Source: Synechococcus sp. CCY 0621 (GTDB taxonomy: Bacteria; Cyanobacteriota; Cyanobacteriia; PCC-6307; Cyanobiaceae). Taken from it: DNA of 64,000 bases. Under the pieces are notes generated by a model. The model had not been told where the DNA came from. It saw nothing but the letters and a program-made list of their open reading frames with translations, and ran no database searches. The DNA is taken from positions 62,001 through 126,000 of the forward strand of contig NZ_JAFKRH010000038.1 of NCBI RefSeq assembly GCF_019038465.1, given 5' to 3'. The first letter of the stretch is position 1. Each line of letters opens with the position of its first letter. The position numbers and the translations under genes were made by a program. Positions 1 to 64,000 of this stretch are shown in pieces.

Positions 1-2
1 AA

Positions 3-2300
3 AAGGAAGGCGGTGGCTTCGATGTGCGTGATCTGCTGCAGGTGTTCCGGCGGCGGCAGAAACCGTTTCTGATCACCGTGGCGCTGATCACCGCCGTGCA
101 GGCGGCGCGCACCTTGCATGAGCGCTATGTCAATCCGGTGTATGCGGGCAATTTCACGCTGTTGATTTCCGATCCGGTCAACGAACCGGAGGAATCCTCG
201 GGGAATGCGGAGGCGGGTGCCCTGGCCTCGCTGGCGCGCAACAGCTCGTCGGTGGATCTGCCGACCCTGATGCAGGTGCTGCAGAGCCGTTCGGTGCTGG
301 ATCCAGTGTTCGAGGCCCTGAAGAAGGAGGGCGTGGCCCCGAAGGCGTTTCCCAGCATCACGGTGGGGATGACGAAAGAGGTGAGCCGGGATGCGGGGCC
401 TTCCTTCGGGGTGGTGGGGGTGCAGGGCAGGGGCTCGGATCCCCAGGCGCTGAAGCGGGGCCTGGAGCTCACGGAGAAGGCCTACCTGGCCTGGGCCACC
501 AGCCAGCGCCAGGAACGGCTGAGCGATGGGGTGCGCTTTCTGGAGCAACAGGAACCACGGCTGCGCAGCAACAGTGAACGGCTGCAGCTGAACCTGCAGC
601 GCTTCCGGGAAGCCAACACGCTGATCCAACCCAGCGAGGAGGCCGTGGCCCTGCGGACCCAGCTTGAGCAGCTGCAGCAACGGCGGCTGGCGCAGCAAGG
701 GGAGCAGAGGCGGCTGCAGGAACTGCGCGCCGACGTGGCCAGTGGCCGGCTGGCGGCGCGAGCGTTCACCATCACTGGCGAGGAGGGCAACTCCACAGAG
801 GGTGGAGCCGGTGCCACGGCCTCCGGTGGCGGTTCGGTGTCGGCCAACCTGCCCGGCCAGTCGCAGTTGGATGAACTGCAGCGGCTGGAGCAGGAGATCG
901 CCGAGGCGGAGGCCAACTTCCAACCGGGCTCGGCGGTGCTGGCGTCGTTGAAGGCGTCGCGGGCGTCGCTGCTGCCGCGGGTCCAGGAGAAACAACTGCA
1001 GGCCGTGGATGCGGCCCTGCGCCAGAACGGCAATGCGATCAACACCACCCAGGCCCAGATCGGCCGCCTGGAGCGGCAATTCCAGAACCAACCGGAACTG
1101 CTGCGGGAGTTCGAGAGCATCCAGAAACGCCTGCAGATCGCCGATGGCAATCTGGAGAGCTATCTGCGGGCCCGGGAGCAATTTCAGCTGGAGATCGCCC
1201 AGCGCAGTTCCCCCTGGAAAGTGATCTCCGCCGCCCAGGTGAGTGATGTGCCGGTGGAGCCTTCCCTGGGCCGGGGCCTGGTGGAAGGACTGTTGCTGGG
1301 GCTGCTGGGCGGGGCGGCGGTGGCCTTCCTGCGTGAGCGGCTCGACCACGTGTTCCACAGCCCCCAGGAGGTGCGGGAAGAACTGAACCTGCCGCTTCTC
1401 GGCCACATGCCCTACGTGGCGTTCTTTGATGGGGTGCGGCGCGAGAAACGCTTCCTGATCGGTGAGCTCGACCAGCAGAGCGCCGGGGCGGCTGGCTACC
1501 AGCGCTTCTTTTACCAGGAATCGCTGCGCAACCTGTACACAAGCCTGCGCTTTCTGAGCACCGACAAGCCGCTGCGGTCGGTGGCGATCACCAGCACGAT
1601 GCCAGCAGAGGGCAAGAGCCTGCTGAACGTGCTGCTGGCCAAAACCCTGTGCGAACTGGGCCAGCGGGTGCTGCTGGTGGATGGCGACCTGCGCAAACCG
1701 CAGATCCACCACCGCCTGGGGCTCGACAACCTGCGCGGGCTGAGCAACCTGCTCACCGAGGAGGCCGCCGACTGGCGGCAGGTGGTGCAGCCGGTGCCCA
1801 ACTACCCCGGCTGGAGTGTGCTCACGGCAGGGCTGCTGCCCCCCGATCCGCCGCGGCTGCTGGGCTCGGAGCGCATGGACCAGATCGTGCGAGCACTGGC
1901 CGACAGCGGCGAGTTCGATCTGATCCTGTACGACACGCCACCAGCACTGGGCCTGGCCGATGCGGCGCTGATCGCCCAGCATCTCGATGGGATCATCCTG
2001 CTGGTGAGCCTGAACCGGGTGGATCGGGGGCTGCCGGCCCAGTCGCTGGAGCGGATCCGGGAAGCGGGGGCACCGCTGCTGGGGGTGGTGACCAACGGCC
2101 GCCGCAGGACCAACGAGAAGGAGCCTGGGTACGGCTATGGCTACGGGAGCTATGGCCGCTACGGCATGGCCACGACTTACGGGTACTACAACGGAGCCGC
2201 CGAAACCCCAGCCGCATCGCCCCGCCGCTCAGCCTTGCCGCGGGCGCGGCGGGGGCTGAAGCGCCTGGGTCGCAAGGTGTCCGGCTGGCTCGACCGCTGA
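3..2300 (+). CDS. Wzc-like polysaccharide chain-length protein with BY-kinase domain (5' end outside window)
   Basis: Inner-membrane polysaccharide co-polymerase fused to a bacterial tyrosine kinase, the type that controls exopolysaccharide chain length and export. Numbered from the first in-frame GTG (position 24), a Wzz-type N-terminal membrane segment lies near residues 15-35. A long charged coiled-coil periplasmic region follows, then a second membrane helix near 420-440. The kinase part has a Walker A (PAEGKS, about residue 526-531), a Walker A' (LLVDGDLRKP) and a Walker B (LILYDTPP). The C-terminal tail carries a Tyr/Gly cluster near residues 700-722, typical of autophosphorylation sites. 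The frame stays open back to base 3 (K-E-G-G-G-F-D-V-R...), so the true start probably lies upstream of the window. It ends 10 bp from the convergent WcaJ-like gene. Confidence 0.93.
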   Translation, partial: KEGGGFDVRDLLQVFRRRQKPFLITVALITAVQAARTLHERYVNPVYAGNFTLLISDPVNEPEESSGNAEAGALASLARNSSSVDLPTLMQVLQSRSVLDPVFEALKKEGVAPKAFPSITVGMTKEVSRDAGPSFGVVGVQGRGSDPQALKRGLELTEKAYLAWATSQRQERLSDGVRFLEQQEPRLRSNSERLQLNLQRFREANTLIQPSEEAVALRTQLEQLQQRRLAQQGEQRRLQELRADVASGRLAARAFTITGEEGNSTEGGAGATASGGGSVSANLPGQSQLDELQRLEQEIAEAEANFQPGSAVLASLKASRASLLPRVQEKQLQAVDAALRQNGNAINTTQAQIGRLERQFQNQPELLREFESIQKRLQIADGNLESYLRAREQFQLEIAQRSSPWKVISAAQVSDVPVEPSLGRGLVEGLLLGLLGGAAVAFLRERLDHVFHSPQEVREELNLPLLGHMPYVAFFDGVRREKRFLIGELDQQSAGAAGYQRFFYQESLRNLYTSLRFLSTDKPLRSVAITSTMPAEGKSLLNVLLAKTLCELGQRVLLVDGDLRKPQIHHRLGLDNLRGLSNLLTEEAADWRQVVQPVPNYPGWSVLTAGLLPPDPPRLLGSERMDQIVRALADSGEFDLILYDTPPALGLADAALIAQHLDGIILLVSLNRVDRGLPAQSLERIREAGAPLLGVVTNGRRRTNEKEPGYGYGYGSYGRYGMATTYGYYNGAAETPAASPRRSALPRARRGLKRLGRKVSGWLDR

Positions 2301-2310
2301 TTCCGGCGCC

Positions 2311-3768
2311 CTAGTAGGCGTTGGGCGAGCGGATCTGCAGGATGGTTTTGAGCAGGATCTTGACGTCTTTGGCGAGCGACCAGTCGCGCTGATAGTCGAG
2401 ATCGGCCGCGACGCGACGGGCCATGGCCTCGAGGTTGGCGGTTTCGCCGCGAAGGCCATTGACCTGGGCCAGGCCGGTGATGCCTGGCTTGAAGAGGTGG
2501 CGCTGCATGTAGCCGGGGATCAGCTGGCGGTATTGCTCGTTGTGATCCACCGCATGGGGGCGGGGGCCCACCAGGCTCATGTGGCCCTGCAGCACGTTGA
2601 AGAACTGGGGCAGTTCATCGAGGCTCCAGCGACGCAGCACGGCACCCACCGGTGTGATGCGCGGATCATCGCGGGTGGCCTGGCGCAGCCCCTTCTGGTC
2701 GCCGGCTTCGAGCACCCGCATGGTGCGGAACTTGTAGATGCGGAAGCGGCTGCCATCAAGACCGTAGCGATCCTGGAGGAACAGGGCCGGCCCGGGGCTG
2801 GTGAGGCGAATGGCCAGGGCAATCAGCAGCAGCACGGGGCTGAGCAGCAGGACGGCGGTGCCGGCGACGGAGATATCGAAAGCGCGCTTGAGTTGGCGAT
2901 CGAGGATCGAATCGAGCGGCTGCCAGAGATCGATGCAGGGCTGGCCGCCCACATGCTGGGCCTTGAAATTCATGCCGGGGGCCACCCAGGTGGGGGCATA
3001 CACCACGGGGATGCAGGTGTCGCCGAAGAAGCGAATCAGGTCCTGCATCGAGAGGTCGCTGCGGGACAGGTAGCTGAAGACGATCTGGTCAACGTTGTGG
3101 CTGTTCAGGTAGCGGCGCAGATCGGGCAGATGGCCGCCGCAGGACGGCATGCCGGGGGGGAGGGGCTGGTCGGGGCTGGGCGGCTGGGGGCTGAACCAGG
3201 CGGCCATGCGCAGGCCGAGGTAGGGATTGGCCTGGAGGCGATTGTGGAAGTCGATGGCGGCCTCCGGCAGGCCCCAGTAGAGGATGGTGCGGGCATTGCC
3301 CCCGTGGGCGCGATGCCAGCGCAAAAGTTTGCGGCCGCCCACATGCAGCACGAACAGCAGGCCCCAGCTGAGGACGGCCCAGGCGGTGACATCCAGGCGT
3401 GAATAAAAGGTGGAGTGCTTGGTAAGAAAGGCCAGGGCCAGCAGAGCACCAAGCAACAGCAGCCAGCTGGTGGAAAGGCGGCGCATCAGCGCCACCAGGG
3501 TGATCTGGCGGTAGCTCTGGTAGAGCTTGCCGTGGGGAAGGATCAGGGCGGTGCAGAGCCCGACCACCACCGTGTGCGCGAATCCTCGCTCGCCGTCCAG
3601 CGAATCGGGGAGATGGCGGCAGACCAGCAGCCAGAACAACCCCATCACCAGCAGGGGATCACCCCAGCGCATCAGGCGGTTGAGGTCGCGGGCATGGTCG
3701 CGCAGAACACCACCCCAGGGGAATGGCACCTGTGGAGGTCTCGTGACCATGGCAGAAATGGGTCGCAA
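2311..3768 (-). CDS. Undecaprenyl-phosphate sugar phosphotransferase, WcaJ type
   Basis: Initiating glycosyltransferase that loads a sugar-1-phosphate onto undecaprenyl phosphate to start repeat-unit synthesis. The N-terminal half has several hydrophobic segments followed by a nucleotide-binding-like domain (CoA-binding_3 type). The C-terminal 190 residues form the bacterial sugar transferase domain: KRAFDISVAG, KFRTM, the catalytic Asp-Glu in SLDELPQ, SLVGPRP, and PGITGLAQVNGLRGE. At 485 residues the length fits the WcaJ/GumD family. The sugar cannot be read from sequence. It is convergent with the Wzc-like gene and divergent from the WcaI-like gene, with 53 bp between that must hold both promoters. 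A second in-frame Met lies six codons in. Confidence 0.92.
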   Translation of the reverse strand: MRPISAMVTRPPQVPFPWGGVLRDHARDLNRLMRWGDPLLVMGLFWLLVCRHLPDSLDGERGFAHTVVVGLCTALILPHGKLYQSYRQITLVALMRRLSTSWLLLLGALLALAFLTKHSTFYSRLDVTAWAVLSWGLLFVLHVGGRKLLRWHRAHGGNARTILYWGLPEAAIDFHNRLQANPYLGLRMAAWFSPQPPSPDQPLPPGMPSCGGHLPDLRRYLNSHNVDQIVFSYLSRSDLSMQDLIRFFGDTCIPVVYAPTWVAPGMNFKAQHVGGQPCIDLWQPLDSILDRQLKRAFDISVAGTAVLLLSPVLLLIALAIRLTSPGPALFLQDRYGLDGSRFRIYKFRTMRVLEAGDQKGLRQATRDDPRITPVGAVLRRWSLDELPQFFNVLQGHMSLVGPRPHAVDHNEQYRQLIPGYMQRHLFKPGITGLAQVNGLRGETANLEAMARRVAADLDYQRDWSLAKDVKILLKTILQIRSPNAY

Positions 3769-3821
3769 ACCAGGTGTAACTACGGCAAGCTTGGCCCTCC
3801 TTATGGGGATGGGGTAGGGCC

Positions 3822-5039
3822 TTGAAGGTGTTGCTCTACGGGCTGAACTATGCCCCTGAAACCGTAGGGATTGGCAAGTTCAGTGGGGATATGGCCACCT
3901 GGCTGGCGGCGCGGGGCCACCAGGTGCGGGTGATCACGGCACCGCCCTACTTCCCACAGTGGCGAGCCCAGGGCAACCGCTACCGGCACAAGCACAGCGA
4001 GGGCGTGTCGGTGTGGCGTTGTCCGCTGTGGGTGCCGCGCCAGCCCACCGGGCTGACGCGGTTGCTGCACCTGGCCAGCTTCGCGTTGAGCAGCCTGCCG
4101 GTGCTGCTGGCCCATCGGCGCTGGCGGCCGGATGTGGTGCTGACGGTGGCGCCGGCGTTCTTCTGCGCGCCGGGGGCGCTGCTGCTGGGGCGGCTGTGCG
4201 GCGGGCGCACCCGTACCTGGCTGCACATCCAGGACTTCGAGCTGGATGCGGCCTTCGAGCTGGGGATGCTGAAGGGAAAGCTGCTGCGCCGCCTGGCGGA
4301 GGGCTGGGAGCGCGGCACCCTGGCGGGCTTTGATCGGGTGAGCACGATCAGCGGAGCGATGCGGCGTCGGGTAGTGGCGAAGGGGGTGGCCGACCACCGG
4401 GCCGTGCTGCTGCCGAACTGGGTGGACCTCGACGCCATCCAACCCCAGGGCGAGGAGCGGCGTGCCGCCAACCCCTACCGCCGGGAACTGGGGATCGGCG
4501 CCGAAGCGATGGTGCTGCTGTATTCGGGCTCGATGAACAGGAAGCAGGGGCTCGACCTCCTGGTGGAGGTGATCCAGCAACTGGCCGACCTGCCGCATCT
4601 GGTCTGGCTGCTGGCCGGCGAGGGCCCCAACAAGGCGGAACTGGCGGCGGCGATGGCGGGCCTGCCCCAGGTGCGCTTTCTGGGGTTGCAGCCGCTGGAG
4701 CGGCTGAACGACTGGCTCAACCTGGCGGATGTGCACCTGCTGCCGCAACGGGCGGCGGCGGCTGATCTGGTGCTGCCCTCGAAGCTGCTGGGGATCCTGG
4801 CCAGTGGCCGGCCGGTGGTGGCCAGTTCGGGGGCGACCACGGAGCTGGGGCAGATGGCCGAGCAGGCCGGGCTGCGGGTGGAGCCAGGCGATGGGGCCGG
4901 TTTCGCGGCGGCGATCCGCCGGCTGGTGAAGGATCCGCCGCTGCGGCAGCAACGGGGCCAGGCCGCGCGGCAGCTGGTGGAGCAACGCTTCGGACAGGAG
5001 GCGGTGCTACAGCAGCTGGAACGGGAACTGCATCGGTGA
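3822..5039 (+). CDS. Glycosyltransferase family 4, WcaI-like
   Basis: GT-B glycosyltransferase that adds a sugar to the lipid-linked repeat unit at the cytoplasmic face. The N-terminus (LLYGLNYAPETVGIGKFSG) and the TAPPYFPQW segment are typical of the colanic-acid WcaI family. The C-terminal donor-binding domain has YSGSMNRKQGLD and the LPSKLLGILASGRPVVA region. The start is a TTG at 3822. The nearby upstream ATGs at 3803 and 3809 run into a TAG and are not in this frame. The last codon overlaps the next gene (GTGA), so the two are probably translationally coupled. Confidence 0.9.
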   Translation: MKVLLYGLNYAPETVGIGKFSGDMATWLAARGHQVRVITAPPYFPQWRAQGNRYRHKHSEGVSVWRCPLWVPRQPTGLTRLLHLASFALSSLPVLLAHRRWRPDVVLTVAPAFFCAPGALLLGRLCGGRTRTWLHIQDFELDAAFELGMLKGKLLRRLAEGWERGTLAGFDRVSTISGAMRRRVVAKGVADHRAVLLPNWVDLDAIQPQGEERRAANPYRRELGIGAEAMVLLYSGSMNRKQGLDLLVEVIQQLADLPHLVWLLAGEGPNKAELAAAMAGLPQVRFLGLQPLERLNDWLNLADVHLLPQRAAAADLVLPSKLLGILASGRPVVASSGATTELGQMAEQAGLRVEPGDGAGFAAAIRRLVKDPPLRQQRGQAARQLVEQRFGQEAVLQQLERELHR

Positions 5040-5503
5040 GATGGCTGAAACGGCTGATTACCCGACTGCGCCTCTATTGGCTGGCGGCCAGGCTGTATGA
5101 GACCTACCGGCTGGTGGCCCGGCCCCACACCCACGGCGCCCTGGTGGCCATCTGGAACGGGAAGCGCCTGCTGCTGGTGCAGGCCAGTTATCGCCGCAGC
5201 CTCTCGCTGCCGGGAGGGGGGCTGGAGCGGGGTGAAACGGCACGGCAGGCGGCGGTGCGGGAGCTGGCCGAGGAACTGGGGCTGCGGGTGGCGCCGCAGG
5301 AACTGGTGGATCCCTGGCCAATCACCGAACGCTCGGTGCGTGGGACGAACAGCGTGACGATCTTCGCTATGCGCATGGCGGGGGAGCCGGCGATCCGCGT
5401 CGACGGCCTGGAGCTCGTGGCCAGCCAGTGGCTGACGCGGGAGGAGGCGCTGACGCGACCCCTCGTCAGCCATGTGCGGGAGTATCTGATGGAAAGAGGC
5501 TGA
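5036..5503 (+). CDS. NUDIX hydrolase
   Basis: Small nucleoside-diphosphate-linked hydrolase. The Nudix box GX5EX7REUXEEXGU is complete within residues 60-85 (GGGLERGE ... RELAEELG). The N-terminus is basic and hydrophobic, and the fold spans about 110 residues. Starts with GTG in a 4-bp GTGA overlap with the WcaI-like gene, so it probably serves the same pathway. Cleavage of a nucleotide sugar is possible, but the substrate is not shown by the sequence. Confidence 0.88.
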   Translation: MRWLKRLITRLRLYWLAARLYETYRLVARPHTHGALVAIWNGKRLLLVQASYRRSLSLPGGGLERGETARQAAVRELAEELGLRVAPQELVDPWPITERSVRGTNSVTIFAMRMAGEPAIRVDGLELVASQWLTREEALTRPLVSHVREYLMERG

Positions 5504-5565
5504 GATCAGCGGGCTGGAGGTTGGAGAGGCCGACCTGTGCTGGAGCCAGGGAGTCGTAAGCCTCG

Positions 5566-5805
5566 TCAAACACGCTGAACGCGGGTTCCGACCTGGGTCA
5601 AGGCATGGGAGAGCGACTCGTTGGGGCGGAACGGCTCGGCGAGCGCCGCGTGGAACGCTTCGTAGTCGCGACTGGAGAGGGAAAGAGCCCGATTGAGCTG
5701 GATCGCCTCAGCGGCGCGCTGCTTGTCGGTGCTGGAAAGCTTGAGATCGAGGCGATCGGTGGTGGTCATCACAGCCAGCACGACTGAGACAACGGTACGG
5801 AACAA
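5566..5805 (-). CDS. DUF1778 (TacA-type) antitoxin-like protein, internally shortened
   Basis: 79 residues; from Met13 the sequence (MTTTDRLDLKLSSTDKQ) matches the start of DUF1778 antitoxins. The C-terminal half (LSLSSRDYEAFHAALAEPFRPNESL) matches their toxin-neutralising tail. The stretch between, normally about 30 residues holding the second helix of the ribbon-helix-helix, is missing, so DNA binding may be lost. No GNAT acetyltransferase toxin was found beside it. It is probably a decaying orphan antitoxin between the NUDIX gene and the DUF218 gene. The start could be Met1 or Met13. Confidence 0.6.
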   Translation of the reverse strand: MFRTVVSVVLAVMTTTDRLDLKLSSTDKQRAAEAIQLNRALSLSSRDYEAFHAALAEPFRPNESLSHALTQVGTRVQRV

Positions 5806-5831
5806 AGCAGAACCTCAGGGGTCACAGGCCG

Positions 5832-6560
5832 TCACATCCGGCCCTGCAGGCCATAAAGAAGCGTCGCGGCGCTTTCCCGCAGGGCCAGGCGGTTGCTCTG
5901 CTGGGGCGGAAGGGCGGGGACGGCGGGGATGGGGGTGACCGGCAGCTGCTGGCGCTGGAAGGCGCGGCTGGCGCGCGGCAGCTGCCAGGGGTCGGTGATC
6001 AACAGGATCGCTGGGCCGCTGGCGCCGCTGTGGTGCTCACGGATCCAGGTGCTGGTGAGGCTGGCGTTCTCCCAGGTGGTGCGGGCGCAGCTGTCGCCGG
6101 CGAGGCGCTCGGGCGGGACGCCGAGCTGGAGCAGCCTCTGGGCGGTGGCCGGCCCATCCCCGGAGACGTAGATCGCCTGGATGCGGCCCTGACGCAGCAT
6201 CTGGGCGGCCAACGTGGTGGAGGCCGCAGCGATTTCGGGGCTGCGGCCCACGATCACGGCCAGGGCCGGGCCGGGGGTGGGGGGCGGTGGCTGGGGCAGC
6301 TGGCTGGTGAGCCAGGCGGTGAGGGCTGCGGTGGTGAGGGGGCTGTAGACGAACGACACGACGGCAACGGCCAGGCCACTGAGCAGGGCGGTGGCGGGCC
6401 AGCGAAGGCCGGCGGCGGCGCCGAGCGCCAGAGCCAACGCTGCGATCAGGGGTAACAGCAGAACGGGGGTGGTGAGCAGGTGCAGCACGCTGTCCCGCAG
6501 GGAAAACCAGGCCATCGGCGCCGCTGGGCAACTGGTCCAGTCGACGCCGGGCGGGAGCAT
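5832..6560 (-). CDS. YdcF/SanA-family DUF218 membrane protein
   Basis: Envelope protein with two or three hydrophobic segments in the first 85 residues, then a DUF218 domain: AVIVGRSPEI, YVSGDGPA, LAGDSCARTTWENA and LITDPWQLPRASRAF. Known relatives (SanA, ElyC) act in envelope integrity or polysaccharide carrier metabolism, but the reaction is not established. Met16 (MAWFSLRDSV) is an alternative start. It sits just downstream of a GT2 gene in the polysaccharide cluster. Confidence 0.82.
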   Translation of the reverse strand: MLPPGVDWTSCPAAPMAWFSLRDSVLHLLTTPVLLLPLIAALALALGAAAGLRWPATALLSGLAVAVVSFVYSPLTTAALTAWLTSQLPQPPPPTPGPALAVIVGRSPEIAAASTTLAAQMLRQGRIQAIYVSGDGPATAQRLLQLGVPPERLAGDSCARTTWENASLTSTWIREHHSGASGPAILLITDPWQLPRASRAFQRQQLPVTPIPAVPALPPQQSNRLALRESAATLLYGLQGRM

Positions 6561-6584
6561 GGGGGAGAGGGTGAAGGGAAAGGC

Positions 6585-7418
6585 TCAGATCCGCTGTTGC
6601 TGCTCCAGTTCTTTGTAACGACAAGCAATCTGGACGAAATAGCTGGATTTGAGCACGGCAAAGGCGAAACCAACGGAGCCATCCCGCCAGCCGCCCATCA
6701 GGAAGAAGCTGACGAAGAAGAACACCAGCCCGCCCCAGGGGGTGGTGACCAGGCGGTACTTGAGCCGCTGGTTGCGGCTCCAGGTTTTCACGGCGGCGGA
6801 GTCGTTGCGGGAAGCGAGCAAGCGGTGGGCTTCCCAGGCGGCGTACTCGCTGTGTTTGCGCATGTAGGAATCGATGCCGCGTAGGTCGCGATGGTCGATC
6901 TGGCTGCGAATGAAACCGATAGAGCCGCTGACGATCGGATGTTCGTGCACTTCCATGTCGCATTGCGACCAGGCGTCCTCCTCGATGCGTTCGTACTCCA
7001 CCTCGCCGACGCGGAAGAGCGCCAGCTTGTGCAGGGGATAGCCACCGCGCAGGCGGCGGCCCAGGAAGTAGTTGGTGTAGGTGAGCCGGTAGCCCTGATG
7101 GGGGCTGTGGGGGAGCACGGTTGCGATTTCACGCTTCACCGCCGGCAAAAGGATTTCATCGGCATCGAGAAACAACACCCAGGCCGTGGACGGGGTGTGA
7201 TGGCGCAGGAACCAGTTGCGCTTTTTGGGGAAGCGGCCATTCCAGTCGAAATTGACGACCTCCGCACTGTGGCTGCGGGCCACGGCAGCCGTGGCGTCGG
7301 TGCTGGCCGAATCGATCACCACCACCTTGCGGGCAAAATCTGTACCGATCGCCTTTAGGCAGGTGGCGAGGTTGCGTTCCTCGTTGCGAACCGGCAGGGC
7401 AACGGTGAGATCGAGCAC
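6585..7418 (-). CDS. Glycosyltransferase family 2 (WaaE/KdtX-like)
   Basis: GT-A glycosyltransferase with the N-terminal LTVALPVRNEERNLATCL, VVIDSASTDAT and the metal-binding LFLDADE (DxD). At 277 residues it resembles the lipopolysaccharide-core glucosyltransferase WaaE group in architecture. The C-terminal part has hydrophobic segments (WGGLVFFFVSFFLMGG) that may anchor it at the membrane. It starts with GTG, 3 nt after the stop of the WcaF-like gene, so it is likely in the same transcript. Confidence 0.9.
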   Translation of the reverse strand: MLDLTVALPVRNEERNLATCLKAIGTDFARKVVVIDSASTDATAAVARSHSAEVVNFDWNGRFPKKRNWFLRHHTPSTAWVLFLDADEILLPAVKREIATVLPHSPHQGYRLTYTNYFLGRRLRGGYPLHKLALFRVGEVEYERIEEDAWSQCDMEVHEHPIVSGSIGFIRSQIDHRDLRGIDSYMRKHSEYAAWEAHRLLASRNDSAAVKTWSRNQRLKYRLVTTPWGGLVFFFVSFFLMGGWRDGSVGFAFAVLKSSYFVQIACRYKELEQQQRI

Positions 7419-7421
7419 GAC

Positions 7422-7991
7422 TCAGGTCCTCTTGCGTGGCTTGATGGGCTTGCAGGGATTGCCGGCACACACCATCCAGGCGGGCTGGGATCGGGTGACG
7501 ACGGAGCGGGCCCCGATCACGGCACCTTCACCGATGCTGACGCCGGGGGCGAGAAAAGCCTCGGTGCAGATCCAGGCGTCGGCGCCGATGCTGATCGGGC
7601 GGGTGAACAACTGGAAGTTGGGCGATTCGTAGTCGTGGCTGCCGGTGCAGAGGTGCACACCCTGCGATACCACCACCCGTGGGCCGAGGCTGATGGTGTC
7701 CATCGAGTAGCAGGTCACGCCCGGGCCTAGGCAGGCCTCGTCGTCGAGTTCCAGATTCCAAGGGGCCCAGATGCGCACAGTGGGATACACGTGGCATTGG
7801 CGGCCGAGGCGGGCACCGAAGGCCCGCAGCAACCTGGAACGCCAGGCATGCAGGGGTGCCGGGGTGGGGCGAAACAGCAGCAGCCAGACGCCCTGCCACA
7901 GCACGCGGGCGAGGCGGTTGGCCAAGCTGAAACTGGCCCCCTGGAAGGGCGTGTCCTTCTGCAGGATCGGCGTGGAGCTGGGGAGGGGCAT
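7422..7991 (-). CDS. WcaF-like hexapeptide acyltransferase
   Basis: O-acetyltransferase of the left-handed beta-helix (LbetaH) family, 189 residues. Imperfect hexapeptide repeats run from residue 70 to 170 (IWAPWNLELDDEACLGPG, VVSQGVHLCTGSHDY, IGADAWICTEAFLAPG, IGEGAVIGARSVV). The family pattern HLCTGSHDY with the closing GNPCKPIKPR is typical of colanic-acid WcaF. Expected role: O-acetylation of the exopolysaccharide repeat unit. Its start overlaps the stop of the preceding GT4 gene by one base (TGATG). Confidence 0.9.
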   Translation of the reverse strand: MPLPSSTPILQKDTPFQGASFSLANRLARVLWQGVWLLLFRPTPAPLHAWRSRLLRAFGARLGRQCHVYPTVRIWAPWNLELDDEACLGPGVTCYSMDTISLGPRVVVSQGVHLCTGSHDYESPNFQLFTRPISIGADAWICTEAFLAPGVSIGEGAVIGARSVVTRSQPAWMVCAGNPCKPIKPRKRT

Positions 7992-9139
7992 CAGGGTGAG
8001 CGAAGCACCGGCAACAGGTTCCTGGCCACCGACGCAAAGTCAAACCGTTCCCGAAACAGGTGCTCCGCCCGCTGGCCCATCTGCGCCTGCTCGGCGGCCG
8101 GCATCGCGAGCCACTGGCGCAGCGCCTCGGTGGTGGCGGCGGCCGTATCGGCATGCACCAGCCCGGCCCCGGCCTGCTCCACCTCGGCGGAGATGTTCAC
8201 CGGCTCGGCAATCGCCACGGGCAGACCGCAGGCCAGGGCTTCGGCCACCACGATGCCGAAATTCTCCTGGTGGGAGGGGAGGCAGAACAGTTCGGCGCTG
8301 CGGAAGGCGCCCCACTTGAGGTCACCGCTGAGCATGCCGGGCCAGGTGAGGCGATCGGCCACACCCAGCGCGGCCGCACGGCGCTGTAGGGCGGCCTGCC
8401 AACCCACCTGGTCCGGCCCGGCGATAACCAGCTGCAGGCGCAGATCGCAGGTGGCCACGGCGGCAAAGGCCTCGATCAACAGATCCACACCCTTCTTGGG
8501 GTGGATGCGGCTGAGGTAGAGCATCAGGCGCTTGCCCTGGAGCTGGGGATGGGCCTCAAGGAACAGGCGGCGCTGCGCGTCCGCATCGCCAGAGGGAGCT
8601 GAGGTGCCAAAGCCCACCACCCGCTCGCGGGCCTGATACAAACAGAACGACTGGCGGGCCAGAAGGCGCTCCTGCTCACAGGTGAACAGCACGGCCCGGG
8701 CATCACGAAGCACCCGGTACTCGCCCCAGGGCCAGTAAGCCCACTTCTTGAGGTGCTTGAGGGGGTAGGTGCGCTTGAACCAGGGATCGAGCATCCCGTG
8801 GGGGTACACGAAATAGGGGACGCCACTGCCGCGCAGGGCCCGCCAGGTGGCCAGGCCGTGGTACTGCCAGACCCCATGGACGATCACCGCGTCATGGCCG
8901 AAGGCGAGATCACGGAGCCTGGAGGGGAGCCCTCGGCGGTAGCCATAGACGCCATGGACGGGGCCCAGGCCGCAGGCGGCAGGGGAGTAGTTGGTGAGCC
9001 AGGGAGCATCGGGCGGATCGAGGCTGACCACGGTGCTGCTCACCCCCAGGGCGGCCAGATGGGGGCAAAGCTGGCGGACGCCCTCACTCAGCCCGCCGCC
9101 CGCGGGATCGAGGGAGCGATTGAGGTGGAGGAGTTTCAA
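7991..9139 (-). CDS. Glycosyltransferase family 4
   Basis: GT-B glycosyltransferase, 382 residues. The N-terminus LHLNRSLDPAGGGLSEGVRQL has the Gly-rich loop. The donor domain has MLYLSRIHPKKGVDLLIEAF and the E-x7-E region (SHQENFGIVVAEALACGLPVAI). The start is TTG at 9139, overlapping the stop of the membrane-protein gene by four bases (TTGA). A decayed copy of this type of C-terminus (NISAE..QAGAGL..MGQRAE) lies far away at about 36.6 kb. Confidence 0.9.
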   Translation of the reverse strand: MKLLHLNRSLDPAGGGLSEGVRQLCPHLAALGVSSTVVSLDPPDAPWLTNYSPAACGLGPVHGVYGYRRGLPSRLRDLAFGHDAVIVHGVWQYHGLATWRALRGSGVPYFVYPHGMLDPWFKRTYPLKHLKKWAYWPWGEYRVLRDARAVLFTCEQERLLARQSFCLYQARERVVGFGTSAPSGDADAQRRLFLEAHPQLQGKRLMLYLSRIHPKKGVDLLIEAFAAVATCDLRLQLVIAGPDQVGWQAALQRRAAALGVADRLTWPGMLSGDLKWGAFRSAELFCLPSHQENFGIVVAEALACGLPVAIAEPVNISAEVEQAGAGLVHADTAAATTEALRQWLAMPAAEQAQMGQRAEHLFRERFDFASVARNLLPVLRSP

Positions 9140-10479
9140 CCCTGGCCTGGGGTGGGGTTGAGATTCATCTGGGCGGTGGGGATCAGCACAAGAATGGGGG
9201 GTGTGGTGGCGGCGGCCCAGGTGAGGCCGGCGGACACCACCAGAAAACCGAGGGAGGTGGGCTGGCTGAGACCACCGGAGATGACCCCGAGAAACGAGGC
9301 CCCAAGGAAGATCAGGGGCAGGCTGTTGCCCTTACTGGCGGAGCGCAGGGACAGCCGCAGCAGGTACCAACCGAGGGCGACACGCCAGGCCAGGAAGACG
9401 AACCCGAGTGGGAGGCCCAACTCTCCAAGGATGGCCTGCCAGGAACCTTCTGAGATCAGGAATTTTCGTTCACCGCTTAAACGTTGGGCTCCCACATTGG
9501 TGCCCATGCCAATGCCATAGCCCAGAATCGGCGCCGCGTCCCGCTCTTCAATCGATAAAGTGAATCCGCCAAGAACCCTGAGCCGAAGAACCCCGATCAC
9601 GCCTTCATCACCACCCTCATTTTCCGTGGCTATGTCCCAGCGCGCCACGAAGGCCTCACTGGTGTCCCTGAAGGCCGGGATGGAGGAGGCGATGAAGACG
9701 ACCAACACAATCGCCAGCAGGCTGGAGATCAGGGGCAACAGACGCGCGCGGGACAGCAACAGAGCACCGCCGACAGCCAGCACGACGAGCGCGTAGCCAA
9801 ACAGCAAGGAGCGGCTGATGGAGACAGGCAAGGCCACCACCAGTCCGATGCCGGCCGCCAGCAAGAGAAGCAGGCGGGCGCGGTTCTGGGCCAGGCCATA
9901 GAGACGGGCAAACAGGGCGGCGGCCGCCAAGGTGTAGAAGGACACCAGGCCGTTGATGAAGGAGAAGGTGCCGGGCGGGCGAGAACGCCCAAGGGCACCG
10001 GTGAAGGCGGCCGTGTCCTCGCCTCCGGGGGCCACGTTGAGAATGTGACTGTCCGGCAGATTCGACTGGGCCACGATCAGAAACGTCATCGGAATGCTGA
10101 TCAGCAGCAGCATCCTGGCGAAGCGCAGCACGGCGTCACGATCGAAGGCAGCGGCGTAGAGAAAGATCAGGGGCAGATGAATCAGCAGAATTCTGGTGCC
10201 GAAGAGGGCCGTGATCAGATCACGATGGCCCACCAGCATGGCCAGAAAGAAGGCTGCAGCGGCGATGCCCAAAAGCCACTGCAACCAGGATTGGAAGCGC
10301 TTCTGCAACAGCAGCGGAGCCCCAACCCAGAGGGCCAGCAGCGCCACGGGGTCGCGGATGACCAGCAAGGGGGTGGAGAGGCCCGGCAGCACCCACTTGC
10401 GCAGCGCCCCCTCAACGATGAGCAGCCAGAAGTAGAGCCAGAGCAACAGGCGCAGCTGGCGGTGCTGCGCGGTTTTCAT
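9136..10479 (-). CDS. O-antigen polymerase/ligase-like membrane protein (Wzy-like)
   Basis: Very hydrophobic 447-residue protein with about 11 predicted membrane segments and a long soluble loop near residues 270-330. This layout is typical of the Wzy/O-antigen ligase (PF04932-like) family. It has a WLLIVEGALRKWVLPG motif seen in cyanobacterial members. Expected role: periplasmic polymerisation of repeat units. I chose the ATG at 10479 because it forms an ATGA overlap with the upstream GT4 gene. The open frame runs further upstream only as antisense-type sequence with no membrane character. Confidence 0.85.
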   Translation of the reverse strand: MKTAQHRQLRLLLWLYFWLLIVEGALRKWVLPGLSTPLLVIRDPVALLALWVGAPLLLQKRFQSWLQWLLGIAAAAFFLAMLVGHRDLITALFGTRILLIHLPLIFLYAAAFDRDAVLRFARMLLLISIPMTFLIVAQSNLPDSHILNVAPGGEDTAAFTGALGRSRPPGTFSFINGLVSFYTLAAAALFARLYGLAQNRARLLLLLAAGIGLVVALPVSISRSLLFGYALVVLAVGGALLLSRARLLPLISSLLAIVLVVFIASSIPAFRDTSEAFVARWDIATENEGGDEGVIGVLRLRVLGGFTLSIEERDAAPILGYGIGMGTNVGAQRLSGERKFLISEGSWQAILGELGLPLGFVFLAWRVALGWYLLRLSLRSASKGNSLPLIFLGASFLGVISGGLSQPTSLGFLVVSAGLTWAAATTPPILVLIPTAQMNLNPTPGQG

Positions 10480-11729
10480 GAAAGCACTGGCGACTGACCC
10501 ACTAAGGGTGCAACGGCTTGGACCATGGCGGTCTGATAGGTGCTCCAGGAGATCGCGGCGGCCCGGCGCAGGCAGGCCTGACGCATCGCCGCTAGCTGAT
10601 CGCGATCGCTGGCGAGCTCGGCAAGGCGCTGGGCGATGGCGAAACTGTCGCGGATGGGAACGATGAAGCCCTCCACACCATCCCGGATCAGATCGGGCGC
10701 GGCCGTGTGGGGAGTAGCGATCAGAGGCAGGCCCTGGGAGAGGGCCTCGGTGAGCACCAAGCCGAAGCCTTCGAACAGGGAAGGGAACACCAGCACATCG
10801 TGCTGGCGCATCTGCTCGAGGATGGCGGCATGGGGCAGGGAGGGGATCGTGGTGTGGCGTTGGAGCGCGGTGTTCAACGGGGAGCAGCTGGTGGAGGTAG
10901 GCCTGCCGATGAGGGTGAGAGTCACAGCATCGCCCAGTTGGTCCACGGCTTCGAGCAAATAGGAGAGCCCCTTGCGCTGTCCCAGCGACCCCACGAACAG
11001 AATCCGAAGGGGCCCGGAGCCCGCGCCCCGGAGGGGTTCGATGGTGGGTGGTGGCGCCCCATAGGGCAACACATGGATGGGCACGTGGCAGGCTTGGTGG
11101 CTTTCGAGGGTGTCGCGCACGAACTGGGAGGCCACGAACACCGTGTCGGCGAGCTCCAGTTCGGCGTCCTTGCGGGCGAGCTTGGCAGCACTGTCGCGCA
11201 GGCCAGTGAGGGTGGAAGCCCACTCGGGCTGTAGATCGGCCTCCTCAGCAAATATCTTTCGGGCTGATTTCCAGTAGCCGATCGGAAGCTCGTAGAGGCG
11301 CAGCAGCCCGAGTCTCTGGGCTGAAACGAAGGTAGCCAGGGCCGCATCCTCATAGGCATAAACCGCTAGCAGGCCAAGGCGGCGGGTGAGGGTAGAGGCC
11401 ACGCACCGATCAAAGGAATCCAACACCCGATCAATCGAGAACAGGCCGGCTTCATGGCGGAGCAGACGCCGCCAGCCGAATCGCACAGCAGCAAGGCGGC
11501 CAGCCTCACGCCAGGGATAGCTGTGCTGCAGGGGAAGGGGAAGATTAGGGAAGGAGCGGCGCTCCAGTTCCAGTCGTAGATCCCGTGGAAGAAACCCAGC
11601 CAAAGGGGAGCGGCTATTCCAGCAGAGGCAGCTGTGAAAGGCCTGGAGGAAACCTGCGCGATACAAGGCCGCTGTCGCCGCCCGGACATTGGCGTTACCG
11701 GTGGGATGCGAGAGAAGAACGGACGTCAT
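10476..11729 (-). CDS. Glycosyltransferase family 4
   Basis: GT-B glycosyltransferase. The C-terminal donor-binding half has RILFVGSLGQRKGLSYLLEAV and VLVFPSLFEGFGLVLTEALSQGLPLIAT. The N-terminal acceptor half includes VLLSHPTGNANVRAATAAL. The ATG at 11729 is preferred over the ATG nine codons upstream because it forms an ATGA overlap with the short ORF upstream. The resulting protein is 417 residues. The acceptor and sugar cannot be assigned. Confidence 0.88.
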   Translation of the reverse strand: MTSVLLSHPTGNANVRAATAALYRAGFLQAFHSCLCWNSRSPLAGFLPRDLRLELERRSFPNLPLPLQHSYPWREAGRLAAVRFGWRRLLRHEAGLFSIDRVLDSFDRCVASTLTRRLGLLAVYAYEDAALATFVSAQRLGLLRLYELPIGYWKSARKIFAEEADLQPEWASTLTGLRDSAAKLARKDAELELADTVFVASQFVRDTLESHQACHVPIHVLPYGAPPPTIEPLRGAGSGPLRILFVGSLGQRKGLSYLLEAVDQLGDAVTLTLIGRPTSTSCSPLNTALQRHTTIPSLPHAAILEQMRQHDVLVFPSLFEGFGLVLTEALSQGLPLIATPHTAAPDLIRDGVEGFIVPIRDSFAIAQRLAELASDRDQLAAMRQACLRRAAAISWSTYQTAMVQAVAPLVGQSPVLS

Positions 11730-11983
11730 GCCAAGAACCAATCGGTGCGGTGGCAAGGGGCAACCACCTGATCGAGAGCATTCCTACGTAAGAAGGGCTG
11801 ACCGGCATAGATGAACCAGAAATGGTCCTGAGGCCGTTTTGCCAAGCAACAGATGCGGAATACTGAGTGGGAGAGCAAAACTCGTTCAGCCAAGGCCTGC
11901 GAATAAAGAATAAACTGATAGACGACCGCAGTCGTGTCACTGCAATGGGAGTAAAACGAGGGAGTGAGAAAGAGAAGATTCAA
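11726..11983 (-). pseudogene. Short ORF resembling the N-terminus of a glycosyltransferase
   Basis: 85 codons starting MNLLFLTPSFYSH, a typical GT-B opening strand and loop, then a few strands, ending in an ATGA overlap with the GT4 gene downstream. No donor-binding domain exists, so it cannot be a whole glycosyltransferase. It is either a truncated remnant whose coupling to the next gene was kept, or a small protein of unknown role. Base composition is lower in GC than the downstream genes. The glycosyltransferase assignment rests only on the first 15 residues. Confidence 0.4.
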
Positions 11984-12080
11984 TGTGATTCACGCCGCCT
12001 CACAGCAGGCTGAATATGCGTGAGAGCATAGGCAAAAGGTGAAAAGGTTCGATCTCATGACCTTCCTCAAGAAAAAGACA

Positions 12081-13253
12081 TCAACTAGAAGACTGGCACT
12101 CAAGAGCGTGTTGGTAATAAGCCACCAACAGAGACAACCAACGTTCTCGCTGAAAAGAGTTTACATGGGAGAAGCCGCGTTGGCGCAGTTCATGACGCTC
12201 AGCAGGAGTGAGCTCCAACACCATCCGAACCGTATCAGCAGAAGAAATTGCCCAATCTCGTTGAGCATCGGGAAGCAACGGGAAGGGGGGGATATAGGTG
12301 GCTGCATCCCCACCGACCTCAGTCATGGGGGCACGGGCTGTAGTGATCACCGGGCAGCCGCAAGCCAAGGCCTCCAAGATCGGCCAGCCAAATCCTTCCG
12401 CATGGGAAGGGAAGAGAAGTGCAGCCGCTTGGTTGTAGAGGGCCAGCACGAGGGTATCAGTAGCTTGATCAAGGAGGTGAAGTCTGCACTTAAGCTGAGA
12501 GTTCTTCTGGATCCACTGGCACATGCCAGCATCAGCACCACCAACGAGGACAAGATGAACGGGATTGGGCAAGCTCTGTAACTGCGCCCAGATGGCCAAG
12601 ACCCCGAGGCGGTTTTTGTACCAGTTGCGCCCGATGTGGAATAGAAACGGCTGGCCGTTAAGCCCCGGAAGTGCCTGATTAACCATGGAGGAAGCCTCAG
12701 CAGCCGGGAGGGGGCGGAAGCGGCAATGCAGAGGATTAACGAGAACTTCACTTAGCAAGGGACGCTGCTTTAGTTGCCGGACCAGAGCAACCTGAGTGGC
12801 CTGAGACACAGAGAGAAAGAAGCGGGCTTTGCGGAAACCACAACGAATCCAGCGTTGGTAGAGACGACCAGTTGGGCCAAGATGATGAAAGGGCTGGAGA
12901 TCTAGCGCTGCCTCAAGAGCAAGAAGGTCATGGACGTGAACAAGATGGGGTCGAGGTTTAATGAGCGGGATCCAGGGGCCTAGGGCCTGATCGGCAAAGA
13001 CAAAGAGAGTTCCTTCTGGTGCTACACGGGTACTCCACCAGAGCAGCGGTGGGAACAACACAAACTGATCAAGATAGCCCAGCCACTTCGCAAATGATTG
13101 GTGATACTTAGCAAGACGTGCCAACAGAACAGGGGCAGTGAACTCCTGCACCGTGTGTCCACGACTCCGCAAACCAGCAGCAATCTGATCAGCAAAGATC
13201 CGCATACTGGGTCCCTCCGAGAGAGGGTAGTGCCGAAATAGCAGAATGTTCAC
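12081..13253 (-). CDS. Glycosyltransferase family 4
   Basis: 390-residue GT-B glycosyltransferase: N-terminal ILLFRHYPLSEGPSMRIFADQIA, a middle HVHDLLALEAALDL region, and a C-terminal donor site with FLFHIGRNWYKNRLGVLA and ALLFPSHAEGFGWPILEALACGCPVIT. The E-x7-E pair is intact. It belongs to the minus-strand glycosyltransferase series. The upstream 1 kb has no convincing gene, so its promoter probably lies just above 13253. Confidence 0.9.
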   Translation of the reverse strand: MNILLFRHYPLSEGPSMRIFADQIAAGLRSRGHTVQEFTAPVLLARLAKYHQSFAKWLGYLDQFVLFPPLLWWSTRVAPEGTLFVFADQALGPWIPLIKPRPHLVHVHDLLALEAALDLQPFHHLGPTGRLYQRWIRCGFRKARFFLSVSQATQVALVRQLKQRPLLSEVLVNPLHCRFRPLPAAEASSMVNQALPGLNGQPFLFHIGRNWYKNRLGVLAIWAQLQSLPNPVHLVLVGGADAGMCQWIQKNSQLKCRLHLLDQATDTLVLALYNQAAALLFPSHAEGFGWPILEALACGCPVITTARAPMTEVGGDAATYIPPFPLLPDAQRDWAISSADTVRMVLELTPAERHELRQRGFSHVNSFQRERWLSLLVAYYQHALECQSSS

Positions 13254-14276
13254 TTATTTCGCTTCATGGCTAAAGCTTCCCATTAGCAGCAGCCTATGAA
13301 GCCGCAAGATATCATAGTTAACGATCAGGAGCCTAAGGGAGGTATGTAAAAGGAAAGCGATAAACGGTAGCCAATGGGCAATCGGACTGAAGCAGCGAAT
13401 TGATATGCTGTGCAGTTCGTGAGGGTAGGTAGAATTAGCAGATCTGAAAAGCCGGCCTGAACTATAGCTTCTAGGGCAAGAATAGGGATCTTGATCTGAA
13501 TCGAAGTTCAACTCCAGATGGGGGAGAGAGAAAACTCTCCACCACTTCACTGTCCATTCAAGCAGCCGACCTAGACAACCATCCTGCAGTCGATCTTGTG
13601 CTTGCCAAGCAGATCGGGAATGTAGGCCGCTGCGATCTAGCTACCCTCGTGAGAATGGACAAGGTGGGCCTGCGTCTCAAACTGCCGGTGGAATAGGGGC
13701 CGGGATCCAGGCCTTGAACAGCTGGGCGACAACCAGCCTGAAATTGAGTGTCCAGCTATCCAGCCGAAAAGGTCAATCCACGACACAAGATCGTAACGGT
13801 GAACGACTGAGACTGCGAACATGCCATCGAAATCTGTTGGAAGCGCCAGAGTGCCTACTGGAAGACATGGAGGTAACATCCGCTTCAATGGAACCGATCA
13901 GCCAGCTATTGGTACAGCGAGAGGTGGTGTTGTTCAAAAACCCAGTTGAATGGCCACAGACTACTCCAGCTCTACAATTTGCAACATTCATCAGATATGC
14001 TGGCAAAAGGATTCACCTTGCTAAGAGTTTCAGGTCTGAAGAGTCAGTGGACTGCTGGAGAGGCTGGACTCACTACCACCAACAGATACCAGCAAGATGC
14101 ATATCAAACAAAACTGATAAAGTGGCGATGATGTCATCTGGCAAGGCAGCTAGAGCGAATCCAAGCAATATCTAGATGCCGCTACACATGCCGGTTGAAT
14201 GCGAAACCAGGAGCCAGCATTCGATGCTCATCGGCCATTGAATCGAAGCCATCGGATCACACCGGTAACGTCCACA
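13254..14276. other. 1-kb stretch without a convincing gene
   Basis: Only short ORFs on both strands (under 155 codons), none with a recognisable motif or a plausible start site. Composition is mixed, about 50% GC. Reverse-strand frames near 13560-13720 give protein-like fragments (for example YIPDLLGKHKIDCRMVV), consistent with a decayed gene, but I could not name the family. No hairpin strong enough to call a terminator was seen. Confidence 0.5.
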
Positions 14277-15398
14277 TCAGCATGGCAAGGATTGCCCCTC
14301 ATCAATAAGAAAGTGGCTGGAGACCTTTCCTGGATAGACAGAGACTGCCTCTTTAAGCACGGCGAGATACTGTGCGGCAACATGCTGCTCTGTGTGGCGC
14401 TGGAGATGAGTCTTGGACCGACTACGCATGCAAAATCTCTCATGGTCCGACAAGGTCAATGCCATTTGGAGCTTTGAAACAAGATCCTCTAAGCTTCCAG
14501 AAATGAAGAGGATACCTCCATCCCCGATGGCATCAGGAAGGCCTCCACCATCGGAGCCCACCACAATGCAACCACAAGCCGCCCCTTCAAGAGCAACATT
14601 CCCAAAAGGTTCATCCCATCTAGATGGAACCACGAGCACACGGTGCTGGTTCAGACAGTGAGCAAGATTCTCTCCCTTAAGTGTGCCGACAAAGGAAACA
14701 TTCATAGAAATGCCAAGTTGATTGACAAGACGATGAAGACTAAGAATTTCAGGTCCATCGCCGATTAGCGTCAAGGTCAGTTGTTCGCCGATAGCTTGAG
14801 CCTGAGCCTCACGAAGTATATTTCTATTCGATACTAGGACTGCAAAGGCATGAAGGAGAAGGTCCACACCCTTATCTGAGACCATCCTACCAACGAATAC
14901 AAAGTCTCGTTGCCGATCAAGCCCTGGGAAGCACTTAAACAGCTCGCTCCGATACGGATTACCAATCACAAGTGAACCCTCGCAAGAGCTCCTACGGATT
15001 GCCTCACTAATGGCTATCGAAGCCGTAGACCTTCTCAGGATCCAGCGCTTAACCATATCAATAAGTCTGATACTGCCGTTCGATCCAGTAATCCAAGTAC
15101 AAATGCCAATGACGATAGGCCTTGGAAAGAATAGAAGAGGCCACAGAGTTCTCACCTCAATATTCACCTGAAGGACCACATCAGCCCAACAATATAGAGA
15201 CGCGAGCCGTGAGAACGAAGGCTGCCTCACAACACAAAATGGATAATCGTCCTTTGGGGCCAAAGAAGAGACGAGCGATTGCGTAACGAGAACAACGTCG
15301 TGCTCCTTTTCAGAAAAGATACGTGCAAGCAGCTCTGATTTGATTTCAATGCCACCCACATCAGGTGAAAATCGATGGGCAGTCATGAGAATGTTCAT
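14277..15398 (-). CDS. Glycosyltransferase family 4
   Basis: 373-residue GT-B enzyme. The start MNILMTAHRFSPDVGGIEIK has the family glycine loop. DFVFVGRMVSDKGVDLLLHAF and VLVVPSRWDEPFGNVALEGAACG form the donor-binding part, with the E-x7-E pair replaced in part (E-PFGNVAL-E). Its GC content is clearly lower than that of the neighbouring clusters, which suggests horizontal acquisition. The ATG overlaps the stop of the upstream gene by four bases (ATGA). Confidence 0.9.
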   Translation of the reverse strand: MNILMTAHRFSPDVGGIEIKSELLARIFSEKEHDVVLVTQSLVSSLAPKDDYPFCVVRQPSFSRLASLYCWADVVLQVNIEVRTLWPLLFFPRPIVIGICTWITGSNGSIRLIDMVKRWILRRSTASIAISEAIRRSSCEGSLVIGNPYRSELFKCFPGLDRQRDFVFVGRMVSDKGVDLLLHAFAVLVSNRNILREAQAQAIGEQLTLTLIGDGPEILSLHRLVNQLGISMNVSFVGTLKGENLAHCLNQHRVLVVPSRWDEPFGNVALEGAACGCIVVGSDGGGLPDAIGDGGILFISGSLEDLVSKLQMALTLSDHERFCMRSRSKTHLQRHTEQHVAAQYLAVLKEAVSVYPGKVSSHFLIDEGQSLPC

Positions 15399-16615
15399 AA
15401 AGAGCCATAGAGTGCATTGGCAAGAGCGTCTGAAATACTATGCACAGAATCAATTGGTTCAGTCTTGTGAGAGGCAAGCAAAGTAGATTCGAAATGGTCA
15501 TCAAAAGGGATAGTCTTTAAACGCGAGTCATTGTATGCAGAGTAGCCGTTAGGGCTGGCCGGAAGAATCACAGGAAGGCCATGGTCAACCATGGCAGCAA
15601 CGGAGCTACTCTTTCCAACTTGCTCAATGTCGTTCATGGAAATCCCAACATCACTCATATGCAAAGTCTGCGAGATCTGCTCAGGCAATAGCTCTCCCAG
15701 CCGAATAAAATGACACTGCCTAGAAGCTTTGTCCTCCATTCTACGCAAGATGTGCTCACCGAAAGAACCAGCTCGTCCCACAGAAATGAATATGGCAGTG
15801 GACCATGGTGATCGGCATAGCATATTCTGAACGCGATCAACCAACCCCATGGAGGCCCAATCCAAACGGATTGAGCCAAAGAAAGTAAGGATTAAAACCC
15901 TAGAGTCAAGCTCAGCAATCCCGAAATTGGACAGAAGTTCACCTCTAGCAGAGGAATCAATGGGGAACACAGGAATATTTGAAATCAATGGTAAGATATG
16001 GGCAGTAACGCCTACACCTGCAAGTTGATGACGCCACTGGTTATTTGACGTATGCGCAACAGATATTGGCAATACACGATTTAGAGCCATCAGAATCCCA
16101 CGCTGCAAAGTAATGACAAGGCTGCGGATCACTGGCCGTTGATTCCTTTTTACACCCCATAACTCATGAAACATCACATGCCAGCGATGATTACCCTTGA
16201 GGAACTTCAGGAAGCAAGGCAATAAGACAGGAGCGCCCTTAATGCTATATGCGTGGGGTACATATTGCAGGCTTATCCATTGCACGCTTTGTTTCTCAAG
16301 AGTAGATTGAATTACACTAAGCCTGTGTCTCCAAGAAAGCATGGAGGAGAGCCTGAGAACAGGCACCTTCTGGCCATGACATTCATGAAGCTCCGGCATC
16401 AATGCTGGATGCTTAGTCTGAGAGCACCATAGATGACGATCGTTGATGGCAATGATGGAGACTCGGCATCCTTGAGCAATTAGATGCGAAGCCAGCCTTC
16501 GGGTATAGTCGCCCAAGCCATCTCTACCATTTTCTAGACTACCGCAAAGAAATACTATGCTGAGATTAGACGTATCAGAACTCTGATTCTTGCAATTTTG
16601 CATTGAGATAGCCAC
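15395..16615 (-). CDS. Glycosyltransferase (GT4-like), divergent
   Basis: 406 residues. LSIVFLCGSLENGRDGLGDYTRRLASHL gives the GT-B opening with its glycine loop, and VLILTFFGSIRLDWASMGLVD resembles the start of the donor domain. The usual E-x7-E signature is not clear: the equivalent region reads DVGISMNDIEQVGKSSSVAAMVDHGLPVILP. Assigned to the glycosyltransferases from fold-like spacing and context. AT-rich like its partner and coupled to it by an ATGA overlap. Confidence 0.75.
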   Translation of the reverse strand: MAISMQNCKNQSSDTSNLSIVFLCGSLENGRDGLGDYTRRLASHLIAQGCRVSIIAINDRHLWCSQTKHPALMPELHECHGQKVPVLRLSSMLSWRHRLSVIQSTLEKQSVQWISLQYVPHAYSIKGAPVLLPCFLKFLKGNHRWHVMFHELWGVKRNQRPVIRSLVITLQRGILMALNRVLPISVAHTSNNQWRHQLAGVGVTAHILPLISNIPVFPIDSSARGELLSNFGIAELDSRVLILTFFGSIRLDWASMGLVDRVQNMLCRSPWSTAIFISVGRAGSFGEHILRRMEDKASRQCHFIRLGELLPEQISQTLHMSDVGISMNDIEQVGKSSSVAAMVDHGLPVILPASPNGYSAYNDSRLKTIPFDDHFESTLLASHKTEPIDSVHSISDALANALYGSL

Positions 16616-17271
16616 TATAGTCTAATCAAAAACTCTATCAGATTTAAGTGACTTGGACAGTGCCTTCAAGTTCAAACCTACGGATAGCATAATATTATAA
16701 TCAAGCCAGAAAGATATTTGAAGGGAGGAAGCAATACAGATCGATAAGTTCATAAGACAGCTGAGGAAGTCTTTTGTTTCAATATTCCCAAATCAGATCC
16801 TTCTATAGAGAATGGGAGCGTGCGCGAGTCTTGGGCCTAGAAGTAAGCTGTTATCAATTCTTACTAGAGTTTAGAACTACTTGGTATGCCAGAAACATCG
16901 CTTAAGCTTGCTCAGCTAAGTGAAAGTTATGAGATATCTTTTGCTAAACAGGCAATTTTGTAAATAGGCTAAGAACACTGCCCCATGGGTTCAATGAAAT
17001 GCCTTAACCAAGGGACTAATGCAGGAGACTCAACAATGGCGCCTGGTGGCAACTAGTCATAAGCTCTATACTGCCAGCCTAGAGCAGTGTCTCACTACTA
17101 CCATATCGATGTATACAGACTAAAACGAATAGCGATAAGAGAATAACTCCACTTAATCTCGACTAAGTCTGCTTCCTAAGAGGTTAGGCGAATGGATTGT
17201 TTCATGCCACTGCAGCCCCTTAAGAATCTTGAAGAGTGACACGTTGCAATGATATGACCGCATTAGCTATT
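16616..17271. other. AT-rich intergenic stretch, no gene seen
   Basis: About 650 bp at roughly 42% GC with frequent stops in all frames. No ORF above 60 codons and no recognisable remnant. It separates two minus-strand glycosyltransferase genes and may contain the promoter of the one ending at 15395. No clear -35/-10 pair could be singled out. Confidence 0.5.
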
Positions 17272-18060
17272 TTAATCAGTTACGTTCTGACCAAGAGATC
17301 TCATAATGCTTACTCCGAATCTAATAGTGTTACGCCAAAGCTTAAATCCAAAGCGAGTTAGCGAACTACAGTAACGCCTCTCTACAAGCTTATGCTCTGA
17401 TTTAACTGCTGAGAAATCCGAGGATGCTCCACCTCGCCTAAAGACACTTAGAATAATTGCAGAGACTGACACTCTTGCATCTGCTCGAACTAGCCGCATA
17501 AGGAAATCTATATCACCACAGATTCTAAGGCCTTCATCAAATCCACCTATCTTGGAGGTGAAATCCCTTCGGAAAGTCCATGCCTGCTGGTAAAGCCCGC
17601 CACTCATTAGTCTGTAGATGTTAATTTTTCGAGGAGCATGGAGTGATGCGTTTCCATTAGTATGGTCATAACACAATAAGCGACCGTACAGTACATCACA
17701 TGTCTCGGTCACTAGAATAGAATAGATATTAGCCAGAACATTGCTGTCGAATAGATAGTCGTCAGCATTAAGATAGTATACCCATTTTCCCTTTGCCAAC
17801 AAAAGGCCCTTATTCATTGCTTGATATATCCCAGCATCTTTCTCGGATATCACATGAGAAATTCGGCATCCAGCAGAGTCAAGATAACAACGAATGCGGT
17901 CAATAGTTCTGTCTTCAGAGAGCCCATCAATGATAATATGCTCTAGGTCATGAAACTTCTGAGTGTAGACACTCTCGACACACCGCTCAATCGTGTGCTC
18001 TGCATTTTTTGTTACCGTAACAATCGAGAAGAATGGCTCTTTAGGCACGATGTCTTTCAA
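17272..18060 (-). CDS. Glycosyltransferase family 2 (WcaA-like)
   Basis: 262-residue GT-A enzyme: FFSIVTVTKNAEHTIERCVESV, HIIIDGLSEDRTIDRI, SEKDAGIYQAMNKGLLLAKG and the DxD-type WVYYLNADDYL. This set is typical of GT2 proteins that act in colanic-acid and O-antigen synthesis. The C-terminus (RFGFKLWRNTIRFG) is basic. It is AT-rich compared with genes outside 11.7-18.5 kb. Confidence 0.92.
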   Translation of the reverse strand: MKDIVPKEPFFSIVTVTKNAEHTIERCVESVYTQKFHDLEHIIIDGLSEDRTIDRIRCYLDSAGCRISHVISEKDAGIYQAMNKGLLLAKGKWVYYLNADDYLFDSNVLANIYSILVTETCDVLYGRLLCYDHTNGNASLHAPRKINIYRLMSGGLYQQAWTFRRDFTSKIGGFDEGLRICGDIDFLMRLVRADARVSVSAIILSVFRRGGASSDFSAVKSEHKLVERRYCSSLTRFGFKLWRNTIRFGVSIMRSLGQNVTD

Positions 18061-18510
18061 GTAAGTTCGCTCCCGCTGGGAAAGATCAGTTGGCCAAAGA
18101 AGACTGTAGTTCTATGTCCACTTTGTGTCATATCTTGATACGCACTCTGATTTCGTTGATCTAGGTTTAGACGTGGTATGCCAATGAACCAGGAGATCGA
18201 CATTAGTAGTAAAGAATTTAGCGCAGAAGATATTATAGCCCCCAGCCATTTTCTTGGCTACTCTGGCGATCCTGTGAGCTGGTAACTCGATAAGAAGTGA
18301 CATTGCTGGTAAATGGAGGAATCGACAAGATTTACCAACCAATGTATAAAGTCCAAATTTGAGCTGATAAATGGCAAACCGAAGCAATTACAACGGCGCT
18401 GCGCAATGAGGAGTGGCGATACCCAGAACGGGATATTCATCGGCAATCTCAGAGGCGAGAATGATCTGAGCCCATGGGGTGTTCATGGAGGCTGAGGTGG
18501 GTGCCTTTTA
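18061..18510. other. Intergenic stretch with a possible gene remnant
   Basis: Between the GT2 gene and the IS element. The minus strand has a 91-codon frame from a TTG at 18387 to 18112 (LRFAIYQLKFGLYTLVGK...). It has a natural residue mix but no start signal and no recognised family. A different frame just upstream gives a 32-residue piece, so this may be the frame-shifted 5' part of a gene broken when the IS arrived. Family unknown. Confidence 0.35.
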
Positions 18511-19413
18511 CTGGACAGATTCGGCCCCTGACATCGTTAACCTAGGACGGGAGGAACAGGGTTTGGTTTCAGTGTAGACCTCTTGGGGAGTTTTGCCTCC
18601 CAGTGCCCTGTGTGGTCTTACATGGCCATACCTCCAGAAGAAGCGGGCCAGGCTGATCTCTGCTTCCCAGCCATCGCTGTAGGCACGCAGGCACACCTCC
18701 TCGTACTTGACGGTGCGCCACAGCCTCTCCACCAGGATGTTGTCGTAGCAGCGTCTACGGCCGGACCAGCTGATCTGGAGCTTCTCTGCCTTGAGGCGTT
18801 GAACGAAGCTTGACGAGGTGAATTGACAGCCCTGATCGGAGTGGAAGACCTGGGGCTTGTGGCCATTGGCCAGGGCCATCTCCAGAGCCTCCAGACAGAA
18901 CTCAGTGTCAAGGCTGTTGGAGAGCTTCCAACTGAGCACATGCCTGGAAAACAGATCCACAACCGCCACCAGGCAAAGGAAACCTTTCCGCAGTGGGATG
19001 TAGGTGATATCTGTCGCCCAGACCTGATCTGGAGCTGTGAGCAGCTTGAGGTCCACCAGGCAGGGAAAGCGCTCTGATGGTTCGCCCGGCATCGTGGTGC
19101 GGGGCTTCTGGAAGATCGCTCGTAATCCCATGCGCCGCATGAGGTTTCGGACACGGTCACGGCTGATCGGGATGCCGTCTCTGGCCAGATACTGCACCAT
19201 CCTCCGGCTGCCCGCGGTTGGATCCTCCAGGTAGAAGGCATCGATCCTGGCCATGATCCATAGCGTGGAGTCACGCACCGGCACCGGCCGGTAATACAGC
19301 GTGGATCGAGGCAGGCCCAGCAGCTCACATTGACGGCTGACCGTGAGATCAGGGTGGGCATGATCAACCAGTTGGCGACGTTCACGGGCATTAGAGCAGT
19401 TGAGACTTTTTTT
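18508..19413 (-). CDS. IS3 transposase OrfB (DDE integrase), made by frameshift from OrfA
   Basis: The frame opens just after a TGA at 19416 and reads ...NARERRQLVDHAHPDLTVSR, RQCELLGLPRSTLYY, then the rve core. The DDE residues appear in WATDITYIP, FHSDQGCQFTS and DNILVERLWRTVKYEE. There is no ATG, GTG or TTG in this frame before a GTG at 19284, inside the conserved domain, so synthesis by frameshifting at the A8 run is likely. Relative to OrfA the frame is +1 (or -2), not the usual -1. The C-terminus runs into the terminal repeat. Confidence 0.85.
   Translation of the reverse strand, partial: KKSLNCSNARERRQLVDHAHPDLTVSRQCELLGLPRSTLYYRPVPVRDSTLWIMARIDAFYLEDPTAGSRRMVQYLARDGIPISRDRVRNLMRRMGLRAIFQKPRTTMPGEPSERFPCLVDLKLLTAPDQVWATDITYIPLRKGFLCLVAVVDLFSRHVLSWKLSNSLDTEFCLEALEMALANGHKPQVFHSDQGCQFTSSSFVQRLKAEKLQISWSGRRRCYDNILVERLWRTVKYEEVCLRAYSDGWEAEISLARFFWRYGHVRPHRALGGKTPQEVYTETKPCSSRPRLTMSGAESVQ
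18511..18545. repeat. Terminal inverted repeat of the IS element (transposase 3' side)
   Basis: CTGGACAG, then after a 15-nt spacer ATCGTTAACCT, mirrored at the other end. The OrfB stop codon (18508-18510) lies directly outside this repeat. Confidence 0.8.
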
Positions 19414-19678
19414 TCAGCCACTCCAGCTCCATCTGAAGCTTGCCGATCTGCTGGAACAGCTCAGCCTCCTTGGCCTGGCTCTCGTCCTTAGCCTGCGTCT
19501 TCTTGCCCCGGGTAAACAGGTCGCTGGCACCCTCAAGGAGTTGCTTCTTCCACTGGCTCACCTGGATCGGGTGCACCGCATGATCAGCGGCGATCTCCTG
19601 GAGCGTCTTGCGGCCACTGATCGCCTCCATGGCGACCTTGGCCTTGAACTCGGGGCTATGGGTGCGGCGTTTGCTCAT
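19391..19678 (-). CDS. IS3 transposase OrfA (helix-turn-helix subunit)
   Basis: 95 residues from the ATG at 19678 (MSKRRTHSPEFKAKVAMEAI). This is the HTH_Tnp_1 domain typical of OrfA, followed by a leucine-zipper-like stretch (AELFQQIGKLQMELEWLKKK). The end lies on a run of eight A residues (minus strand, 19414-19407), where frameshifting to OrfB is expected. The longer ORF beginning at 19717 is not needed; the chosen start fits the family length. Confidence 0.88.
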   Translation of the reverse strand: MSKRRTHSPEFKAKVAMEAISGRKTLQEIAADHAVHPIQVSQWKKQLLEGASDLFTRGKKTQAKDESQAKEAELFQQIGKLQMELEWLKKKSQLL

Positions 19679-19714
19679 CGATGGGAGCCCCCTTTCAGGG
19701 GCGGTGCCCCGCCT

Positions 19715-19741
19715 CACAGGTTAACGATGGACCCTGTCCAG
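19715..19741. repeat. Terminal inverted repeat of the IS element (transposase 5' side)
   Basis: AGGTTAACGAT followed by GGACCCTGTCCAG. It matches the opposite end apart from a shorter spacer between the two conserved blocks. Confidence 0.8.
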
Positions 19742-20378
19742 AAAAACCAGACCACCTCAGGCATTCGCCAGCATCGATGAGAGCATTTGGGAGATCAGCC
19801 CTCTGCAGCGGCTCAAGCATCACGATGCCAGGATCTCGGCAAGAAGCAACTGGAGCAAGGGTACTCGTCGCGGCTTGCCAACCCCTTGAACTTCTCAAAG
19901 CACTGGGGATTACCGCTGAACCTCCAAACCTCCACCACATGTTCGATAGCAGCCAATGCTATCCAAGCCACAAGCCACTGGACAGGTAAGCCGCCATCTT
20001 GCACCGCAGAGCAGTGAGCCCAGCGGCTCTTCGTTGCTGGCGCTAGCTAGTTTCACCACAAGAACTGGGCTAAGAGGCAACAACTACGACGATGGCGAGA
20101 AGTGATTGCCTAGCACCGAAGATGAAGTACGAGCTCATTGCTGCATTCGCTGGTTTCACTTCTCGCTGGAATCAGCGTAATCACCAGGCAATCGGTAAAC
20201 AGCTATACCACCGCCAGACCGATCTCAGCCAACACGAACTAGTAAAAGGCAGGCGTAAGCCGTAGCCATGCTGGACATTGCAATAGAGCTAGAGGACTAC
20301 ACGCAACAGAAAGTGCAGAGTTCTAGAGACGCTCGTTAGCAACAAGTGTTATCATTTCAGCCCTTCGGGTATTGTGGC
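19742..20378. other. Intergenic stretch beyond the IS, no convincing gene
   Basis: Short frames only on both strands. A minus-strand frame at 19813-20004 reads like protein (VWRFSGNPQCFEKFKGLA) but has no recognisable family. It could be the far part of whatever the IS disrupted, though it shows no clear continuity with the 18.1-18.4 kb fragment. Confidence 0.4.
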
Positions 20379-21695
20379 CTAGCGAGGGTTGCTGTGTTGC
20401 ATCCCCAAAAGATCACCGTACAAAGACTGGTAGAGGCTCGCCACTCTTTCTGGGTTCCAGCGCTGCTCGGCACGGGCACGCGCAGCAAAACCTAACTGGC
20501 GACGGCGCCGCGGGTCCTCAAGGACCCAGCTGATGGCGGTAGCCAAGGACACGGGATCAAATGGCTCGGCCAACACCCCAGTGATGCGGTCATCCACGAT
20601 GTCGACCAGGCCACCGGTACGGAAGGCCACCACGGGGGTGCCGCAGGCGTGGGCCTCTAGGCCGGTATTGGGGAGGTTGTCTTGGCGGGAGGAGATGATG
20701 AACACATCGGCAGCGGCGTAGAGCAGGCGGAGGCTGATGTCGTCGTGCAGGCGGCCGCTGTAGTGGATAGGGAAGCCGAGATCGGGCGGCTGGGTAGGCC
20801 GGCCTTGGCCGAACACCACCAGCTCAAGTTTCTCCAGCGGAGTCCCGGCCAGTTGGGAGCGCAGCCGTTGCAAAGCGTTCAGCAGCAAATCAGCCCCCTT
20901 ACGAGGATCAGCAGTGCCGCCCATTGCACCGAACAGCACGAGCGGTCTATCCAGCGGCAATTGCAAAAGGGCGCGAGCTTGGCTCTGATCAAGCGGGGAC
21001 CAGGTGGCCAGATCGATCGGATAGGGAATTACCGTGATCGGCCAGCGGGCCATCAGTGCGCTGCGACGGGCACAGTCAGCTAGCCACTTGCTTGGACATA
21101 CAATCTGGATCGGACGGCGCCAATGAAGACGCTTGCGCTGGTAGGTGAAGCGATTAAGGTCAGGGCCGAATTCGTGGTGCGGCCGGTTGGATGGTTTGTA
21201 CCCCAGCACGAAGCGCTGATCACTGCTAGATGACTCATTGGGTCCAGGCGGGCTGGTGTAGTGCTCTGCGCCACAGAACGCCCACTGGTCATGCAGGGTC
21301 CACACCAGGGGCATGGGCAGGCGACCGATTTCCTCAATTGAGAGAGTTGAATCGGCCAACCAGTGGAGATTCACGAGATCGGCATGGCCCTTGCGGTGGC
21401 GCTGCTGCAAATCGCGGCCTAGGCCGGTGGCGGGCCAAGCAATCGAGTGCCGCGTTGGATTACCACTTCTGAAGCCGCGGCGGCAGGCCTGTCGGGCCAC
21501 GCCACGCAGAAGCCTGCGCCACTCGGCGCCTTGGCCACCGATCACAGTGGGGTCGTCCGACAGCTTGTTGATCACCCGCATCTGCGAATGCAGCCCATTG
21601 GAGTAGCCGTGATCTACCAAGCTGCGGTGGATGCGGTACGCGGCGCGGGGGGCGCCTCCAGAGATGTCGGAGGAGCTGAGGTGAAGAATGTTCAA
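20379..21695 (-). CDS. Glycosyltransferase family 4 (WcaC-like)
   Basis: About 438 residues. The start LNILHLSSSDISGGAPRAA (TTG at 21695) matches the usual N-terminus of this family; a GTG at 21728 would add 11 residues. Characteristic segments are LVNLHWLAD, PLVWTLHDQWAFCGAEHY, VLFGAMGGTADPRKGADLL and DVFIISSRQDNLPNTGLEAHACGTPVVAF. This is the layout of colanic-acid WcaC-type glycosyltransferases. High GC again, unlike the region to its left. Confidence 0.9.
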   Translation of the reverse strand: MNILHLSSSDISGGAPRAAYRIHRSLVDHGYSNGLHSQMRVINKLSDDPTVIGGQGAEWRRLLRGVARQACRRGFRSGNPTRHSIAWPATGLGRDLQQRHRKGHADLVNLHWLADSTLSIEEIGRLPMPLVWTLHDQWAFCGAEHYTSPPGPNESSSSDQRFVLGYKPSNRPHHEFGPDLNRFTYQRKRLHWRRPIQIVCPSKWLADCARRSALMARWPITVIPYPIDLATWSPLDQSQARALLQLPLDRPLVLFGAMGGTADPRKGADLLLNALQRLRSQLAGTPLEKLELVVFGQGRPTQPPDLGFPIHYSGRLHDDISLRLLYAAADVFIISSRQDNLPNTGLEAHACGTPVVAFRTGGLVDIVDDRITGVLAEPFDPVSLATAISWVLEDPRRRRQLGFAARARAEQRWNPERVASLYQSLYGDLLGMQHSNPR

Positions 21696-22209
21696 TCGAC
21701 CACTCTGATTGCATGAATAAACTTGCACGGTTAGTGCAAGGGATGAGCCACAGCCAGTTGAGCGCGCTGCCCCCAGAGGCTCCGTCTAGCATGAAGTGTG
21801 AGCAGAGATCAGCCGGGGTCCATGAGTTGTCTGAAGCCCACGGCTTACTACTGAAGGGAATAATTGAAAATCTTAGCCGATGATTGGTTCCGGTTGTCAC
21901 ATGACCATCTTCAGCAAGGCCGCGAAATTGTGCATCACTTCAAGGATTCCAAGCAAAGCTGAGATGAACTTTGCCCGGCGCAGCAGAATGAACCCCATTT
22001 ACAATAATGTGATCCTTGGCCCAGTTCCTTTCCCCTGATAGGGCTAAGCGCATTCATGCTGTTGGATGTCGAAGATTATGTGTCAGACCTCAAAGACCCA
22101 GCTGGCAACTGCGAATTGCAGCACTGCCAATGGTGTAGTTCGCGATCGGATGAGATACGGCTGGGTGCTCTAGAATCGATTGTCGTTGTGGCTGACTCTA
22201 GAAAGCATT
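21696..22209. other. Intergenic stretch, no convincing gene
   Basis: Roughly 500 bp. A plus-strand frame from 22056 (MLLDVEDYVSDLKDPAGNC...) has a plausible residue mix but runs 65 bp into the antisense of the next gene and has no known motif. The rest shows no coding signal. It probably contains the promoter of the WcaC-like gene. Confidence 0.4.
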
Positions 22210-23151
22210 CTACCTTCTGCTGTAAACTCGGCCGACAAGTGAGGCCAGTGCAATGGTGTACTTTTTTGTCTTGATCCTTAGATCTGAATACACGGCAATC
22301 GGTGAATTTGCGCAATCCCAGTACTCCTTATCTGCCCGCCGAGGAGGCCGGCCAGCCAGGGCTTCGCGAAGATAATGCCTTCTCAAGGGCTTGGCCGACC
22401 CAATGGCGTGAGGTAGGCCAATCCAGCCGCCAGAAAATCCCATCAGATCGGGCCCGAACGTACTTAGTGGCTGGTGCCATGCCATGGCTGCAATATTCAA
22501 GGCATCCTGATCAGGGGTATGCATTGCATTCCATCGCCCCCCCCTTCGCCAAGCACCGATATCGCCCTTGGCATCCAAAGGATTGGTACTGGCACCAAAC
22601 TCCTCGATGATGTGATGCCAGAGCTCAAGAAACGCACGATCACGACGCTGGATGCCGAGGAGCCCGCCATTGAAGTAGAGATCGAAACTCTGCTCGCAGC
22701 CACGACCCGACTGCTCGATCAGCTGCTTCCACTCATGGCGGATGGGGTGCCCAGCAGGAAGCCACCAGTTGGTGTCTGCTGCAACCACAGGCCCGTAGAC
22801 GGTAGCGGCCTCGATCCATTGCCATGGGGCACATACCACGATGTCTGGATCCAGATAGACAATGGAGCTGCACTCCGGATAAGCCTCCAGTACCTCCTGC
22901 ATGAACCGTGGCTTGTAGTTGGTGAAATGCCAGGAGGTTTCCAAGCAGCACCAATCCCACCGCGCAGAGCAATTCTGAGCATCCCTGTTACGAAACGCTT
23001 CAATCGCCGCTCTCTGGCCAGCCGGCACATCCTCCAGGCTGCGGCAGCCGGCCACAAAGACCCCCTCAAATCCATGCGCCAACAAGCTATTGAACAGCAC
23101 GCAAGCTCCAAGGAAATAGCTTCCTTCTGCCAGGGTTACAACGATCTTCAC
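22210..23151 (-). CDS. Glycosyltransferase, GT8-like nucleotide-diphospho-sugar transferase
   Basis: 313 residues. MKIVVTLAEGSYFLGACVLFNSLL is the Rossmann-like opening of GT8 enzymes. IVYLDPDIVV carries the metal-binding DxD. FNGGLLGIQ and DQDALNIAAM are the conserved acceptor-side blocks. Probably adds a hexose to the exopolysaccharide; donor and acceptor are unknown. It lies 49 bp downstream of the ABC exporter on the same strand. Confidence 0.85.
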   Translation of the reverse strand: MKIVVTLAEGSYFLGACVLFNSLLAHGFEGVFVAGCRSLEDVPAGQRAAIEAFRNRDAQNCSARWDWCCLETSWHFTNYKPRFMQEVLEAYPECSSIVYLDPDIVVCAPWQWIEAATVYGPVVAADTNWWLPAGHPIRHEWKQLIEQSGRGCEQSFDLYFNGGLLGIQRRDRAFLELWHHIIEEFGASTNPLDAKGDIGAWRRGGRWNAMHTPDQDALNIAAMAWHQPLSTFGPDLMGFSGGWIGLPHAIGSAKPLRRHYLREALAGRPPRRADKEYWDCANSPIAVYSDLRIKTKKYTIALASLVGRVYSRR

Positions 23152-23200
23152 AGGCTTCGTTCCACAGCAGAGAGCAAGTCAACAAACACGAACTCTGAGC

Positions 23201-25048
23201 TCATTCGGGAAGAGGCGTTTTGATGAGGGACTGGAAGCTGGCGTCCCTGCTCTCCAGATCGCTATAGCTGCCCATGGCGCTGATGCAGCCCTGCTCGAGC
23301 AGCACAATCCGGTCACAGTTCCGCACCGTTGTCAGGCGATGGGCGATCAGCACCACCGTGAGCCGGCGATCCAACGCGTCAATCGCCTCCATCACTTCCG
23401 CTTCAGTGCGGTTGTCGAGGGCACTGGTGGCCTCATCCAGCACCAGCAGCTCGGCCTCCTTGTAAAGCGCCCGGGCAATACCAATCCGCTGCCGCTGCCC
23501 ACCGCTCAATCGCACGCCCCGCTCCCCCACCACAGTGCCATAACCCTCAGGGCTCCCTTCGATCAATTCGGCGATGCGGGCCTGCTCAGCCACTTGCCGC
23601 ACCCGTTCCTGGTCGATCCGATCGGAAGGAATGCCGAAAGCGATGTTGGCCGCAAAGCTGGCATCACAAAGGTAGATCTGCTGCGGCACATGGGCAACCT
23701 GGGAGCGCCAGGCCTCCACCAGGCCTGGCGTGGCCTGCAGATCCTGCCCCTGCAGCAGCACCTTCCCCTGGCTGGGCGCCAGCAGGCCCAGGATGAGATC
23801 ACTGCAGGTGCTCTTGCCGCTGCCAGTGCTGCCCACAAAGGCGATCCGCTCGCCTCGCCGCACAGTCAGTTCCAGATCACGCAAAACCCAGGGCCCCTCC
23901 GGGCTGTACCGAAAGCTCAGCTGCTCCAGCTGCAACAGGGGTTCTCGGAAGCCGGCGGTCAAAGCCACTGACCTGTGATCCGAACTGTCGGCTAGCTGGA
24001 GGGTGTGGCCTTCCGCTGCAGACCTCAGAAAGGGTTCAAGCCGCAGCAGCGAGGCTTGATTGGCGAGCAAGCCGCTCAGGGAGTTGAAGCACTGCTGCAG
24101 GGGCTGCAGCAACCGGTAGGCCCCGAGCGCCAGGGTGCCGAGCAGGGGCAACTGCTGATCTACCCCCTGCCCCGCCAGGGCCAGGCTCAGCGACAGGCCC
24201 ACGATCAGCAAAACCGCAAATCCTTCGATCAGGTAGCGGGGCACCTGGGCCTTGATGTTGATCGAAGCACCGGCGGCCCGATAGCGTCGATTAACACGTA
24301 CAAACTCCTCCAGAAAGAATGGTTGAGTGCGATCGAGCAGCACGTCGCGAATGCCCCCCAGGCCCTCCTGGGCCACCTTCAGTGTGGCCTGGTAGTTGGT
24401 GGTCATGGCAATGCCATCCGCCCTCAGCGCCCCGCGCGTGTAGCGATAAACGCTCAGATAGAAGCCCCCCAGCAGCAGCGCCACGACCAGCATCACCCCC
24501 GGGGCCAAAGCGATCAGCGAAGCACCCAGCAGCAGCACGATCGCTAGGTTCACCACCAGCACCAGTAAGCCCTGGATGCTGCCGAACACCTGGTCCACAT
24601 CCCGGGTGAGGTGGGCGAGGGTGGTGCTGCTGTTGTGGCGCAGGTGCCAGGGGTAGGGCCGCCGCAGAATCTCACCGAACACCCGTTCGCCCAGGTCGGC
24701 CGCGATCAGCGCGCCAAGCCGCAGCTGGGCGCGGATCGTGGCCACCCGCAGGAGCGAACTGGCCACCACCACGGCCATGAAGCCCAGACCAAGCCCCAGC
24801 AGCAAGTGCTGTTCCGGCAGACCCCTAAGCGGAGAAGCCAACGGACCCAGGGCCTTCAGACCCTCCTGGGGATTGGCCAGCAGCCGCAGGAACGGCAGCA
24901 GCGCCCCCAGGTTGGCCACTTCGCCCAGGGCCGCCAGCAGGCTCAGTCCCTGCAAGGCAAGCAGCTGGCGTCGCCGTCGCGGGGTCAGCGAGTCCCACAG
25001 CAAACGCAGGCTCTTCAGTTTGCTGTTCAACCGGTTGGGAAGTCGCAT
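23201..25048 (-). CDS. ABC exporter, permease and ATPase in one chain (PglK/MsbA-like)
   Basis: About 615 residues. The N-terminal membrane domain (residues 30-330) has six hydrophobic segments. The nucleotide-binding domain has Walker A VGSTGSGKST, Q-loop HVPQQIYL, signature LSGGQRQRIGIARAL, Walker B LLVLDEATSALD and the switch His in IAHRLTT. It most resembles flippases of lipid-linked oligosaccharides. As no Wzx-type flippase is visible in the cluster, it may move the lipid-linked repeat unit. ATG at 25048 chosen; a TTG lies directly before it. Confidence 0.88.
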   Translation of the reverse strand: MRLPNRLNSKLKSLRLLWDSLTPRRRRQLLALQGLSLLAALGEVANLGALLPFLRLLANPQEGLKALGPLASPLRGLPEQHLLLGLGLGFMAVVVASSLLRVATIRAQLRLGALIAADLGERVFGEILRRPYPWHLRHNSSTTLAHLTRDVDQVFGSIQGLLVLVVNLAIVLLLGASLIALAPGVMLVVALLLGGFYLSVYRYTRGALRADGIAMTTNYQATLKVAQEGLGGIRDVLLDRTQPFFLEEFVRVNRRYRAAGASINIKAQVPRYLIEGFAVLLIVGLSLSLALAGQGVDQQLPLLGTLALGAYRLLQPLQQCFNSLSGLLANQASLLRLEPFLRSAAEGHTLQLADSSDHRSVALTAGFREPLLQLEQLSFRYSPEGPWVLRDLELTVRRGERIAFVGSTGSGKSTCSDLILGLLAPSQGKVLLQGQDLQATPGLVEAWRSQVAHVPQQIYLCDASFAANIAFGIPSDRIDQERVRQVAEQARIAELIEGSPEGYGTVVGERGVRLSGGQRQRIGIARALYKEAELLVLDEATSALDNRTEAEVMEAIDALDRRLTVVLIAHRLTTVRNCDRIVLLEQGCISAMGSYSDLESRDASFQSLIKTPLPE

Positions 25049-25509
25049 CAATTCAACTGGGACTGACCAAGATCATCTGTTGCAGTGCAGCCAGAAGTGA
25101 GCAAGGGTGAAGATCAAGGGACTTCAAGGAGCCGAGGAGGCTCTGGGACTACGAATGCACACCTAGATCAGCAGCCAAACCAGGCGAGGCATCACTCAGG
25201 AAGAGCGTACCTACCGGGATGAGGAGGCTGAGACCCAAAGAGGGAATCTCTTCAGGGTGAAAGCTGAACTGGAGCAGCTTCAGTAGCACAGGCCACATAT
25301 CCGTTGAAAGCCAACACCAATGGCTTTGTTGCGGGTCTGGACGCGAGCAGGGCTACAGCGTCTCAAGACTGACAGATTTAAGCAGCCTTTTCTTTGCTGG
25401 GGGCTTCAAGTTGTGCCGATGTCAGCACATGGCCCAATCCGCTGAGCCCCCTGCCCCACCAAAGAGAGACCCGTGCATGGGGAGTCAACACAGGTAGCAT
25501 TTGAGGCCG
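25049..25509. other. Boundary stretch between polysaccharide and lasso clusters
   Basis: About 460 bp with no convincing gene. Minus-strand codons down to 25378 end in a protein-like tail (HVLTSAQLEAPSKEKAA), possibly the C-terminus of a lost gene. It should include the promoters of the ABC exporter (leftward) and of the nucleotidyltransferase gene (rightward), but no clear promoter elements could be assigned. Confidence 0.4.
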
Positions 25510-26595
25510 ATGAACAATCGGGAAGGGACCCCCTTCTGCTCTATTGCGTTTGGGTCGTTGGGCATGAAAGGCGCGGCTTCGTTCATGGCCGAACTGAACC
25601 ATCTGGCCGACAACAGGCTGTTGCCGGCGCTACCCATGCTGGAGGCCAAGGGCCTTGTCAGCCCTGAGCTGGTTCAACTCGGCAGCCATACCAGCGTTGG
25701 CCACCCCAGTGGCAATGCCCCCGCCGCGGATCGTGGCGTTCTCGAAGCCCTGCAGCGGGCTGGGGTTCGGGTTCTAGTTCTGAAAGGAACGCTGCTGGCG
25801 CACACCGTCTACGGCAGCCCCGAGCAGCGACTGCGTGTCGACACCGACCTGCTCGTGCCACCGGAGCAGCGCTCCGCCGCCGAGCAGGTGTTGCGGGACC
25901 TGGGTCTGGCACCCATCACACCGCTGTCGGCCAACACCATTGATACGCAGGAGCTCTGGGTGGGCGATGGCTCGGAAGGCAGGCGGCTCATCGATCTGCA
26001 TTGGCTTCTGCTGAACAACCCGGTGTTCGCCGATCTGCTGGGCTTCGAGGAGCTCTGGGAACGCCGCCAGCCCTTCACGATCGCCGGCTTCACAGCCTCA
26101 GGGCTTGGGCCCTGTGATGCATTGCTGCATGCAGCGCTCCACTACTTCGTCCACCACGTGGGACAGGATCGACCGGCCCAATGGCTGCTCGATGGTGATC
26201 TGCTCTGGCTGCAGTTGAACCAAGCCGCCCGGGATGAGCTGGTGCAACGGGCCATGCAGCTCGGTGTGGCCGGCCTGCTTGGCACCTTCCTGCAGGAAGC
26301 CAACGCTCGCTTTCAGACGGGAGTCGACACAACCCTGCTCAACCAGCTCCAGCAGGCCGGGAAACGCCAATGGCGCAGTGGCATCATGCGGGTCAACGGT
26401 CGGCCCCTGGCTGCCCAATGGCTGATCCTGCGGACCATGAGGGGGAAACGGGCGCGGCTGAACCACCTGCGGCGGCTGTTGTTCCCCTCCAAAGCCTGGA
26501 TGCTGGCGAAGTATCCAGAAGCCGGAGGTTGGTCACTGCCCTGGCTCTATGCCAGGCGAGCGCTGGAAGGCTGGGAAAAGGGTGTGCGCCACTGA
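25510..26595 (+). CDS. NTP_transf_5 family nucleotidyltransferase of the lasso cluster
   Basis: About 361 residues. The core VRVLVLKGTLLAHTVYG ... LRVDTDLLVPPEQ matches the uncharacterised nucleotidyltransferase family (PF14907 type). The conserved Lys-Gly is followed by the DxD metal site, and RLIDLHWLLL comes next. Proteins of this family recur in lasso-peptide clusters that also carry an HPr-kinase-like protein, as in the paeninodin cluster; their reaction is not settled. It is on the plus strand, convergent with the B1 gene (14 bp gap). The start is uncertain: ATG at 25510 is preceded by GAGG, and ATGs at 25564 and 25585 are alternatives. Confidence 0.8.
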   Translation: MNNREGTPFCSIAFGSLGMKGAASFMAELNHLADNRLLPALPMLEAKGLVSPELVQLGSHTSVGHPSGNAPAADRGVLEALQRAGVRVLVLKGTLLAHTVYGSPEQRLRVDTDLLVPPEQRSAAEQVLRDLGLAPITPLSANTIDTQELWVGDGSEGRRLIDLHWLLLNNPVFADLLGFEELWERRQPFTIAGFTASGLGPCDALLHAALHYFVHHVGQDRPAQWLLDGDLLWLQLNQAARDELVQRAMQLGVAGLLGTFLQEANARFQTGVDTTLLNQLQQAGKRQWRSGIMRVNGRPLAAQWLILRTMRGKRARLNHLRRLLFPSKAWMLAKYPEAGGWSLPWLYARRALEGWEKGVRH

Positions 26596-26609
26596 TCCGG
26601 CATCCTCTC

Positions 26610-26933
26610 CTACGAGGCCTCACAGGCCACAAGCCCCTGCGCCAGCAGGTCCTGGCACAGCTTGAGCAGATCACGCTCCAGCTGATCGGCCTCCACCGCA
26701 TACTCCTGCAGCATCTGATCGCGGATCTCGGCCAGGGATTGATTCGACGCCATCAATTCCCACATCCGCGCCCCCACCGGATCCAGGCCGTAGTAGGTGC
26801 CCGTGGCCAGGTGCAGGATCACGGTTTCATCGCCGACGCGGCGGTCCATGACCTCGGTGGGGACCGTGAGGCGGTCGGAGAGCTGCAAGCGATAGCTGGT
26901 CGAAGCGGCCTCAACCGTCGGTTCGGAGGTCAT
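26610..26933 (-). CDS. PqqD-like RiPP recognition element, lasso B1 protein
   Basis: 107 residues with the PqqD/RRE fold signature: VGDETVILHLATGTYYGLDPVGARMWELM (read as two blocks around residues 33-61), then three helices ending DLLAQGLVACEA. In lasso systems B1 binds the leader peptide and presents it to the B2 peptidase. Unusually it is on the opposite strand from B2 and C, reading away from B2 across a 44-bp gap. The extra N-terminal 12 residues are polar and probably disordered. Confidence 0.88.
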   Translation of the reverse strand: MTSEPTVEAASTSYRLQLSDRLTVPTEVMDRRVGDETVILHLATGTYYGLDPVGARMWELMASNQSLAEIRDQMLQEYAVEADQLERDLLKLCQDLLAQGLVACEAS

Positions 26934-26977
26934 GGAAGCTTTTGAAGCGCCATGGATCCGCCGTAAAGTAAAGGGTT
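26934..26977. promoter_or_regulatory. Divergent promoter region of lasso B1 and B2
   Basis: Only 44 bp separate the two start codons. The segment is relatively AT-rich on the B2 side (GCCGTAAAGTAAAGGGTT); AAGGG six to ten bases before the B2 ATG could serve as its ribosome-binding site. Core promoters for both directions would have to overlap the coding ends. Inferred from position only. Confidence 0.4.
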
Positions 26978-27415
26978 ATGAACAGTTGGCGACGCAAAGC
27001 AGGCCGCTTCCACGAACTGGACGGACCTTCGCGCCGGCTGGTGCTGGGCAGCGCCGTGCTGCTGCCGCTGTTCTGGCTTCGGGTGAAAGTGCTGGGCCAA
27101 TGCACACTTGGCCCTGGCCGCGTTGGCAGCACGCTTGCGCCTCAAGTTGACGCCGCCGTCCGCATGGGGCAGCTCGTGAACAGGGTGGCGCACTACGTGC
27201 TTCCCCCTGATAACTGCCTCAGCCGCTCGCTCTGTCTGCAGTGGCTGTTGCGCCGCCGCGGCATTCCCGCCGATCTGCGCCTGGGCGTGCAGCTGGACGC
27301 AGGACAGCTGCAGGCCCACGCCTGGGTGGAAGTGGCCGGCCATCCGGTCAATGACGCCCAGGATGTGGCCGAGCGCTTTCTGCCCTTCGAGCAACCCCTG
27401 TCCGCCCAGGCATGA
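26978..27415 (+). CDS. Lasso leader peptidase B2 (transglutaminase-like)
   Basis: 145 residues, the usual B2 length. The catalytic triad is visible: Cys80 in DNCLSRSL, His114 in AHAWVEV and Asp126 in VNDAQDV. The N-terminal 60 residues are basic and hydrophobic (RRLVLGSAVLLPLFWLRV), as in many B2 proteins. Expected role: ATP-independent cleavage of the precursor after the leader, working with B1 and C. The stop overlaps the start of the cyclase gene (ATGA), so translation is coupled. Confidence 0.92.
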   Translation: MNSWRRKAGRFHELDGPSRRLVLGSAVLLPLFWLRVKVLGQCTLGPGRVGSTLAPQVDAAVRMGQLVNRVAHYVLPPDNCLSRSLCLQWLLRRRGIPADLRLGVQLDAGQLQAHAWVEVAGHPVNDAQDVAERFLPFEQPLSAQA

Positions 27416-29364
27416 GCGGTGTCTTCGGGCTGTTCAATCAGGACGGCAAGCCCGTCGAGCGCAGCGAACTGGGCGACATGGCGTCGCTGCTGGAACGTCG
27501 CGGGCCCGATCGCACCGCGTTCTGGAGCGAGGGGCCGGTAGGCCTGGGTCTCACCCTGCTCACCACCACGCCGGAGCTGGCCTTTGAGCCCCAGCCCGTG
27601 CGCCATGGCGCCAGCGGCTGCGTGATCGTCGCCGACGTGCGCCTCGACAACCGCGAGGAACTGCTGGCGGCCCTGGGCCTCGCCGATCGCGCCCATCTGC
27701 TAGGCGATGCAGGCCTGATCCTGGAGGCCTACCTCGCCTGGGGCGAAGCCTGCCTGGACAAGTTCCTGGGCGATTTCGCCTTCATGCTCTGGGATTCCCG
27801 CCACCAGAAACTCTTCGGCGCCCGTGATCACTTCGGCCTGCGGCCCTTCTATTACCACCACAGCCCGGGCCAGTTCTTCGCCTTCGCCTCCGAGCCCAAG
27901 GCGATCCTGGTGCTGCCGCAGGCGCCCTATCGCCTCAACGAAGCCCGGATCGCCGATTTTCTGGTGAACCAGCTGGAAGGCATCGACAAGACCTGCACCT
28001 TCTTCGAGGAGGTGTTCCGCCTCCCTCCAGCCCACTGCGTGAGCGTGACGCCGGAGCGGATGTTCATCCGCCGCTACTGGACCCTGGAGCCAGGCGAAGA
28101 ACTACGGCTGCCATCGGATGAGGCCTACGCCGAAGCCTTCCTGGAGGTGTTCACCGAAGCCGTGCGTTGCCGCCTGCGCAGCCATGGCCCCGTGGGCTCG
28201 ATGCTCAGCGGCGGCATGGACTCAGGCTCGGTGGTGGCCGTGGCCAAGGAGATCCTGGCTGAGCAGGGCCGCGCCCCGTTGCCCACCTTCTCCGCCGTTG
28301 GCCCTGACCCTGAAACCTGCGTCGAAACGCGGGCGATCCACGCGGCGCTCACCATGCCTGGGCTCGATCCAACCTTGGTTCGGTACGACCAATTGGACGT
28401 CTTGATGCCGGAACTGGGGGAGCTGGGGTTGTCGCTGGATGAACCCTTCGACAACCACATGACGTTGGTGCGGGCGATGTATCTGGCGGCGCACCGCAAG
28501 GGCCTGAAGGTGTTGTTGGATGGGGTGGCTGGAGATGTGGTGCTCAGCGAGGGCAGCCACATCGCTCGTCTTGTTCAGCGTGGCCATTGGCGGCACGCCT
28601 ACCGCGAGGCGGTGGGGCAGCAGACGTTCTGGGGTGGTGCCTACCCCGCCTGGCGGGAATTAGTTGGCGCCGCACGGTATGCGTTCATGCCGCTCCCGTT
28701 GCGGCGGCTCTACCGGCGCCTGCGGGACCCAGGCCGCCAGCGGCACCAGCTGGAGCGGACCATCCGCGAAGCGCGGATAGATCCCACTTTCGCCGATCGC
28801 ATCGGGCTGGCTGAGCGCCTGCAAAGGCTCCAGGCGCACGGGTCGGACCCTGTGGTGGTGACATACCCCGAAGAACGGGCCCGGGCGATTGACCACCCCT
28901 ATCTCACGGTGGGGCGGGAGCGCTACGACCGCGTCGCCGCCGCCGTAGCGGTGGAGCCCCGTGATCCGTTTCTGGATCAGCGGGTGGTGACCTTCTGTCT
29001 CTCCCTGCCAGGCGCACAGAAGCTCGCAGGCGGCTGGCCCAAGATCGTGCTGCGCCGCGCCATGGCCAATCGGCTACCCGACTCGGTCCGCTGGCGCACA
29101 GGTAGGGCGCATCTGGGCTGGGCCTTCACGAGGGAGCTGATCAGAAGGTTCACGATGGACAAAGATCCACGGATGACAAGTGGCCAAATGCTCCTCTCGC
29201 GCTACCTCTCAACATCCGTGAGCGCACGACGCTCGCCTTTCCCCCATACAGATCCAGATCCGCTTGAAAGCAGCTACGATGACATGGGTTTGGTCTGGTG
29301 GCTAAAAAGTCACCGTGCCCTTGCCAGGGAAATAGATCCCAAACCAAACCTCCTGATCAACTAG
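27412..29364 (+). CDS. Lasso cyclase C (asparagine-synthetase-like)
   Basis: 650 residues, class II asparagine synthetase fold. The N-terminal glutaminase-like domain starts MSGVFGLF: residue 2 is Ser, so the catalytic Cys of true AsnB is absent, as expected if no ammonia is released. The C-terminal PP-loop SGGMDS (residues 266-271) binds ATP. Expected reaction: adenylation of a core Asp/Glu side chain and attack by the core N-terminal amine to close the macrolactam. The last 250 bases are more AT-rich than the rest. The precursor gene starts 9 nt after its stop. Confidence 0.92.
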   Translation: MSGVFGLFNQDGKPVERSELGDMASLLERRGPDRTAFWSEGPVGLGLTLLTTTPELAFEPQPVRHGASGCVIVADVRLDNREELLAALGLADRAHLLGDAGLILEAYLAWGEACLDKFLGDFAFMLWDSRHQKLFGARDHFGLRPFYYHHSPGQFFAFASEPKAILVLPQAPYRLNEARIADFLVNQLEGIDKTCTFFEEVFRLPPAHCVSVTPERMFIRRYWTLEPGEELRLPSDEAYAEAFLEVFTEAVRCRLRSHGPVGSMLSGGMDSGSVVAVAKEILAEQGRAPLPTFSAVGPDPETCVETRAIHAALTMPGLDPTLVRYDQLDVLMPELGELGLSLDEPFDNHMTLVRAMYLAAHRKGLKVLLDGVAGDVVLSEGSHIARLVQRGHWRHAYREAVGQQTFWGGAYPAWRELVGAARYAFMPLPLRRLYRRLRDPGRQRHQLERTIREARIDPTFADRIGLAERLQRLQAHGSDPVVVTYPEERARAIDHPYLTVGRERYDRVAAAVAVEPRDPFLDQRVVTFCLSLPGAQKLAGGWPKIVLRRAMANRLPDSVRWRTGRAHLGWAFTRELIRRFTMDKDPRMTSGQMLLSRYLSTSVSARRSPFPHTDPDPLESSYDDMGLVWWLKSHRALAREIDPKPNLLIN

Positions 29365-29373
29365 AAAATCAAA

Positions 29374-29547
29374 ATGAAACTTTCTACCGAGAATCAGCAA
29401 AGCCTGACTCAGGCGCCTTACCTCCAACCTTATTGCTCACCACGTCTTTCTGTTTTTGGAGCTATCAGCGAGCTCACCAATAGTGGCACCGGAGATCAGA
29501 GAGAGAGTCCAGGAAATGCTCCTGCCACCAAACTTCCGCGTGCATAG
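29374..29547 (+). CDS. Lasso precursor peptide (57 aa), below the usual ORF size cut-off
   Basis: Reads from ATG 29374 to TAG 29545-29547. The leader has the lasso motif in exact spacing: Tyr20-x-x-Pro23-x-Leu25-x-x-x-Gly29, then Leu34-Thr35. Thr in the penultimate leader position is the family rule for B2 cleavage. This puts the cut after Asn36, giving a 21-residue core that starts SGTGDQRESP and ends ATKLPRA. Glu44 is then core position 8, a valid ring size; a cut before Gly38 would make it position 7. No other Asp or Glu falls at 7-9. The peptide has Arg at 43 and 56, no Cys in the core and a C-terminal Ala. It lies 9 nt after the cyclase stop; no strong Shine-Dalgarno is visible, so coupling is likely. 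Confidence 0.85.
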   Translation: MKLSTENQQSLTQAPYLQPYCSPRLSVFGAISELTNSGTGDQRESPGNAPATKLPRA

Positions 29548-29767
29548 CTAGGCCTTAGCGCTCTTCGGAACCCTCAAGGGAAATCAAGATAGTATCAGTC
29601 AAATGCAAATATCATTTCACAAAAATAAAGGCGTGCCACAAAGATACTTTGCATTTTATTGCTTTTGGTACTTTCAGAAACGAACCCTTAACGATTCACT
29701 CTGGTCGTTCCCATAATTTGCTACTTCAATCCAATAATCTTACTTTGTAATTTTACTGGCGTTGAGC

Positions 29768-30574
29768 ATGGGCGGCTTGAGCTACAGAAGCATATTTGCC
29801 AATCCTGATTCCTTGCACGGCACGGCGAACCTATTTAGGCATGCCATTCGTCTCGGCCTACATGACTATAGCTCCCTGAATAGAATCACCAACAAACTCT
29901 ACACAAAGGCAGCCGACTTTGGGTCCAAAGATCATAATCTTGCCGGTCTTTGGCCTTGGGAGCAAAAAATCGTCGATGAATTTTTTGCAAGCCAACATTA
30001 TATACTTGTTGCCGGAGCAGGTGGTGGTCGTGAGGCGATAGCACTTGCCAAACAAGGCTTTTCTGTGACTGCGTTCGACTTCTGTGCGGCACTCACGAAA
30101 GCCTGCCGAAGTCACCTCGCCGAATTGGGCCTCAAGGCTCGCGTGCTGGACGCTCCACCCGACTGTGCACCCCCAGAACTAACATCTGAATTATTCGTTT
30201 ACGACGCCATATTCCTTGGACGAGGATTCTATCACCATATTCCAGGACGAACCCGAAGAGCCTTATTCCTGAAGGGCTGCAGACAATTCGTACGCCAAGG
30301 AGCACCCCTATTTCTATCTGATTTTTTCAACCGTCAGACGTCCGATCCCTTCTATTACAAAACTTATATGGTAGCGAAAGCCATCCGAACAATACGGCTA
30401 AGCCCTGATCCTGTTGAGCTTGGTGATTGGCTTAGCAATTGCATGCAGCATGCTTTCGTAGCAAGCGAGATAGAAGCGGAGATGAAGGAAGCCAAGTTCC
30501 GCTTAAAACACTATTTGGATACGCCTTTTGGACTGGACACCCAATTAGCTCATGCTGTTGGCATTGCGCAATGA
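29768..30574 (+). CDS. Class I SAM-dependent methyltransferase of the lasso cluster
   Basis: 268 residues from the ATG at 29768 (a TTG two codons earlier is also open). Motif I is ILVAGAGGGREAIALA (residues 79-94), with the acidic residue of motif II in FDF (Asp104). YDAIFLGRGFYHHI is the motif-IV-like segment, where substrate contacts are expected. Likely peptide tailoring, for example carboxyl or side-chain methylation, as methyltransferases are known in other lasso clusters; the target is unknown. AT-rich compared with the cyclase and the next genes. 220 bp without a recognisable gene separate it from the precursor gene. Confidence 0.82.
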   Translation: MGGLSYRSIFANPDSLHGTANLFRHAIRLGLHDYSSLNRITNKLYTKAADFGSKDHNLAGLWPWEQKIVDEFFASQHYILVAGAGGGREAIALAKQGFSVTAFDFCAALTKACRSHLAELGLKARVLDAPPDCAPPELTSELFVYDAIFLGRGFYHHIPGRTRRALFLKGCRQFVRQGAPLFLSDFFNRQTSDPFYYKTYMVAKAIRTIRLSPDPVELGDWLSNCMQHAFVASEIEAEMKEAKFRLKHYLDTPFGLDTQLAHAVGIAQ

Positions 30575-30657
30575 GAGACCTAGTCTCAACGGCACTTGAG
30601 CACGATTTTTTCAGGCTGATATAGGCTTTATGCATCTATTCAATCCAGAGATGAGAG

Positions 30658-31824
30658 ATGGGCAAGTCCACCGGCTACAACATTCTCAGTTATGGCGATA
30701 TGGTTAACAACCGGCAGCGCATGGATCCCTACGCCCGCACACTGCAGCAGGCCGTTCGTCGGGACAGTGTGGTACTTGATATCGGCGCGGGCACCGGCAT
30801 TTTCTCACTGCTCGCCTGCCGTTTTGGCGCCGCAGAGGTCCATGCGGTCGAACCTGATGCCTCTATCGATCTGGCTCGCACCATGGCAGCGGCCAACGGC
30901 TTTGCCGATCGCATCCACTTCCATCAGACCCTCTCCACCGCGATCACCCTGCCGCGCCCCGCCGACGTGATCGTCTCCGACCTGCGGGGAGTCCTTCCCC
31001 TCTTTCAGCATCACATCGCCGCCATCGCCGATGCCCGAAGCCGCCTCCTGGCGCCGGGTGGTGTGCTGATCCCCGCTCGCGACCAGCTCTGGGCGGCGCT
31101 GATCGACGTCCCCGAGGTCTACCGTCCCTACACCGAGCCGTGGCTCAGCAACACCTATGCGCTGGACCTGAGCCCAGGCCAGCCGCTGGTGGTCAACACC
31201 TGGCGCAAGCTGAACGCCAAAGCCGACCAGCTGCTGGTCGAGCCAGCCCATTGGGCCACGCTCGACTATCAAACGATCCAACGGACTGACGTCTCCGGTG
31301 AACTGTCCTGGATCCTGGAACGACCCGGCACGGCCCATGGAGTTCTGGTCTGGTTCGACGCGGAGCTGGCCGATGGCATCGGTTTTTCCAACCGACCGGG
31401 GGAACTGGAGCTGATCTACGGCCAGGCATTCTTCCCCTTCCAGGCACCCGTGCGGCTGGAGCAAGGCGACCACGTGGCAGTGGCTTTAAGCGCCACGCTG
31501 GTCAATGACAACTACCTCTGGCGTTGGGACACGCGTGCCCGCAGCGGCGACCACCTCAAAGCCAACTTCCGTCAATCCACCTTCTACGGAACACCCGTGG
31601 CGCTGGAGGCGCTCAAGCGCCGCTCCGCAGATTTCGTACCATCCGCAGACACATCCGCCGCGATCGACCGCTGCGTGCTGTCGCATATTGACGGGAAGAC
31701 GACCCTCGGGACCATTGCCGAAACTTTGATGGAAATGTTTCCCGAGCGCTTCCACCAGCACCAGGACGCGCTGAACTACAGCGCCAATCTGGCCGAGAAG
31801 TACCGCCCCGCCACGAACGGATGA
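30658..31824 (+). CDS. PRMT-like methyltransferase with C-terminal PqqD-like (RRE) domain
   Basis: 388 residues. The N-terminus GYNILSYGDMVNNRQRMDPYA and motif I VLDIGAGTGIFSLLA (residues 39-53), with Glu65 in motif II and LLAPGGVLIPA, give the protein-arginine-methyltransferase fold. The PRMT double-Glu loop is not conserved: it reads SDLRGVLPLF. A beta-barrel region follows to about 325. The last 58 residues (CVLSHIDGKTTLGTIAETL, then ALNYSANLAEKY) look like the PqqD winged helix that binds RiPP leaders. This suggests the enzyme docks on the same leader as B1; the two core arginines are possible targets. The stop overlaps the kinase-like gene (ATGA). Confidence 0.82.
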   Translation: MGKSTGYNILSYGDMVNNRQRMDPYARTLQQAVRRDSVVLDIGAGTGIFSLLACRFGAAEVHAVEPDASIDLARTMAAANGFADRIHFHQTLSTAITLPRPADVIVSDLRGVLPLFQHHIAAIADARSRLLAPGGVLIPARDQLWAALIDVPEVYRPYTEPWLSNTYALDLSPGQPLVVNTWRKLNAKADQLLVEPAHWATLDYQTIQRTDVSGELSWILERPGTAHGVLVWFDAELADGIGFSNRPGELELIYGQAFFPFQAPVRLEQGDHVAVALSATLVNDNYLWRWDTRARSGDHLKANFRQSTFYGTPVALEALKRRSADFVPSADTSAAIDRCVLSHIDGKTTLGTIAETLMEMFPERFHQHQDALNYSANLAEKYRPATNG

Positions 31825-32678
31825 CCCTCACCGCTGCTCAGCATCGGCTCCAGCAGCCGGAGCCCAACGCAGCCTTCCATCGATGGACCCTGCCCGGCGG
31901 CTCCACCTGGACAGAGTTCTACCGCCGGCCTGGCGGCTACATGCTGCGCTTCCCGGACCTGGCCGACTTCGAGATCAGTAACGACGCCCAGATCGCTATG
32001 GCCCATCCGGTGCCGGGCGTAGCGCAGAGCACGATGGAGCACCTGTACCTCAACCAGGTGCTGCCGTTGCTGCTCAGCACGCAGGGCCAGCTGGTGTTCC
32101 ATGCCAGCGCCTTTGCCCTCGAGGCTTGTGCGGTGGCGTTCGCAGCTCATTCCGGTCGCGGCAAGTCCACCCTGGCGGCCAGTTTCGCCATGGCTGGCCA
32201 TTCCTTGCTGACCGACGACGGCCTGCTCCTGGAACCAACCGCCAGCGGTTACAACGTTCGACCCAGCCACCCATCGATCCGCCTCTGGGACGATTCCTCT
32301 GAAGCGCTGATCCCCGCCGATGCCGCCACGTCCCCGGCCATCTCCTATTCGTCCAAGTCGCGATTTCTAGCCGGGGATCATGTGCGCTTCAGCTCCGAGC
32401 CCCAACCTCTCCGGTGCGTGTTTTTCCTCGGCGAGGGGGCGGTCTCTGAGATCACGATCGAACCCATGGCACCAGCCCAAGCCCTGATCGAATGGGTGAA
32501 GCACTCCTTCCTGCTCGACATCGAAGACCAGCCGCGACTGGCCACCCACTTCGACGACGTGGCCCGCCTGGCCGCCCATCCCTTTCACTACCGCCTCGAT
32601 TACCCCAGGCACTACTGCCTTCTGCCCGAGGTGCAGGCCGCCATCGTGAGCCATCTGGGCAGCCTCAGCGGCGCGTGA
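31821..32678 (+). CDS. HPr kinase-like protein of the lasso cluster
   Basis: 285 residues. The P-loop AHSGRGKST (residues 109-117) and the TDDG acidic pair (Asp132, Asp133) match the HprK catalytic core; the regulatory N-terminal domain of true HprK is absent. The N-terminal 90 residues (FYRRPGGYMLRFPDLADF) are typical of the RiPP-associated group. In the paeninodin lasso pathway a relative phosphorylates the C-terminal Ser of the peptide. Here the precursor ends in Ala, so the target must differ or the role is not peptide phosphorylation. Its 3' end overlaps the convergent exporter gene by 14 bp. Confidence 0.85.
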   Translation: MTLTAAQHRLQQPEPNAAFHRWTLPGGSTWTEFYRRPGGYMLRFPDLADFEISNDAQIAMAHPVPGVAQSTMEHLYLNQVLPLLLSTQGQLVFHASAFALEACAVAFAAHSGRGKSTLAASFAMAGHSLLTDDGLLLEPTASGYNVRPSHPSIRLWDDSSEALIPADAATSPAISYSSKSRFLAGDHVRFSSEPQPLRCVFFLGEGAVSEITIEPMAPAQALIEWVKHSFLLDIEDQPRLATHFDDVARLAAHPFHYRLDYPRHYCLLPEVQAAIVSHLGSLSGA

Positions 32679-34308
32679 ACGCTGCCGGGCGGATCACCGC
32701 CGCCGCCTGCGCCACCAGCTCCGGGTCATGGCTGGCCACCAGCACCAGCCGCTCACGGCTGCGCTCCAGCACCAGCTGCCGCACCGTGGCCGCCGCCTGG
32801 GCATCCAGAAACGCCGTCGGTTCATCGAGCAGCTCCACCGGCTGATCCAGCAGCCAGGCCCGCAGCAGCCCCAGCCGGTGGATCTCACCGCCGGAGAAAC
32901 AATCCACCGCCAGATTGAGCGGCCCATGCAGCCCCTCGGGCCGCCCCAGCAACGCCTCCAGCCCCAGCCGCTGCAGCCAGGGCGCCAGCAACTCGTCGCG
33001 TTCTTCTCGTTCCGGCAGCCGGCCCAGCAGCAGGTTGTCCGCCAGGCTTCCTTCAAACAACACTGCCCCCTGGGGCGCATAGGCCACCAGCGTCCGCCAG
33101 GCGGCGGCACCGGCGCTGCCCGTCAGCTCTATAGGCGCTCTGGAGCCCGCCACCTGCAGCTGCCACTGGCTGTCCTCCTCGGCCAGCAACCCAGCCACCC
33201 GATCCAGCAACGTGCTTTTGCCGCTGCCCGATGGCCCCACCAGCACCACCAAAGCGCCACGCCGCAGGTCCACCGCCGGCTGGCCCGGGCCCTGCCAGCG
33301 CACCGCCTCCAGCCGCGCTTCGCGCGCCAGCGGCCGGGTGGCGGCGGCCGCCAGCACCGGCGTCCCCAGGCGCTCGCGCAGCTCCCGCAGCGCCTGATAG
33401 CCCGGCAGCGCCCACAGGCAGGCGCGACGGCTGCTGATCACACCCCCCAGGGCCCCGGCCGCCCGGTAGGCCAGCAGCAGCACCGTGGCCACCGCCGCCG
33501 GCTGCAGCCCCGTGCCGCCCAGCCCCAGCCACAGCGCCACCACCAGCACCACCAGCCAGTCGCGCAGGGCGCCGAACACCGCCTCACGCCGCAGTGAGCG
33601 GCGGGCATTACGGCGATAGTCGCGTGCCGCCTCGCTGAAGCGCCCCAGCAGCCAGGGCTCGGCGGTGGCCGCACGGATCGCCTTGAGGCCATGCAGCCCA
33701 TCGCCCACGATGCTCTGCAGCGCCGCATTCAGACGCGTCTGCAGTGTTCCCAGCTGCCAGGCGCCGGAGCGTTGCGCCAGCCCCGCCAACGCCGCGGCCA
33801 CCAGCCCCAGCAGCAGCGGCGCCGCCTGGCCCCGGCCGGCCAGCACCACGCCGGCGGCGTAGATCAGCAGGCTGATCAGGCTCTGCAGCAGCTGCAGGCC
33901 CCGGTCCAGCGCATAGACGCTGGTGTCGATGTCGTCCATCAGCAGGCCCAGCAGCTCACCGCGGCCCACCTGCTCCAGGCGCAGGCTGGAGGCATACAGC
34001 ACCCGGCTGAGCAGGTCGCTGCGCAGCCGGTCGGTGAGGGCACTGTTCAGCCACTCCTGGAGCACGGCGATGCCCACCTGCAGCAGGCCGCGCAGCGCCA
34101 TCAGCGCCACCAGCAGCGCCAGCAGCTGGCGCAGATCCAGCGAAAGTGCCGGCAGCGGCAAGCCGGCCGCACCGCCCGCCCCCAGCAGCACCCCCACCGC
34201 CAGGCCCAGGCCGGCCACCTCCACCACACTCGCCAGCAGGGCCAGGCCCGCCAGCAGCAGGGTGTGCCCCCATCCCGCCTCGCGGGCCAGGGCGATCCAG
34301 AGCTTCAC
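32665..34308 (-). CDS. ABC exporter of the lasso cluster (D protein)
   Basis: 547 residues, membrane domain and ATPase in one chain. About six hydrophobic segments lie before residue 300. Walker A is LVGPSGSGKSTLLD, signature FSGGEIHRLGLLRAW, Walker B VELLDEPTAFLD and switch His SHDPE. Expected to export the mature peptide and give immunity. It is on the opposite strand and overlaps the kinase-like gene tail-to-tail. The first 20 codons and the bases just upstream lie in a 69-bp sequence repeated at 36726-36794. Confidence 0.88.
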   Translation of the reverse strand: MKLWIALAREAGWGHTLLLAGLALLASVVEVAGLGLAVGVLLGAGGAAGLPLPALSLDLRQLLALLVALMALRGLLQVGIAVLQEWLNSALTDRLRSDLLSRVLYASSLRLEQVGRGELLGLLMDDIDTSVYALDRGLQLLQSLISLLIYAAGVVLAGRGQAAPLLLGLVAAALAGLAQRSGAWQLGTLQTRLNAALQSIVGDGLHGLKAIRAATAEPWLLGRFSEAARDYRRNARRSLRREAVFGALRDWLVVLVVALWLGLGGTGLQPAAVATVLLLAYRAAGALGGVISSRRACLWALPGYQALRELRERLGTPVLAAAATRPLAREARLEAVRWQGPGQPAVDLRRGALVVLVGPSGSGKSTLLDRVAGLLAEEDSQWQLQVAGSRAPIELTGSAGAAAWRTLVAYAPQGAVLFEGSLADNLLLGRLPEREERDELLAPWLQRLGLEALLGRPEGLHGPLNLAVDCFSGGEIHRLGLLRAWLLDQPVELLDEPTAFLDAQAAATVRQLVLERSRERLVLVASHDPELVAQAAAVIRPAAFTRR

Positions 34309-34317
34309 GCGGTCATC
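34249..34317. repeat. 69-bp direct repeat, copy 1 (5' end of the lasso exporter gene)
   Basis: Matches 36726-36794 with one mismatch (T/C at 34304, Lys2 to Arg). It contains the exporter start codon, its first 20 codons and nine bases upstream. With copy 2 it bounds a 2.4-kb segment that carries toxin-antitoxin genes. Confidence 0.9.
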
Positions 34318-34356
34318 CCGTCCTGAACCCCAGCGACCGTAGGAGACCTGCCGGAG

Positions 34357-34694
34357 TCAGGCGGGATGGAGGACCACGCTGTAGCGCGACCAGTTGGCGT
34401 CTGACGACACAGCCATCAGGCCTTCAAGGCGGGCCTGGGCAATCAGCAGGCGGTCGAAGGGATCCTCGTGGATGGCGGGAAGGCAGCCGGTTTCGATCAC
34501 ATGGGCATCGCTGATCGGCAGCAAGGTGGCCCCGGCACTGAGGCTCTGATCGCGAAAGCGCGATGGATCCAGCGGCAGCTTGCCAAGACGATGCTTGATC
34601 GCCACCTCCCAGACAGCGCGCGGGTGTCCTCTCGCAGGGGCTGGTCGTCCAGCAGCCACCAGATCAGGACTTGCGTATCGAGCAACAGCCTCAT
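34357..34694 (-). pseudogene. Broken vapC (PIN-domain toxin)
   Basis: The start (MRLLLDTQVLIWWLLDD, with the first PIN Asp) is in one frame. The rest (VWEVAIKHRLGKLPLDP, DPFDRLLIAQARLEGL and SSDANWSRY, with the last Asp) is in another. About 15-20 codons expected between them are also missing, so the change is a deletion plus frameshift. The ribonuclease is probably inactive. It directly follows vapB (stop and start share one base). Confidence 0.8.
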
Positions 34695-34942
34695 CAGTGG
34701 CCCATCAGCCGCTGCACCTCGGCATCAGCCTCAGGGCTGAAAGCCACATCGATGCTGGGCCGATCCAGGTGTGCCAGATCTCCTGCAAGAACTCCCAGGT
34801 GCTTCAGCCCACGGCTCTGAGCGCAGGGCACCAGCCGCACCTGGGGATCTCCATGGCTGGCGATGACCACGTCCTCTCCAGCCAATGCGGCCTTGACCAG
34901 TTTCGAGAGCTGGCTTTTCGCTTCGAGCATGTTGACCTGCAT
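34694..34942 (-). CDS. VapB/Phd-type antitoxin
   Basis: 82 residues from the ATG at 34942. MQVNMLEAKSQLSKLVKAAL and DVVIASHGDPQVRLVPC form the Phd/YefM DNA-binding half; the acidic C-terminus (FSPEADAEVQRLMGH) is the toxin-binding part. The upstream extension to 35026 is not needed. Intact although its partner toxin is broken. Confidence 0.85.
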   Translation of the reverse strand: MQVNMLEAKSQLSKLVKAALAGEDVVIASHGDPQVRLVPCAQSRGLKHLGVLAGDLAHLDRPSIDVAFSPEADAEVQRLMGH

Positions 34943-34998
34943 GACAACCCGGCAACGCCTTGGCCAAGCTAGCCAAGAGCAGAGGCGGTGCCACCCGT

Positions 34999-35496
34999 TC
35001 ACCCCTTGCCCAGCTCCATCAGCCACGCCTGGAAGCGCTCCAGATCCGCCTCGATCCCCGGCCAGAGGGCGATGGACCGCTGGAGGAGCTGCCGCACCCG
35101 ATCCGCCTCCAGTTCGTAGGCGTAGAGATGACGCACCACATGGCGGAAGGCCAGCAGTTCCGCCAATCCCATCCGCACCGCAGGGCTGAGCACGGCCGGC
35201 CTGGAGTCGGTGGCGATGGCCATGCGATCCAACAGCCGGCGATGCCAGTCGCTGCCCTCCGGTGTTCCCCCGTTAAACACCCGCACGATCAACAGCAGAC
35301 ATCGCTCCACTCCCGTGTACAGGCTCTGGAGCCGCAGGGCCGCCGAGTCCATCGCTTCACTGCTGCCACTGCCGGCTTCCATGAGGCTTTCGAGGCGCTC
35401 CAGGCTGCGCACCAAAGCGGAGAGCTTGTCGCGCTCGACGCGCAGATCGAGCTGCAGATCGCCCAGCTGCCGCTGCCACGGATCGAGGGAGGCCAT
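34999..35496 (-). CDS. HEPN-domain protein, HepT-like toxin
   Basis: 165 residues, all-helical. The HEPN catalytic motif RX4HXY is present as RHVVRHLYAY (around residue 117-126), with the family segments YTGVERCLLLIVRVFNGG and DWHRRLLDRM. Expected role: RNase toxin of a type VII (HEPN/MNT) pair, inactivated when the partner nucleotidyltransferase adds AMP to the motif Tyr. The start overlaps the stop of the MNT gene upstream. A decayed copy is at 39.5-39.9 kb. Confidence 0.88.
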   Translation of the reverse strand: MASLDPWQRQLGDLQLDLRVERDKLSALVRSLERLESLMEAGSGSSEAMDSAALRLQSLYTGVERCLLLIVRVFNGGTPEGSDWHRRLLDRMAIATDSRPAVLSPAVRMGLAELLAFRHVVRHLYAYELEADRVRQLLQRSIALWPGIEADLERFQAWLMELGKG

Positions 35497-35867
35497 CAGA
35501 GCACGATGGCCCGCTCCCGGATGCGCTGCTGCCAGTGGGGCGGCAGGCTTTCCAGGCGCACCAGATCGATCGGGATGGCTGGATCCTGGCGGGAGGCCGC
35601 CAGGCTGTCGAGCTCCGCCGTGGCGGTGAGCAGCGCCTCCGGCGGCAGACCCGCCACCGCCAGGTCGATGTCGGAGCTGCGGTGGCAGCGGCCCTCGGCC
35701 ACCGAGCCGAACAGCCAGATGGCCTCGATGCCCGGCCTGCCCTGCCGCAGCAGAGCTGCTGCCTCAAGGGCCAGACGGTGAGCCGCCCGCTCCCGGGCCT
35801 GGACCGAAGCGATCGCTTCCTGCCGGCGCTGGCGCCAGATCTCGCGCTGGGAGGGGCTCACCACCAT
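35496..35867 (-). CDS. MNT-domain minimal nucleotidyltransferase, antitoxin MntA-like
   Basis: 123 residues. The nucleotidyltransferase signature GSX10DXD is complete (FGSVAEGRC ... SSDIDLAV), with a third acidic residue in PIDLVRLE. Expected role: AMPylation of the HEPN partner. It comes first in the two-gene operon and touches the HEPN start. The N-terminal 30 residues are a charged helix. Confidence 0.9.
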   Translation of the reverse strand: MVVSPSQREIWRQRRQEAIASVQARERAAHRLALEAAALLRQGRPGIEAIWLFGSVAEGRCHRSSDIDLAVAGLPPEALLTATAELDSLAASRQDPAIPIDLVRLESLPPHWQQRIRERAIVL

Positions 35868-35988
35868 GGACTGAGCCTAATCACCCCACTCAGCCCGCCC
35901 ACACCTCGGCCTGCTCCTCGGGAATCAGCAGCTAGCCGAGCCGTGAGCCCACGGCTGCTGCAACGAAGCGGATGGACTCTGGCGTCCA

Positions 35989-36189
35989 TCAGGAATCATC
36001 CGCTCCAGAGATCCTGGGGAGATCACGGCGGAGTGTCAGCTCAAGAACCGTTTCGAGGCGAATCACGCGGGCGTTCAGGGCTTCAAGGCGGCGTTGCTGG
36101 TCTTGCATCAAGACCGCCATCTGCTCAACACGGTCGTTCATGCGGATCACGGTGGTGAGGGCCCCGAGAATCCGATCGGTCACGCTCAT
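35989..36189 (-). CDS. Small coiled-coil protein, partner of the ribbon-helix-helix gene
   Basis: 66 residues, mostly one helix with heptad-like spacing (MNDRVEQMAVLMQDQQRRLEAL). No catalytic motif and no known family. Its ATG overlaps the upstream stop by four bases (ATGA), so the two are made together. Could be the second part of an unrecognised toxin-antitoxin or mobilisation pair. Confidence 0.65.
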   Translation of the reverse strand: MSVTDRILGALTTVIRMNDRVEQMAVLMQDQQRRLEALNARVIRLETVLELTLRRDLPRISGADDS

Positions 36190-36488
36190 GCGGATTGGCC
36201 CTGGTCCATGGAGAGGTTGGAAGCGCGGACCATCGCCAGTGCCTGGTCCAGTGCCTGCTCGGCCCGAGCCGTGCTGCTCTCGATCTGATCCAAGGCGGCG
36301 ATCAGAACAGCGTCATCGCCTGAAACCGCCGATGGAGCGCGGTAGGCCTCACCGGCCTGACGAAAAAACTGTCCGAGGGACAGACCCATGGCTTGGGCAC
36401 GCTGCGTGTACGTCTCCTTTTCCTGGGGCGTCATCAGGACGGCCACGCGCTCTGTGGAGCGGGTGGAACGGTTGGCCTGAACGGCCAT
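36186..36488 (-). CDS. Ribbon-helix-helix protein (MobC/CopG-like)
   Basis: 100 residues. RSTERVAVLMTPQEKETYTQRAQAMG followed by LSLGQFFRQAGEAYR is the beta-strand plus two helices of a ribbon-helix-helix domain, as in plasmid mobilisation proteins and CopG-type antitoxins. The C-terminal half is helical (IAALDQIESSTARAEQAL). Probably binds its own promoter. No relaxase is nearby. Confidence 0.72.
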   Translation of the reverse strand: MAVQANRSTRSTERVAVLMTPQEKETYTQRAQAMGLSLGQFFRQAGEAYRAPSAVSGDDAVLIAALDQIESSTARAEQALDQALAMVRASNLSMDQGQSA

Positions 36489-36544
36489 CGCAAGCTGTGC
36501 ATGTGCTGACCATGCTAATGGAAAAGAGGGCGAAGGCGTTTCCC

Positions 36545-36720
36545 CCTCAGCATCAACAGCATGGGGGGCGCCACCGAAACGAAATCAAAACGCTGGCGGG
36601 ATCGTCTCTCGGCCCGCTGGCCCATGGTGGCCCGCTCCGGTGGGGTGAGGCCGAACCCACGCATCAGCCCGGCACCTGCCTGATCTCACTCGGCAGAGAT
36701 GTTCAGTGGCTGGGCCGGAG
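36545..36720 (-). pseudogene. Remnant of a GT4 glycosyltransferase C-terminus
   Basis: One minus-strand frame reads PLNISAE, a TGA, DQAGAGLMRGFGL, ERATMGQRAERRSRQRFDFVSV. This aligns with the end of the glycosyltransferase at 7991-9139 (NISAEVEQAGAGL ... MGQRAEHLFRERFDFASV), with one in-frame stop and scrambled ends. The rest of the gene is missing. On its 5' side it is joined directly to the copied exporter start. Confidence 0.75.
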
Positions 36721-36725
36721 CATGG

Positions 36726-36794
36726 CGCCAGCAGCAGGGTGTGCCCCCATCCCGCCTCGCGGGCCAGGGCGATCCAGAGCCTCACGCGGTCATC
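36726..36794. repeat. 69-bp direct repeat, copy 2 (orphan 5' end of the lasso exporter gene)
   Basis: Same 69 bp as 34249-34317 with one change. It encodes MRLWIALAREAGWGHTLLLA with no continuation. The start of this orphan lies 7 bp after the Coq4 stop codon, so the ancestral order may have been Coq4 then exporter. Confidence 0.9.
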
Positions 36795-37566
36795 AGGCAG
36801 CCAGCGCCGCGATCAGCGCGGGATTGGCATGCCAGCTGCAGGTCCCCTCCGTCACCGCCTCGATGCCCAGCTCGGCCCGCAGCTCCTCCAGGTTCTGCTC
36901 CATCCGCTCCTCCCAGATCACCGGAAACAGCGGCCGGGCCTCGGCGCCGATGTGCAGACCCTTGCTGATCATGCCGAAGGCGTAACCGGCGGTGCGGGCC
37001 TGCTCGGCCGGGGTTTCCAGTTCATCGATCGGCGTGTCGTTGCGGAACCAGTTGAGCAGCAGCGCCATCAGATCGGTGAAGGCCAGGCCCGGGTGGGCGA
37101 ACTGGGCCACGCTCAGGCTGATGACACCGAGTTCACCGAAATTGTCGAGACTGAAGCCACTGACGATGTGGTGGATGTCGTGGGTGGCGTAGACGCGGTA
37201 GTTGATGTAATCGGCGTCGGTTTCGAGGTTGGCGTAGAACTCGGGTTTGGGGAAGAAGTTGATGTCGTACCCCATCGTCTCCAGCACCGTGGCGTAGGTG
37301 TGGCCCAGGGTGCCCTTCGGCAGGGCCTTGAGGGCGGCCGCGTCGTAGGGGCCGCTGAGCCGCCGCTGCTCGATCAGGGCCACCGCGGCCGGGTCCCGCT
37401 GCAGCAGCGCCCGGCACACCTGCATCGGCCGCGACTGGCGCAGCCGATGGGAAAGCAGGAAGACGTTGTTGGCCGACGCTCCGGCTCCGGCGGCCAGATC
37501 GGCGAGTTCCAGAAAGGAGTGGATGTTCTCCTCAGTGGCGATCCGATCGAGGTAGCGAAATCCCAT
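36793..37566 (-). CDS. Coq4-family protein
   Basis: 257 residues. The Coq4 metal site HDxxHx11E is visible as THDIHHIVSGFSLDNFGE. Other conserved parts are the N-terminal RYLDRIATEENIHSFLELADL and PEFYANLETDADYINYR. Coq4 relatives act on quinone-ring metabolism; cyanobacteria make plastoquinone, so the exact role is open. The stop codon sits within the last bases of the 69-bp repeat. A deleted copy of the gene lies at 41034-41165. Confidence 0.85.
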   Translation of the reverse strand: MGFRYLDRIATEENIHSFLELADLAAGAGASANNVFLLSHRLRQSRPMQVCRALLQRDPAAVALIEQRRLSGPYDAAALKALPKGTLGHTYATVLETMGYDINFFPKPEFYANLETDADYINYRVYATHDIHHIVSGFSLDNFGELGVISLSVAQFAHPGLAFTDLMALLLNWFRNDTPIDELETPAEQARTAGYAFGMISKGLHIGAEARPLFPVIWEERMEQNLEELRAELGIEAVTEGTCSWHANPALIAALAA

Positions 37567-37603
37567 GGGTGCGGTGCGCGGCGGGGGAGCGGCGAGAAAC
37601 TAC

Positions 37604-39373
37604 TCAGGAACGCAACCTGATCCGTTTGCGGATCCGGCGGGCGACGGCGAAGGCACTTCCCACGCCGAGAATTGGAAGCGGGGCCGGAACGTTCGAGACC
37701 GGTGCCGCGTCAGCGACGTACAACCCAGCCCAGCTGAGGCTGTCCTCCTCGGTTTCGCCTTCGAGCGCCATGCTGGCCGCGAAGGCAATGCGGCCGTTGC
37801 GGTAGCCATCCCGCTCAAGCCCCACGGCCACGATCGGGATGCCTGCCGCATCCGGATCGATGAGCCCACCGTCCATGCCCGTTTCCACGATGGTGCGAAT
37901 GTCCGAAGTCCCATCAGTACTCGCGGCATAGAGACCCGAAAACACCTCCTTGAAGACGTCGTCCTCGCCATCCACTTCCCCCAGACCGATTCCCTTGAAG
38001 GCCAGATCCTCTTCATCGAGAGCCATGAAGGAGGAGGAGCGCCACCTGGCCAGCTCCTGGTCCCCTTCCTCATCCCCTCCTTCCCCGACCCCAGGCGGTC
38101 GTCCGGAGAAGTTCCAGGACAGGAAGGAGGAGAACTGCTCGCCGGTGCTGGCGATCAACTTGGTGAGCTTCGAGGCGATATCGGTGACGAAGATGCCCTG
38201 ATTCAGCGGAACCTCGAACTGGAAGTTCCCGTTGCCCACCCCACCGACGGAGGCATTGTCGGATTGCTCCTGGCAGTACTGAAGCCGGGCTTCGTTGCCG
38301 GATGACGCACAGGAGACCTGCTGGGTGATGGTGTCGGTGCCCCAGGCCCCCCAGTAGGCCACGGAACGGCCATTGAAGGAGAGAACCTCGCCGATGCTTC
38401 TGAGGCCCCCGGCATCCGTCAGGTCGGTGAGGCCGCCGATGCTGGCCAGGGAGGTGAGGGAGGTGGGATCCCCGAAAAGGGATGATAGATAGATGCCCCC
38501 GACCGAGGGTGCCTCTTCGTTGTCAACCCCGAGGAACACGGCCATGTTCATGGCGGCGCTCGGTGGTGCGGTGGAGCCGAAGTTGCGGTTCAGGGAATCA
38601 CCCGGGATCGGCGTGTTGCTGTCAGCGATGAAACGGACCGGGGCCACACCAGCGTCGGCGAGCAGATCCCGGAAGTACACCCCCGTTCTGCCCACCCCCT
38701 GGGCATCGGTCCAGTTGCCCTTGAAGACCACCGTGTTATCGGTGACCGAGGGCGCACCGGGGAACTGATCGAATTTCAGGCCCGTGGAACCGCCAGCAGC
38801 AGGAACGCTGAAGTAGTTGAAGGTGGCCAGTCCGCCGAGCTGGCTGGCACCCGTGATCAGAAAGCCCGATGGATTGCTGTAGATCCCTGAGGTGCCGAAC
38901 GATCCGTCGTCGGTGCGCCACACCGGGCTCGACTGCCCACGGAAGCCGACCGTTGCCGAGGCTGTCAGATCGATGCGCGGGAAGGAAGGAAACTCCGTGA
39001 AGGTCGCTCCCGTGTTGTTGGGGTCGGGGACAAGGCCACCACGGACCGCGATCGGCACGATCGGACGGGGCAGGGAGGCATCGCGGAGATCACGGGTGAA
39101 GATGCCGGTGGAGGGTTGACCGCTGCCGGAACCACCGCGACCGCGGGCCCGGAACACAACCAGGCCTGCGGCATTGATCGAGGGCTGGTTGTAGGCGTTG
39201 AACAGGCTAGCGGTGCCGGGAATCAGGTCGGCATTGTTCACCACCGTCTGGAAGCGAAAGGGCTCGGCCAAGACGGGTGAGCCCGCGGCAACAACGGCGA
39301 CGACAGCTCCCAGCAGTCCCACGGACGGGAGACGAAGACGACCCACGGGAAAGCCCCAGAGAACACTCACCAT
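37604..39373 (-). CDS. Large secreted protein with C-terminal sorting-like tail
   Basis: 589 residues. N-terminal signal peptide (VGLLGAVVAVVAAGSPVLA, cut near residue 36), then an extracellular domain rich in Gly, Ser, Asn and Asp with beta-type repeats (GIFTRDLRD, GVYFRDLLAD, GIYLSSLFGD, GLYAASTDG). The end is VPAPLPILGVGSAFAVARRIRKR: a Pro motif, a hydrophobic helix and a basic tail, as in PEP-CTERM-like exported proteins of cyanobacteria. Likely on the cell surface; function unknown. No exosortase gene is in the window. Confidence 0.75.
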   Translation of the reverse strand: MVSVLWGFPVGRLRLPSVGLLGAVVAVVAAGSPVLAEPFRFQTVVNNADLIPGTASLFNAYNQPSINAAGLVVFRARGRGGSGSGQPSTGIFTRDLRDASLPRPIVPIAVRGGLVPDPNNTGATFTEFPSFPRIDLTASATVGFRGQSSPVWRTDDGSFGTSGIYSNPSGFLITGASQLGGLATFNYFSVPAAGGSTGLKFDQFPGAPSVTDNTVVFKGNWTDAQGVGRTGVYFRDLLADAGVAPVRFIADSNTPIPGDSLNRNFGSTAPPSAAMNMAVFLGVDNEEAPSVGGIYLSSLFGDPTSLTSLASIGGLTDLTDAGGLRSIGEVLSFNGRSVAYWGAWGTDTITQQVSCASSGNEARLQYCQEQSDNASVGGVGNGNFQFEVPLNQGIFVTDIASKLTKLIASTGEQFSSFLSWNFSGRPPGVGEGGDEEGDQELARWRSSSFMALDEEDLAFKGIGLGEVDGEDDVFKEVFSGLYAASTDGTSDIRTIVETGMDGGLIDPDAAGIPIVAVGLERDGYRNGRIAFAASMALEGETEEDSLSWAGLYVADAAPVSNVPAPLPILGVGSAFAVARRIRKRIRLRS

Positions 39374-39445
39374 GTTTTAACCGCTTATGCGCCGAAGAAG
39401 CAGGCGGCTTAACGCAGGGCAATAATTCAACACTATGCGCTGCAA

Positions 39446-39465
39446 GGCTTTGGTTAAACCAAGGC
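39446..39465. promoter_or_regulatory. Palindrome upstream of the secreted-protein gene
   Basis: TTGGTTAAACCAA (39450-39462) is a perfect 6+1+6 inverted repeat, extended by partly paired bases on both sides. It lies 75-90 bp before the start of the secreted-protein gene. It could be a regulator binding site; not proven. Confidence 0.3.
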
Positions 39466-39509
39466 ATCGACGCGGCGGGCCAGCCCGCCGGAGGGCGCTC
39501 GCTGGGGCT

Positions 39510-39945
39510 GGTGCATCACACAGCACGTCTGCGGCAGTACGCAGTTCCTCCAGCCATTCCTGGAAGCGCGCAAGTTCCGCCTCGATCCCCCCCTGCAAAG
39601 GGCAATCGTCCGCTGGAGCAGCAGGCACACCCGATCCGCATCCAGTTCGTCAACGTAATGGCCATGCGATCCAGCAGCCGCCGATGCCAGTCGCTGCCCT
39701 CCGGCGTTCCCCCGTTGAGCACCCTCACGATCAACAGCAGACACCGCTCCGCGCCGGTGTAGAGGCTCTGGAGCCGCAAGGGCAGCCGAGTCGACCGTTT
39801 CAATGCTGGCGCTGCCTGCCTCCACGAGGCCTTGAAGCCGCTCCAGACGGCCAACCAGCTCTGAGAGTTTGTCGCGCTCGATGCTCAGATCGAGCTGCAG
39901 ATCGCTCAGTTACCGCTGCCAGGGATCGAGGGATGTCATCAGAGC
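39510..39945 (-). pseudogene. Decayed HEPN (HepT-like) copy
   Basis: Closely matches the intact HEPN gene at 34999-35496 over most of its length (LYTGAERCLLLIVRVLNGG, PEGSDWHRRLLDRM). The segment that should encode RHVVRHLYAY is deleted, and several frameshifts and stops are present. The catalytic motif is therefore gone. Same orientation as the intact copy. Confidence 0.8.
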
Positions 39946-39954
39946 TCGAGCCTC

Positions 39955-40060
39955 ACAACGCGATGGCCCGCTGCCGGATGCGCTCCTGCCAGTGGGGCGG
40001 CAGGCTGTCGAGCTCGGCCGTGGCGGTGCGCAGCGCCCCGATCCGCGAGCTGGTCTCCAT
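39955..40060 (-). pseudogene. Decayed MNT (MntA-like) copy, C-terminal piece
   Basis: Encodes a match to the end of the intact MNT gene at 35496-35867 (TATAELDSLP, then PPHWQERIRQRAIA) with the intervening PIDLVRLE part deleted. The GSX10DXD half is absent. The MscS gene starts 12 bp further on the other strand, so the 5' half was replaced. Confidence 0.75.
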
Positions 40061-40083
40061 CTGAGCGGAGGATGGGGTGGCCC

Positions 40084-41022
40084 ATGCGGTTCTCGCGGAT
40101 GGTTCCTTCCTGGCTTGGCACGCCCCTGGTGACCAAGGCCTTCGTGGCCGTGATCGGCACGCTGGTGATCGTCCTGGTCGTGCGGATCGCTCAGACCTCC
40201 CTGATCCGTTCCCTGCGCGATCCGGACAGCCGTTACTACGCGCGCAAGCTGGTCACCCTCGGCGGTTATCTCTCTGCCTTGCTGCTGCTGACCATCGTCT
40301 TCCGCGATCGGCTCGGCGGCCTCACGGTGGCGATCGGCGTGGCCAGCGCCGGTATCGCGTTCGCCCTGCAGGAAGTGATCGCCAGCATTGCGGGCTGGAT
40401 CGCCATCTCCTTCGGCGGCTTCTACGCACCGGGCGATCGTGTGCAGTTGGGCGGTATCCGCGGCGATGTGATCGACATCGGCATCCTCAGAACCACCCTG
40501 ATGGAACTGGGGGAATGGGTGAGTTCCGATCTCTACACCGGCCGGATCGTCAGGATTGCCAACAGTTTCGTGTTCAAGGAGCCCGTTTTCAACTATTCGG
40601 GAGACTTCCCCTTTCTCTGGGACGAGCTGCGTGTGCCGGTCATGCACGGCGGCGACCATCGTCTCGCCAGGACCATCCTCGAGCGGGTGATGGGCGAGGA
40701 ATTCTCCCATGAACTCATCGAAGCCTCCATGCAGGCTTGGCGGGACATGGTGCGGCGCTACCTGCTCGAGAACGCCAGCCTGGAGCCCGCCGTGAGTCTG
40801 GTGATCACCGACAACTGGCTGGAGTTCACCCTGCGTTACGTGGTGGATTACAAGCAGCGCCGCGTCACGCGAGACCGACTCTTCGTGAGGATCCTGGATG
40901 CCTTCGCCGCCACAGAGGGAAAGGTGGCGATCGGCTCCACCACCATTCAGTTGGTGGAACCTCCCCCCTTCGAGGTGAGAGTCTCGCGGAGCCCCACGAA
41001 ACCTGACCAACAAGCCCCTTAA
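40084..41022 (+). CDS. Small-conductance mechanosensitive channel, MscS family
   Basis: 312 residues. Hydrophobic segments near residues 10-35 and 60-80, then the pore helix (TVAIGVASAGIAFALQEVIASIAGWIAI) and the beta domain (FGGFYAPGDRVQLGGIRGDVIDIGILRTTLMEL). Releases solutes on hypo-osmotic shock. ATG 40084 preferred because GGAGG at 40067-40071 is suitably spaced; the ATG at 40072 touches that site. It sits between decayed MNT and decayed Coq4 pieces. Confidence 0.9.
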   Translation: MRFSRMVPSWLGTPLVTKAFVAVIGTLVIVLVVRIAQTSLIRSLRDPDSRYYARKLVTLGGYLSALLLLTIVFRDRLGGLTVAIGVASAGIAFALQEVIASIAGWIAISFGGFYAPGDRVQLGGIRGDVIDIGILRTTLMELGEWVSSDLYTGRIVRIANSFVFKEPVFNYSGDFPFLWDELRVPVMHGGDHRLARTILERVMGEEFSHELIEASMQAWRDMVRRYLLENASLEPAVSLVITDNWLEFTLRYVVDYKQRRVTRDRLFVRILDAFAATEGKVAIGSTTIQLVEPPPFEVRVSRSPTKPDQQAP

Positions 41023-41033
41023 GTGCGGCGTCC

Positions 41034-41165
41034 TCAGGCCTCCAGGGCCTGGGTGAGAGCAGGGTTCTGATGCCAGCTCCAGGTCCCCTCCTGCACCGCC
41101 TCGATGCCCAGCTCGGCCCACAGTTCCTGCCGATGCGAGAGCAGGAAGACGTTGTTGGCCGCCTC
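41034..41165 (-). pseudogene. Remnant of a second Coq4 gene with large internal deletion
   Basis: One open frame reads AANNVFLLSHRQELWAELG, then IEAVQEGTWSWHQNPALTQA and a stop. The first part matches residues ~31-41 of the intact Coq4 at 36793-37566, the second its last ~25 residues. Everything between, including the metal site, is deleted. Confidence 0.85.
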
Positions 41166-41451
41166 AGACCACGCAGGCATCGATGCGGCGCGCCAGGGCG
41201 AGGTCGAGGTCCGACAGCCCGCCGGTGTCGTGGGTGGTGAGGTTGATCGTCACCCGGTTCCAGACATTGCACCACTCCGGGTGGTGCCCCAGGGCCTCGG
41301 CCGCCAGGGCCACCCGGGTCATGAAGCCGAAGGCGGCCGAAAAATCGGTGAAGCGCAGTTCGCGGTGCAACTTGCCCTCCCGCACCGTCCACTGCGGCAG
41401 TTCGGTGGGCAGGGAAGCGATCTGGGCCGGGGTCAGGGGCTTGGCAGCCAT
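41164..41451 (-). CDS. Pterin-4a-carbinolamine dehydratase
   Basis: 95 residues from the ATG at 41451. [24 protein letters not shown] and the active-site set [21 protein letters not shown] (read as GHHPEW and LTTHD) identify the PCD/DCoH fold. Dehydrates pterin carbinolamine. The much longer open frame above the start lies over the YjbQ gene and is not coding. Followed by the Coq4 remnant. Confidence 0.92.
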
Positions 41452-41470
41452 GGCAGGAAGGGGCAGAGGA

Positions 41471-41884
41471 TCAGGGTCGTTCGCCGAGCAGATGCAGGCT
41501 GAAGCGGCGCCGGTGCGGCCGGGCCCTGTGCTCCCACACATACACAGCCAGGCTGGTGCAGGTGAGCGCGGTGCGGATGTGGGCGGGCATGTCGTCGGGG
41601 CCTTCGTCGTCGTGCACCCAGGCGCGCCGCTCGCCCTGGCCGCTGATCGGCCGCACCCCCTCGGGGGGCACCAGGGCCCGCAGAAAGGCGGCCAGATCAA
41701 TCAGCACCCTGGGGTCGGCATTTTCGTTGATCGTCAGCGAACAGGAGGTGTGCTGGCTGGCGATGGTGGCGCTGCCCAGCTGCAGCCCGCTGGCGGCGAT
41801 CAGGCCATTGATGGCCGCGGTGATGTCATCGAAACCCTCGCCCTTGGTGGTGATCTCCAGCTGGCAGAGGGTCTGGCGCAGCAT
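41471..41884 (-). CDS. YjbQ/UPF0047 family protein
   Basis: 137 residues. [22 protein letters not shown] and [18 protein letters not shown] are the conserved blocks of the family, with the His and Cys/Asn residues that bind the ligand. Family members were described with weak thiamin-phosphate synthase activity; the biological role is not settled. It lies 19 bp upstream of PCD on the same strand, probably the same transcript. Confidence 0.88.
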
Positions 41885-41893
41885 GAGGGATGG

Positions 41894-43042
41894 TCAGCCG
41901 GCGGCGGCGACCTGGAGGCCCGATCGCTGCTCGTCGATCGTGGTCAGGCGGCAGGCCTGGGGGTCCCAGAGGATGTAGCTGAAGCACCCCGGGATATCGG
42001 CCAGCGACAGCCGCCGCACGCCGCTCAGCAGGTGGGCGTTGCGCTCATGGCAGGCGCGCAGCTGGTAGTTGGGGATCTTCGAGGAGAGGTGGTGGATGGC
42101 ATGGCAGCCGATGTCGGCCGAGAACCAGTTGAAGATCGGCGGCAGCTCCAGGTCGCTGGTGCCCTCCAGCACCCCGGTCATCTCGCTCCAGCCGGCGGTG
42201 GCATGGGCGTAAGAGCCGGGGAAGTTGTGCTGCACGAAGAAGATGCAGATGAAAATCGCCGCCGCACAGGCCATCACCGGGGTGTAGAGCGACCAGAACA
42301 CACCCGCACCCAGCCACTTGGCCATCAGCCACCAGGAGCCGATCACGGCGATGTTGTTGGCCACCAGATGGCGGAATTCCTCGTTGGTGTACCAGTGCTT
42401 GGAGCGGTAGCTGGCCAGGATCTGGCCCAGGCCCATCGGCTCCGGGCTGCGCAGGCAGGCCATCAGGTGGGGGACGAAGCCCGCCAGCCCCAGCAGCAGG
42501 GCCACCCGGGGCTTGATCACCAGGTAGAAAAAGCCACCGGGGAACAGCATCGCCGGGTGGCGCAGCACGCCATAGAACCGCTGCTGGCCGGGGCTGAGCG
42601 CCGCAAAGGCGCTGGTGGTGACCAGGGCCGACGGTCCCTGGTACTTCTCCCAGTCGCCGTTGTGGCGGTGGTGGTAGGCATGGCCCCGCGACCAGGGGTA
42701 CTGGGGGATGGCGCTGAGCACCCCAAGCAGGAAGCCGAACACCTGGTTGGCCCGCCGGCTGCGGAACAGGGAGTCGTGGCCGCAGTCGTGCATCAGCGAA
42801 AAGATGCGCGCCAGCAGCAGCACCATCACCACCATCGTGGGGATCAGCAGCAGCGGCGCCTGCTTGAGGCTCCAGTCGGCGACCCACCACAGGGCCGCGT
42901 AGGGAATCACGGTGTTGGCGATCTGCCAACCGCCGCGCAGATTCGAACTGTCCATGAAGGAATTCAGCTCGAAATCGCCGCGTTTCGGCTGTCGAACCAC
43001 GGCGGGATCAGACAGGGTGGCTGGCGAGGTTCCCGGCGGCAA
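41894..43042 (-). CDS. Fatty-acid desaturase family protein
   Basis: About 382 residues with the three histidine boxes: HDCGHD, HAYHHRH and HAIHH. Four hydrophobic segments surround them. Membrane di-iron enzyme that puts double bonds into membrane lipids or acts on a carotenoid-type substrate; the sequence does not decide which. The TTG at 43042 is preferred: AAAGG lies eight bases before it and the protein then starts LPPGTSPATLSD. The open frame continues to 43138 but into the leader of the divergent gene. Confidence 0.88.
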   Translation of the reverse strand: MPPGTSPATLSDPAVVRQPKRGDFELNSFMDSSNLRGGWQIANTVIPYAALWWVADWSLKQAPLLLIPTMVVMVLLLARIFSLMHDCGHDSLFRSRRANQVFGFLLGVLSAIPQYPWSRGHAYHHRHNGDWEKYQGPSALVTTSAFAALSPGQQRFYGVLRHPAMLFPGGFFYLVIKPRVALLLGLAGFVPHLMACLRSPEPMGLGQILASYRSKHWYTNEEFRHLVANNIAVIGSWWLMAKWLGAGVFWSLYTPVMACAAAIFICIFFVQHNFPGSYAHATAGWSEMTGVLEGTSDLELPPIFNWFSADIGCHAIHHLSSKIPNYQLRACHERNAHLLSGVRRLSLADIPGCFSYILWDPQACRLTTIDEQRSGLQVAAAG

Positions 43043-43152
43043 TGCAAACCTTTGTAGATATCGCGCGATCCTAGGCAGGGATCCAGCGCGGCGACAGGCG
43101 TGCTGGCGAATGGAATCTGAATAGGATCTGCAGCCCACATGCTGCGCCCAAG

Positions 43153-44694
43153 GTGAGCGACCTGATCGTCGTGGGCAGTGGGCTGGGCGGCCTTTGCGCC
43201 GGCGCCATCGCCGCCCGCCATGGGCTGGAGGTGCTCGTTCTCGAGGCCCACACCACCCCGGGCGGCGCCGCCCATGGCTTTCGCCGCGGCCCCTTTCAGT
43301 TCGAGTCCGGGCCGTCGCTGTGGAGTGGCCTGGGCCGCTGGCCCAGCACCAATCCCCTGGCCCAGGTGCTGCGGGCGGTGGGGGAAACCCTGCCCGTGGC
43401 CACCTACCGCGACTGGGGCCTGCTGCTGCCCGAGGGCTCGCTGCGGGTGGGGGTGGGGCAGGGGCCGTTCCTGGCCCTGCTGCGCGAGCTGCGCGGGCCG
43501 GCGGTAGCCGAGGAATGGGACCGTTTCCTCACGGCCCTCAAGCCCAGCTGCGACGCGGCCCGCTGCCTGCCCCTGCTGGCCCTGCGGCCCGGGGCGGGGC
43601 TGGCCACCACCCTCGGCGGCGGCAACGCCCTGCGCCTGCTGGGCCAGGCGGGGCGGCTGGCGGGCCTGGGGGGCGCCTTCGGGCCGATCGCCCGCCGCCA
43701 CCTCCGTGATCCCTTCCTGCTCCACTGGGTCGAGCTGCTCTGCTTCCTGATCTCCGGCCTGCCCATGGACCAGACCAGCGCCGCCGCCATGGCGACCCTG
43801 TTCGGCGAATGGTTCGAGCCCGATGCCTGCCTCGACTACCCCATCGGCGGCAGTGGGGCTGTGGCCGCCGCGCTGGTGCGCGGCATGGAGCGCCACGGCG
43901 GCCGGCTGCGCACCGCAGCGCCGGTGGCCGACATCCTGGTGGAACGGGGGCGGGCCGTCGGCGTCCGGCTCGAGAACGGCGAGCGCCTCGAGGCGCAGCG
44001 CGGGGTGATCGCCAACACCAGCCCCTGGGATCTGCTCTCCCTGCTGCCCCAGGACGCGGTGCCCTCCCGCTGGCGGCGGCGCCAGGCGGCCACCCCGGCC
44101 TGCGCCAGCTTTCTGCACTGGCACCTGGCCCTGCGCGGCGACGACCTCGACCACCTGCCGATCCACCACGTCTGGGTGGGCGACTGGCAACGGGGCATCG
44201 GCGCCGAACGCAACATGGTGGTGCTGTCGATGCCCTCCCGGCTCGACCCGGCCTGCGCCCCGCCCGGCCACCAGGTGCTGCACGGCTACACGCCGGCCAA
44301 CGAGCCCTGGGAGCTGTGGCAGGGGCTGGAGCGGGGCAGCCCCGCCTACGACGCCCTGAAAAAGGAACGCTGCGCCGTCTTCGGGCAGGTGCTCTCCCAG
44401 GTGCTGCCCGACTGGCAGGAGCGGGTGGTGCTCGAACTGCAGGGCACCCCCCTGACCCACCGCCACTACCTGCGCACGCACCAGGGCAGCTACGGCCCGG
44501 CCTGGCCGGCCAGCGGCGGCCCCTTCCCCGGCGGCACCACCCCGATCGAAGGCCTGGTGCTCTGCGGCGCCGGCGTCTTCCCGGGCATCGGCGTGCCGCC
44601 GGTGGCGGTGAGCGGCGCCATGGCGGCCCACCGCTTCGTGGGGGCACGCCAGCAGCGGCAGCTGCTGGAGGAGATCGGCCTGACGGAGCTCTGA
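43153..44694 (+). CDS. FAD-dependent oxidoreductase, CrtISO/phytoene-desaturase-like
   Basis: 513 residues. Dinucleotide-binding start LIVVGSGLGGLCAGAIAARHG followed by VLEAHTTPGGAAHGF. The C-terminal FAD motif is GLVLCGAGVFPGIGVPPVAVSG. This is the layout of carotenoid isomerases and phytoene-desaturase-type enzymes. Starts with GTG. Divergent from the desaturase gene. The substrate is likely a carotenoid but not proven. Confidence 0.85.
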   Translation: MSDLIVVGSGLGGLCAGAIAARHGLEVLVLEAHTTPGGAAHGFRRGPFQFESGPSLWSGLGRWPSTNPLAQVLRAVGETLPVATYRDWGLLLPEGSLRVGVGQGPFLALLRELRGPAVAEEWDRFLTALKPSCDAARCLPLLALRPGAGLATTLGGGNALRLLGQAGRLAGLGGAFGPIARRHLRDPFLLHWVELLCFLISGLPMDQTSAAAMATLFGEWFEPDACLDYPIGGSGAVAAALVRGMERHGGRLRTAAPVADILVERGRAVGVRLENGERLEAQRGVIANTSPWDLLSLLPQDAVPSRWRRRQAATPACASFLHWHLALRGDDLDHLPIHHVWVGDWQRGIGAERNMVVLSMPSRLDPACAPPGHQVLHGYTPANEPWELWQGLERGSPAYDALKKERCAVFGQVLSQVLPDWQERVVLELQGTPLTHRHYLRTHQGSYGPAWPASGGPFPGGTTPIEGLVLCGAGVFPGIGVPPVAVSGAMAAHRFVGARQQRQLLEEIGLTEL

Positions 44695-44699
44695 AGCGC

Positions 44700-45149
44700 T
44701 CAGAAGTTCCGCAACGCCAGGCTGCCCAGCTGCACCTCGCGCAGCAGCAACACCACCGCCGTCATCAGCGAGCCCATCGCCAGCACGAACAGCCCAGCCA
44801 CCAGGGGCGTCAGATCGATGCTGGCCAGGGTGCTGAGGAACAGCACCATCACCACCGTCGCCACCAGCAGGAAGCTGATGGCGGCGAAGGTGAAGGCCTG
44901 AGCCGCCAGGTTCATGCGACGGCGATGCACCAGCAGCTCCTTCTGCAACTCCCGTTCCTCGGCCACGCTGGCGCCGATATCCCTCGCCTTGATCACCCGG
45001 GCCCGGTCGATGATGCGCCCGAGGCGGGTGGTGATCACCCCGAGCAGGCCACTGATGCCCGCCAGCAGGAACACCGGGGTGACCGCCAGCCGGATCGTCT
45101 CGGCCAGGTTGCCGGCCTTCGCGCTGACCACGAGCAGGATCTGTACCAA
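44700..45149 (-). CDS. DUF2721 membrane protein
   Basis: 149 residues. Three hydrophobic helices (AVTPVFLLAGISGLLGVI, FTFAAISFLLVATVVMVLFL and LVAGLFVLAMGSLMTAVVLLL) with a charged loop RLGRIIDRARVIKA, typical of DUF2721. Function unknown. Ends 5 bp from the convergent oxidoreductase gene. Confidence 0.88.
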   Translation of the reverse strand: MVQILLVVSAKAGNLAETIRLAVTPVFLLAGISGLLGVITTRLGRIIDRARVIKARDIGASVAEERELQKELLVHRRRMNLAAQAFTFAAISFLLVATVVMVLFLSTLASIDLTPLVAGLFVLAMGSLMTAVVLLLREVQLGSLALRNF

Positions 45150-45227
45150 GGAACCCTGACTTGGACAATGAATCTAAGCCGGGGGCCCCTGCCAGCCTGG
45201 AGCGCCGACTGCCGCCCCCCGCCCCCC

Positions 45228-45644
45228 ATGACCACGATCACCTGCCGCTACGAAGGCGCCCTGCGCTGCGCGGCGGAGCACGCCGCCTCGGGCTCGCGGC
45301 TGATCACCGATGCCCCCGTCGACAACCAGGGCAAGGGCGAAGCCTTCTCCCCCACCGACCTGGTGGGCACGGCCCTGGCCACCTGCCTGCTGACGGTGAT
45401 GGGCATCGTGGCCGAACGCCAGGGCCTAACCCTGGAGGGCGCCTCGGTGCGACTGGAGAAGGGCATGAGCAGCAGCGGCGAGCGCCGCATCGCCCTGCTG
45501 GAGGCCTGGATCAACCTGCCGGCCGGCCTCGGGGCCGAGCAGCGCGAGCTGCTGATCCGCGCCGGCGAGAGCTGCCCGGTGAAGGTCAGCCTGGAAGGTT
45601 GCGTGCCGATGCGGCTGCACTGGAGCCCGGCGGCGGCGGACTGA
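45228..45644 (+). CDS. OsmC/Ohr-family protein
   Basis: 138 residues from the ATG at 45228. EAFSPTDLVGTALATCLLTVMG carries the first redox Cys, and RAGESCPVKVSL the second (SCPV). Typical OsmC-type thiol peroxidase acting on organic hydroperoxides. The 611-codon open frame that contains it is a GC-driven extension over the oxidoreductase and DUF2721 genes. Its 3' end overlaps the convergent gene by about 59 bp. Confidence 0.9.
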   Translation: MTTITCRYEGALRCAAEHAASGSRLITDAPVDNQGKGEAFSPTDLVGTALATCLLTVMGIVAERQGLTLEGASVRLEKGMSSSGERRIALLEAWINLPAGLGAEQRELLIRAGESCPVKVSLEGCVPMRLHWSPAAAD

Positions 45645-46263
45645 GGGTGACGCCCACCTCCAGCTGCTCCAGCGGGGCGTCGGGATCCGCCGGCACCAGC
45701 AACACCATGGTGCTGGCGGCGGGCCGGGTGCCGGGCTGCTCCTGCAGGATCTCCAGGGCCACCATCGTCTTGCGCCACTGCAGGATCTTGCCCTCGAGCA
45801 GCGCCACGAAGTCGTCAGGGCTCCAGCGGGCCCCCTCCCCCCGGCAGGGGTAGCGCTCCAGCACATCCAGGATCTCCATCTCCCGCAGTGGCGCCGCGTC
45901 GGCCGGATCCCACACCAGCAGATAGTTGCCATCGAGAGCGTTGGCCTCCAGGAGGCTCGCCTCACTGGCCAGCAGGGTGTCGAGGGCCATCTCGTCGTCG
46001 TCCCGCTCGATCGCGGTGAGCAGGGCCTCCAGCACCAGTTGGGTGTCGTCGTCGAGCTGGTCGCAATGGACCGTGAGCAGGCCCGTCACCGCCAGTTCGA
46101 TCTCCCCGAGCGGCAGCACCATCGTCAGGGCCCGCAGGATGGCGCTGAGCACGTCACCGGCTTCCCCATCACCGGGCTGGTCGTCCAGCACCAGATCGGG
46201 GTCGGCCATGAAGCGTTCGATGGCCGCAAGCACCAGGTCCTGCTCCGGAGAAGGGGGATGCAT
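45586..46263 (-). CDS. Hypothetical protein, acidic, 225 aa
   Basis: No known family recognised. Helical, acidic N-terminal half (LVLAAIERFMADPDLVLDD, QLDDDTQLVLEALLTAIERDDDEMALDTLLA), then a mixed part (NYLLVWDPADAAPLREMEILDVLERYP), ending in a Pro/Ser-rich tail. No signal peptide. The last 59 bases overlap the end of the OsmC gene on the other strand, so the tail may be less constrained. Codon use looks like the neighbouring real genes. Confidence 0.7.
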   Translation of the reverse strand: MHPPSPEQDLVLAAIERFMADPDLVLDDQPGDGEAGDVLSAILRALTMVLPLGEIELAVTGLLTVHCDQLDDDTQLVLEALLTAIERDDDEMALDTLLASEASLLEANALDGNYLLVWDPADAAPLREMEILDVLERYPCRGEGARWSPDDFVALLEGKILQWRKTMVALEILQEQPGTRPAASTMVLLVPADPDAPLEQLEVGVTLSPPPPGSSAAASARNLPG

Positions 46264-46339
46264 CGATCCGGCCGCAGACGTGACGTAGCACCACCATGGC
46301 GCCGCCGGCGGCAGGCCGCAGCGCCCATGGGGTCTCCCA

Positions 46340-46735
46340 TCACCAGAGCAAGCGGCAGGGGAAGGTGGCCAAGGCGGGGTCGATGCTCACCAGTTGCAAC
46401 CCCTCCAGCTCCGCCTGGGCCGCCAGCAGCCGATCGAACGGATCGCGATGGGCCTGGGGGTAAGCGCCAGCGCGAACGCCGTGATGCAACTGCACGGCAA
46501 GGGGCTGGAAGCCCTGCTGCTGCACAAGGGAAGGCAGATCCAGCAGCAGTCCTTCAGCGCCGGGAAGTTTGCCCAGCCTGACCTTGGTAGCGATCTCCCA
46601 GCCGGAGGCGGCGCTCACGAAGATGGCCGCCGCCGGATCGCCAATGGCCTTCTGGGCGATCCCGGAGAGCTTCTCCGGTTCCACCAACCACCAGAGCAGG
46701 GCATGGGTATCCAGCAGGAGGGACGCGGCCATCAA
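46340..46735 (-). CDS. VapC-type PIN-domain toxin
   Basis: 131 residues. LLLDTHALLWWL gives the first acidic residue, SAASGWEIATKVRLGKLP the Glu, and HRDPFDRLLAAQAELEGL with SIDPAL the remaining Asp residues, so the active site looks complete. Ribonuclease toxin. Overlaps its antitoxin gene by four bases (ATGA). Confidence 0.9.
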   Translation of the reverse strand: MMAASLLLDTHALLWWLVEPEKLSGIAQKAIGDPAAAIFVSAASGWEIATKVRLGKLPGAEGLLLDLPSLVQQQGFQPLAVQLHHGVRAGAYPQAHRDPFDRLLAAQAELEGLQLVSIDPALATFPCRLLW

Positions 46736-46983
46736 CGGGGCAGCGCCGCCTCAAGGGCATCGAGCTCCTCAGGGGGGAGGGGGGCCAGGAGCACGTCCGT
46801 GGCAGGAAGCTGCAGTCGCCCACGCAGCACCCCTGGCTGGCGGCGGGGCTGATCGGGGTCCAGCGGCACCAGCCGCGCCCAGGGCTTGCCGTCCTTCGCC
46901 ACCAGGATGGTTTCGCCGGCATGGGCGGCGTCGATCAGCCGCGAGAACTGGGTCTTGGCCTCATGAACGTTGACGGTGCGCAT
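46732..46983 (-). CDS. VapB/Phd-type antitoxin
   Basis: 83 residues: MRTVNVHEAKTQFSRLIDAA and TILVAKDGKPWARLVPLD are the Phd/YefM DNA-binding part; LPPEELDALEAALPR is the toxin-binding tail. First gene of an ATGA-coupled pair with the PIN toxin; expected to repress its own promoter. Confidence 0.9.
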   Translation of the reverse strand: MRTVNVHEAKTQFSRLIDAAHAGETILVAKDGKPWARLVPLDPDQPRRQPGVLRGRLQLPATDVLLAPLPPEELDALEAALPR

Positions 46984-47093
46984 GGCGGAAGCTGCCCATC
47001 AAGGGCACGAGCACGGATTGAGATTAGTCCGGATGTGGACCCAGAACAGCGTCCCCATGGCGCCATGCTGACCCCACCGGCTCGACCGATTCC

Positions 47094-48620
47094 ATGACCG
47101 CAGCGGCTCCAGCCCTCGACCAGCTCCAGCAGCACCTGCACACCACCCGCCTGCTGGGCTCGATCAGCAGCACCCTCTATTACGACCAGAACACGGTGAT
47201 GCCCGCCGCCGGTGCCGCCTGGCGCGGTGAGCAGCTAGCCCTGCTGGCCGCCCAGCTGCACGAGCGCCAGAGCAGTGCGGCCTACGCCGACCTGGTGGCC
47301 GCCGCCGAAGCCGAGCTCACGGCCGATGCCCCCCCGCAGCGGCGCCGCAACCTGCAGCTGCTGCGCCTGGAACTCGACCGCCAGAGCTGCCTTGATCCGG
47401 CGCTGGTCACCGCCCTGGCCCGGGCCCAGTCCCATGGCAATGCGATCTGGCAGCAAGCCAGGGCCGCCAACGACTTCGCCGCCTTCGCGCCGGCCCTGCG
47501 GCAGCTGATCGCCCTGCGCCGCGAGCAGGCCGGCCAGCTGGCGGCGGCCGAGCCCGTGGCCCGCAGCCCCTGGGAAATCCTGGCCCAGCCGTTCGAGCCC
47601 GACATCAGCAAGGCGCGGCTCCAGGAGCTGTTCGCGCCGCTGGCGGCGCAGCTGCCCGGCCTGCTGGAACAGGTGGCGGCCGCGCCTGCTCCCAGCCCGA
47701 CCCAGGCCTTCGACCTGCCCGAAGCCCTGCAGGAGAGCCTCTGCAGCGAGCTGCTCAATGGCTGGGGTTACGACGGCCGCCGCTGCCAGCGCTCCCGCTC
47801 CGCCCACCCCTTCTCCTGCACCGTGGGCCCCGAGGACTTCCGCATCACCACCCGCGTCGTGCGCGGCCAGCCGCTCTCGGCCTTCCTGGCCACCGCCCAT
47901 GAATGGGGCCACTCCCTTTATGAGCAAGGCCTGCCCCGCAGCGACGACCATTTCTTCCCCTGGCCCCTGGGGGAGGCCACCTCGATGGGGGTGCACGAGT
48001 CCCAGTCGCTGTTCTGGGAGTGCCGGGTGGCCCGCAGCCGAGCCTTCGCCGAGCGCTGGCATCCGCGCTTCCGCCAGGGCCTGGGGTCCGATCCCTGGGG
48101 CGGTGTTCAGGGGTTCTGGCGGTCCTTCAATCCGCTGCGGCCGGGCCTGATCCGGGTGGAAGCCGACGAACTCAGCTACAGCCTGCACATCGTGCTGCGC
48201 TTTGAGCTGGAGCTGGCCCTGCTGGAGCAGGAGCTGCCGGTGGAGGAACTCCCCGGGCAGTGGAACCGGCGCTTCAAGGACCTGCTGGGCCTGGTGCCGC
48301 CCAGCGATGCCGAAGGCTGCCTGCAGGACATCCACTGGGCCGAGGGCCTGTTCGGCTACTTCCCCTCCTATGCCCTGGGCCATCTGATCAGCGCCCAGAT
48401 CTCCGAGGCCCTGGAGCAGCAGATCGGCCCGATCGAGGCGCTGGTGGCGGCGGGCCAGGAGTCCGCCCTGCAGGACTGGCTCGCCAGCAGCCTCTGGCCC
48501 CTGGGCCGCTCGGTCAACGCCGAGCAACTGGTGCAGCAGGTCACGGGCCGGCCGCTGAGCTCGGAGGCTTTCCTCACCTACCTGCGCGCCAAGGTGGGCC
48601 AGCTGGCCGAGGGGGCCTGA
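47094..48620 (+). CDS. Carboxypeptidase Taq (M32 metallopeptidase)
   Basis: 508 residues. The zinc site HExxH is present as TAHEWGHSLYEQGL, followed by GVHESQSLFWE, the M32 signature. FSCTVGPEDFRITTRV and SYSLHIVLRFELELALLE are also conserved. Removes C-terminal amino acids from peptides in the cytoplasm. The length fits the family. Confidence 0.94.
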   Translation: MTAAAPALDQLQQHLHTTRLLGSISSTLYYDQNTVMPAAGAAWRGEQLALLAAQLHERQSSAAYADLVAAAEAELTADAPPQRRRNLQLLRLELDRQSCLDPALVTALARAQSHGNAIWQQARAANDFAAFAPALRQLIALRREQAGQLAAAEPVARSPWEILAQPFEPDISKARLQELFAPLAAQLPGLLEQVAAAPAPSPTQAFDLPEALQESLCSELLNGWGYDGRRCQRSRSAHPFSCTVGPEDFRITTRVVRGQPLSAFLATAHEWGHSLYEQGLPRSDDHFFPWPLGEATSMGVHESQSLFWECRVARSRAFAERWHPRFRQGLGSDPWGGVQGFWRSFNPLRPGLIRVEADELSYSLHIVLRFELELALLEQELPVEELPGQWNRRFKDLLGLVPPSDAEGCLQDIHWAEGLFGYFPSYALGHLISAQISEALEQQIGPIEALVAAGQESALQDWLASSLWPLGRSVNAEQLVQQVTGRPLSSEAFLTYLRAKVGQLAEGA

Positions 48621-48674
48621 ACCGGGTCTGCCGGGGGCCGCTGCCTAAGATGCCGCCGCCGAAAAGCCCCCACC

Positions 48675-49262
48675 ATGGCGAACATCGACCACGCCCCCAG
48701 CCGCACCATGCTGAACCTGCTGCATGTGCTGCCGGCCTTCGCCGATGAGGCCGAGCTGCGTCTCAACGCCATCGTGGAGCTCAACTCGAACACGATCAAC
48801 AAATACGAGCTGATCACCGAAACCGGCCACCTGAAGCTCGATCGGGTCGGCTATTCCTCCCTGGCGTACCCCTTCGCCTACGGCTGCATTCCCCGCACCT
48901 GGGACGAGGACGGTGATCCCCTCGACATCGAGATCGTCGGCGTCACCGAGCCCCTGGTGCCAGGCAGCCTGGTGGAGGCCCGCATCATCGGCATCATGTG
49001 CTTCGACGATGGCGGCGAGGTGGACGACAAGGTGATCGCCGTGCTGGCCGATGACAAGCGCATGGATCACATCACCAGTTACACCCAGCTTGGGGAGCAC
49101 TGGCTGAAGGAAACCCAGTACTACTGGGAGCACTACAAGGACCTCAAGAAGCCCGGCACCTGCAAGGTCAACGGCTTCCACGACAACGGCGAAGCCGTTC
49201 GCATCATCAAGGAATGCGAAGATCGTTACATGACTGTCATCGACTCCCGTCTGGTCGACTGA
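48675..49262 (+). CDS. ppa: Inorganic pyrophosphatase, family I
   Basis: 195 residues. DEDGDPLDIEIV is the family I metal-binding signature; Glu/Lys/Tyr residues of the active site appear in YELITETGHLKLDR and AYPFAYGCIP. Hydrolyses pyrophosphate from biosynthetic reactions. 54 bp after the carboxypeptidase on the same strand. Confidence 0.95.
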   Translation: MANIDHAPSRTMLNLLHVLPAFADEAELRLNAIVELNSNTINKYELITETGHLKLDRVGYSSLAYPFAYGCIPRTWDEDGDPLDIEIVGVTEPLVPGSLVEARIIGIMCFDDGGEVDDKVIAVLADDKRMDHITSYTQLGEHWLKETQYYWEHYKDLKKPGTCKVNGFHDNGEAVRIIKECEDRYMTVIDSRLVD

Positions 49263-49310
49263 CGACCCCCACCACCGCCCCCCGGCGGCTTCCCTGATCC
49301 CGCTCCATCC

Positions 49311-49910
49311 ATGTCGCGTTCCCTTGTCCTTGCCCTGCTCCTGACGACCGGCGGGAGCGCCGCGATGGCTTCAGGAGCCCCGGCCGTCGCGCCAGCCACT
49401 GCCCCCGCCGTGGCGCCAGCTGTTGAAGCGCCGGCGCCCACCGCGTCCCCGGCCCTGGCCACGCCCACACCGGCAACCCCGACTCCGGCCAAGGCCGCCG
49501 TCACGAGCACCAAGGAAATCGTGCTGGAGCTGGGCAAGCGCACGATCAGCCTGCGGGACAACGGCAAGGTGCTGGGCAGCTGGCCCGTGGCCATCGGCGA
49601 TTCCCGCACCCCCACCCCCAAAGGACGCTTCCTGGTGGAGACCAAGGTGGTCAATCCCCAGTACCAGAGCACGGCGAGCGGCAAGATCAACCCCACCAAG
49701 GGCCCCAACGGCCCCCTGGGCGACCGCTGGATCGGCTTCAAGAAGAGCGGCCCCAACCAGTACGGCATCCACGGCACCCCCAGCGCCTGGGCCTGGACCG
49801 TCACCTCCCGCTCCGCCGTGACCAACGGCTGTGTCCGGATGCTCACCCCCCATGTGCGCGCCCTGTTCGACCAGGTGGACGTCGGAACGCCGGTGGTGGT
49901 GAAACCCTGA
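49311..49910 (+). CDS. L,D-transpeptidase (YkuD domain), exported
   Basis: 199 residues. N-terminal signal peptide, then an Ala/Pro-rich linker (residues 25-65), then the YkuD domain: WPVAIGDSRTPTPKGRF, YGIHGTPS and TNGCVRM with the catalytic Cys. Expected to cross-link peptidoglycan or attach proteins to it. The linker probably spans the wall. Confidence 0.92.
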   Translation: MSRSLVLALLLTTGGSAAMASGAPAVAPATAPAVAPAVEAPAPTASPALATPTPATPTPAKAAVTSTKEIVLELGKRTISLRDNGKVLGSWPVAIGDSRTPTPKGRFLVETKVVNPQYQSTASGKINPTKGPNGPLGDRWIGFKKSGPNQYGIHGTPSAWAWTVTSRSAVTNGCVRMLTPHVRALFDQVDVGTPVVVKP

Positions 49911-50052
49911 ACCTGGACGGGTTCTTCCGAAGAAACGGTCAGCGACCGAAGAGATTCTGGAGATTGGCCTGGAAGGGTTTGATGTCTGGGTGCAAACACT
50001 TAATCTCGAAAAACCGATCCCGAGCGGCACCCTGCAAGGCCCTCCTATCTCC

Positions 50053-50223
50053 ATGTTCGACTCCGGCAACCCACTCACCACCGACCAGCTGAACAGCACG
50101 TCGCTGAAATGGGGCAACGACGGAGAGCTGTCCGAACTGGATCTGCAGCGCATTCTGGGGCTGCTGTCTCAGGTCGACCCCGTCGCCGAGGCCCTGATGG
50201 AGGGCCGCTCCGAAGCCGCCTGA
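50053..50223 (+). CDS. Small conserved-looking protein, 56 aa
   Basis: MFDSGNPLTTDQLNSTSLKWG then [25 protein letters not shown]. No known domain. The first half is polar, the second a helix. A GTG at 49990 would add 21 residues. The last 55 bases overlap the end of the ClC gene on the opposite strand. Similar short proteins seem usual in picocyanobacteria, but I cannot name it. Confidence 0.6.
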   Translation: MFDSGNPLTTDQLNSTSLKWGNDGELSELDLQRILGLLSQVDPVAEALMEGRSEAA

Positions 50224-52208
50224 AACCGTCGCGCCTGGGCCCTGGCCATCCCATCGCGGCTGGCCATCCCCCTCAACCTGCTGACTTCCAGACCACCGGC
50301 AGGCAAGCCATGGGGCAGATGGTCCCCAGCCCCCCCCTCCCGTTCGAAGACCGGCAGCTGCCGTAGACCATTGGGTCTGAGCTGATCTTCGAGCCGATCA
50401 AGGTTCACCCCCATCGGCAACCACACCAGTTCCGTGCGGATGCAGTCCGCCAGGCCCAACACCTCTTGGCGCTGGACTTCAGAGGCCAGGCCCCGCTGCA
50501 GGTCGCCGATCGTCACCAGCCCCAGGGTCAGGCCGGCCTGCTCCACCAGCAGGCAATGGCCATGGCTGTCGATCAGCCTGGCCAGGGCGGCGGCGGCCGG
50601 CATGGCGGCCGGCAGCACCAACGGCGCCTCCGGTTCGAAGGCCTCCTGCACAGCAATCTCAGCCAGCAGGCCGCGGCGTCGCTCTTCAAGCGGGTCGGGT
50701 CCCATCAGACCGGGATCATGGATCCCCTGCCAGCGTTCCACCAGGGCGGCGCTGAGGCCGGCGGCCGCCATCAGCGGCAGCACGATGCGGATGTCGCGGG
50801 TGAGCTCGAACAGCAGCAGCAAGGCGGTGAGCGGTGCCCTGGCGCTGCCGGCCAGCACCGCCGCCATGCCGACCATGGCATAGGCCGGAGGTTCGGCCAC
50901 CGGCAGGTTGAGGCCACCGCTGCCCAGCACCTGGCCATAACAGTTGCCCAGCACGGCTCCCAGGAACAGGGAGGGGGCGAAACCGCCGCCCACGAAGCCG
51001 GTGGCGTTGCTGACCGTGGTGGCGACCAGCTTGACGCCGATCAGGGCCACCAGAGTGAGCAGCGGGATGCCGCCATCGCGGCCCAGCAGCGCTTCGATCG
51101 TGTCGTACCCCACGCCCAGCACCTGGGGGAACACCAGCGCCATGGCCCCGAGGGCCGCCCCGCCCAGGGCCGTGGGCATCCCCGGCGGCAGCCGCCGCAC
51201 CACGGCCTGAACCCGCTCGCCCCGGCCAGCCGCCAGCAGCCGGATCAGCAGCCACGACATCAGGCTGGCCAGCAGGCCCAGCCCCAGATAGAGGGGAAGC
51301 TCCAGGGGCGAGCGCACCTCGTAGGCGGGCAGGCGCAGGATCGGCGTGTCGCCGAGGCACAGCTGCGTCACCAGCGCTGAGGCCACCGCCGCCACCAGCA
51401 CCGCCCGTAGGCTGGGGCGACCGGGGATGGCGCTGTAACTGCCCTCGAAGGCGAAGAACACCCCGGCGATCGGCGCCTTGAAACCGGCCGCCAGGCCCGC
51501 CGCCACTCCGGCCCCCACCAGGGCCTTCTGGGCCTGGGGGGAAAGGCGGCCCTTCAGCGCCACCCACAGGCCGATGTTGCCGCCACCCTCCACACTCGGA
51601 CCCTCCGGCCCGAGCGACGCGCCGCTGCCCAGGCTGAGGGACGCCGCCACCAGGCGCAGCCAGGGCAGACGCGGCTCGCCGCCCTGGCTGCCATCGGCGA
51701 TCGCCATCAGGCTGGACAGACCAGGACCGATGCTGCCGGCCCCATGGCGCAGCAGGCCCACCGCCAGACCGCCCAGGGTCGGCACCACCACCACCGGCCA
51801 GAGGGCCAGCCAGTCGGGCGTGTTGGGCAGGCTGATGGGCGGGGGTTCGGGCGGTGGCGGCGGTGCCGCCGCCAGCAGGCCGATGCCATCAAGGCCGAGC
51901 TGGAGCAAAGCCCGCAGGGGAGTGCCACTGTCGGGCGCCAGCGGCGGCAGGTCGATCGACGGCAAGTCGGCGGGGGAGGCGGGCGAGGAGCGCCCGATCA
52001 CCAGCAGGCCCTCCACGAACGGGCCGAACAGAAAATTGTTGATGAAACCCAGCAGTTCGTGGAAGGCAACCACCGCCAGGCCGGTCAGGGTGCCGACCAG
52101 GGCCGCCCAGGCCAGCAGGTTCCATTGGAAGGGCAGGCCGCGCAGGTCGGCCTCGGGCCCTGGGGCCCGGTGGCCGTTGGCCTCAGCTTCCGGGGCGGAC
52201 GGTGGCAA
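50169..52208 (-). CDS. ClC-family chloride channel/transporter with C-terminal CBS pair
   Basis: 679 residues. The selectivity motif [14 protein letters not shown] holds the gating Glu (GPEGP). [17 protein letters not shown] and [18 protein letters not shown] are the other ClC pore motifs. About 16 helices lie before residue 500, then a CBS-type region ([24 protein letters not shown]). Moves chloride, possibly with proton exchange. Its start overlaps the hemC 3' end by about 26 bp, and the far C-terminal tail overlaps the small gene at 50053-50223. Confidence 0.92.
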
Positions 52209-53136
52209 AGATCTCCTCCAGGATCTCCCCGGCCCCCTGGGACCGCAGGGTCTCCGCCAGCGCCAGGCCGATCGCTTCAGGATCGCTGGCCGGGCCGCGG
52301 CAGCTGTCGCGCAGGAGACGCTGGCCGTCGATGCTCGCCACCATGCCGGTCAGCACCAGCTCGTCGTTCTCGAAGTGGGTGTTGACGCCGATGGGCACCT
52401 GACAGCCCCCCTCCAGACTGCGCAGGAAGGAGCGCTCAGCCAGGCAGCGACGGGCCGTCGGCCGGTGCTCCAGCACGCCGATCGTGTCGAGCACGGCCTG
52501 GTCTCCGGCACGGCATTCGATGCCCAGGGCGCCCTGACCCACGGCATGGAGCGAAATCGACGGATCGATCAGTTCGTGGATGCGCGCCCCCAGGCCCAGC
52601 CGGGTCAGACCGGCGGCCGCCAGGATCAGGCAGTCGTAGACGCCGGCATCGAGCTTCTCCAGACGGGTGATCACGTTGCCCCGCACGTCCTTGAACACCA
52701 GGTGGGGGTAGTGGTGACGCAGCTGGGCCAGGCGCCGCAGGGAGCTGGTACCCACCACGCTGCCCTCGGGCAGGGTGGCCAGGCTGAGCTCCCGGTGCCG
52801 TTCATGCACCACCAGGGCATCGGCGGGATCCTCCCGCTCGGTGATGCAGCCCAGGATCAGACCCTCCGGCAGGTTGGTGGGCAGGTCCTTGAGGCTGTGC
52901 ACGGCGATGTCAGCCCGATCGACCAGCATCTGGGCCTCCAGTTCCTTGGTGAACAGGCCCTTGTCGCCGATCTTGGCCAGGGCCACATCGAGAATCTTGT
53001 CCCCCTGGGTGGCCATCGCCTCGATCGCGATCGTCAGCTCGGGGTGGGCCCGCGAGAGCTCGTCCCGCACCCAGTGGGTCTGGACCATGGCCAGCTGGCT
53101 GCGGCGGGAGGCGATGCGCAGGGTGGAGCTGGCCAT
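52183..53136 (-). CDS. hemC: Hydroxymethylbilane synthase (porphobilinogen deaminase)
   Basis: 317 residues from the ATG at 53136. [28 protein letters not shown] and [10 protein letters not shown] are the substrate-binding blocks; the Cys in [11 protein letters not shown] carries the dipyrromethane cofactor. Makes hydroxymethylbilane for haem and chlorophyll. The 12-residue upstream extension is unlikely. ClC follows with a short overlap. Confidence 0.96.
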
Positions 53137-53243
53137 TGGACGCTTCGGGCGGCAGCGACGGCTGCCAGGCAACAGCCGCCCAGCCTAGGGACCGGCCCGT
53201 CCCTGCTTCCGGCCTGCGGGCGGAACGTGATCAGCTGATGGGA

Positions 53244-53657
53244 TCAGGCGAACAGATCCAGCGGCAGGGGGCCCCAGGTGTCCTCGGCGGCAGGATCGGC
53301 GGCGTCATGGCCGGTGATCAGGATCCCCTCGCCGAGTCCGTCCTCCCGGCGCAGATGGAACAGTCCCGTGCGCTGGTTGCCCTTCAGGAACACCGGACCG
53401 GGCGCGCCGCTGGGCTCCCCGGCGCCGGCCTCCCCTGGCCGCAGGGCCGGCCAGCCCAGGGCCGCCTCGAGCTGCCCCAGGGCCGCCACGGCCGCCGCCG
53501 ACGACGGCGCCATGATGCCGACCGTGAACCAGCCGCAGGCCCCCAACAGGACCGTGAGCTCGTCGCGCAGCAGGCGGGCCTGGGCAGCATCGAGGCCAGG
53601 GGCGGAGCGGAGGCCCCGCAGACCGGCCAGGTCGGTGATCGGGAGGTCGGTCGTCAA
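53244..53657 (-). CDS. DUF1824 family protein
   Basis: 137 residues. CGWFTVGIMAPSSAAAVAAL and PVFLKGNQRTG, then GLGEGILITGH and DTWGPLPLDLF, match the cyanobacterial DUF1824 family. Function unknown. Start overlaps the end of the PAP2 gene by four bases (ATGA), so the two are coupled. Confidence 0.87.
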   Translation of the reverse strand: MTTDLPITDLAGLRGLRSAPGLDAAQARLLRDELTVLLGACGWFTVGIMAPSSAAAVAALGQLEAALGWPALRPGEAGAGEPSGAPGPVFLKGNQRTGLFHLRREDGLGEGILITGHDAADPAAEDTWGPLPLDLFA

Positions 53658-54319
53658 GGCGATCGCTGCGAACGGAACGTCCCACTCTGGGGGTCAGAGG
53701 AGGGGGGATCCCGCCAGAAGCCAAGGCAGACCGTCAGCCAGGCCAGACCGACGGCGGCGCCCGCCACCAGATCCGTGGGCCAGTGGGCCCGCACGTAGAG
53801 GGTGCTCAGCCAGACCAGACCCACCAGCAGGGAGGCGGCCGTCGTCAGGACAGGCCGCAGACGCGGATGGTGGGAGCCCAGGATCACCACCATGGCGAAG
53901 TAGAAAGCCACGGCCCCGGCGGCATGGCCACTGGGGAAGCTGTGGCCATCGAGCGGCAGCAGGCTGCCGGGGGGGCGCTGGCGGCTGAACAGCGGCTTGA
54001 ACACCAGATCCACCAGGATCAGGATCCCACCGGTGGCCATCACCAGCAGGCGCAGATCGGTCCACCATCGGCGCAGCACGAGATAGATCAGGGCCATCGC
54101 CACCAGAACGGCGGTGAAGCCGACACCGGTGGCCCGATACACCTGGGTCAGGGCCCCGCCCACCAGGCCGTGGAAATGGTTGCCCAGCCAGTCCAGGACG
54201 GTCGCGTCCAGCAACGCCAGCGGCCGGCCAGGGGCCACGGCCACAAACAGCCCCACCAGCACGATCAGGCAGGCAGGCAACAGGATCCTGTCCCGTGGCA
54301 GCAGACGGAATCCCATCAC
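53654..54319 (-). CDS. PAP2-family membrane phosphatase
   Basis: 221 residues with five or six hydrophobic segments. The three PAP2 motifs are complete: KPLFSRQRP, PSGH (HSFPSGHAAG) and STLYVRAHWPTDLVAG. Likely acts on undecaprenyl pyrophosphate or another lipid phosphate. Coupled by ATGA to the ArnT-like gene before it and the DUF1824 gene after it. Confidence 0.92.
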   Translation of the reverse strand: MMGFRLLPRDRILLPACLIVLVGLFVAVAPGRPLALLDATVLDWLGNHFHGLVGGALTQVYRATGVGFTAVLVAMALIYLVLRRWWTDLRLLVMATGGILILVDLVFKPLFSRQRPPGSLLPLDGHSFPSGHAAGAVAFYFAMVVILGSHHPRLRPVLTTAASLLVGLVWLSTLYVRAHWPTDLVAGAAVGLAWLTVCLGFWRDPPSSDPQSGTFRSQRSP

Positions 54320-56127
54320 GGCACCAGAGAGCGACGGGGCACCCGCCAGAGAGCCAGCTCCCCGGAGCGGGACAGGCGCTCGATCCCCTCGGAGGGCAGG
54401 GCCAGCCCCTCGAGATCGCGGCGATCGCCCAGCAGCCGCAGCGACCGGCTGGCCGGGGTGAGCGACAGGGCGTCGGGGCCCTGCAGCGCCAGCTGATTGA
54501 TGTGGAGGCGATCGGAGACGAAGACGGCCTCGGGCTCCCCGTAGAACAACAGGCTGTAGCGCTTGGTGCCGACGATCAGCAGTGGCTCATGCGGCTGGGC
54601 GGCAGCCTGGGCCGTACGCGCCATCTGGCGCAGGGGCAGCTGACGCTCGCGGTCGAGCAGGGGGCCGAGGGGCGCGATCACCAGCCCCAGCACCGCCAGG
54701 AAACCGGCCAGGCTGGGCAGCCACAGCCAATCGCTCGCCGCCGGCCGCAGGAGCAGCACCACCAGGGCCAGGGCCGTGAGCCCCAGACACAGGCTCAGCA
54801 TCAGGGGCAGGCCGGAGCTCGACAGGGCGGCACCGAACGCCGGGTAGGCCGGATCGCTCGCCACCCACCCCGGCGCCAGGGCCGCCGCCACCGCCATGGC
54901 GGCCAGCAGCAGCACCTCGCAGACGGTGGCGATGCGCACCCCTGCCCTGCCAGCGCCGGCCCGGGGCGCCGTGGAGGCCTCCGGCAGGGGGCGCCACAGC
55001 AGCGCCACCAGCAGGCTCGCCGCCGGCAGCGACGGCAGGATGTACCCGGGCAGCTTGGTGGCGGCAGCCGAGAAGAAGGCCACCACCAGCACCAGCCACA
55101 GCAGCAGGAACAGGCCCAGTTCGGCAGGGGCGGCCTCTGCAACTGGGCCTAGCCTCGCCATCCGCCAGCGTCGGGGCTGCCAGAAGCCCTGGGCCGCGAT
55201 CGCCAGGGGCAGGAACAGCGACCAGGGCAGCACCAGCAGCACCAGCCAGGGCAGGTAGAACCAGGGGGGGCCGGGGTGGTCGTACAGCACCGTGGTGAAG
55301 CGCTGCAGGTTGCTGAACCCCAGGAACCCTCCCAGGAAGTCAGCGCCGTTGACCACGGCCGCCGCCGTGTACCAGGGGGCACTCACCCCGAGGAACAGGG
55401 CCACCATCGCCAGCAGGGGCCGCCAGCGCAGCCAGGATCGCCAGTGGCCCGTGAGCAGCAGGAACGCCACCACCACCAGGCCCGGCAGCAACAGACCCAC
55501 CGGGCCCTTGGCCAGCACGGCGATCCCAGCGAACAGCGCCATGGCCACCCGGCCAAGACCGGCCCGCCCGGGGTGGCTCAGGTGGCGATGGGCCAGCAGG
55601 AAGCCGAACAACGACAGGCCGATGGCGCTGGAGAGGAACATGTCCGTGGTGGAGGTGCGTCCCCAGCCGATCCAGCCCGGCGTGGTGGCGATCACCCCAG
55701 CGGCCAGCGCCGCCCGCAGCACCCGGGGCCGGCCGGCTTCCCCCGCCGGCGACCAGGCCAGCATCAGGCCGAAGCCCGCCAGCACCACCGCACTGGCGGC
55801 AAGGGCCACCGGCAGGCGGGCGGCCCACTCACTGACCCCGAACAGGCGGAAGCTGAGGCCCACCATCCAGTACCCCCAGACGGGGTAATCAAAGAAGCGT
55901 TCGCCGTTCCACCAGGGGGTGACCCAGTCGCCCCGTTCCAGCATCTGGTGGCCCACCTCCACGAACAGGGCCTCGGTCTTGTCCATCAGACCGAGGCTGC
56001 CCAGACCCTGGAAGAAGGCCAGCCAGCACAGCAGGATCAACCAGAGGCCGCTGAGCACCCAGATCATCCGCCCATGGATCCGGGCATGGGCGCTTGGCGG
56101 AAGGGCCCCTGGGGCAGCAGACACCAT
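54316..56127 (-). CDS. ArnT/PMT-like membrane glycosyltransferase
   Basis: 603 residues with about 12 membrane helices. LMDKTEALFVEVGHQMLERGDWVTPWWNGERFFDYPVWGYW (two blocks) holds the catalytic Asp/Glu positions of the GT39/GT83 family. Transfers a sugar from a lipid carrier on the outer face of the membrane. The C-terminal ~100 residues are soluble. Next to a GT2-GtrA protein, which could make the lipid-linked donor. Confidence 0.88.
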   Translation of the reverse strand: MVSAAPGALPPSAHARIHGRMIWVLSGLWLILLCWLAFFQGLGSLGLMDKTEALFVEVGHQMLERGDWVTPWWNGERFFDYPVWGYWMVGLSFRLFGVSEWAARLPVALAASAVVLAGFGLMLAWSPAGEAGRPRVLRAALAAGVIATTPGWIGWGRTSTTDMFLSSAIGLSLFGFLLAHRHLSHPGRAGLGRVAMALFAGIAVLAKGPVGLLLPGLVVVAFLLLTGHWRSWLRWRPLLAMVALFLGVSAPWYTAAAVVNGADFLGGFLGFSNLQRFTTVLYDHPGPPWFYLPWLVLLVLPWSLFLPLAIAAQGFWQPRRWRMARLGPVAEAAPAELGLFLLLWLVLVVAFFSAAATKLPGYILPSLPAASLLVALLWRPLPEASTAPRAGAGRAGVRIATVCEVLLLAAMAVAAALAPGWVASDPAYPAFGAALSSSGLPLMLSLCLGLTALALVVLLLRPAASDWLWLPSLAGFLAVLGLVIAPLGPLLDRERQLPLRQMARTAQAAAQPHEPLLIVGTKRYSLLFYGEPEAVFVSDRLHINQLALQGPDALSLTPASRSLRLLGDRRDLEGLALPSEGIERLSRSGELALWRVPRRSLVP

Positions 56128-56203
56128 CCTTGGGGAACGGCAAGGTCAAGGCGAAGTTAAGGCCGTGGGCCGCCGACGTGGGCAACGGCTGGCAGGACGT
56201 TGC

Positions 56204-57313
56204 CTAGGGAGTGTTCCAGACGAAGCGGGAGGAGGCGGCGTACTTCCAGACGAAGTCGACGGCGATCCCCGCCAGCAGGGCCAGCAGCGGCTGAGGCGAG
56301 ACCTGGCGGAAGAAAGCCGAGGACACCCCGACGTTGGCCGCCATCCCCAGGGACGTGACCAGCAGAAAGCGGATCAGACCGAACACCAGCGCCATGCCGC
56401 TGAGCTGCTGGGAACGGAAGGTCAGCACATTGTTGATCAGGTAGTTGGAGCAGCCCGCACAGACCACCGCGACCACCTGGGCCTGCTCGAAGCCCAGTCC
56501 GATCACCTGCTGCATCAACGCAAACACCGACAGGTGAATGCCGATCCCCGTGGCTCCCACCAGGGCGAAGCTGACGGCCCGCCGGGGCACCATGCGCAAC
56601 AGCAGGGTGTGCAGGATCGAGACCCCGAGATCCCAGATCACCGCCACGTTGAGCTTGGACTCTCCAGCCCCGCGGGGCTGGAATTGCAGCGGCACCTCCG
56701 CCACCACCAGGTGACCGTGGCTGAGGGCCAGCAATTCGTAGAGAAACTTGAAGCCGTTGACGTCCACCTGCCGAACGAAGGGCAGGCACCGCTCGGGACG
56801 CAGGGCGAAGAAACCGCTCATGTAATCGGTGAGATGGCGGTAGCGGGGCAAGCTGAAACGCGCCACCGCATTGGCCCAGGTGGAGTTGCGCTCGCGCTGC
56901 TCGCTCAGGCCCAGGATGCTGGCCTGGTGGTGGAAGCGGCTGCCGATCATCAGATCGCTGCCACTGGTGAGCAGGGCGGAAACGGCCTGCGCCACCGCAG
57001 CGGGTTCGTGCTGGCCGTCGCTGTCCATGACCACCACGACATCACCAGTGGCATCAAGAATCCCTTCCTTGATGGCACTGGAAAGGCCGAAGCGTCCGAC
57101 CCTCCGAATCAGCCGGACACTGTCGTGGTGATGGGCCAGTTGACGGACCTTCTCAGAGGTGCCGTCGTTGGAATCATCGTCAACGAACAGCAACTCAAGA
57201 TCGTAGTGATCACCCAACGACAGCAGTGCGTTGACCATGGGCTCAACGTTGTCGCATTCGTTGAAGGTGGGCAGGACCACCGACAAACGCATGGGCTGGC
57301 CTGCTTCAGTCAT
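56204..57313 (-). CDS. Polyprenyl-phosphate glycosyltransferase (GT2) fused to GtrA-like domain
   Basis: About 369 residues from the ATG at 57313 (an upstream ATG at 57352 is also open). The N-terminal GT2 domain has SVVLPTFNECDNVEPMV, LLFVDDDSNDGT and VVVMDSDGQHEP. From residue ~230 four hydrophobic helices form a GtrA-like domain (AVSFALVGATGIGIHLSVFAL, SNYLINNVLTFR). Expected to make and flip a polyprenyl-phosphate sugar, the donor for the ArnT-like enzyme. Confidence 0.92.
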   Translation of the reverse strand: MTEAGQPMRLSVVLPTFNECDNVEPMVNALLSLGDHYDLELLFVDDDSNDGTSEKVRQLAHHHDSVRLIRRVGRFGLSSAIKEGILDATGDVVVVMDSDGQHEPAAVAQAVSALLTSGSDLMIGSRFHHQASILGLSEQRERNSTWANAVARFSLPRYRHLTDYMSGFFALRPERCLPFVRQVDVNGFKFLYELLALSHGHLVVAEVPLQFQPRGAGESKLNVAVIWDLGVSILHTLLLRMVPRRAVSFALVGATGIGIHLSVFALMQQVIGLGFEQAQVVAVVCAGCSNYLINNVLTFRSQQLSGMALVFGLIRFLLVTSLGMAANVGVSSAFFRQVSPQPLLALLAGIAVDFVWKYAASSRFVWNTP

Positions 57314-57389
57314 CGGAATTGTTTCCCATGGCTTGGAGGAACTTTCTTGCACTTAGAGAAGGTCAGAAAGTTCCCTGTTCCGTGGGCGA

Positions 57390-58679
<1,290 letters not shown>

Positions 58680-59117
58680 GGAAACGACGCGAAAAGGAAG
58701 AAGAGCGGGGGCAGAAGGAGGCGGGACAGGACTGGCGGGTGACGACCCGCTCGATCCTTCAGTGGTTCAGGGGCGTGATGCCGACCTCGGCACCCCATCC
58801 TCCACGGACCCGGCACGAAGCCGGTCGGGAGAGCTTGGGGAACACCAGGACGTGGGCGGATGGTTGACCCCCGTCACGGAGCCCCTAGGGATGAATCGTG
58901 GGTGGATCGCTCCAGGAGCGCGACTGGGTTGGGGAAAAACGGCCAGAGCCGGTGCAGGGCTGTCACGGGTGGTCTCAGACCGGAGAAATGGGAAGGGAGT
59001 AAATCCCTGCATCCTCAGCGGGTCTTCCGTGTGGACGGAACTCTGCGCGGTTCCGACGGCAGCCTTGCGGGCGGCCCAACTCCGTCATCCTAGGAATGGC
59101 ATGAGATCTTTGCAAGA
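58680..59117. other. Intergenic region between the sigma factor and priA genes
   Basis: 438 bp between divergent genes. Short frames exist on both strands but none looks real. It must hold both promoters; the length suggests a long untranslated leader for the sigma gene. No recognised riboswitch or RNA motif was identified by eye. Confidence 0.5.
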
Positions 59118-61421
59118 TTGCCAGCCAACTCCTTACCCCCTTTCCTCAGGACAGCCGCTCCAGGCTGGCTGGAGGTCTGGCTGGAGGCCGGCCGTGAGGG
59201 GCGGATCTTCACTTACGCCAATCCGCAAGCCCTGGCCATCGGCGCGGGGGATCTGGTGCGGGTCCGCCTCCAGGGACGGCCCCACACCGGGCTGGTGGTG
59301 GCGTCGGCAACGGCCTGTCCGGCCGCCATGGAGGGACGGTCGATCCTGCCGGTGGAGGCGGTGCTGCAGAGCGCCGCGGTCGATCCGCACTGGCAGGCCC
59401 TGCTCGAGGAGGTGGCCCGGCAATGCCACACCGGCCTGTTCCGCAGCCTGAAAAGCGCCCTGCCACCTGGCTGGCTGGGGCAGGCCCGCCGCCCGCCAGC
59501 GGGCCAGGGGCGGATCCTCTGGACCGTGCGGCTGAACCCCGACACGAGCGCGGTGGCCAGCCACCCCCGGCAGCAGGAACTGCTGGACCATCTGGCCAGC
59601 CACGGGGGGGTGCGGCTGCTGCGGGATCTGGTTCAGGAGGGGGGCTTCGGGCGCTCCCTGATCGCCAGCATGGAACGCCGCGGGCTGCTCCTGAAGCAGG
59701 CCGGCCGTGGCCCTGCGCGGGTGGGCGGCGGTGGCGCTGGGACCACCCCCCTGGAGGCTCCCCAACCGGCCAGTCCGGCCCAGGCCAAGGCGATGGCGGC
59801 GATCGCCGACGCCCCTCCCGGCCAGGCCCTGCTGCTGTGGGGGGTGACCGGATCTGGCAAGACCGAGGTCTATCTGCAGGCCGCCGCCCGGGAACTGGCG
59901 GCGGGGCGCAGTGTGCTGATCCTGGCGCCGGAAATCGGCCTGATCCCCCAGCTGCTGGATCGCTGCCGGCGGCGCTTCGGAGTGGCGGTGATCGAGTACC
60001 ACAGCGGCATGGGCGACGGCGAGCGGGTCGTGGCCTGGCGACGTTGCCTTGAGGCCACCCTGCAGCGCGAACCCTGCCTGGCCGTGGGCACCCGTTCCGC
60101 CGTCTTCCTGCCGCTGGGCCACCTGGGGCTGATCGTGCTCGATGAAGAGCACGATGCCTCCTACAAGCAGGAGAGCCCCATGCCCTGCTACCACGCCCGG
60201 GAGGTGGCCCGGCTGCGGGCCCGCCTCAGCGGGGCCCGGTTGGTGCTCGGCAGTGCCACCCCTTCTCTGGAAACCTGGTGGCGCTGCCAGCCCGGTCCCC
60301 AGGGCCTGCCCGGCGACACCCTCCTGCTGCCGCTGCCGGAGCGGATCGGCCAGCGCCCCCTGCCGCCGGTGCGGCTGGTGGACATGCGCCAGGAGCTGGT
60401 CGACGGCCACCGCCGCCTGATCAGCCGCCCCCTGATGGCCCGGCTGGAGCGGCTGCAGGAGGCCGGCGAGCAGGCCGTCGTGCTGGTGCCCCGGCGCGGC
60501 TACCGCTCCTTCCTGAGCTGCCGCAGCTGCGGCGAGGTGGTGCTCTGCCCCCACTGCGACGTGGCCCTGACCGTGCATCGCGGCCCCCGGGCCGGCGGCC
60601 AGGAGGGCCGGGAGTGGCTGCGTTGCCACTGGTGCGACCACCGCCAGGAGATGGGCGACCGCTGCGGCCACTGCGGCTCCACCGCCTTCAAGCCCTTCGG
60701 TGCCGGCACCCAGCGGGTGATGGAGCAGCTCGCCACGGAGCTGGAGGGCCTGCGGCTGATCCGCTTCGACCGCGACACCACCCGGGGCCGGGATGGCCAC
60801 CGCCGCCTGCTGGAACGCTTCGCGGCCGGCGAGGCGGACGTGCTGGTGGGCACCCAGATGCTGGCCAAGGGCATGGACCTGCCCGCCGTGACCCTGGCGG
60901 CGGTGCTGGCGGCCGACGGCCTGCTGCACCGGCCGGATCTGCGCGCATCGGAGCAGTGCCTGCAACTGCTGTTGCAGCTCGCCGGCCGGGCCGGCCGGGG
61001 CGAACGCCCCGGGGAGGTGCTGGTGCAGACCTACAGCCCCGACCATCCCGTGATCCGGCACCTGGTGGACGGCCGCTACGGGGCCTTCCTGGCCGAAGAA
61101 CTGGAGCTGCGGCGCCAGGGCGGCATGGTGCCCTTCGGTCGGGCCTGCCTGCTGCGACTGGCCGGTCCCACCGCCAGCGGCACCGCCACCGCCGCCGCCG
61201 CCCTGGCTGAAAGAATCCGCCCGGCCGTGGAGAGGGCCGGCTGGGTGCTGATCGGGCCGGCGCCCGCCCCTGTCGCCAGGGTGGCGGGCCGCAGCCGCTG
61301 GCAACTGCTGCTGCATGGCGCTGGCATGGCGGCGCTGCCGCTGCCCCCCGAAGGCGACCTGCGCCAGGCCCTGCCGCCGGGGGTGAGCCTGACGATCGAT
61401 CCGGACCCGCTGGAGCTCTGA
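59118..61421 (+). CDS. priA: Primosomal protein N' (replication restart helicase)
   Basis: 767 residues. Helicase motifs: Walker A WGVTGSGKTEVYLQ, DEEH box IVLDEEHDASYKQE, VLGSATPS. Zinc-binding cysteines: CRSCGEVVLCPHCD and CHWCDHRQEMGDRCGHCG. Then the motif V/VI part GTQMLAKGMDLPAVTL and LLQLAGRAGRG. Restarts stalled replication forks. Starts with TTG at 59118, which puts PGWLEVWLEAG at the expected position. Confidence 0.95.
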   Translation: MPANSLPPFLRTAAPGWLEVWLEAGREGRIFTYANPQALAIGAGDLVRVRLQGRPHTGLVVASATACPAAMEGRSILPVEAVLQSAAVDPHWQALLEEVARQCHTGLFRSLKSALPPGWLGQARRPPAGQGRILWTVRLNPDTSAVASHPRQQELLDHLASHGGVRLLRDLVQEGGFGRSLIASMERRGLLLKQAGRGPARVGGGGAGTTPLEAPQPASPAQAKAMAAIADAPPGQALLLWGVTGSGKTEVYLQAAARELAAGRSVLILAPEIGLIPQLLDRCRRRFGVAVIEYHSGMGDGERVVAWRRCLEATLQREPCLAVGTRSAVFLPLGHLGLIVLDEEHDASYKQESPMPCYHAREVARLRARLSGARLVLGSATPSLETWWRCQPGPQGLPGDTLLLPLPERIGQRPLPPVRLVDMRQELVDGHRRLISRPLMARLERLQEAGEQAVVLVPRRGYRSFLSCRSCGEVVLCPHCDVALTVHRGPRAGGQEGREWLRCHWCDHRQEMGDRCGHCGSTAFKPFGAGTQRVMEQLATELEGLRLIRFDRDTTRGRDGHRRLLERFAAGEADVLVGTQMLAKGMDLPAVTLAAVLAADGLLHRPDLRASEQCLQLLLQLAGRAGRGERPGEVLVQTYSPDHPVIRHLVDGRYGAFLAEELELRRQGGMVPFGRACLLRLAGPTASGTATAAAALAERIRPAVERAGWVLIGPAPAPVARVAGRSRWQLLLHGAGMAALPLPPEGDLRQALPPGVSLTIDPDPLEL

Positions 61422-61444
61422 AACCGACGCTGGCGGCGCTGGCG

Positions 61445-62578
61445 TCAGGCCGGCAGTTCCGGCAGGCCGAAGCCCAGCCGGCGCCGGGTCGCCTGCAGGG
61501 CCAGCACCAGCGGCAGGGCCAGGCCCACCGCCGCCGCCCCCAACCCCAGACCACTCCAGCGCCAGCAGCGCAGCTCCAGCACATTGACCTGGCCCGGCTG
61601 CAGGGGCCAGACCAGCTGACGGCGCCCCTTGCCATCCCCCGGAAGCGCCGGGACCGGGCTGGCAGGGGCCGCCTGCCGCACGGCCGCGGGCCGCACCGGG
61701 GCGAGGACCAGCGCCAGATCCAGTCCTGGGATCGCCTCGAGCGGCTGCAGATCGAGCTCCAGCAGCAGGTGCTGGCGCACCCCCACCAGCCAGTTGCGCT
61801 CCTCCCAGCGCATCACCGGAGCACTCAGGGCGACACCGCTGAGCTGGCCCGCCAGCTCCAGGCTGCCCGCCAGGGCCGCGAGCGCCTCACGGGCCGGCAA
61901 CACCGGGGTGGAGAGGAGCTGGTCGGCGCTCCCCCCCCGCCCGTGGAAGGGACCGGGCGCAGCCAGCTGGGGCTCGTGCCCCTCCAGCGCCGCGACGAAG
62001 CGCCGCTGCCAGGGGCTCTCCGGGCCACCGTTGCTGCGCAGCTGGTGGCTCACCTGCAGCCGCCCGGGTCCCTCGAAGCGCAGCTCGGTGCGCACCTCCA
62101 TGCAGCCCCCCAGCAGCGAGGCCAGCAACAGCAGCACCACCGCCACCACCACCGCGAAGCCCACAGGGGCCCGGGTGGGGCCCACCGGCGGCGGCGGCGG
62201 TGGCTCGGGGCGACGACGGGAGCGCCGGCTGACGCCACCGCCGACCCCCTCGAGCGGCGTGGTGCCGGCCAGATCCGGCAGGGTGAGCGACCAGTTGCTG
62301 GGACGGCGCAGCTCAGGGGCCTCCAGCACCATCAGCAGCGCCTTGGCCTGGGCGCGCAGCGTCGGGTCCTGGCAGCGCACCAGACCGCGGCAACAGGCGG
62401 CGGCCTGGTCGGTGCGACCCTGGCCCATCAGGGCGGTGGCCATCAGCAGGCGCAGCTCGGCGCCGGCGGCCGTGAGCGGCGAACGCTCCTCCTGGAGGGG
62501 CTCCAGCAATCGCAGCACCTGGCCGTACTCCCCACGATCCAGGGCCCGACGGGCCTCGGCCAGCGGATCCTCAGGCAT
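61445..62578 (-). CDS. DUF3153 protein with N-terminal repeat domain
   Basis: 377 residues from the ATG at 62578. The first ~90 residues are helical and TPR-like ([21 protein letters not shown]). A Pro-rich basic linker follows, then a membrane segment ([21 protein letters not shown]) with a lipobox-like Cys. The DUF3153 domain comes next ([21 protein letters not shown]) and a C-terminal membrane helix. Function unknown; conserved beside argB in picocyanobacteria. Start overlaps the argB end by 8 bp. The frame continues upstream only over argB. Confidence 0.8.
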
Positions 62579-63467
62579 GCAGCAGGCCGGGGCTGCCCAC
62601 CACCATGGTGCCGATGCCGGCATTGGTGAACACCTCCAGCAGCAGGGAATGGGCCACCCGGCCATCGATGATGTGGGCCGCCTTGACCCCCTGGGCCAGG
62701 GCCCGGATGCAGCACTCGGTTTTGGGCGTCATCCCCCCTTCCACCACCCCGTCGGTGATCAGCTGGCGGGCCTCGGAAAGGCTGAGCTGGCGGATCAGGC
62801 TGGTGGGCGCGTTGCGGTCGCGCAGGATGCCCGGGGTGTCGGTGAGCAGGATCAACTTCTCCGCCTGCAGGGCCGCGGCCAGCTCCCCGGCCACGGTGTC
62901 GGCATTGATGTTGTGGGCCAGGCCATCGGCATTGGGGGCGACGCTGGAGATCACCGGGATGTAGCCACTGGCCAGCAGCGGGGAGAGCACCGAGGGGTCC
63001 ACCCGCGCCACATCCCCCACCACACCCAGGGTGCCATCGCCCATGGTGCGGGCCTGCACCAACCCGCCATCACTGCCGGAAAGGCCCACGGCCCGGCCCC
63101 CCACCCGGTTGAGGCCGTTGACGATCTGCTTGTTGACCCGGCCCACCAGCACCATCTCCACCACGTCCATGGTGTCGGGGCAGGTGACCCTCAGGCCGTC
63201 CTGGAAGCGGGGCTCGATCGCCAGTTTCTCCAGCCACTGGTTGATCTCCGGTCCGCCGCCGTGCACCACCACCGGCTGGACGCCGACGCAGGCCAGCAGG
63301 GCCAGGTCGCGGAAGACCGCATCGCGCAGGTCTTCGCGGACCATGGCGGCACCGCCGTACTTGATGACGATGCGGCGGCCGGCGAAACGCTGGATGTAGG
63401 GCAGCGCCTCACTGAGCACAGACACCCGCAGGGTGTCTTCCGAACTGATGTGCCGATCGGGACTCAA
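62571..63467 (-). CDS. argB: Acetylglutamate kinase
   Basis: 298 residues. [54 protein letters not shown] and LLTDTPGIL are the ATP- and substrate-binding blocks. Second step of arginine synthesis, in cyanobacteria normally controlled by PII. Overlaps the stop of the DUF2854 gene by four bases (ATGA). Confidence 0.96.
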
Positions 63468-64000
63468 GGGACGGGGGCGGCGAGGGACGGGTCGGAGCTG
63501 GCGGCTGCCGGCAGCAGGCTCAGCGTCAGTCGGCCAGGACCGGCCTGTTGCAGGTCAGCGGTCAGGCCAGGACCGAAGAAACGGCCCAGCCGGTCCTGCC
63601 GATCCTGCCAGCGCTCGAACGCCACCCCCTGGCACTCGATCGTGAGACGCAGCCCGTAGCCGCCGCTGGCCTCCAGCTCCTCAACGGCCAGCAGCTGGGG
63701 TGGGGAGTCCTCATCCCAGAGCTTGAGGGCTTCGAGGGAACTTTCCAGGTGGGCCTTCTGGCCGTAGCGCCAGCGGGTGACGTCGGCCAGCAGTTTGCGC
63801 AGCGGTTCGTTCTCAGGCAACTGACGCAGATCACGCAGTTGGGCCACGGGGGTCAGGCGTTCAGCAGGTGGCAGCTCGGAGGACTTCAGGGCCAGCCCCC
63901 CCAGCAGGATCGGCACGCCGTAGAACACGCCAGCCAGGCTGATGTTGGGGCTGTCGGTGACGTAGGCGATCGAACCGATCACGGTGAGCACGGCACCAGC
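63464..64000 (-). CDS. DUF2854 family protein (5' end outside window)
   Basis: The frame continues to the window edge ([19 protein letters not shown]), so the first residues lie beyond base 64000. Membrane segment near the N-terminus ([16 protein letters not shown]), then a soluble domain ([30 protein letters not shown], in two parts). Cyanobacterial/plastid family of unknown function. Next to argB as in other picocyanobacteria. Confidence 0.85.

Follow-up and report, generated by a model that had tools for sequence, protein, structure and literature searches.

Several described lasso peptide systems can be set beside the locus analyzed here. According to the accessible part of its report, the bsf cluster of Bradymonas sediminis combines split B1, B2, and C genes with an HPr-like kinase, and its leaders carry YxxPxL at positions −17 to −12, the spacing that the same text gives, together with Thr at −2, for previously reported precursors (PMC10368454). 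The kinase of that cluster, BsfK, is described there as phosphorylating core Ser3 and accepting Thr3, on a precursor without a C-terminal Ser. Earlier lasso kinases, as far as the accessible text of PMC9266682 covers them, modify a C-terminal Ser, as in the paeninodin and pseudomycoidin clusters, where the kinase adjoins the lasso genes and, for pseudomycoidin, a nucleotidyltransferase gene lies beside them. The same portion of that source covers the tailoring of lasso peptides by the methyltransferases StspM/LasF (C-terminal O-methyl ester) and by PIMT-type aspartimide methyltransferases (PMC9266682).

The window (the whole stretch of DNA that was analyzed, 64 kb in length) comes from the 3.23 Mb genome of Synechococcus sp. 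CCY 0621, assembled in 101 contigs, and contains a putative lasso peptide cluster with the following genes:

25501–26595, forward strand: nucleotidyltransferase-like protein (NTP_transf_5; PF14907, 107.5 bits)
26610–26933, reverse strand: B1 / RRE protein (PqqD family), divergently transcribed (PF05402, 67.2 bits, cut-off 23.4)
26978–27415, forward strand: B2 leader peptidase, transglutaminase-like (NF033537, 77.5 bits, cut-off 33; PF13471)
27412–29364, forward strand: lasso cyclase (C protein), 650 aa (NF033535, 549.3 bits, cut-off 525)
29374–29547, forward strand: putative lasso precursor ORF, 57 aa (predicted leader, residues 1–36; predicted core, residues 37–57)
29762–30574, forward strand: class I SAM methyltransferase of low G+C, MT1 (PF13649, 27.5 bits, cut-off 27)
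30658–31824, forward strand: PRMT-like methyltransferase (PF22528, 33.5 bits, cut-off 27)
31821–32678, forward strand: HPr-kinase-like peptide kinase (TIGR04352, 42.7 bits, below the cut-off of 200)
32665–34308, reverse strand: ABC transporter, likely an exporter (PF00005/PF00664; 93% identical in the sister species G198)

The B1 protein scores below the lasso-specific cut-offs, and relatives of the NTP_transf_5 gene adjoin lasso genes in several related loci. The locus shares with the bsf cluster, as described in the accessible part of PMC10368454, the split B1/B2/C set, the HPr-like kinase, YxxPxL at −17 to −12, a hydroxyl at core position 3, and the lack of a C-terminal Ser, whereas Thr at −2 and the predicted Ser1/Glu8 of the window stand against Ile at −2 and Gly1/Asp8 in Bsf. 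Two methyltransferase genes stand beside this bsf-like set, a feature read on the window side only. A kinase adjoining the lasso genes is common to the window and the paeninodin/pseudomycoidin clusters, and the nucleotidyltransferase gene to the window and pseudomycoidin, but the window precursor lacks the C-terminal Ser that those kinases modify (accessible part of PMC9266682). Methyltransferase tailoring may hold for the window as it does for StspM/LasF or the PIMT-type enzymes; the window enzymes match the PRMT-like and Methyltransf_25 families and are set apart from StspM by family match only. In its predicted Ser1 core and YxxP leader, the window precursor presumably resembles the caulonodins.

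The original prediction placed a 57-codon ORF 9 nt past the cyclase stop, and both translation and coordinates bear this out. Positions 29374–29547 translate to MKLSTENQQSLTQAPYLQPYCSPRLSVFGAISELTNSGTGDQRESPGNAPATKLPRA from an ATG start, 57 codons followed by TAG, in the same frame as the cyclase ORF that ends at 29364. The translation likewise agrees with the leader positions that had been named (Y20, P23, L25, G29, L34, and T35), with a core containing two Arg but lacking aromatic residues, and with E44 as the only fitting acceptor, which is the sole Asp/Glu at core positions 7–9 under either of the cuts that had been considered. The ORF thus has YxxPxL at −17 to −12 with Thr at −2, an acceptor at core 8, and adjacent B1, B2, and cyclase genes, and from its sequence it is almost certainly a lasso precursor. 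The best explanation of the whole, only a little less certain, is that the lasso peptide made from it belongs to class II (no disulfide). Very probably, the lasso precursors of known kind thereby gain a further member.

Across the six frames of the window (64 kb), there is a single occurrence of the strict pattern Y..P.L...G....LT, which was absent from 60 second-order Markov sequences of window length. The looser leader pattern likewise has one occurrence (0.12 expected), which leaves no second precursor in the window by that pattern. Over 104 sequences in total (872,495 bases, with overlapping loci retained), the looser pattern was hit 50 times. Curated models score the ORF weakly: NF033528 (lasso_cyano) aligns to residues 20–43 with 14.1 bits (E 0.034), below the cut-off of 33 that its rule sets for membership, and NF033521 (lasso_leader_L3) did not report the precursor at E up to 1. 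This could explain why annotation would miss the precursor. Run over all six frames of the source genome, NF033521 matched nowhere, not even in the controls, and carries no information there. No Shine-Dalgarno-like sequence was found upstream of the precursor ATG in the window; the in-frame cyclase and precursor are parted by a single stop codon and 9 nt that contain no such site (29364–29374), and the translation of the two may be coupled. Between 26900 and 31000, no terminator-like site was found, and the only match resembling a promoter is no stronger than expected by chance.

Relatives of the cyclase occur in a Chromatiaceae MAG (L001, 69% identity), a Desulfonatronospira MAG (L002, 59%), a Pirellulaceae MAG (L003, 58%), and on an Antarctobacter plasmid (L079, 47.5%). 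Within the family, they occur in G198 of the same genus (74%) and in G155 (36%, no nearer to the window's cyclase than those of other phylum genomes). At E ≤ 1e-60, the cyclase was found in 3 of 201 family, 2 of 42 genus, and 19 of 386 phylum genomes, the own genome being included each time; on viral contigs, five stretches matched a pattern scan and none was confirmed as a cyclase relative. The ORF had been expected to recur in related clusters, and a leader-bearing ORF does lie directly behind the cyclase, on the same strand, in all five loci compared (L001, L002, G198, L079, and G155), which comprise the four closest cyclases whose contigs continue downstream and the same-family G155; L003 was left out because its contig ends inside the cyclase. 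Among 28 cyclase matches at E ≤ 1e-25 scanned with the looser pattern, 18 have a leader-bearing ORF within 1.5 kb, two run off the contig, and eight have no leader-like ORF (six in the Bacillales loci L004–L008, L076, and the second cyclase of L101); this count misses L092, whose precursor was picked by eye. Over the 20 codons from Tyr20, the window and L001 have 3 identical, 12 synonymous, and 5 non-synonymous codons, and the 12 synonymous codons indicate that the protein, not the DNA, is constrained. When the 57-aa precursor was queried against the 201 family genomes, G155 and G198, which are both of the other cyclase-bearing genomes, ranked third and fourth among the non-self matches with weak E values (0.027–0.029), outranked by two stop-containing matches of similar score, and both matches sit directly downstream of their cyclases.

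Elsewhere in the phylum sample, at the loci L077, L073, L075, and L071, a single cyclase is followed by two or three leader-bearing ORFs, in some of which Trp replaces the leader Tyr. At L069 (G155:C6), an ORF on the minus strand (8366–7863), directly behind a lasso cyclase, has a lasso-type leader (NF033521, 23 bits, cut-off 19) fused to Peptidase_S74 (34 bits, cut-off 22). Peptidase_S74 is the endosialidase chaperone domain. The 140-aa protein was matched in 7 of 349 phylum genomes by frames of 270–745 aa, with four of the matches starting at residues 52–85 and three at residues 31–34, and nothing was found in the open-access literature on lasso precursor, endosialidase, and RiPP in combination. 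A precursor that carries a self-cleaving chaperone tail, if L069 encodes one, would be unusual.

The predicted division of the precursor is as follows:

29374–29481, forward strand: predicted leader peptide (Y20 = −17, P23 = −14, L25 = −12, T35 = −2)
29482–29544, forward strand: predicted core SGTGDQRESPGNAPATKLPRA (T39 = core 3, E44 = core 8, R56 penultimate)

The original prediction had offered two cuts, and the one after Asn36, with Ser1 and Glu8, is now favored because the YxxPxL (−17 to −12) and Thr (−2) rulers coincide there; the start at Gly38, with Gly1 and Glu7, fares less well. Under the Asn36 cut, the core reads S1-G-T3-G-D-Q-R-E8-SPGNAPATKLPRA, and the ring is probably closed between Ser1 and Glu8. 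The computed neutral mass of the predicted cyclized (−18 Da) product is 2091.046. M1, Y20, P23, L25, G29, L34, T35, G38, and R56 do not vary within the precursor clade (window, L001, L002, G198, and L079), where core position 1 is Ser or Ala, core 2 is Gly, and core 3 is Ser or Thr in all five. The acceptor is Glu8 in three of them (window, L001, and G198) and Glu9 in two (L002 and L079), and the C-terminal residues are A, P, P, C, and C, the window tail being Pro-Arg-Ala57.

Cleavage of the same precursor after Ser37 would yield a Gly1 core with a seven-residue ring at Glu44 (Glu7) held by small residues, which we regard as unlikely. Gly is the commonest first residue of lasso cores, residue 38 is Gly in all five clade precursors, a small ring might do without an aromatic plug, and xanthomonins are reportedly lasso peptides with seven-residue rings. 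However, lasso peptides with unusual N-terminal residues exist: the caulonodins, as Zimmermann is said to have described in 2014, have Ser1 and Ala1 N-termini and a YxxP leader. A Gly1 start would also move Thr to −3 and YxxPxL to −18 to −13, against the spacing given in the accessible part of PMC10368454.

For the Ser1–Glu8 ring, the plug that holds the thread was originally judged not obvious, which stands insofar as the core has no aromatic residue, but the penultimate Arg56, invariant in the clade, has since become a tentative candidate for a steric lock. The plugs of class II lasso peptides are expected to be aromatic residues, and a core without them counts against the class II reading as expected from typical plugs. 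Outside the clade, the penultimate Arg is absent from G155, L090, and L092. The precursors of G198 (L068, 9495 onwards) and L079 (8960 onwards) have a Cys pair and a C-terminal R-x-R-C, which suggests class IV lasso peptides with a tail disulfide.

We consider the most interesting part of the locus to be one that the original prediction did not foresee, namely the putative exchange of the precursor together with parts of its enzymes:

28655–32000, no strand: proposed exchanged block relative to the sister species G198 (approximate boundaries, where the blastn match ends)

The block contains the cyclase C-terminus, the precursor, the two methyltransferases, and the kinase N-terminus, with its junctions inside enzyme genes. 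By blastn, the window is 84.8% identical to G198 over 26634–28654 and 90.7% over 32001–34317, and between 28654 and 32001 only 177 bp match, at 68%. Over cyclase residues 1–380, the window shares 92.1% identity with G198 and 75.8% with L001, and over residues 381–570 it shares 57.4% with G198 and 70.0% with L001. Identity to G198 falls gradually, from 8–10 of every 10 residues at 340–379 to 7–8 and then to 3 of 10 from residue 420; the N-terminal ~380–415 residues are allelic to G198, and the C-terminal part lies inside the proposed block. The kinase has the reverse arrangement: residues 1–75 are 40–44% identical to G198 and 56–72% to L001, and from residue 126 the identity is 70–96% to G198 (84–96% to residue 275) versus 20–88% to L001. 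In trees of 14 of the cyclases collected, the N-terminal part groups the window with G198 (100/100) and rejects the window with L001 (p-AU 2.8e-5). For the C-terminal part, neither the window with G198 (p-AU 0.086) nor the window with L001 (p 0.28) is in the best tree, and neither is rejected.

Base composition also differs across the block. In G198, the block has a G+C content of 44–51% between flanks of 61–71% and 62–77%, and the window falls from about 65% to 42–54% over 29.2–30.8 kb only (cyclase end, precursor, and MT1), from which it follows that the window or G198, or both, may have received foreign DNA. From these comparisons with one sister genome, the precursor and parts of the processing enzymes were likely exchanged as one block relative to G198, and the enzymes around the precursor appear hybrid, with substrate-matched parts joined to a conserved backbone. 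For G155, conservation of the flanks with the window (B1 80%, transporter 82%) goes with 36% identity over the entire cyclase, which looks like the exchange of a larger piece. Such exchange in lasso clusters was not a topic of the titles listed from the open-access literature on lasso peptides and recombination or mosaic. In the window at 35020–41161, several short stretches match G198 repeatedly or out of order, which suggests repeats or rearrangement beside the exporter.

A history without exchange, in which the cyclase C-terminal third, the precursor, and the kinase N-terminus evolve very fast through contact with the variable core, appears improbable, though several observations are compatible with it: in all six comparisons with the window, similarity is lower over the C-terminal part of the cyclase than over its N-terminal part, the AU test retains the window with G198 in the C-terminal part, and L079 also lengthens strongly there (end branch 0.75 to 2.42). 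From the N to the C part, however, the tree path grows about tenfold between the window and G198 (0.084 to 0.83) and only 1.4–1.8 fold between the window and L001 (0.33 to 0.49), L002 (0.55 to 0.96), and L003 (0.82 to 1.18). The compositional contrast between the G198 block and its flanks, the lack of a match to either methyltransferase gene in the G198 locus, and the return of the identity to 84–96% within the kinase gene also speak against rapid divergence in place.

Among the enzymes that may tailor the core, the window kinase has the motif H94-A-G-G-K-S-D-D, which retains 7 of the 8 residues of the BsfK motif (H-G-G-G-K-S-D-D) at the same spacing. Ala stands at the position of BsfK Gly163, the first Gly, in the window and G198 kinases, and the kinases of L001, L002, and G155 have all eight residues. 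The absence of a C-terminal Ser and the core-3 hydroxyl in all five clade precursors make phospho-Thr3 the best guess at the modification, and by analogy with BsfK we put the phosphorylation of core Thr3 by the cluster kinase at about even chances. Beyond the clade, Ser3 is kept in L090; the G155 and L092 loci have a kinase match despite the absence of Ser/Thr3, which, like the Ala in the window and G198 motifs, counts against phospho-Thr3.

The two methyltransferases differ in their distribution. MT1 has no tblastn match in the related lasso loci searched, no match on plasmids, and, among 373 phylum genomes at E ≤ 1e-8, a match in its own genome only. The PRMT-like protein is related to that of L001 (72% identity), L090 (44%), L092 (32%), and L069/G155 (27%); in L002, only pieces match (2015–2347 and 11875–11970), as if the gene had been lost or moved. 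Relatives also occur at L091 and L093–L098, which have no lasso cyclase match, and the family is therefore not confined to lasso clusters. The C-terminus of the PRMT-like protein bears a weak likeness to PqqD (NCBIfam PqqD, E 0.0056, below cut-off), its structure prediction from two sequences has a mean pLDDT of 48.5, and PADLOC matched both methyltransferases only weakly to mad2, through the methyltransferase domain.

Methylation of a conserved core Arg by the PRMT-like enzyme, which would give an arginine-methylated lasso peptide, was first considered from the invariant penultimate Arg and was later demoted to a rather improbable reading. The protein is akin in sequence to PRMT2 structures (E 3e-26), and its gene adjoins lasso genes in the window, L001, L090, L092, and L069. 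Protein arginine methyltransferases are defined by a double-Glu loop, in place of which the window and L001 have Asp/Gln against the Glu/Glu of PRMT2, and arginine methylation is doubtful for lack of this canonical loop. Moreover, the L090 precursor core has no Arg though its enzyme is 44% identical, and the precursors of G198 and L079 have the Arg though no PRMT-like match was seen in these Cys-pair loci (L068 and L079). The open-access literature on lasso peptides and arginine methyltransferase gave one match, about a ribosome-targeting antimycobacterial.

By analogy with known lasso enzymology, we infer a pathway in which the PqqD-like B1 would bind the YxxPxL leader, the HPr-type kinase would phosphorylate Thr3 of the core, and either methyltransferase, or both, may modify the core as well. 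B2 would cut after Asn36, and the cyclase would adenylate Glu8 and bond it to the Ser1 amine, closing the ring around the threaded tail; the penultimate Arg56, perhaps together with Lys53/Leu54, would serve as the steric lock. The ABC transporter would export the product. That the low-G+C piece is instead a decayed or unexpressed insert, and the ORF a relic with an intact leader that is no longer a substrate, is highly improbable: the drop in G+C, the lack of a Shine-Dalgarno-like site, and the rarity of the cyclase in the genus would fit it, but the ORF and the adjoining enzyme ORFs are intact, the acceptor at position 8 and the invariant residues are kept, and L001, L002, and G155 likewise show lower G+C around the precursor.

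Returning to exchange as one block, it may be, at roughly even odds, that diversity among the lasso loci of this lineage arises when a substrate cassette with both ends within enzyme genes is swapped. The cassette would then carry the precursor together with the cyclase C-terminal third, the tailoring enzymes, and the kinase N-terminus, while the B1/B2/exporter backbone is conserved, and natural hybrid cyclases and kinases would result. According to the accessible part of a 2026 review, no cyclase crystal structure is known (PMC13352647), which makes the part of the cyclase that reads the core hard to name. Lasso cyclases are sought as tools for peptide engineering, and an exchange in nature whose junctions fall within the cyclase and kinase genes would mark modules to swap. 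If the cassette swap is true, the cyclase beyond residue ~380–415 and the kinase before residue ~125 would be natural substrate-specificity modules. The window peptide is in itself a test case, as a predicted lasso without aromatics that is possibly locked by Arg and possibly phosphorylated at core position 3.
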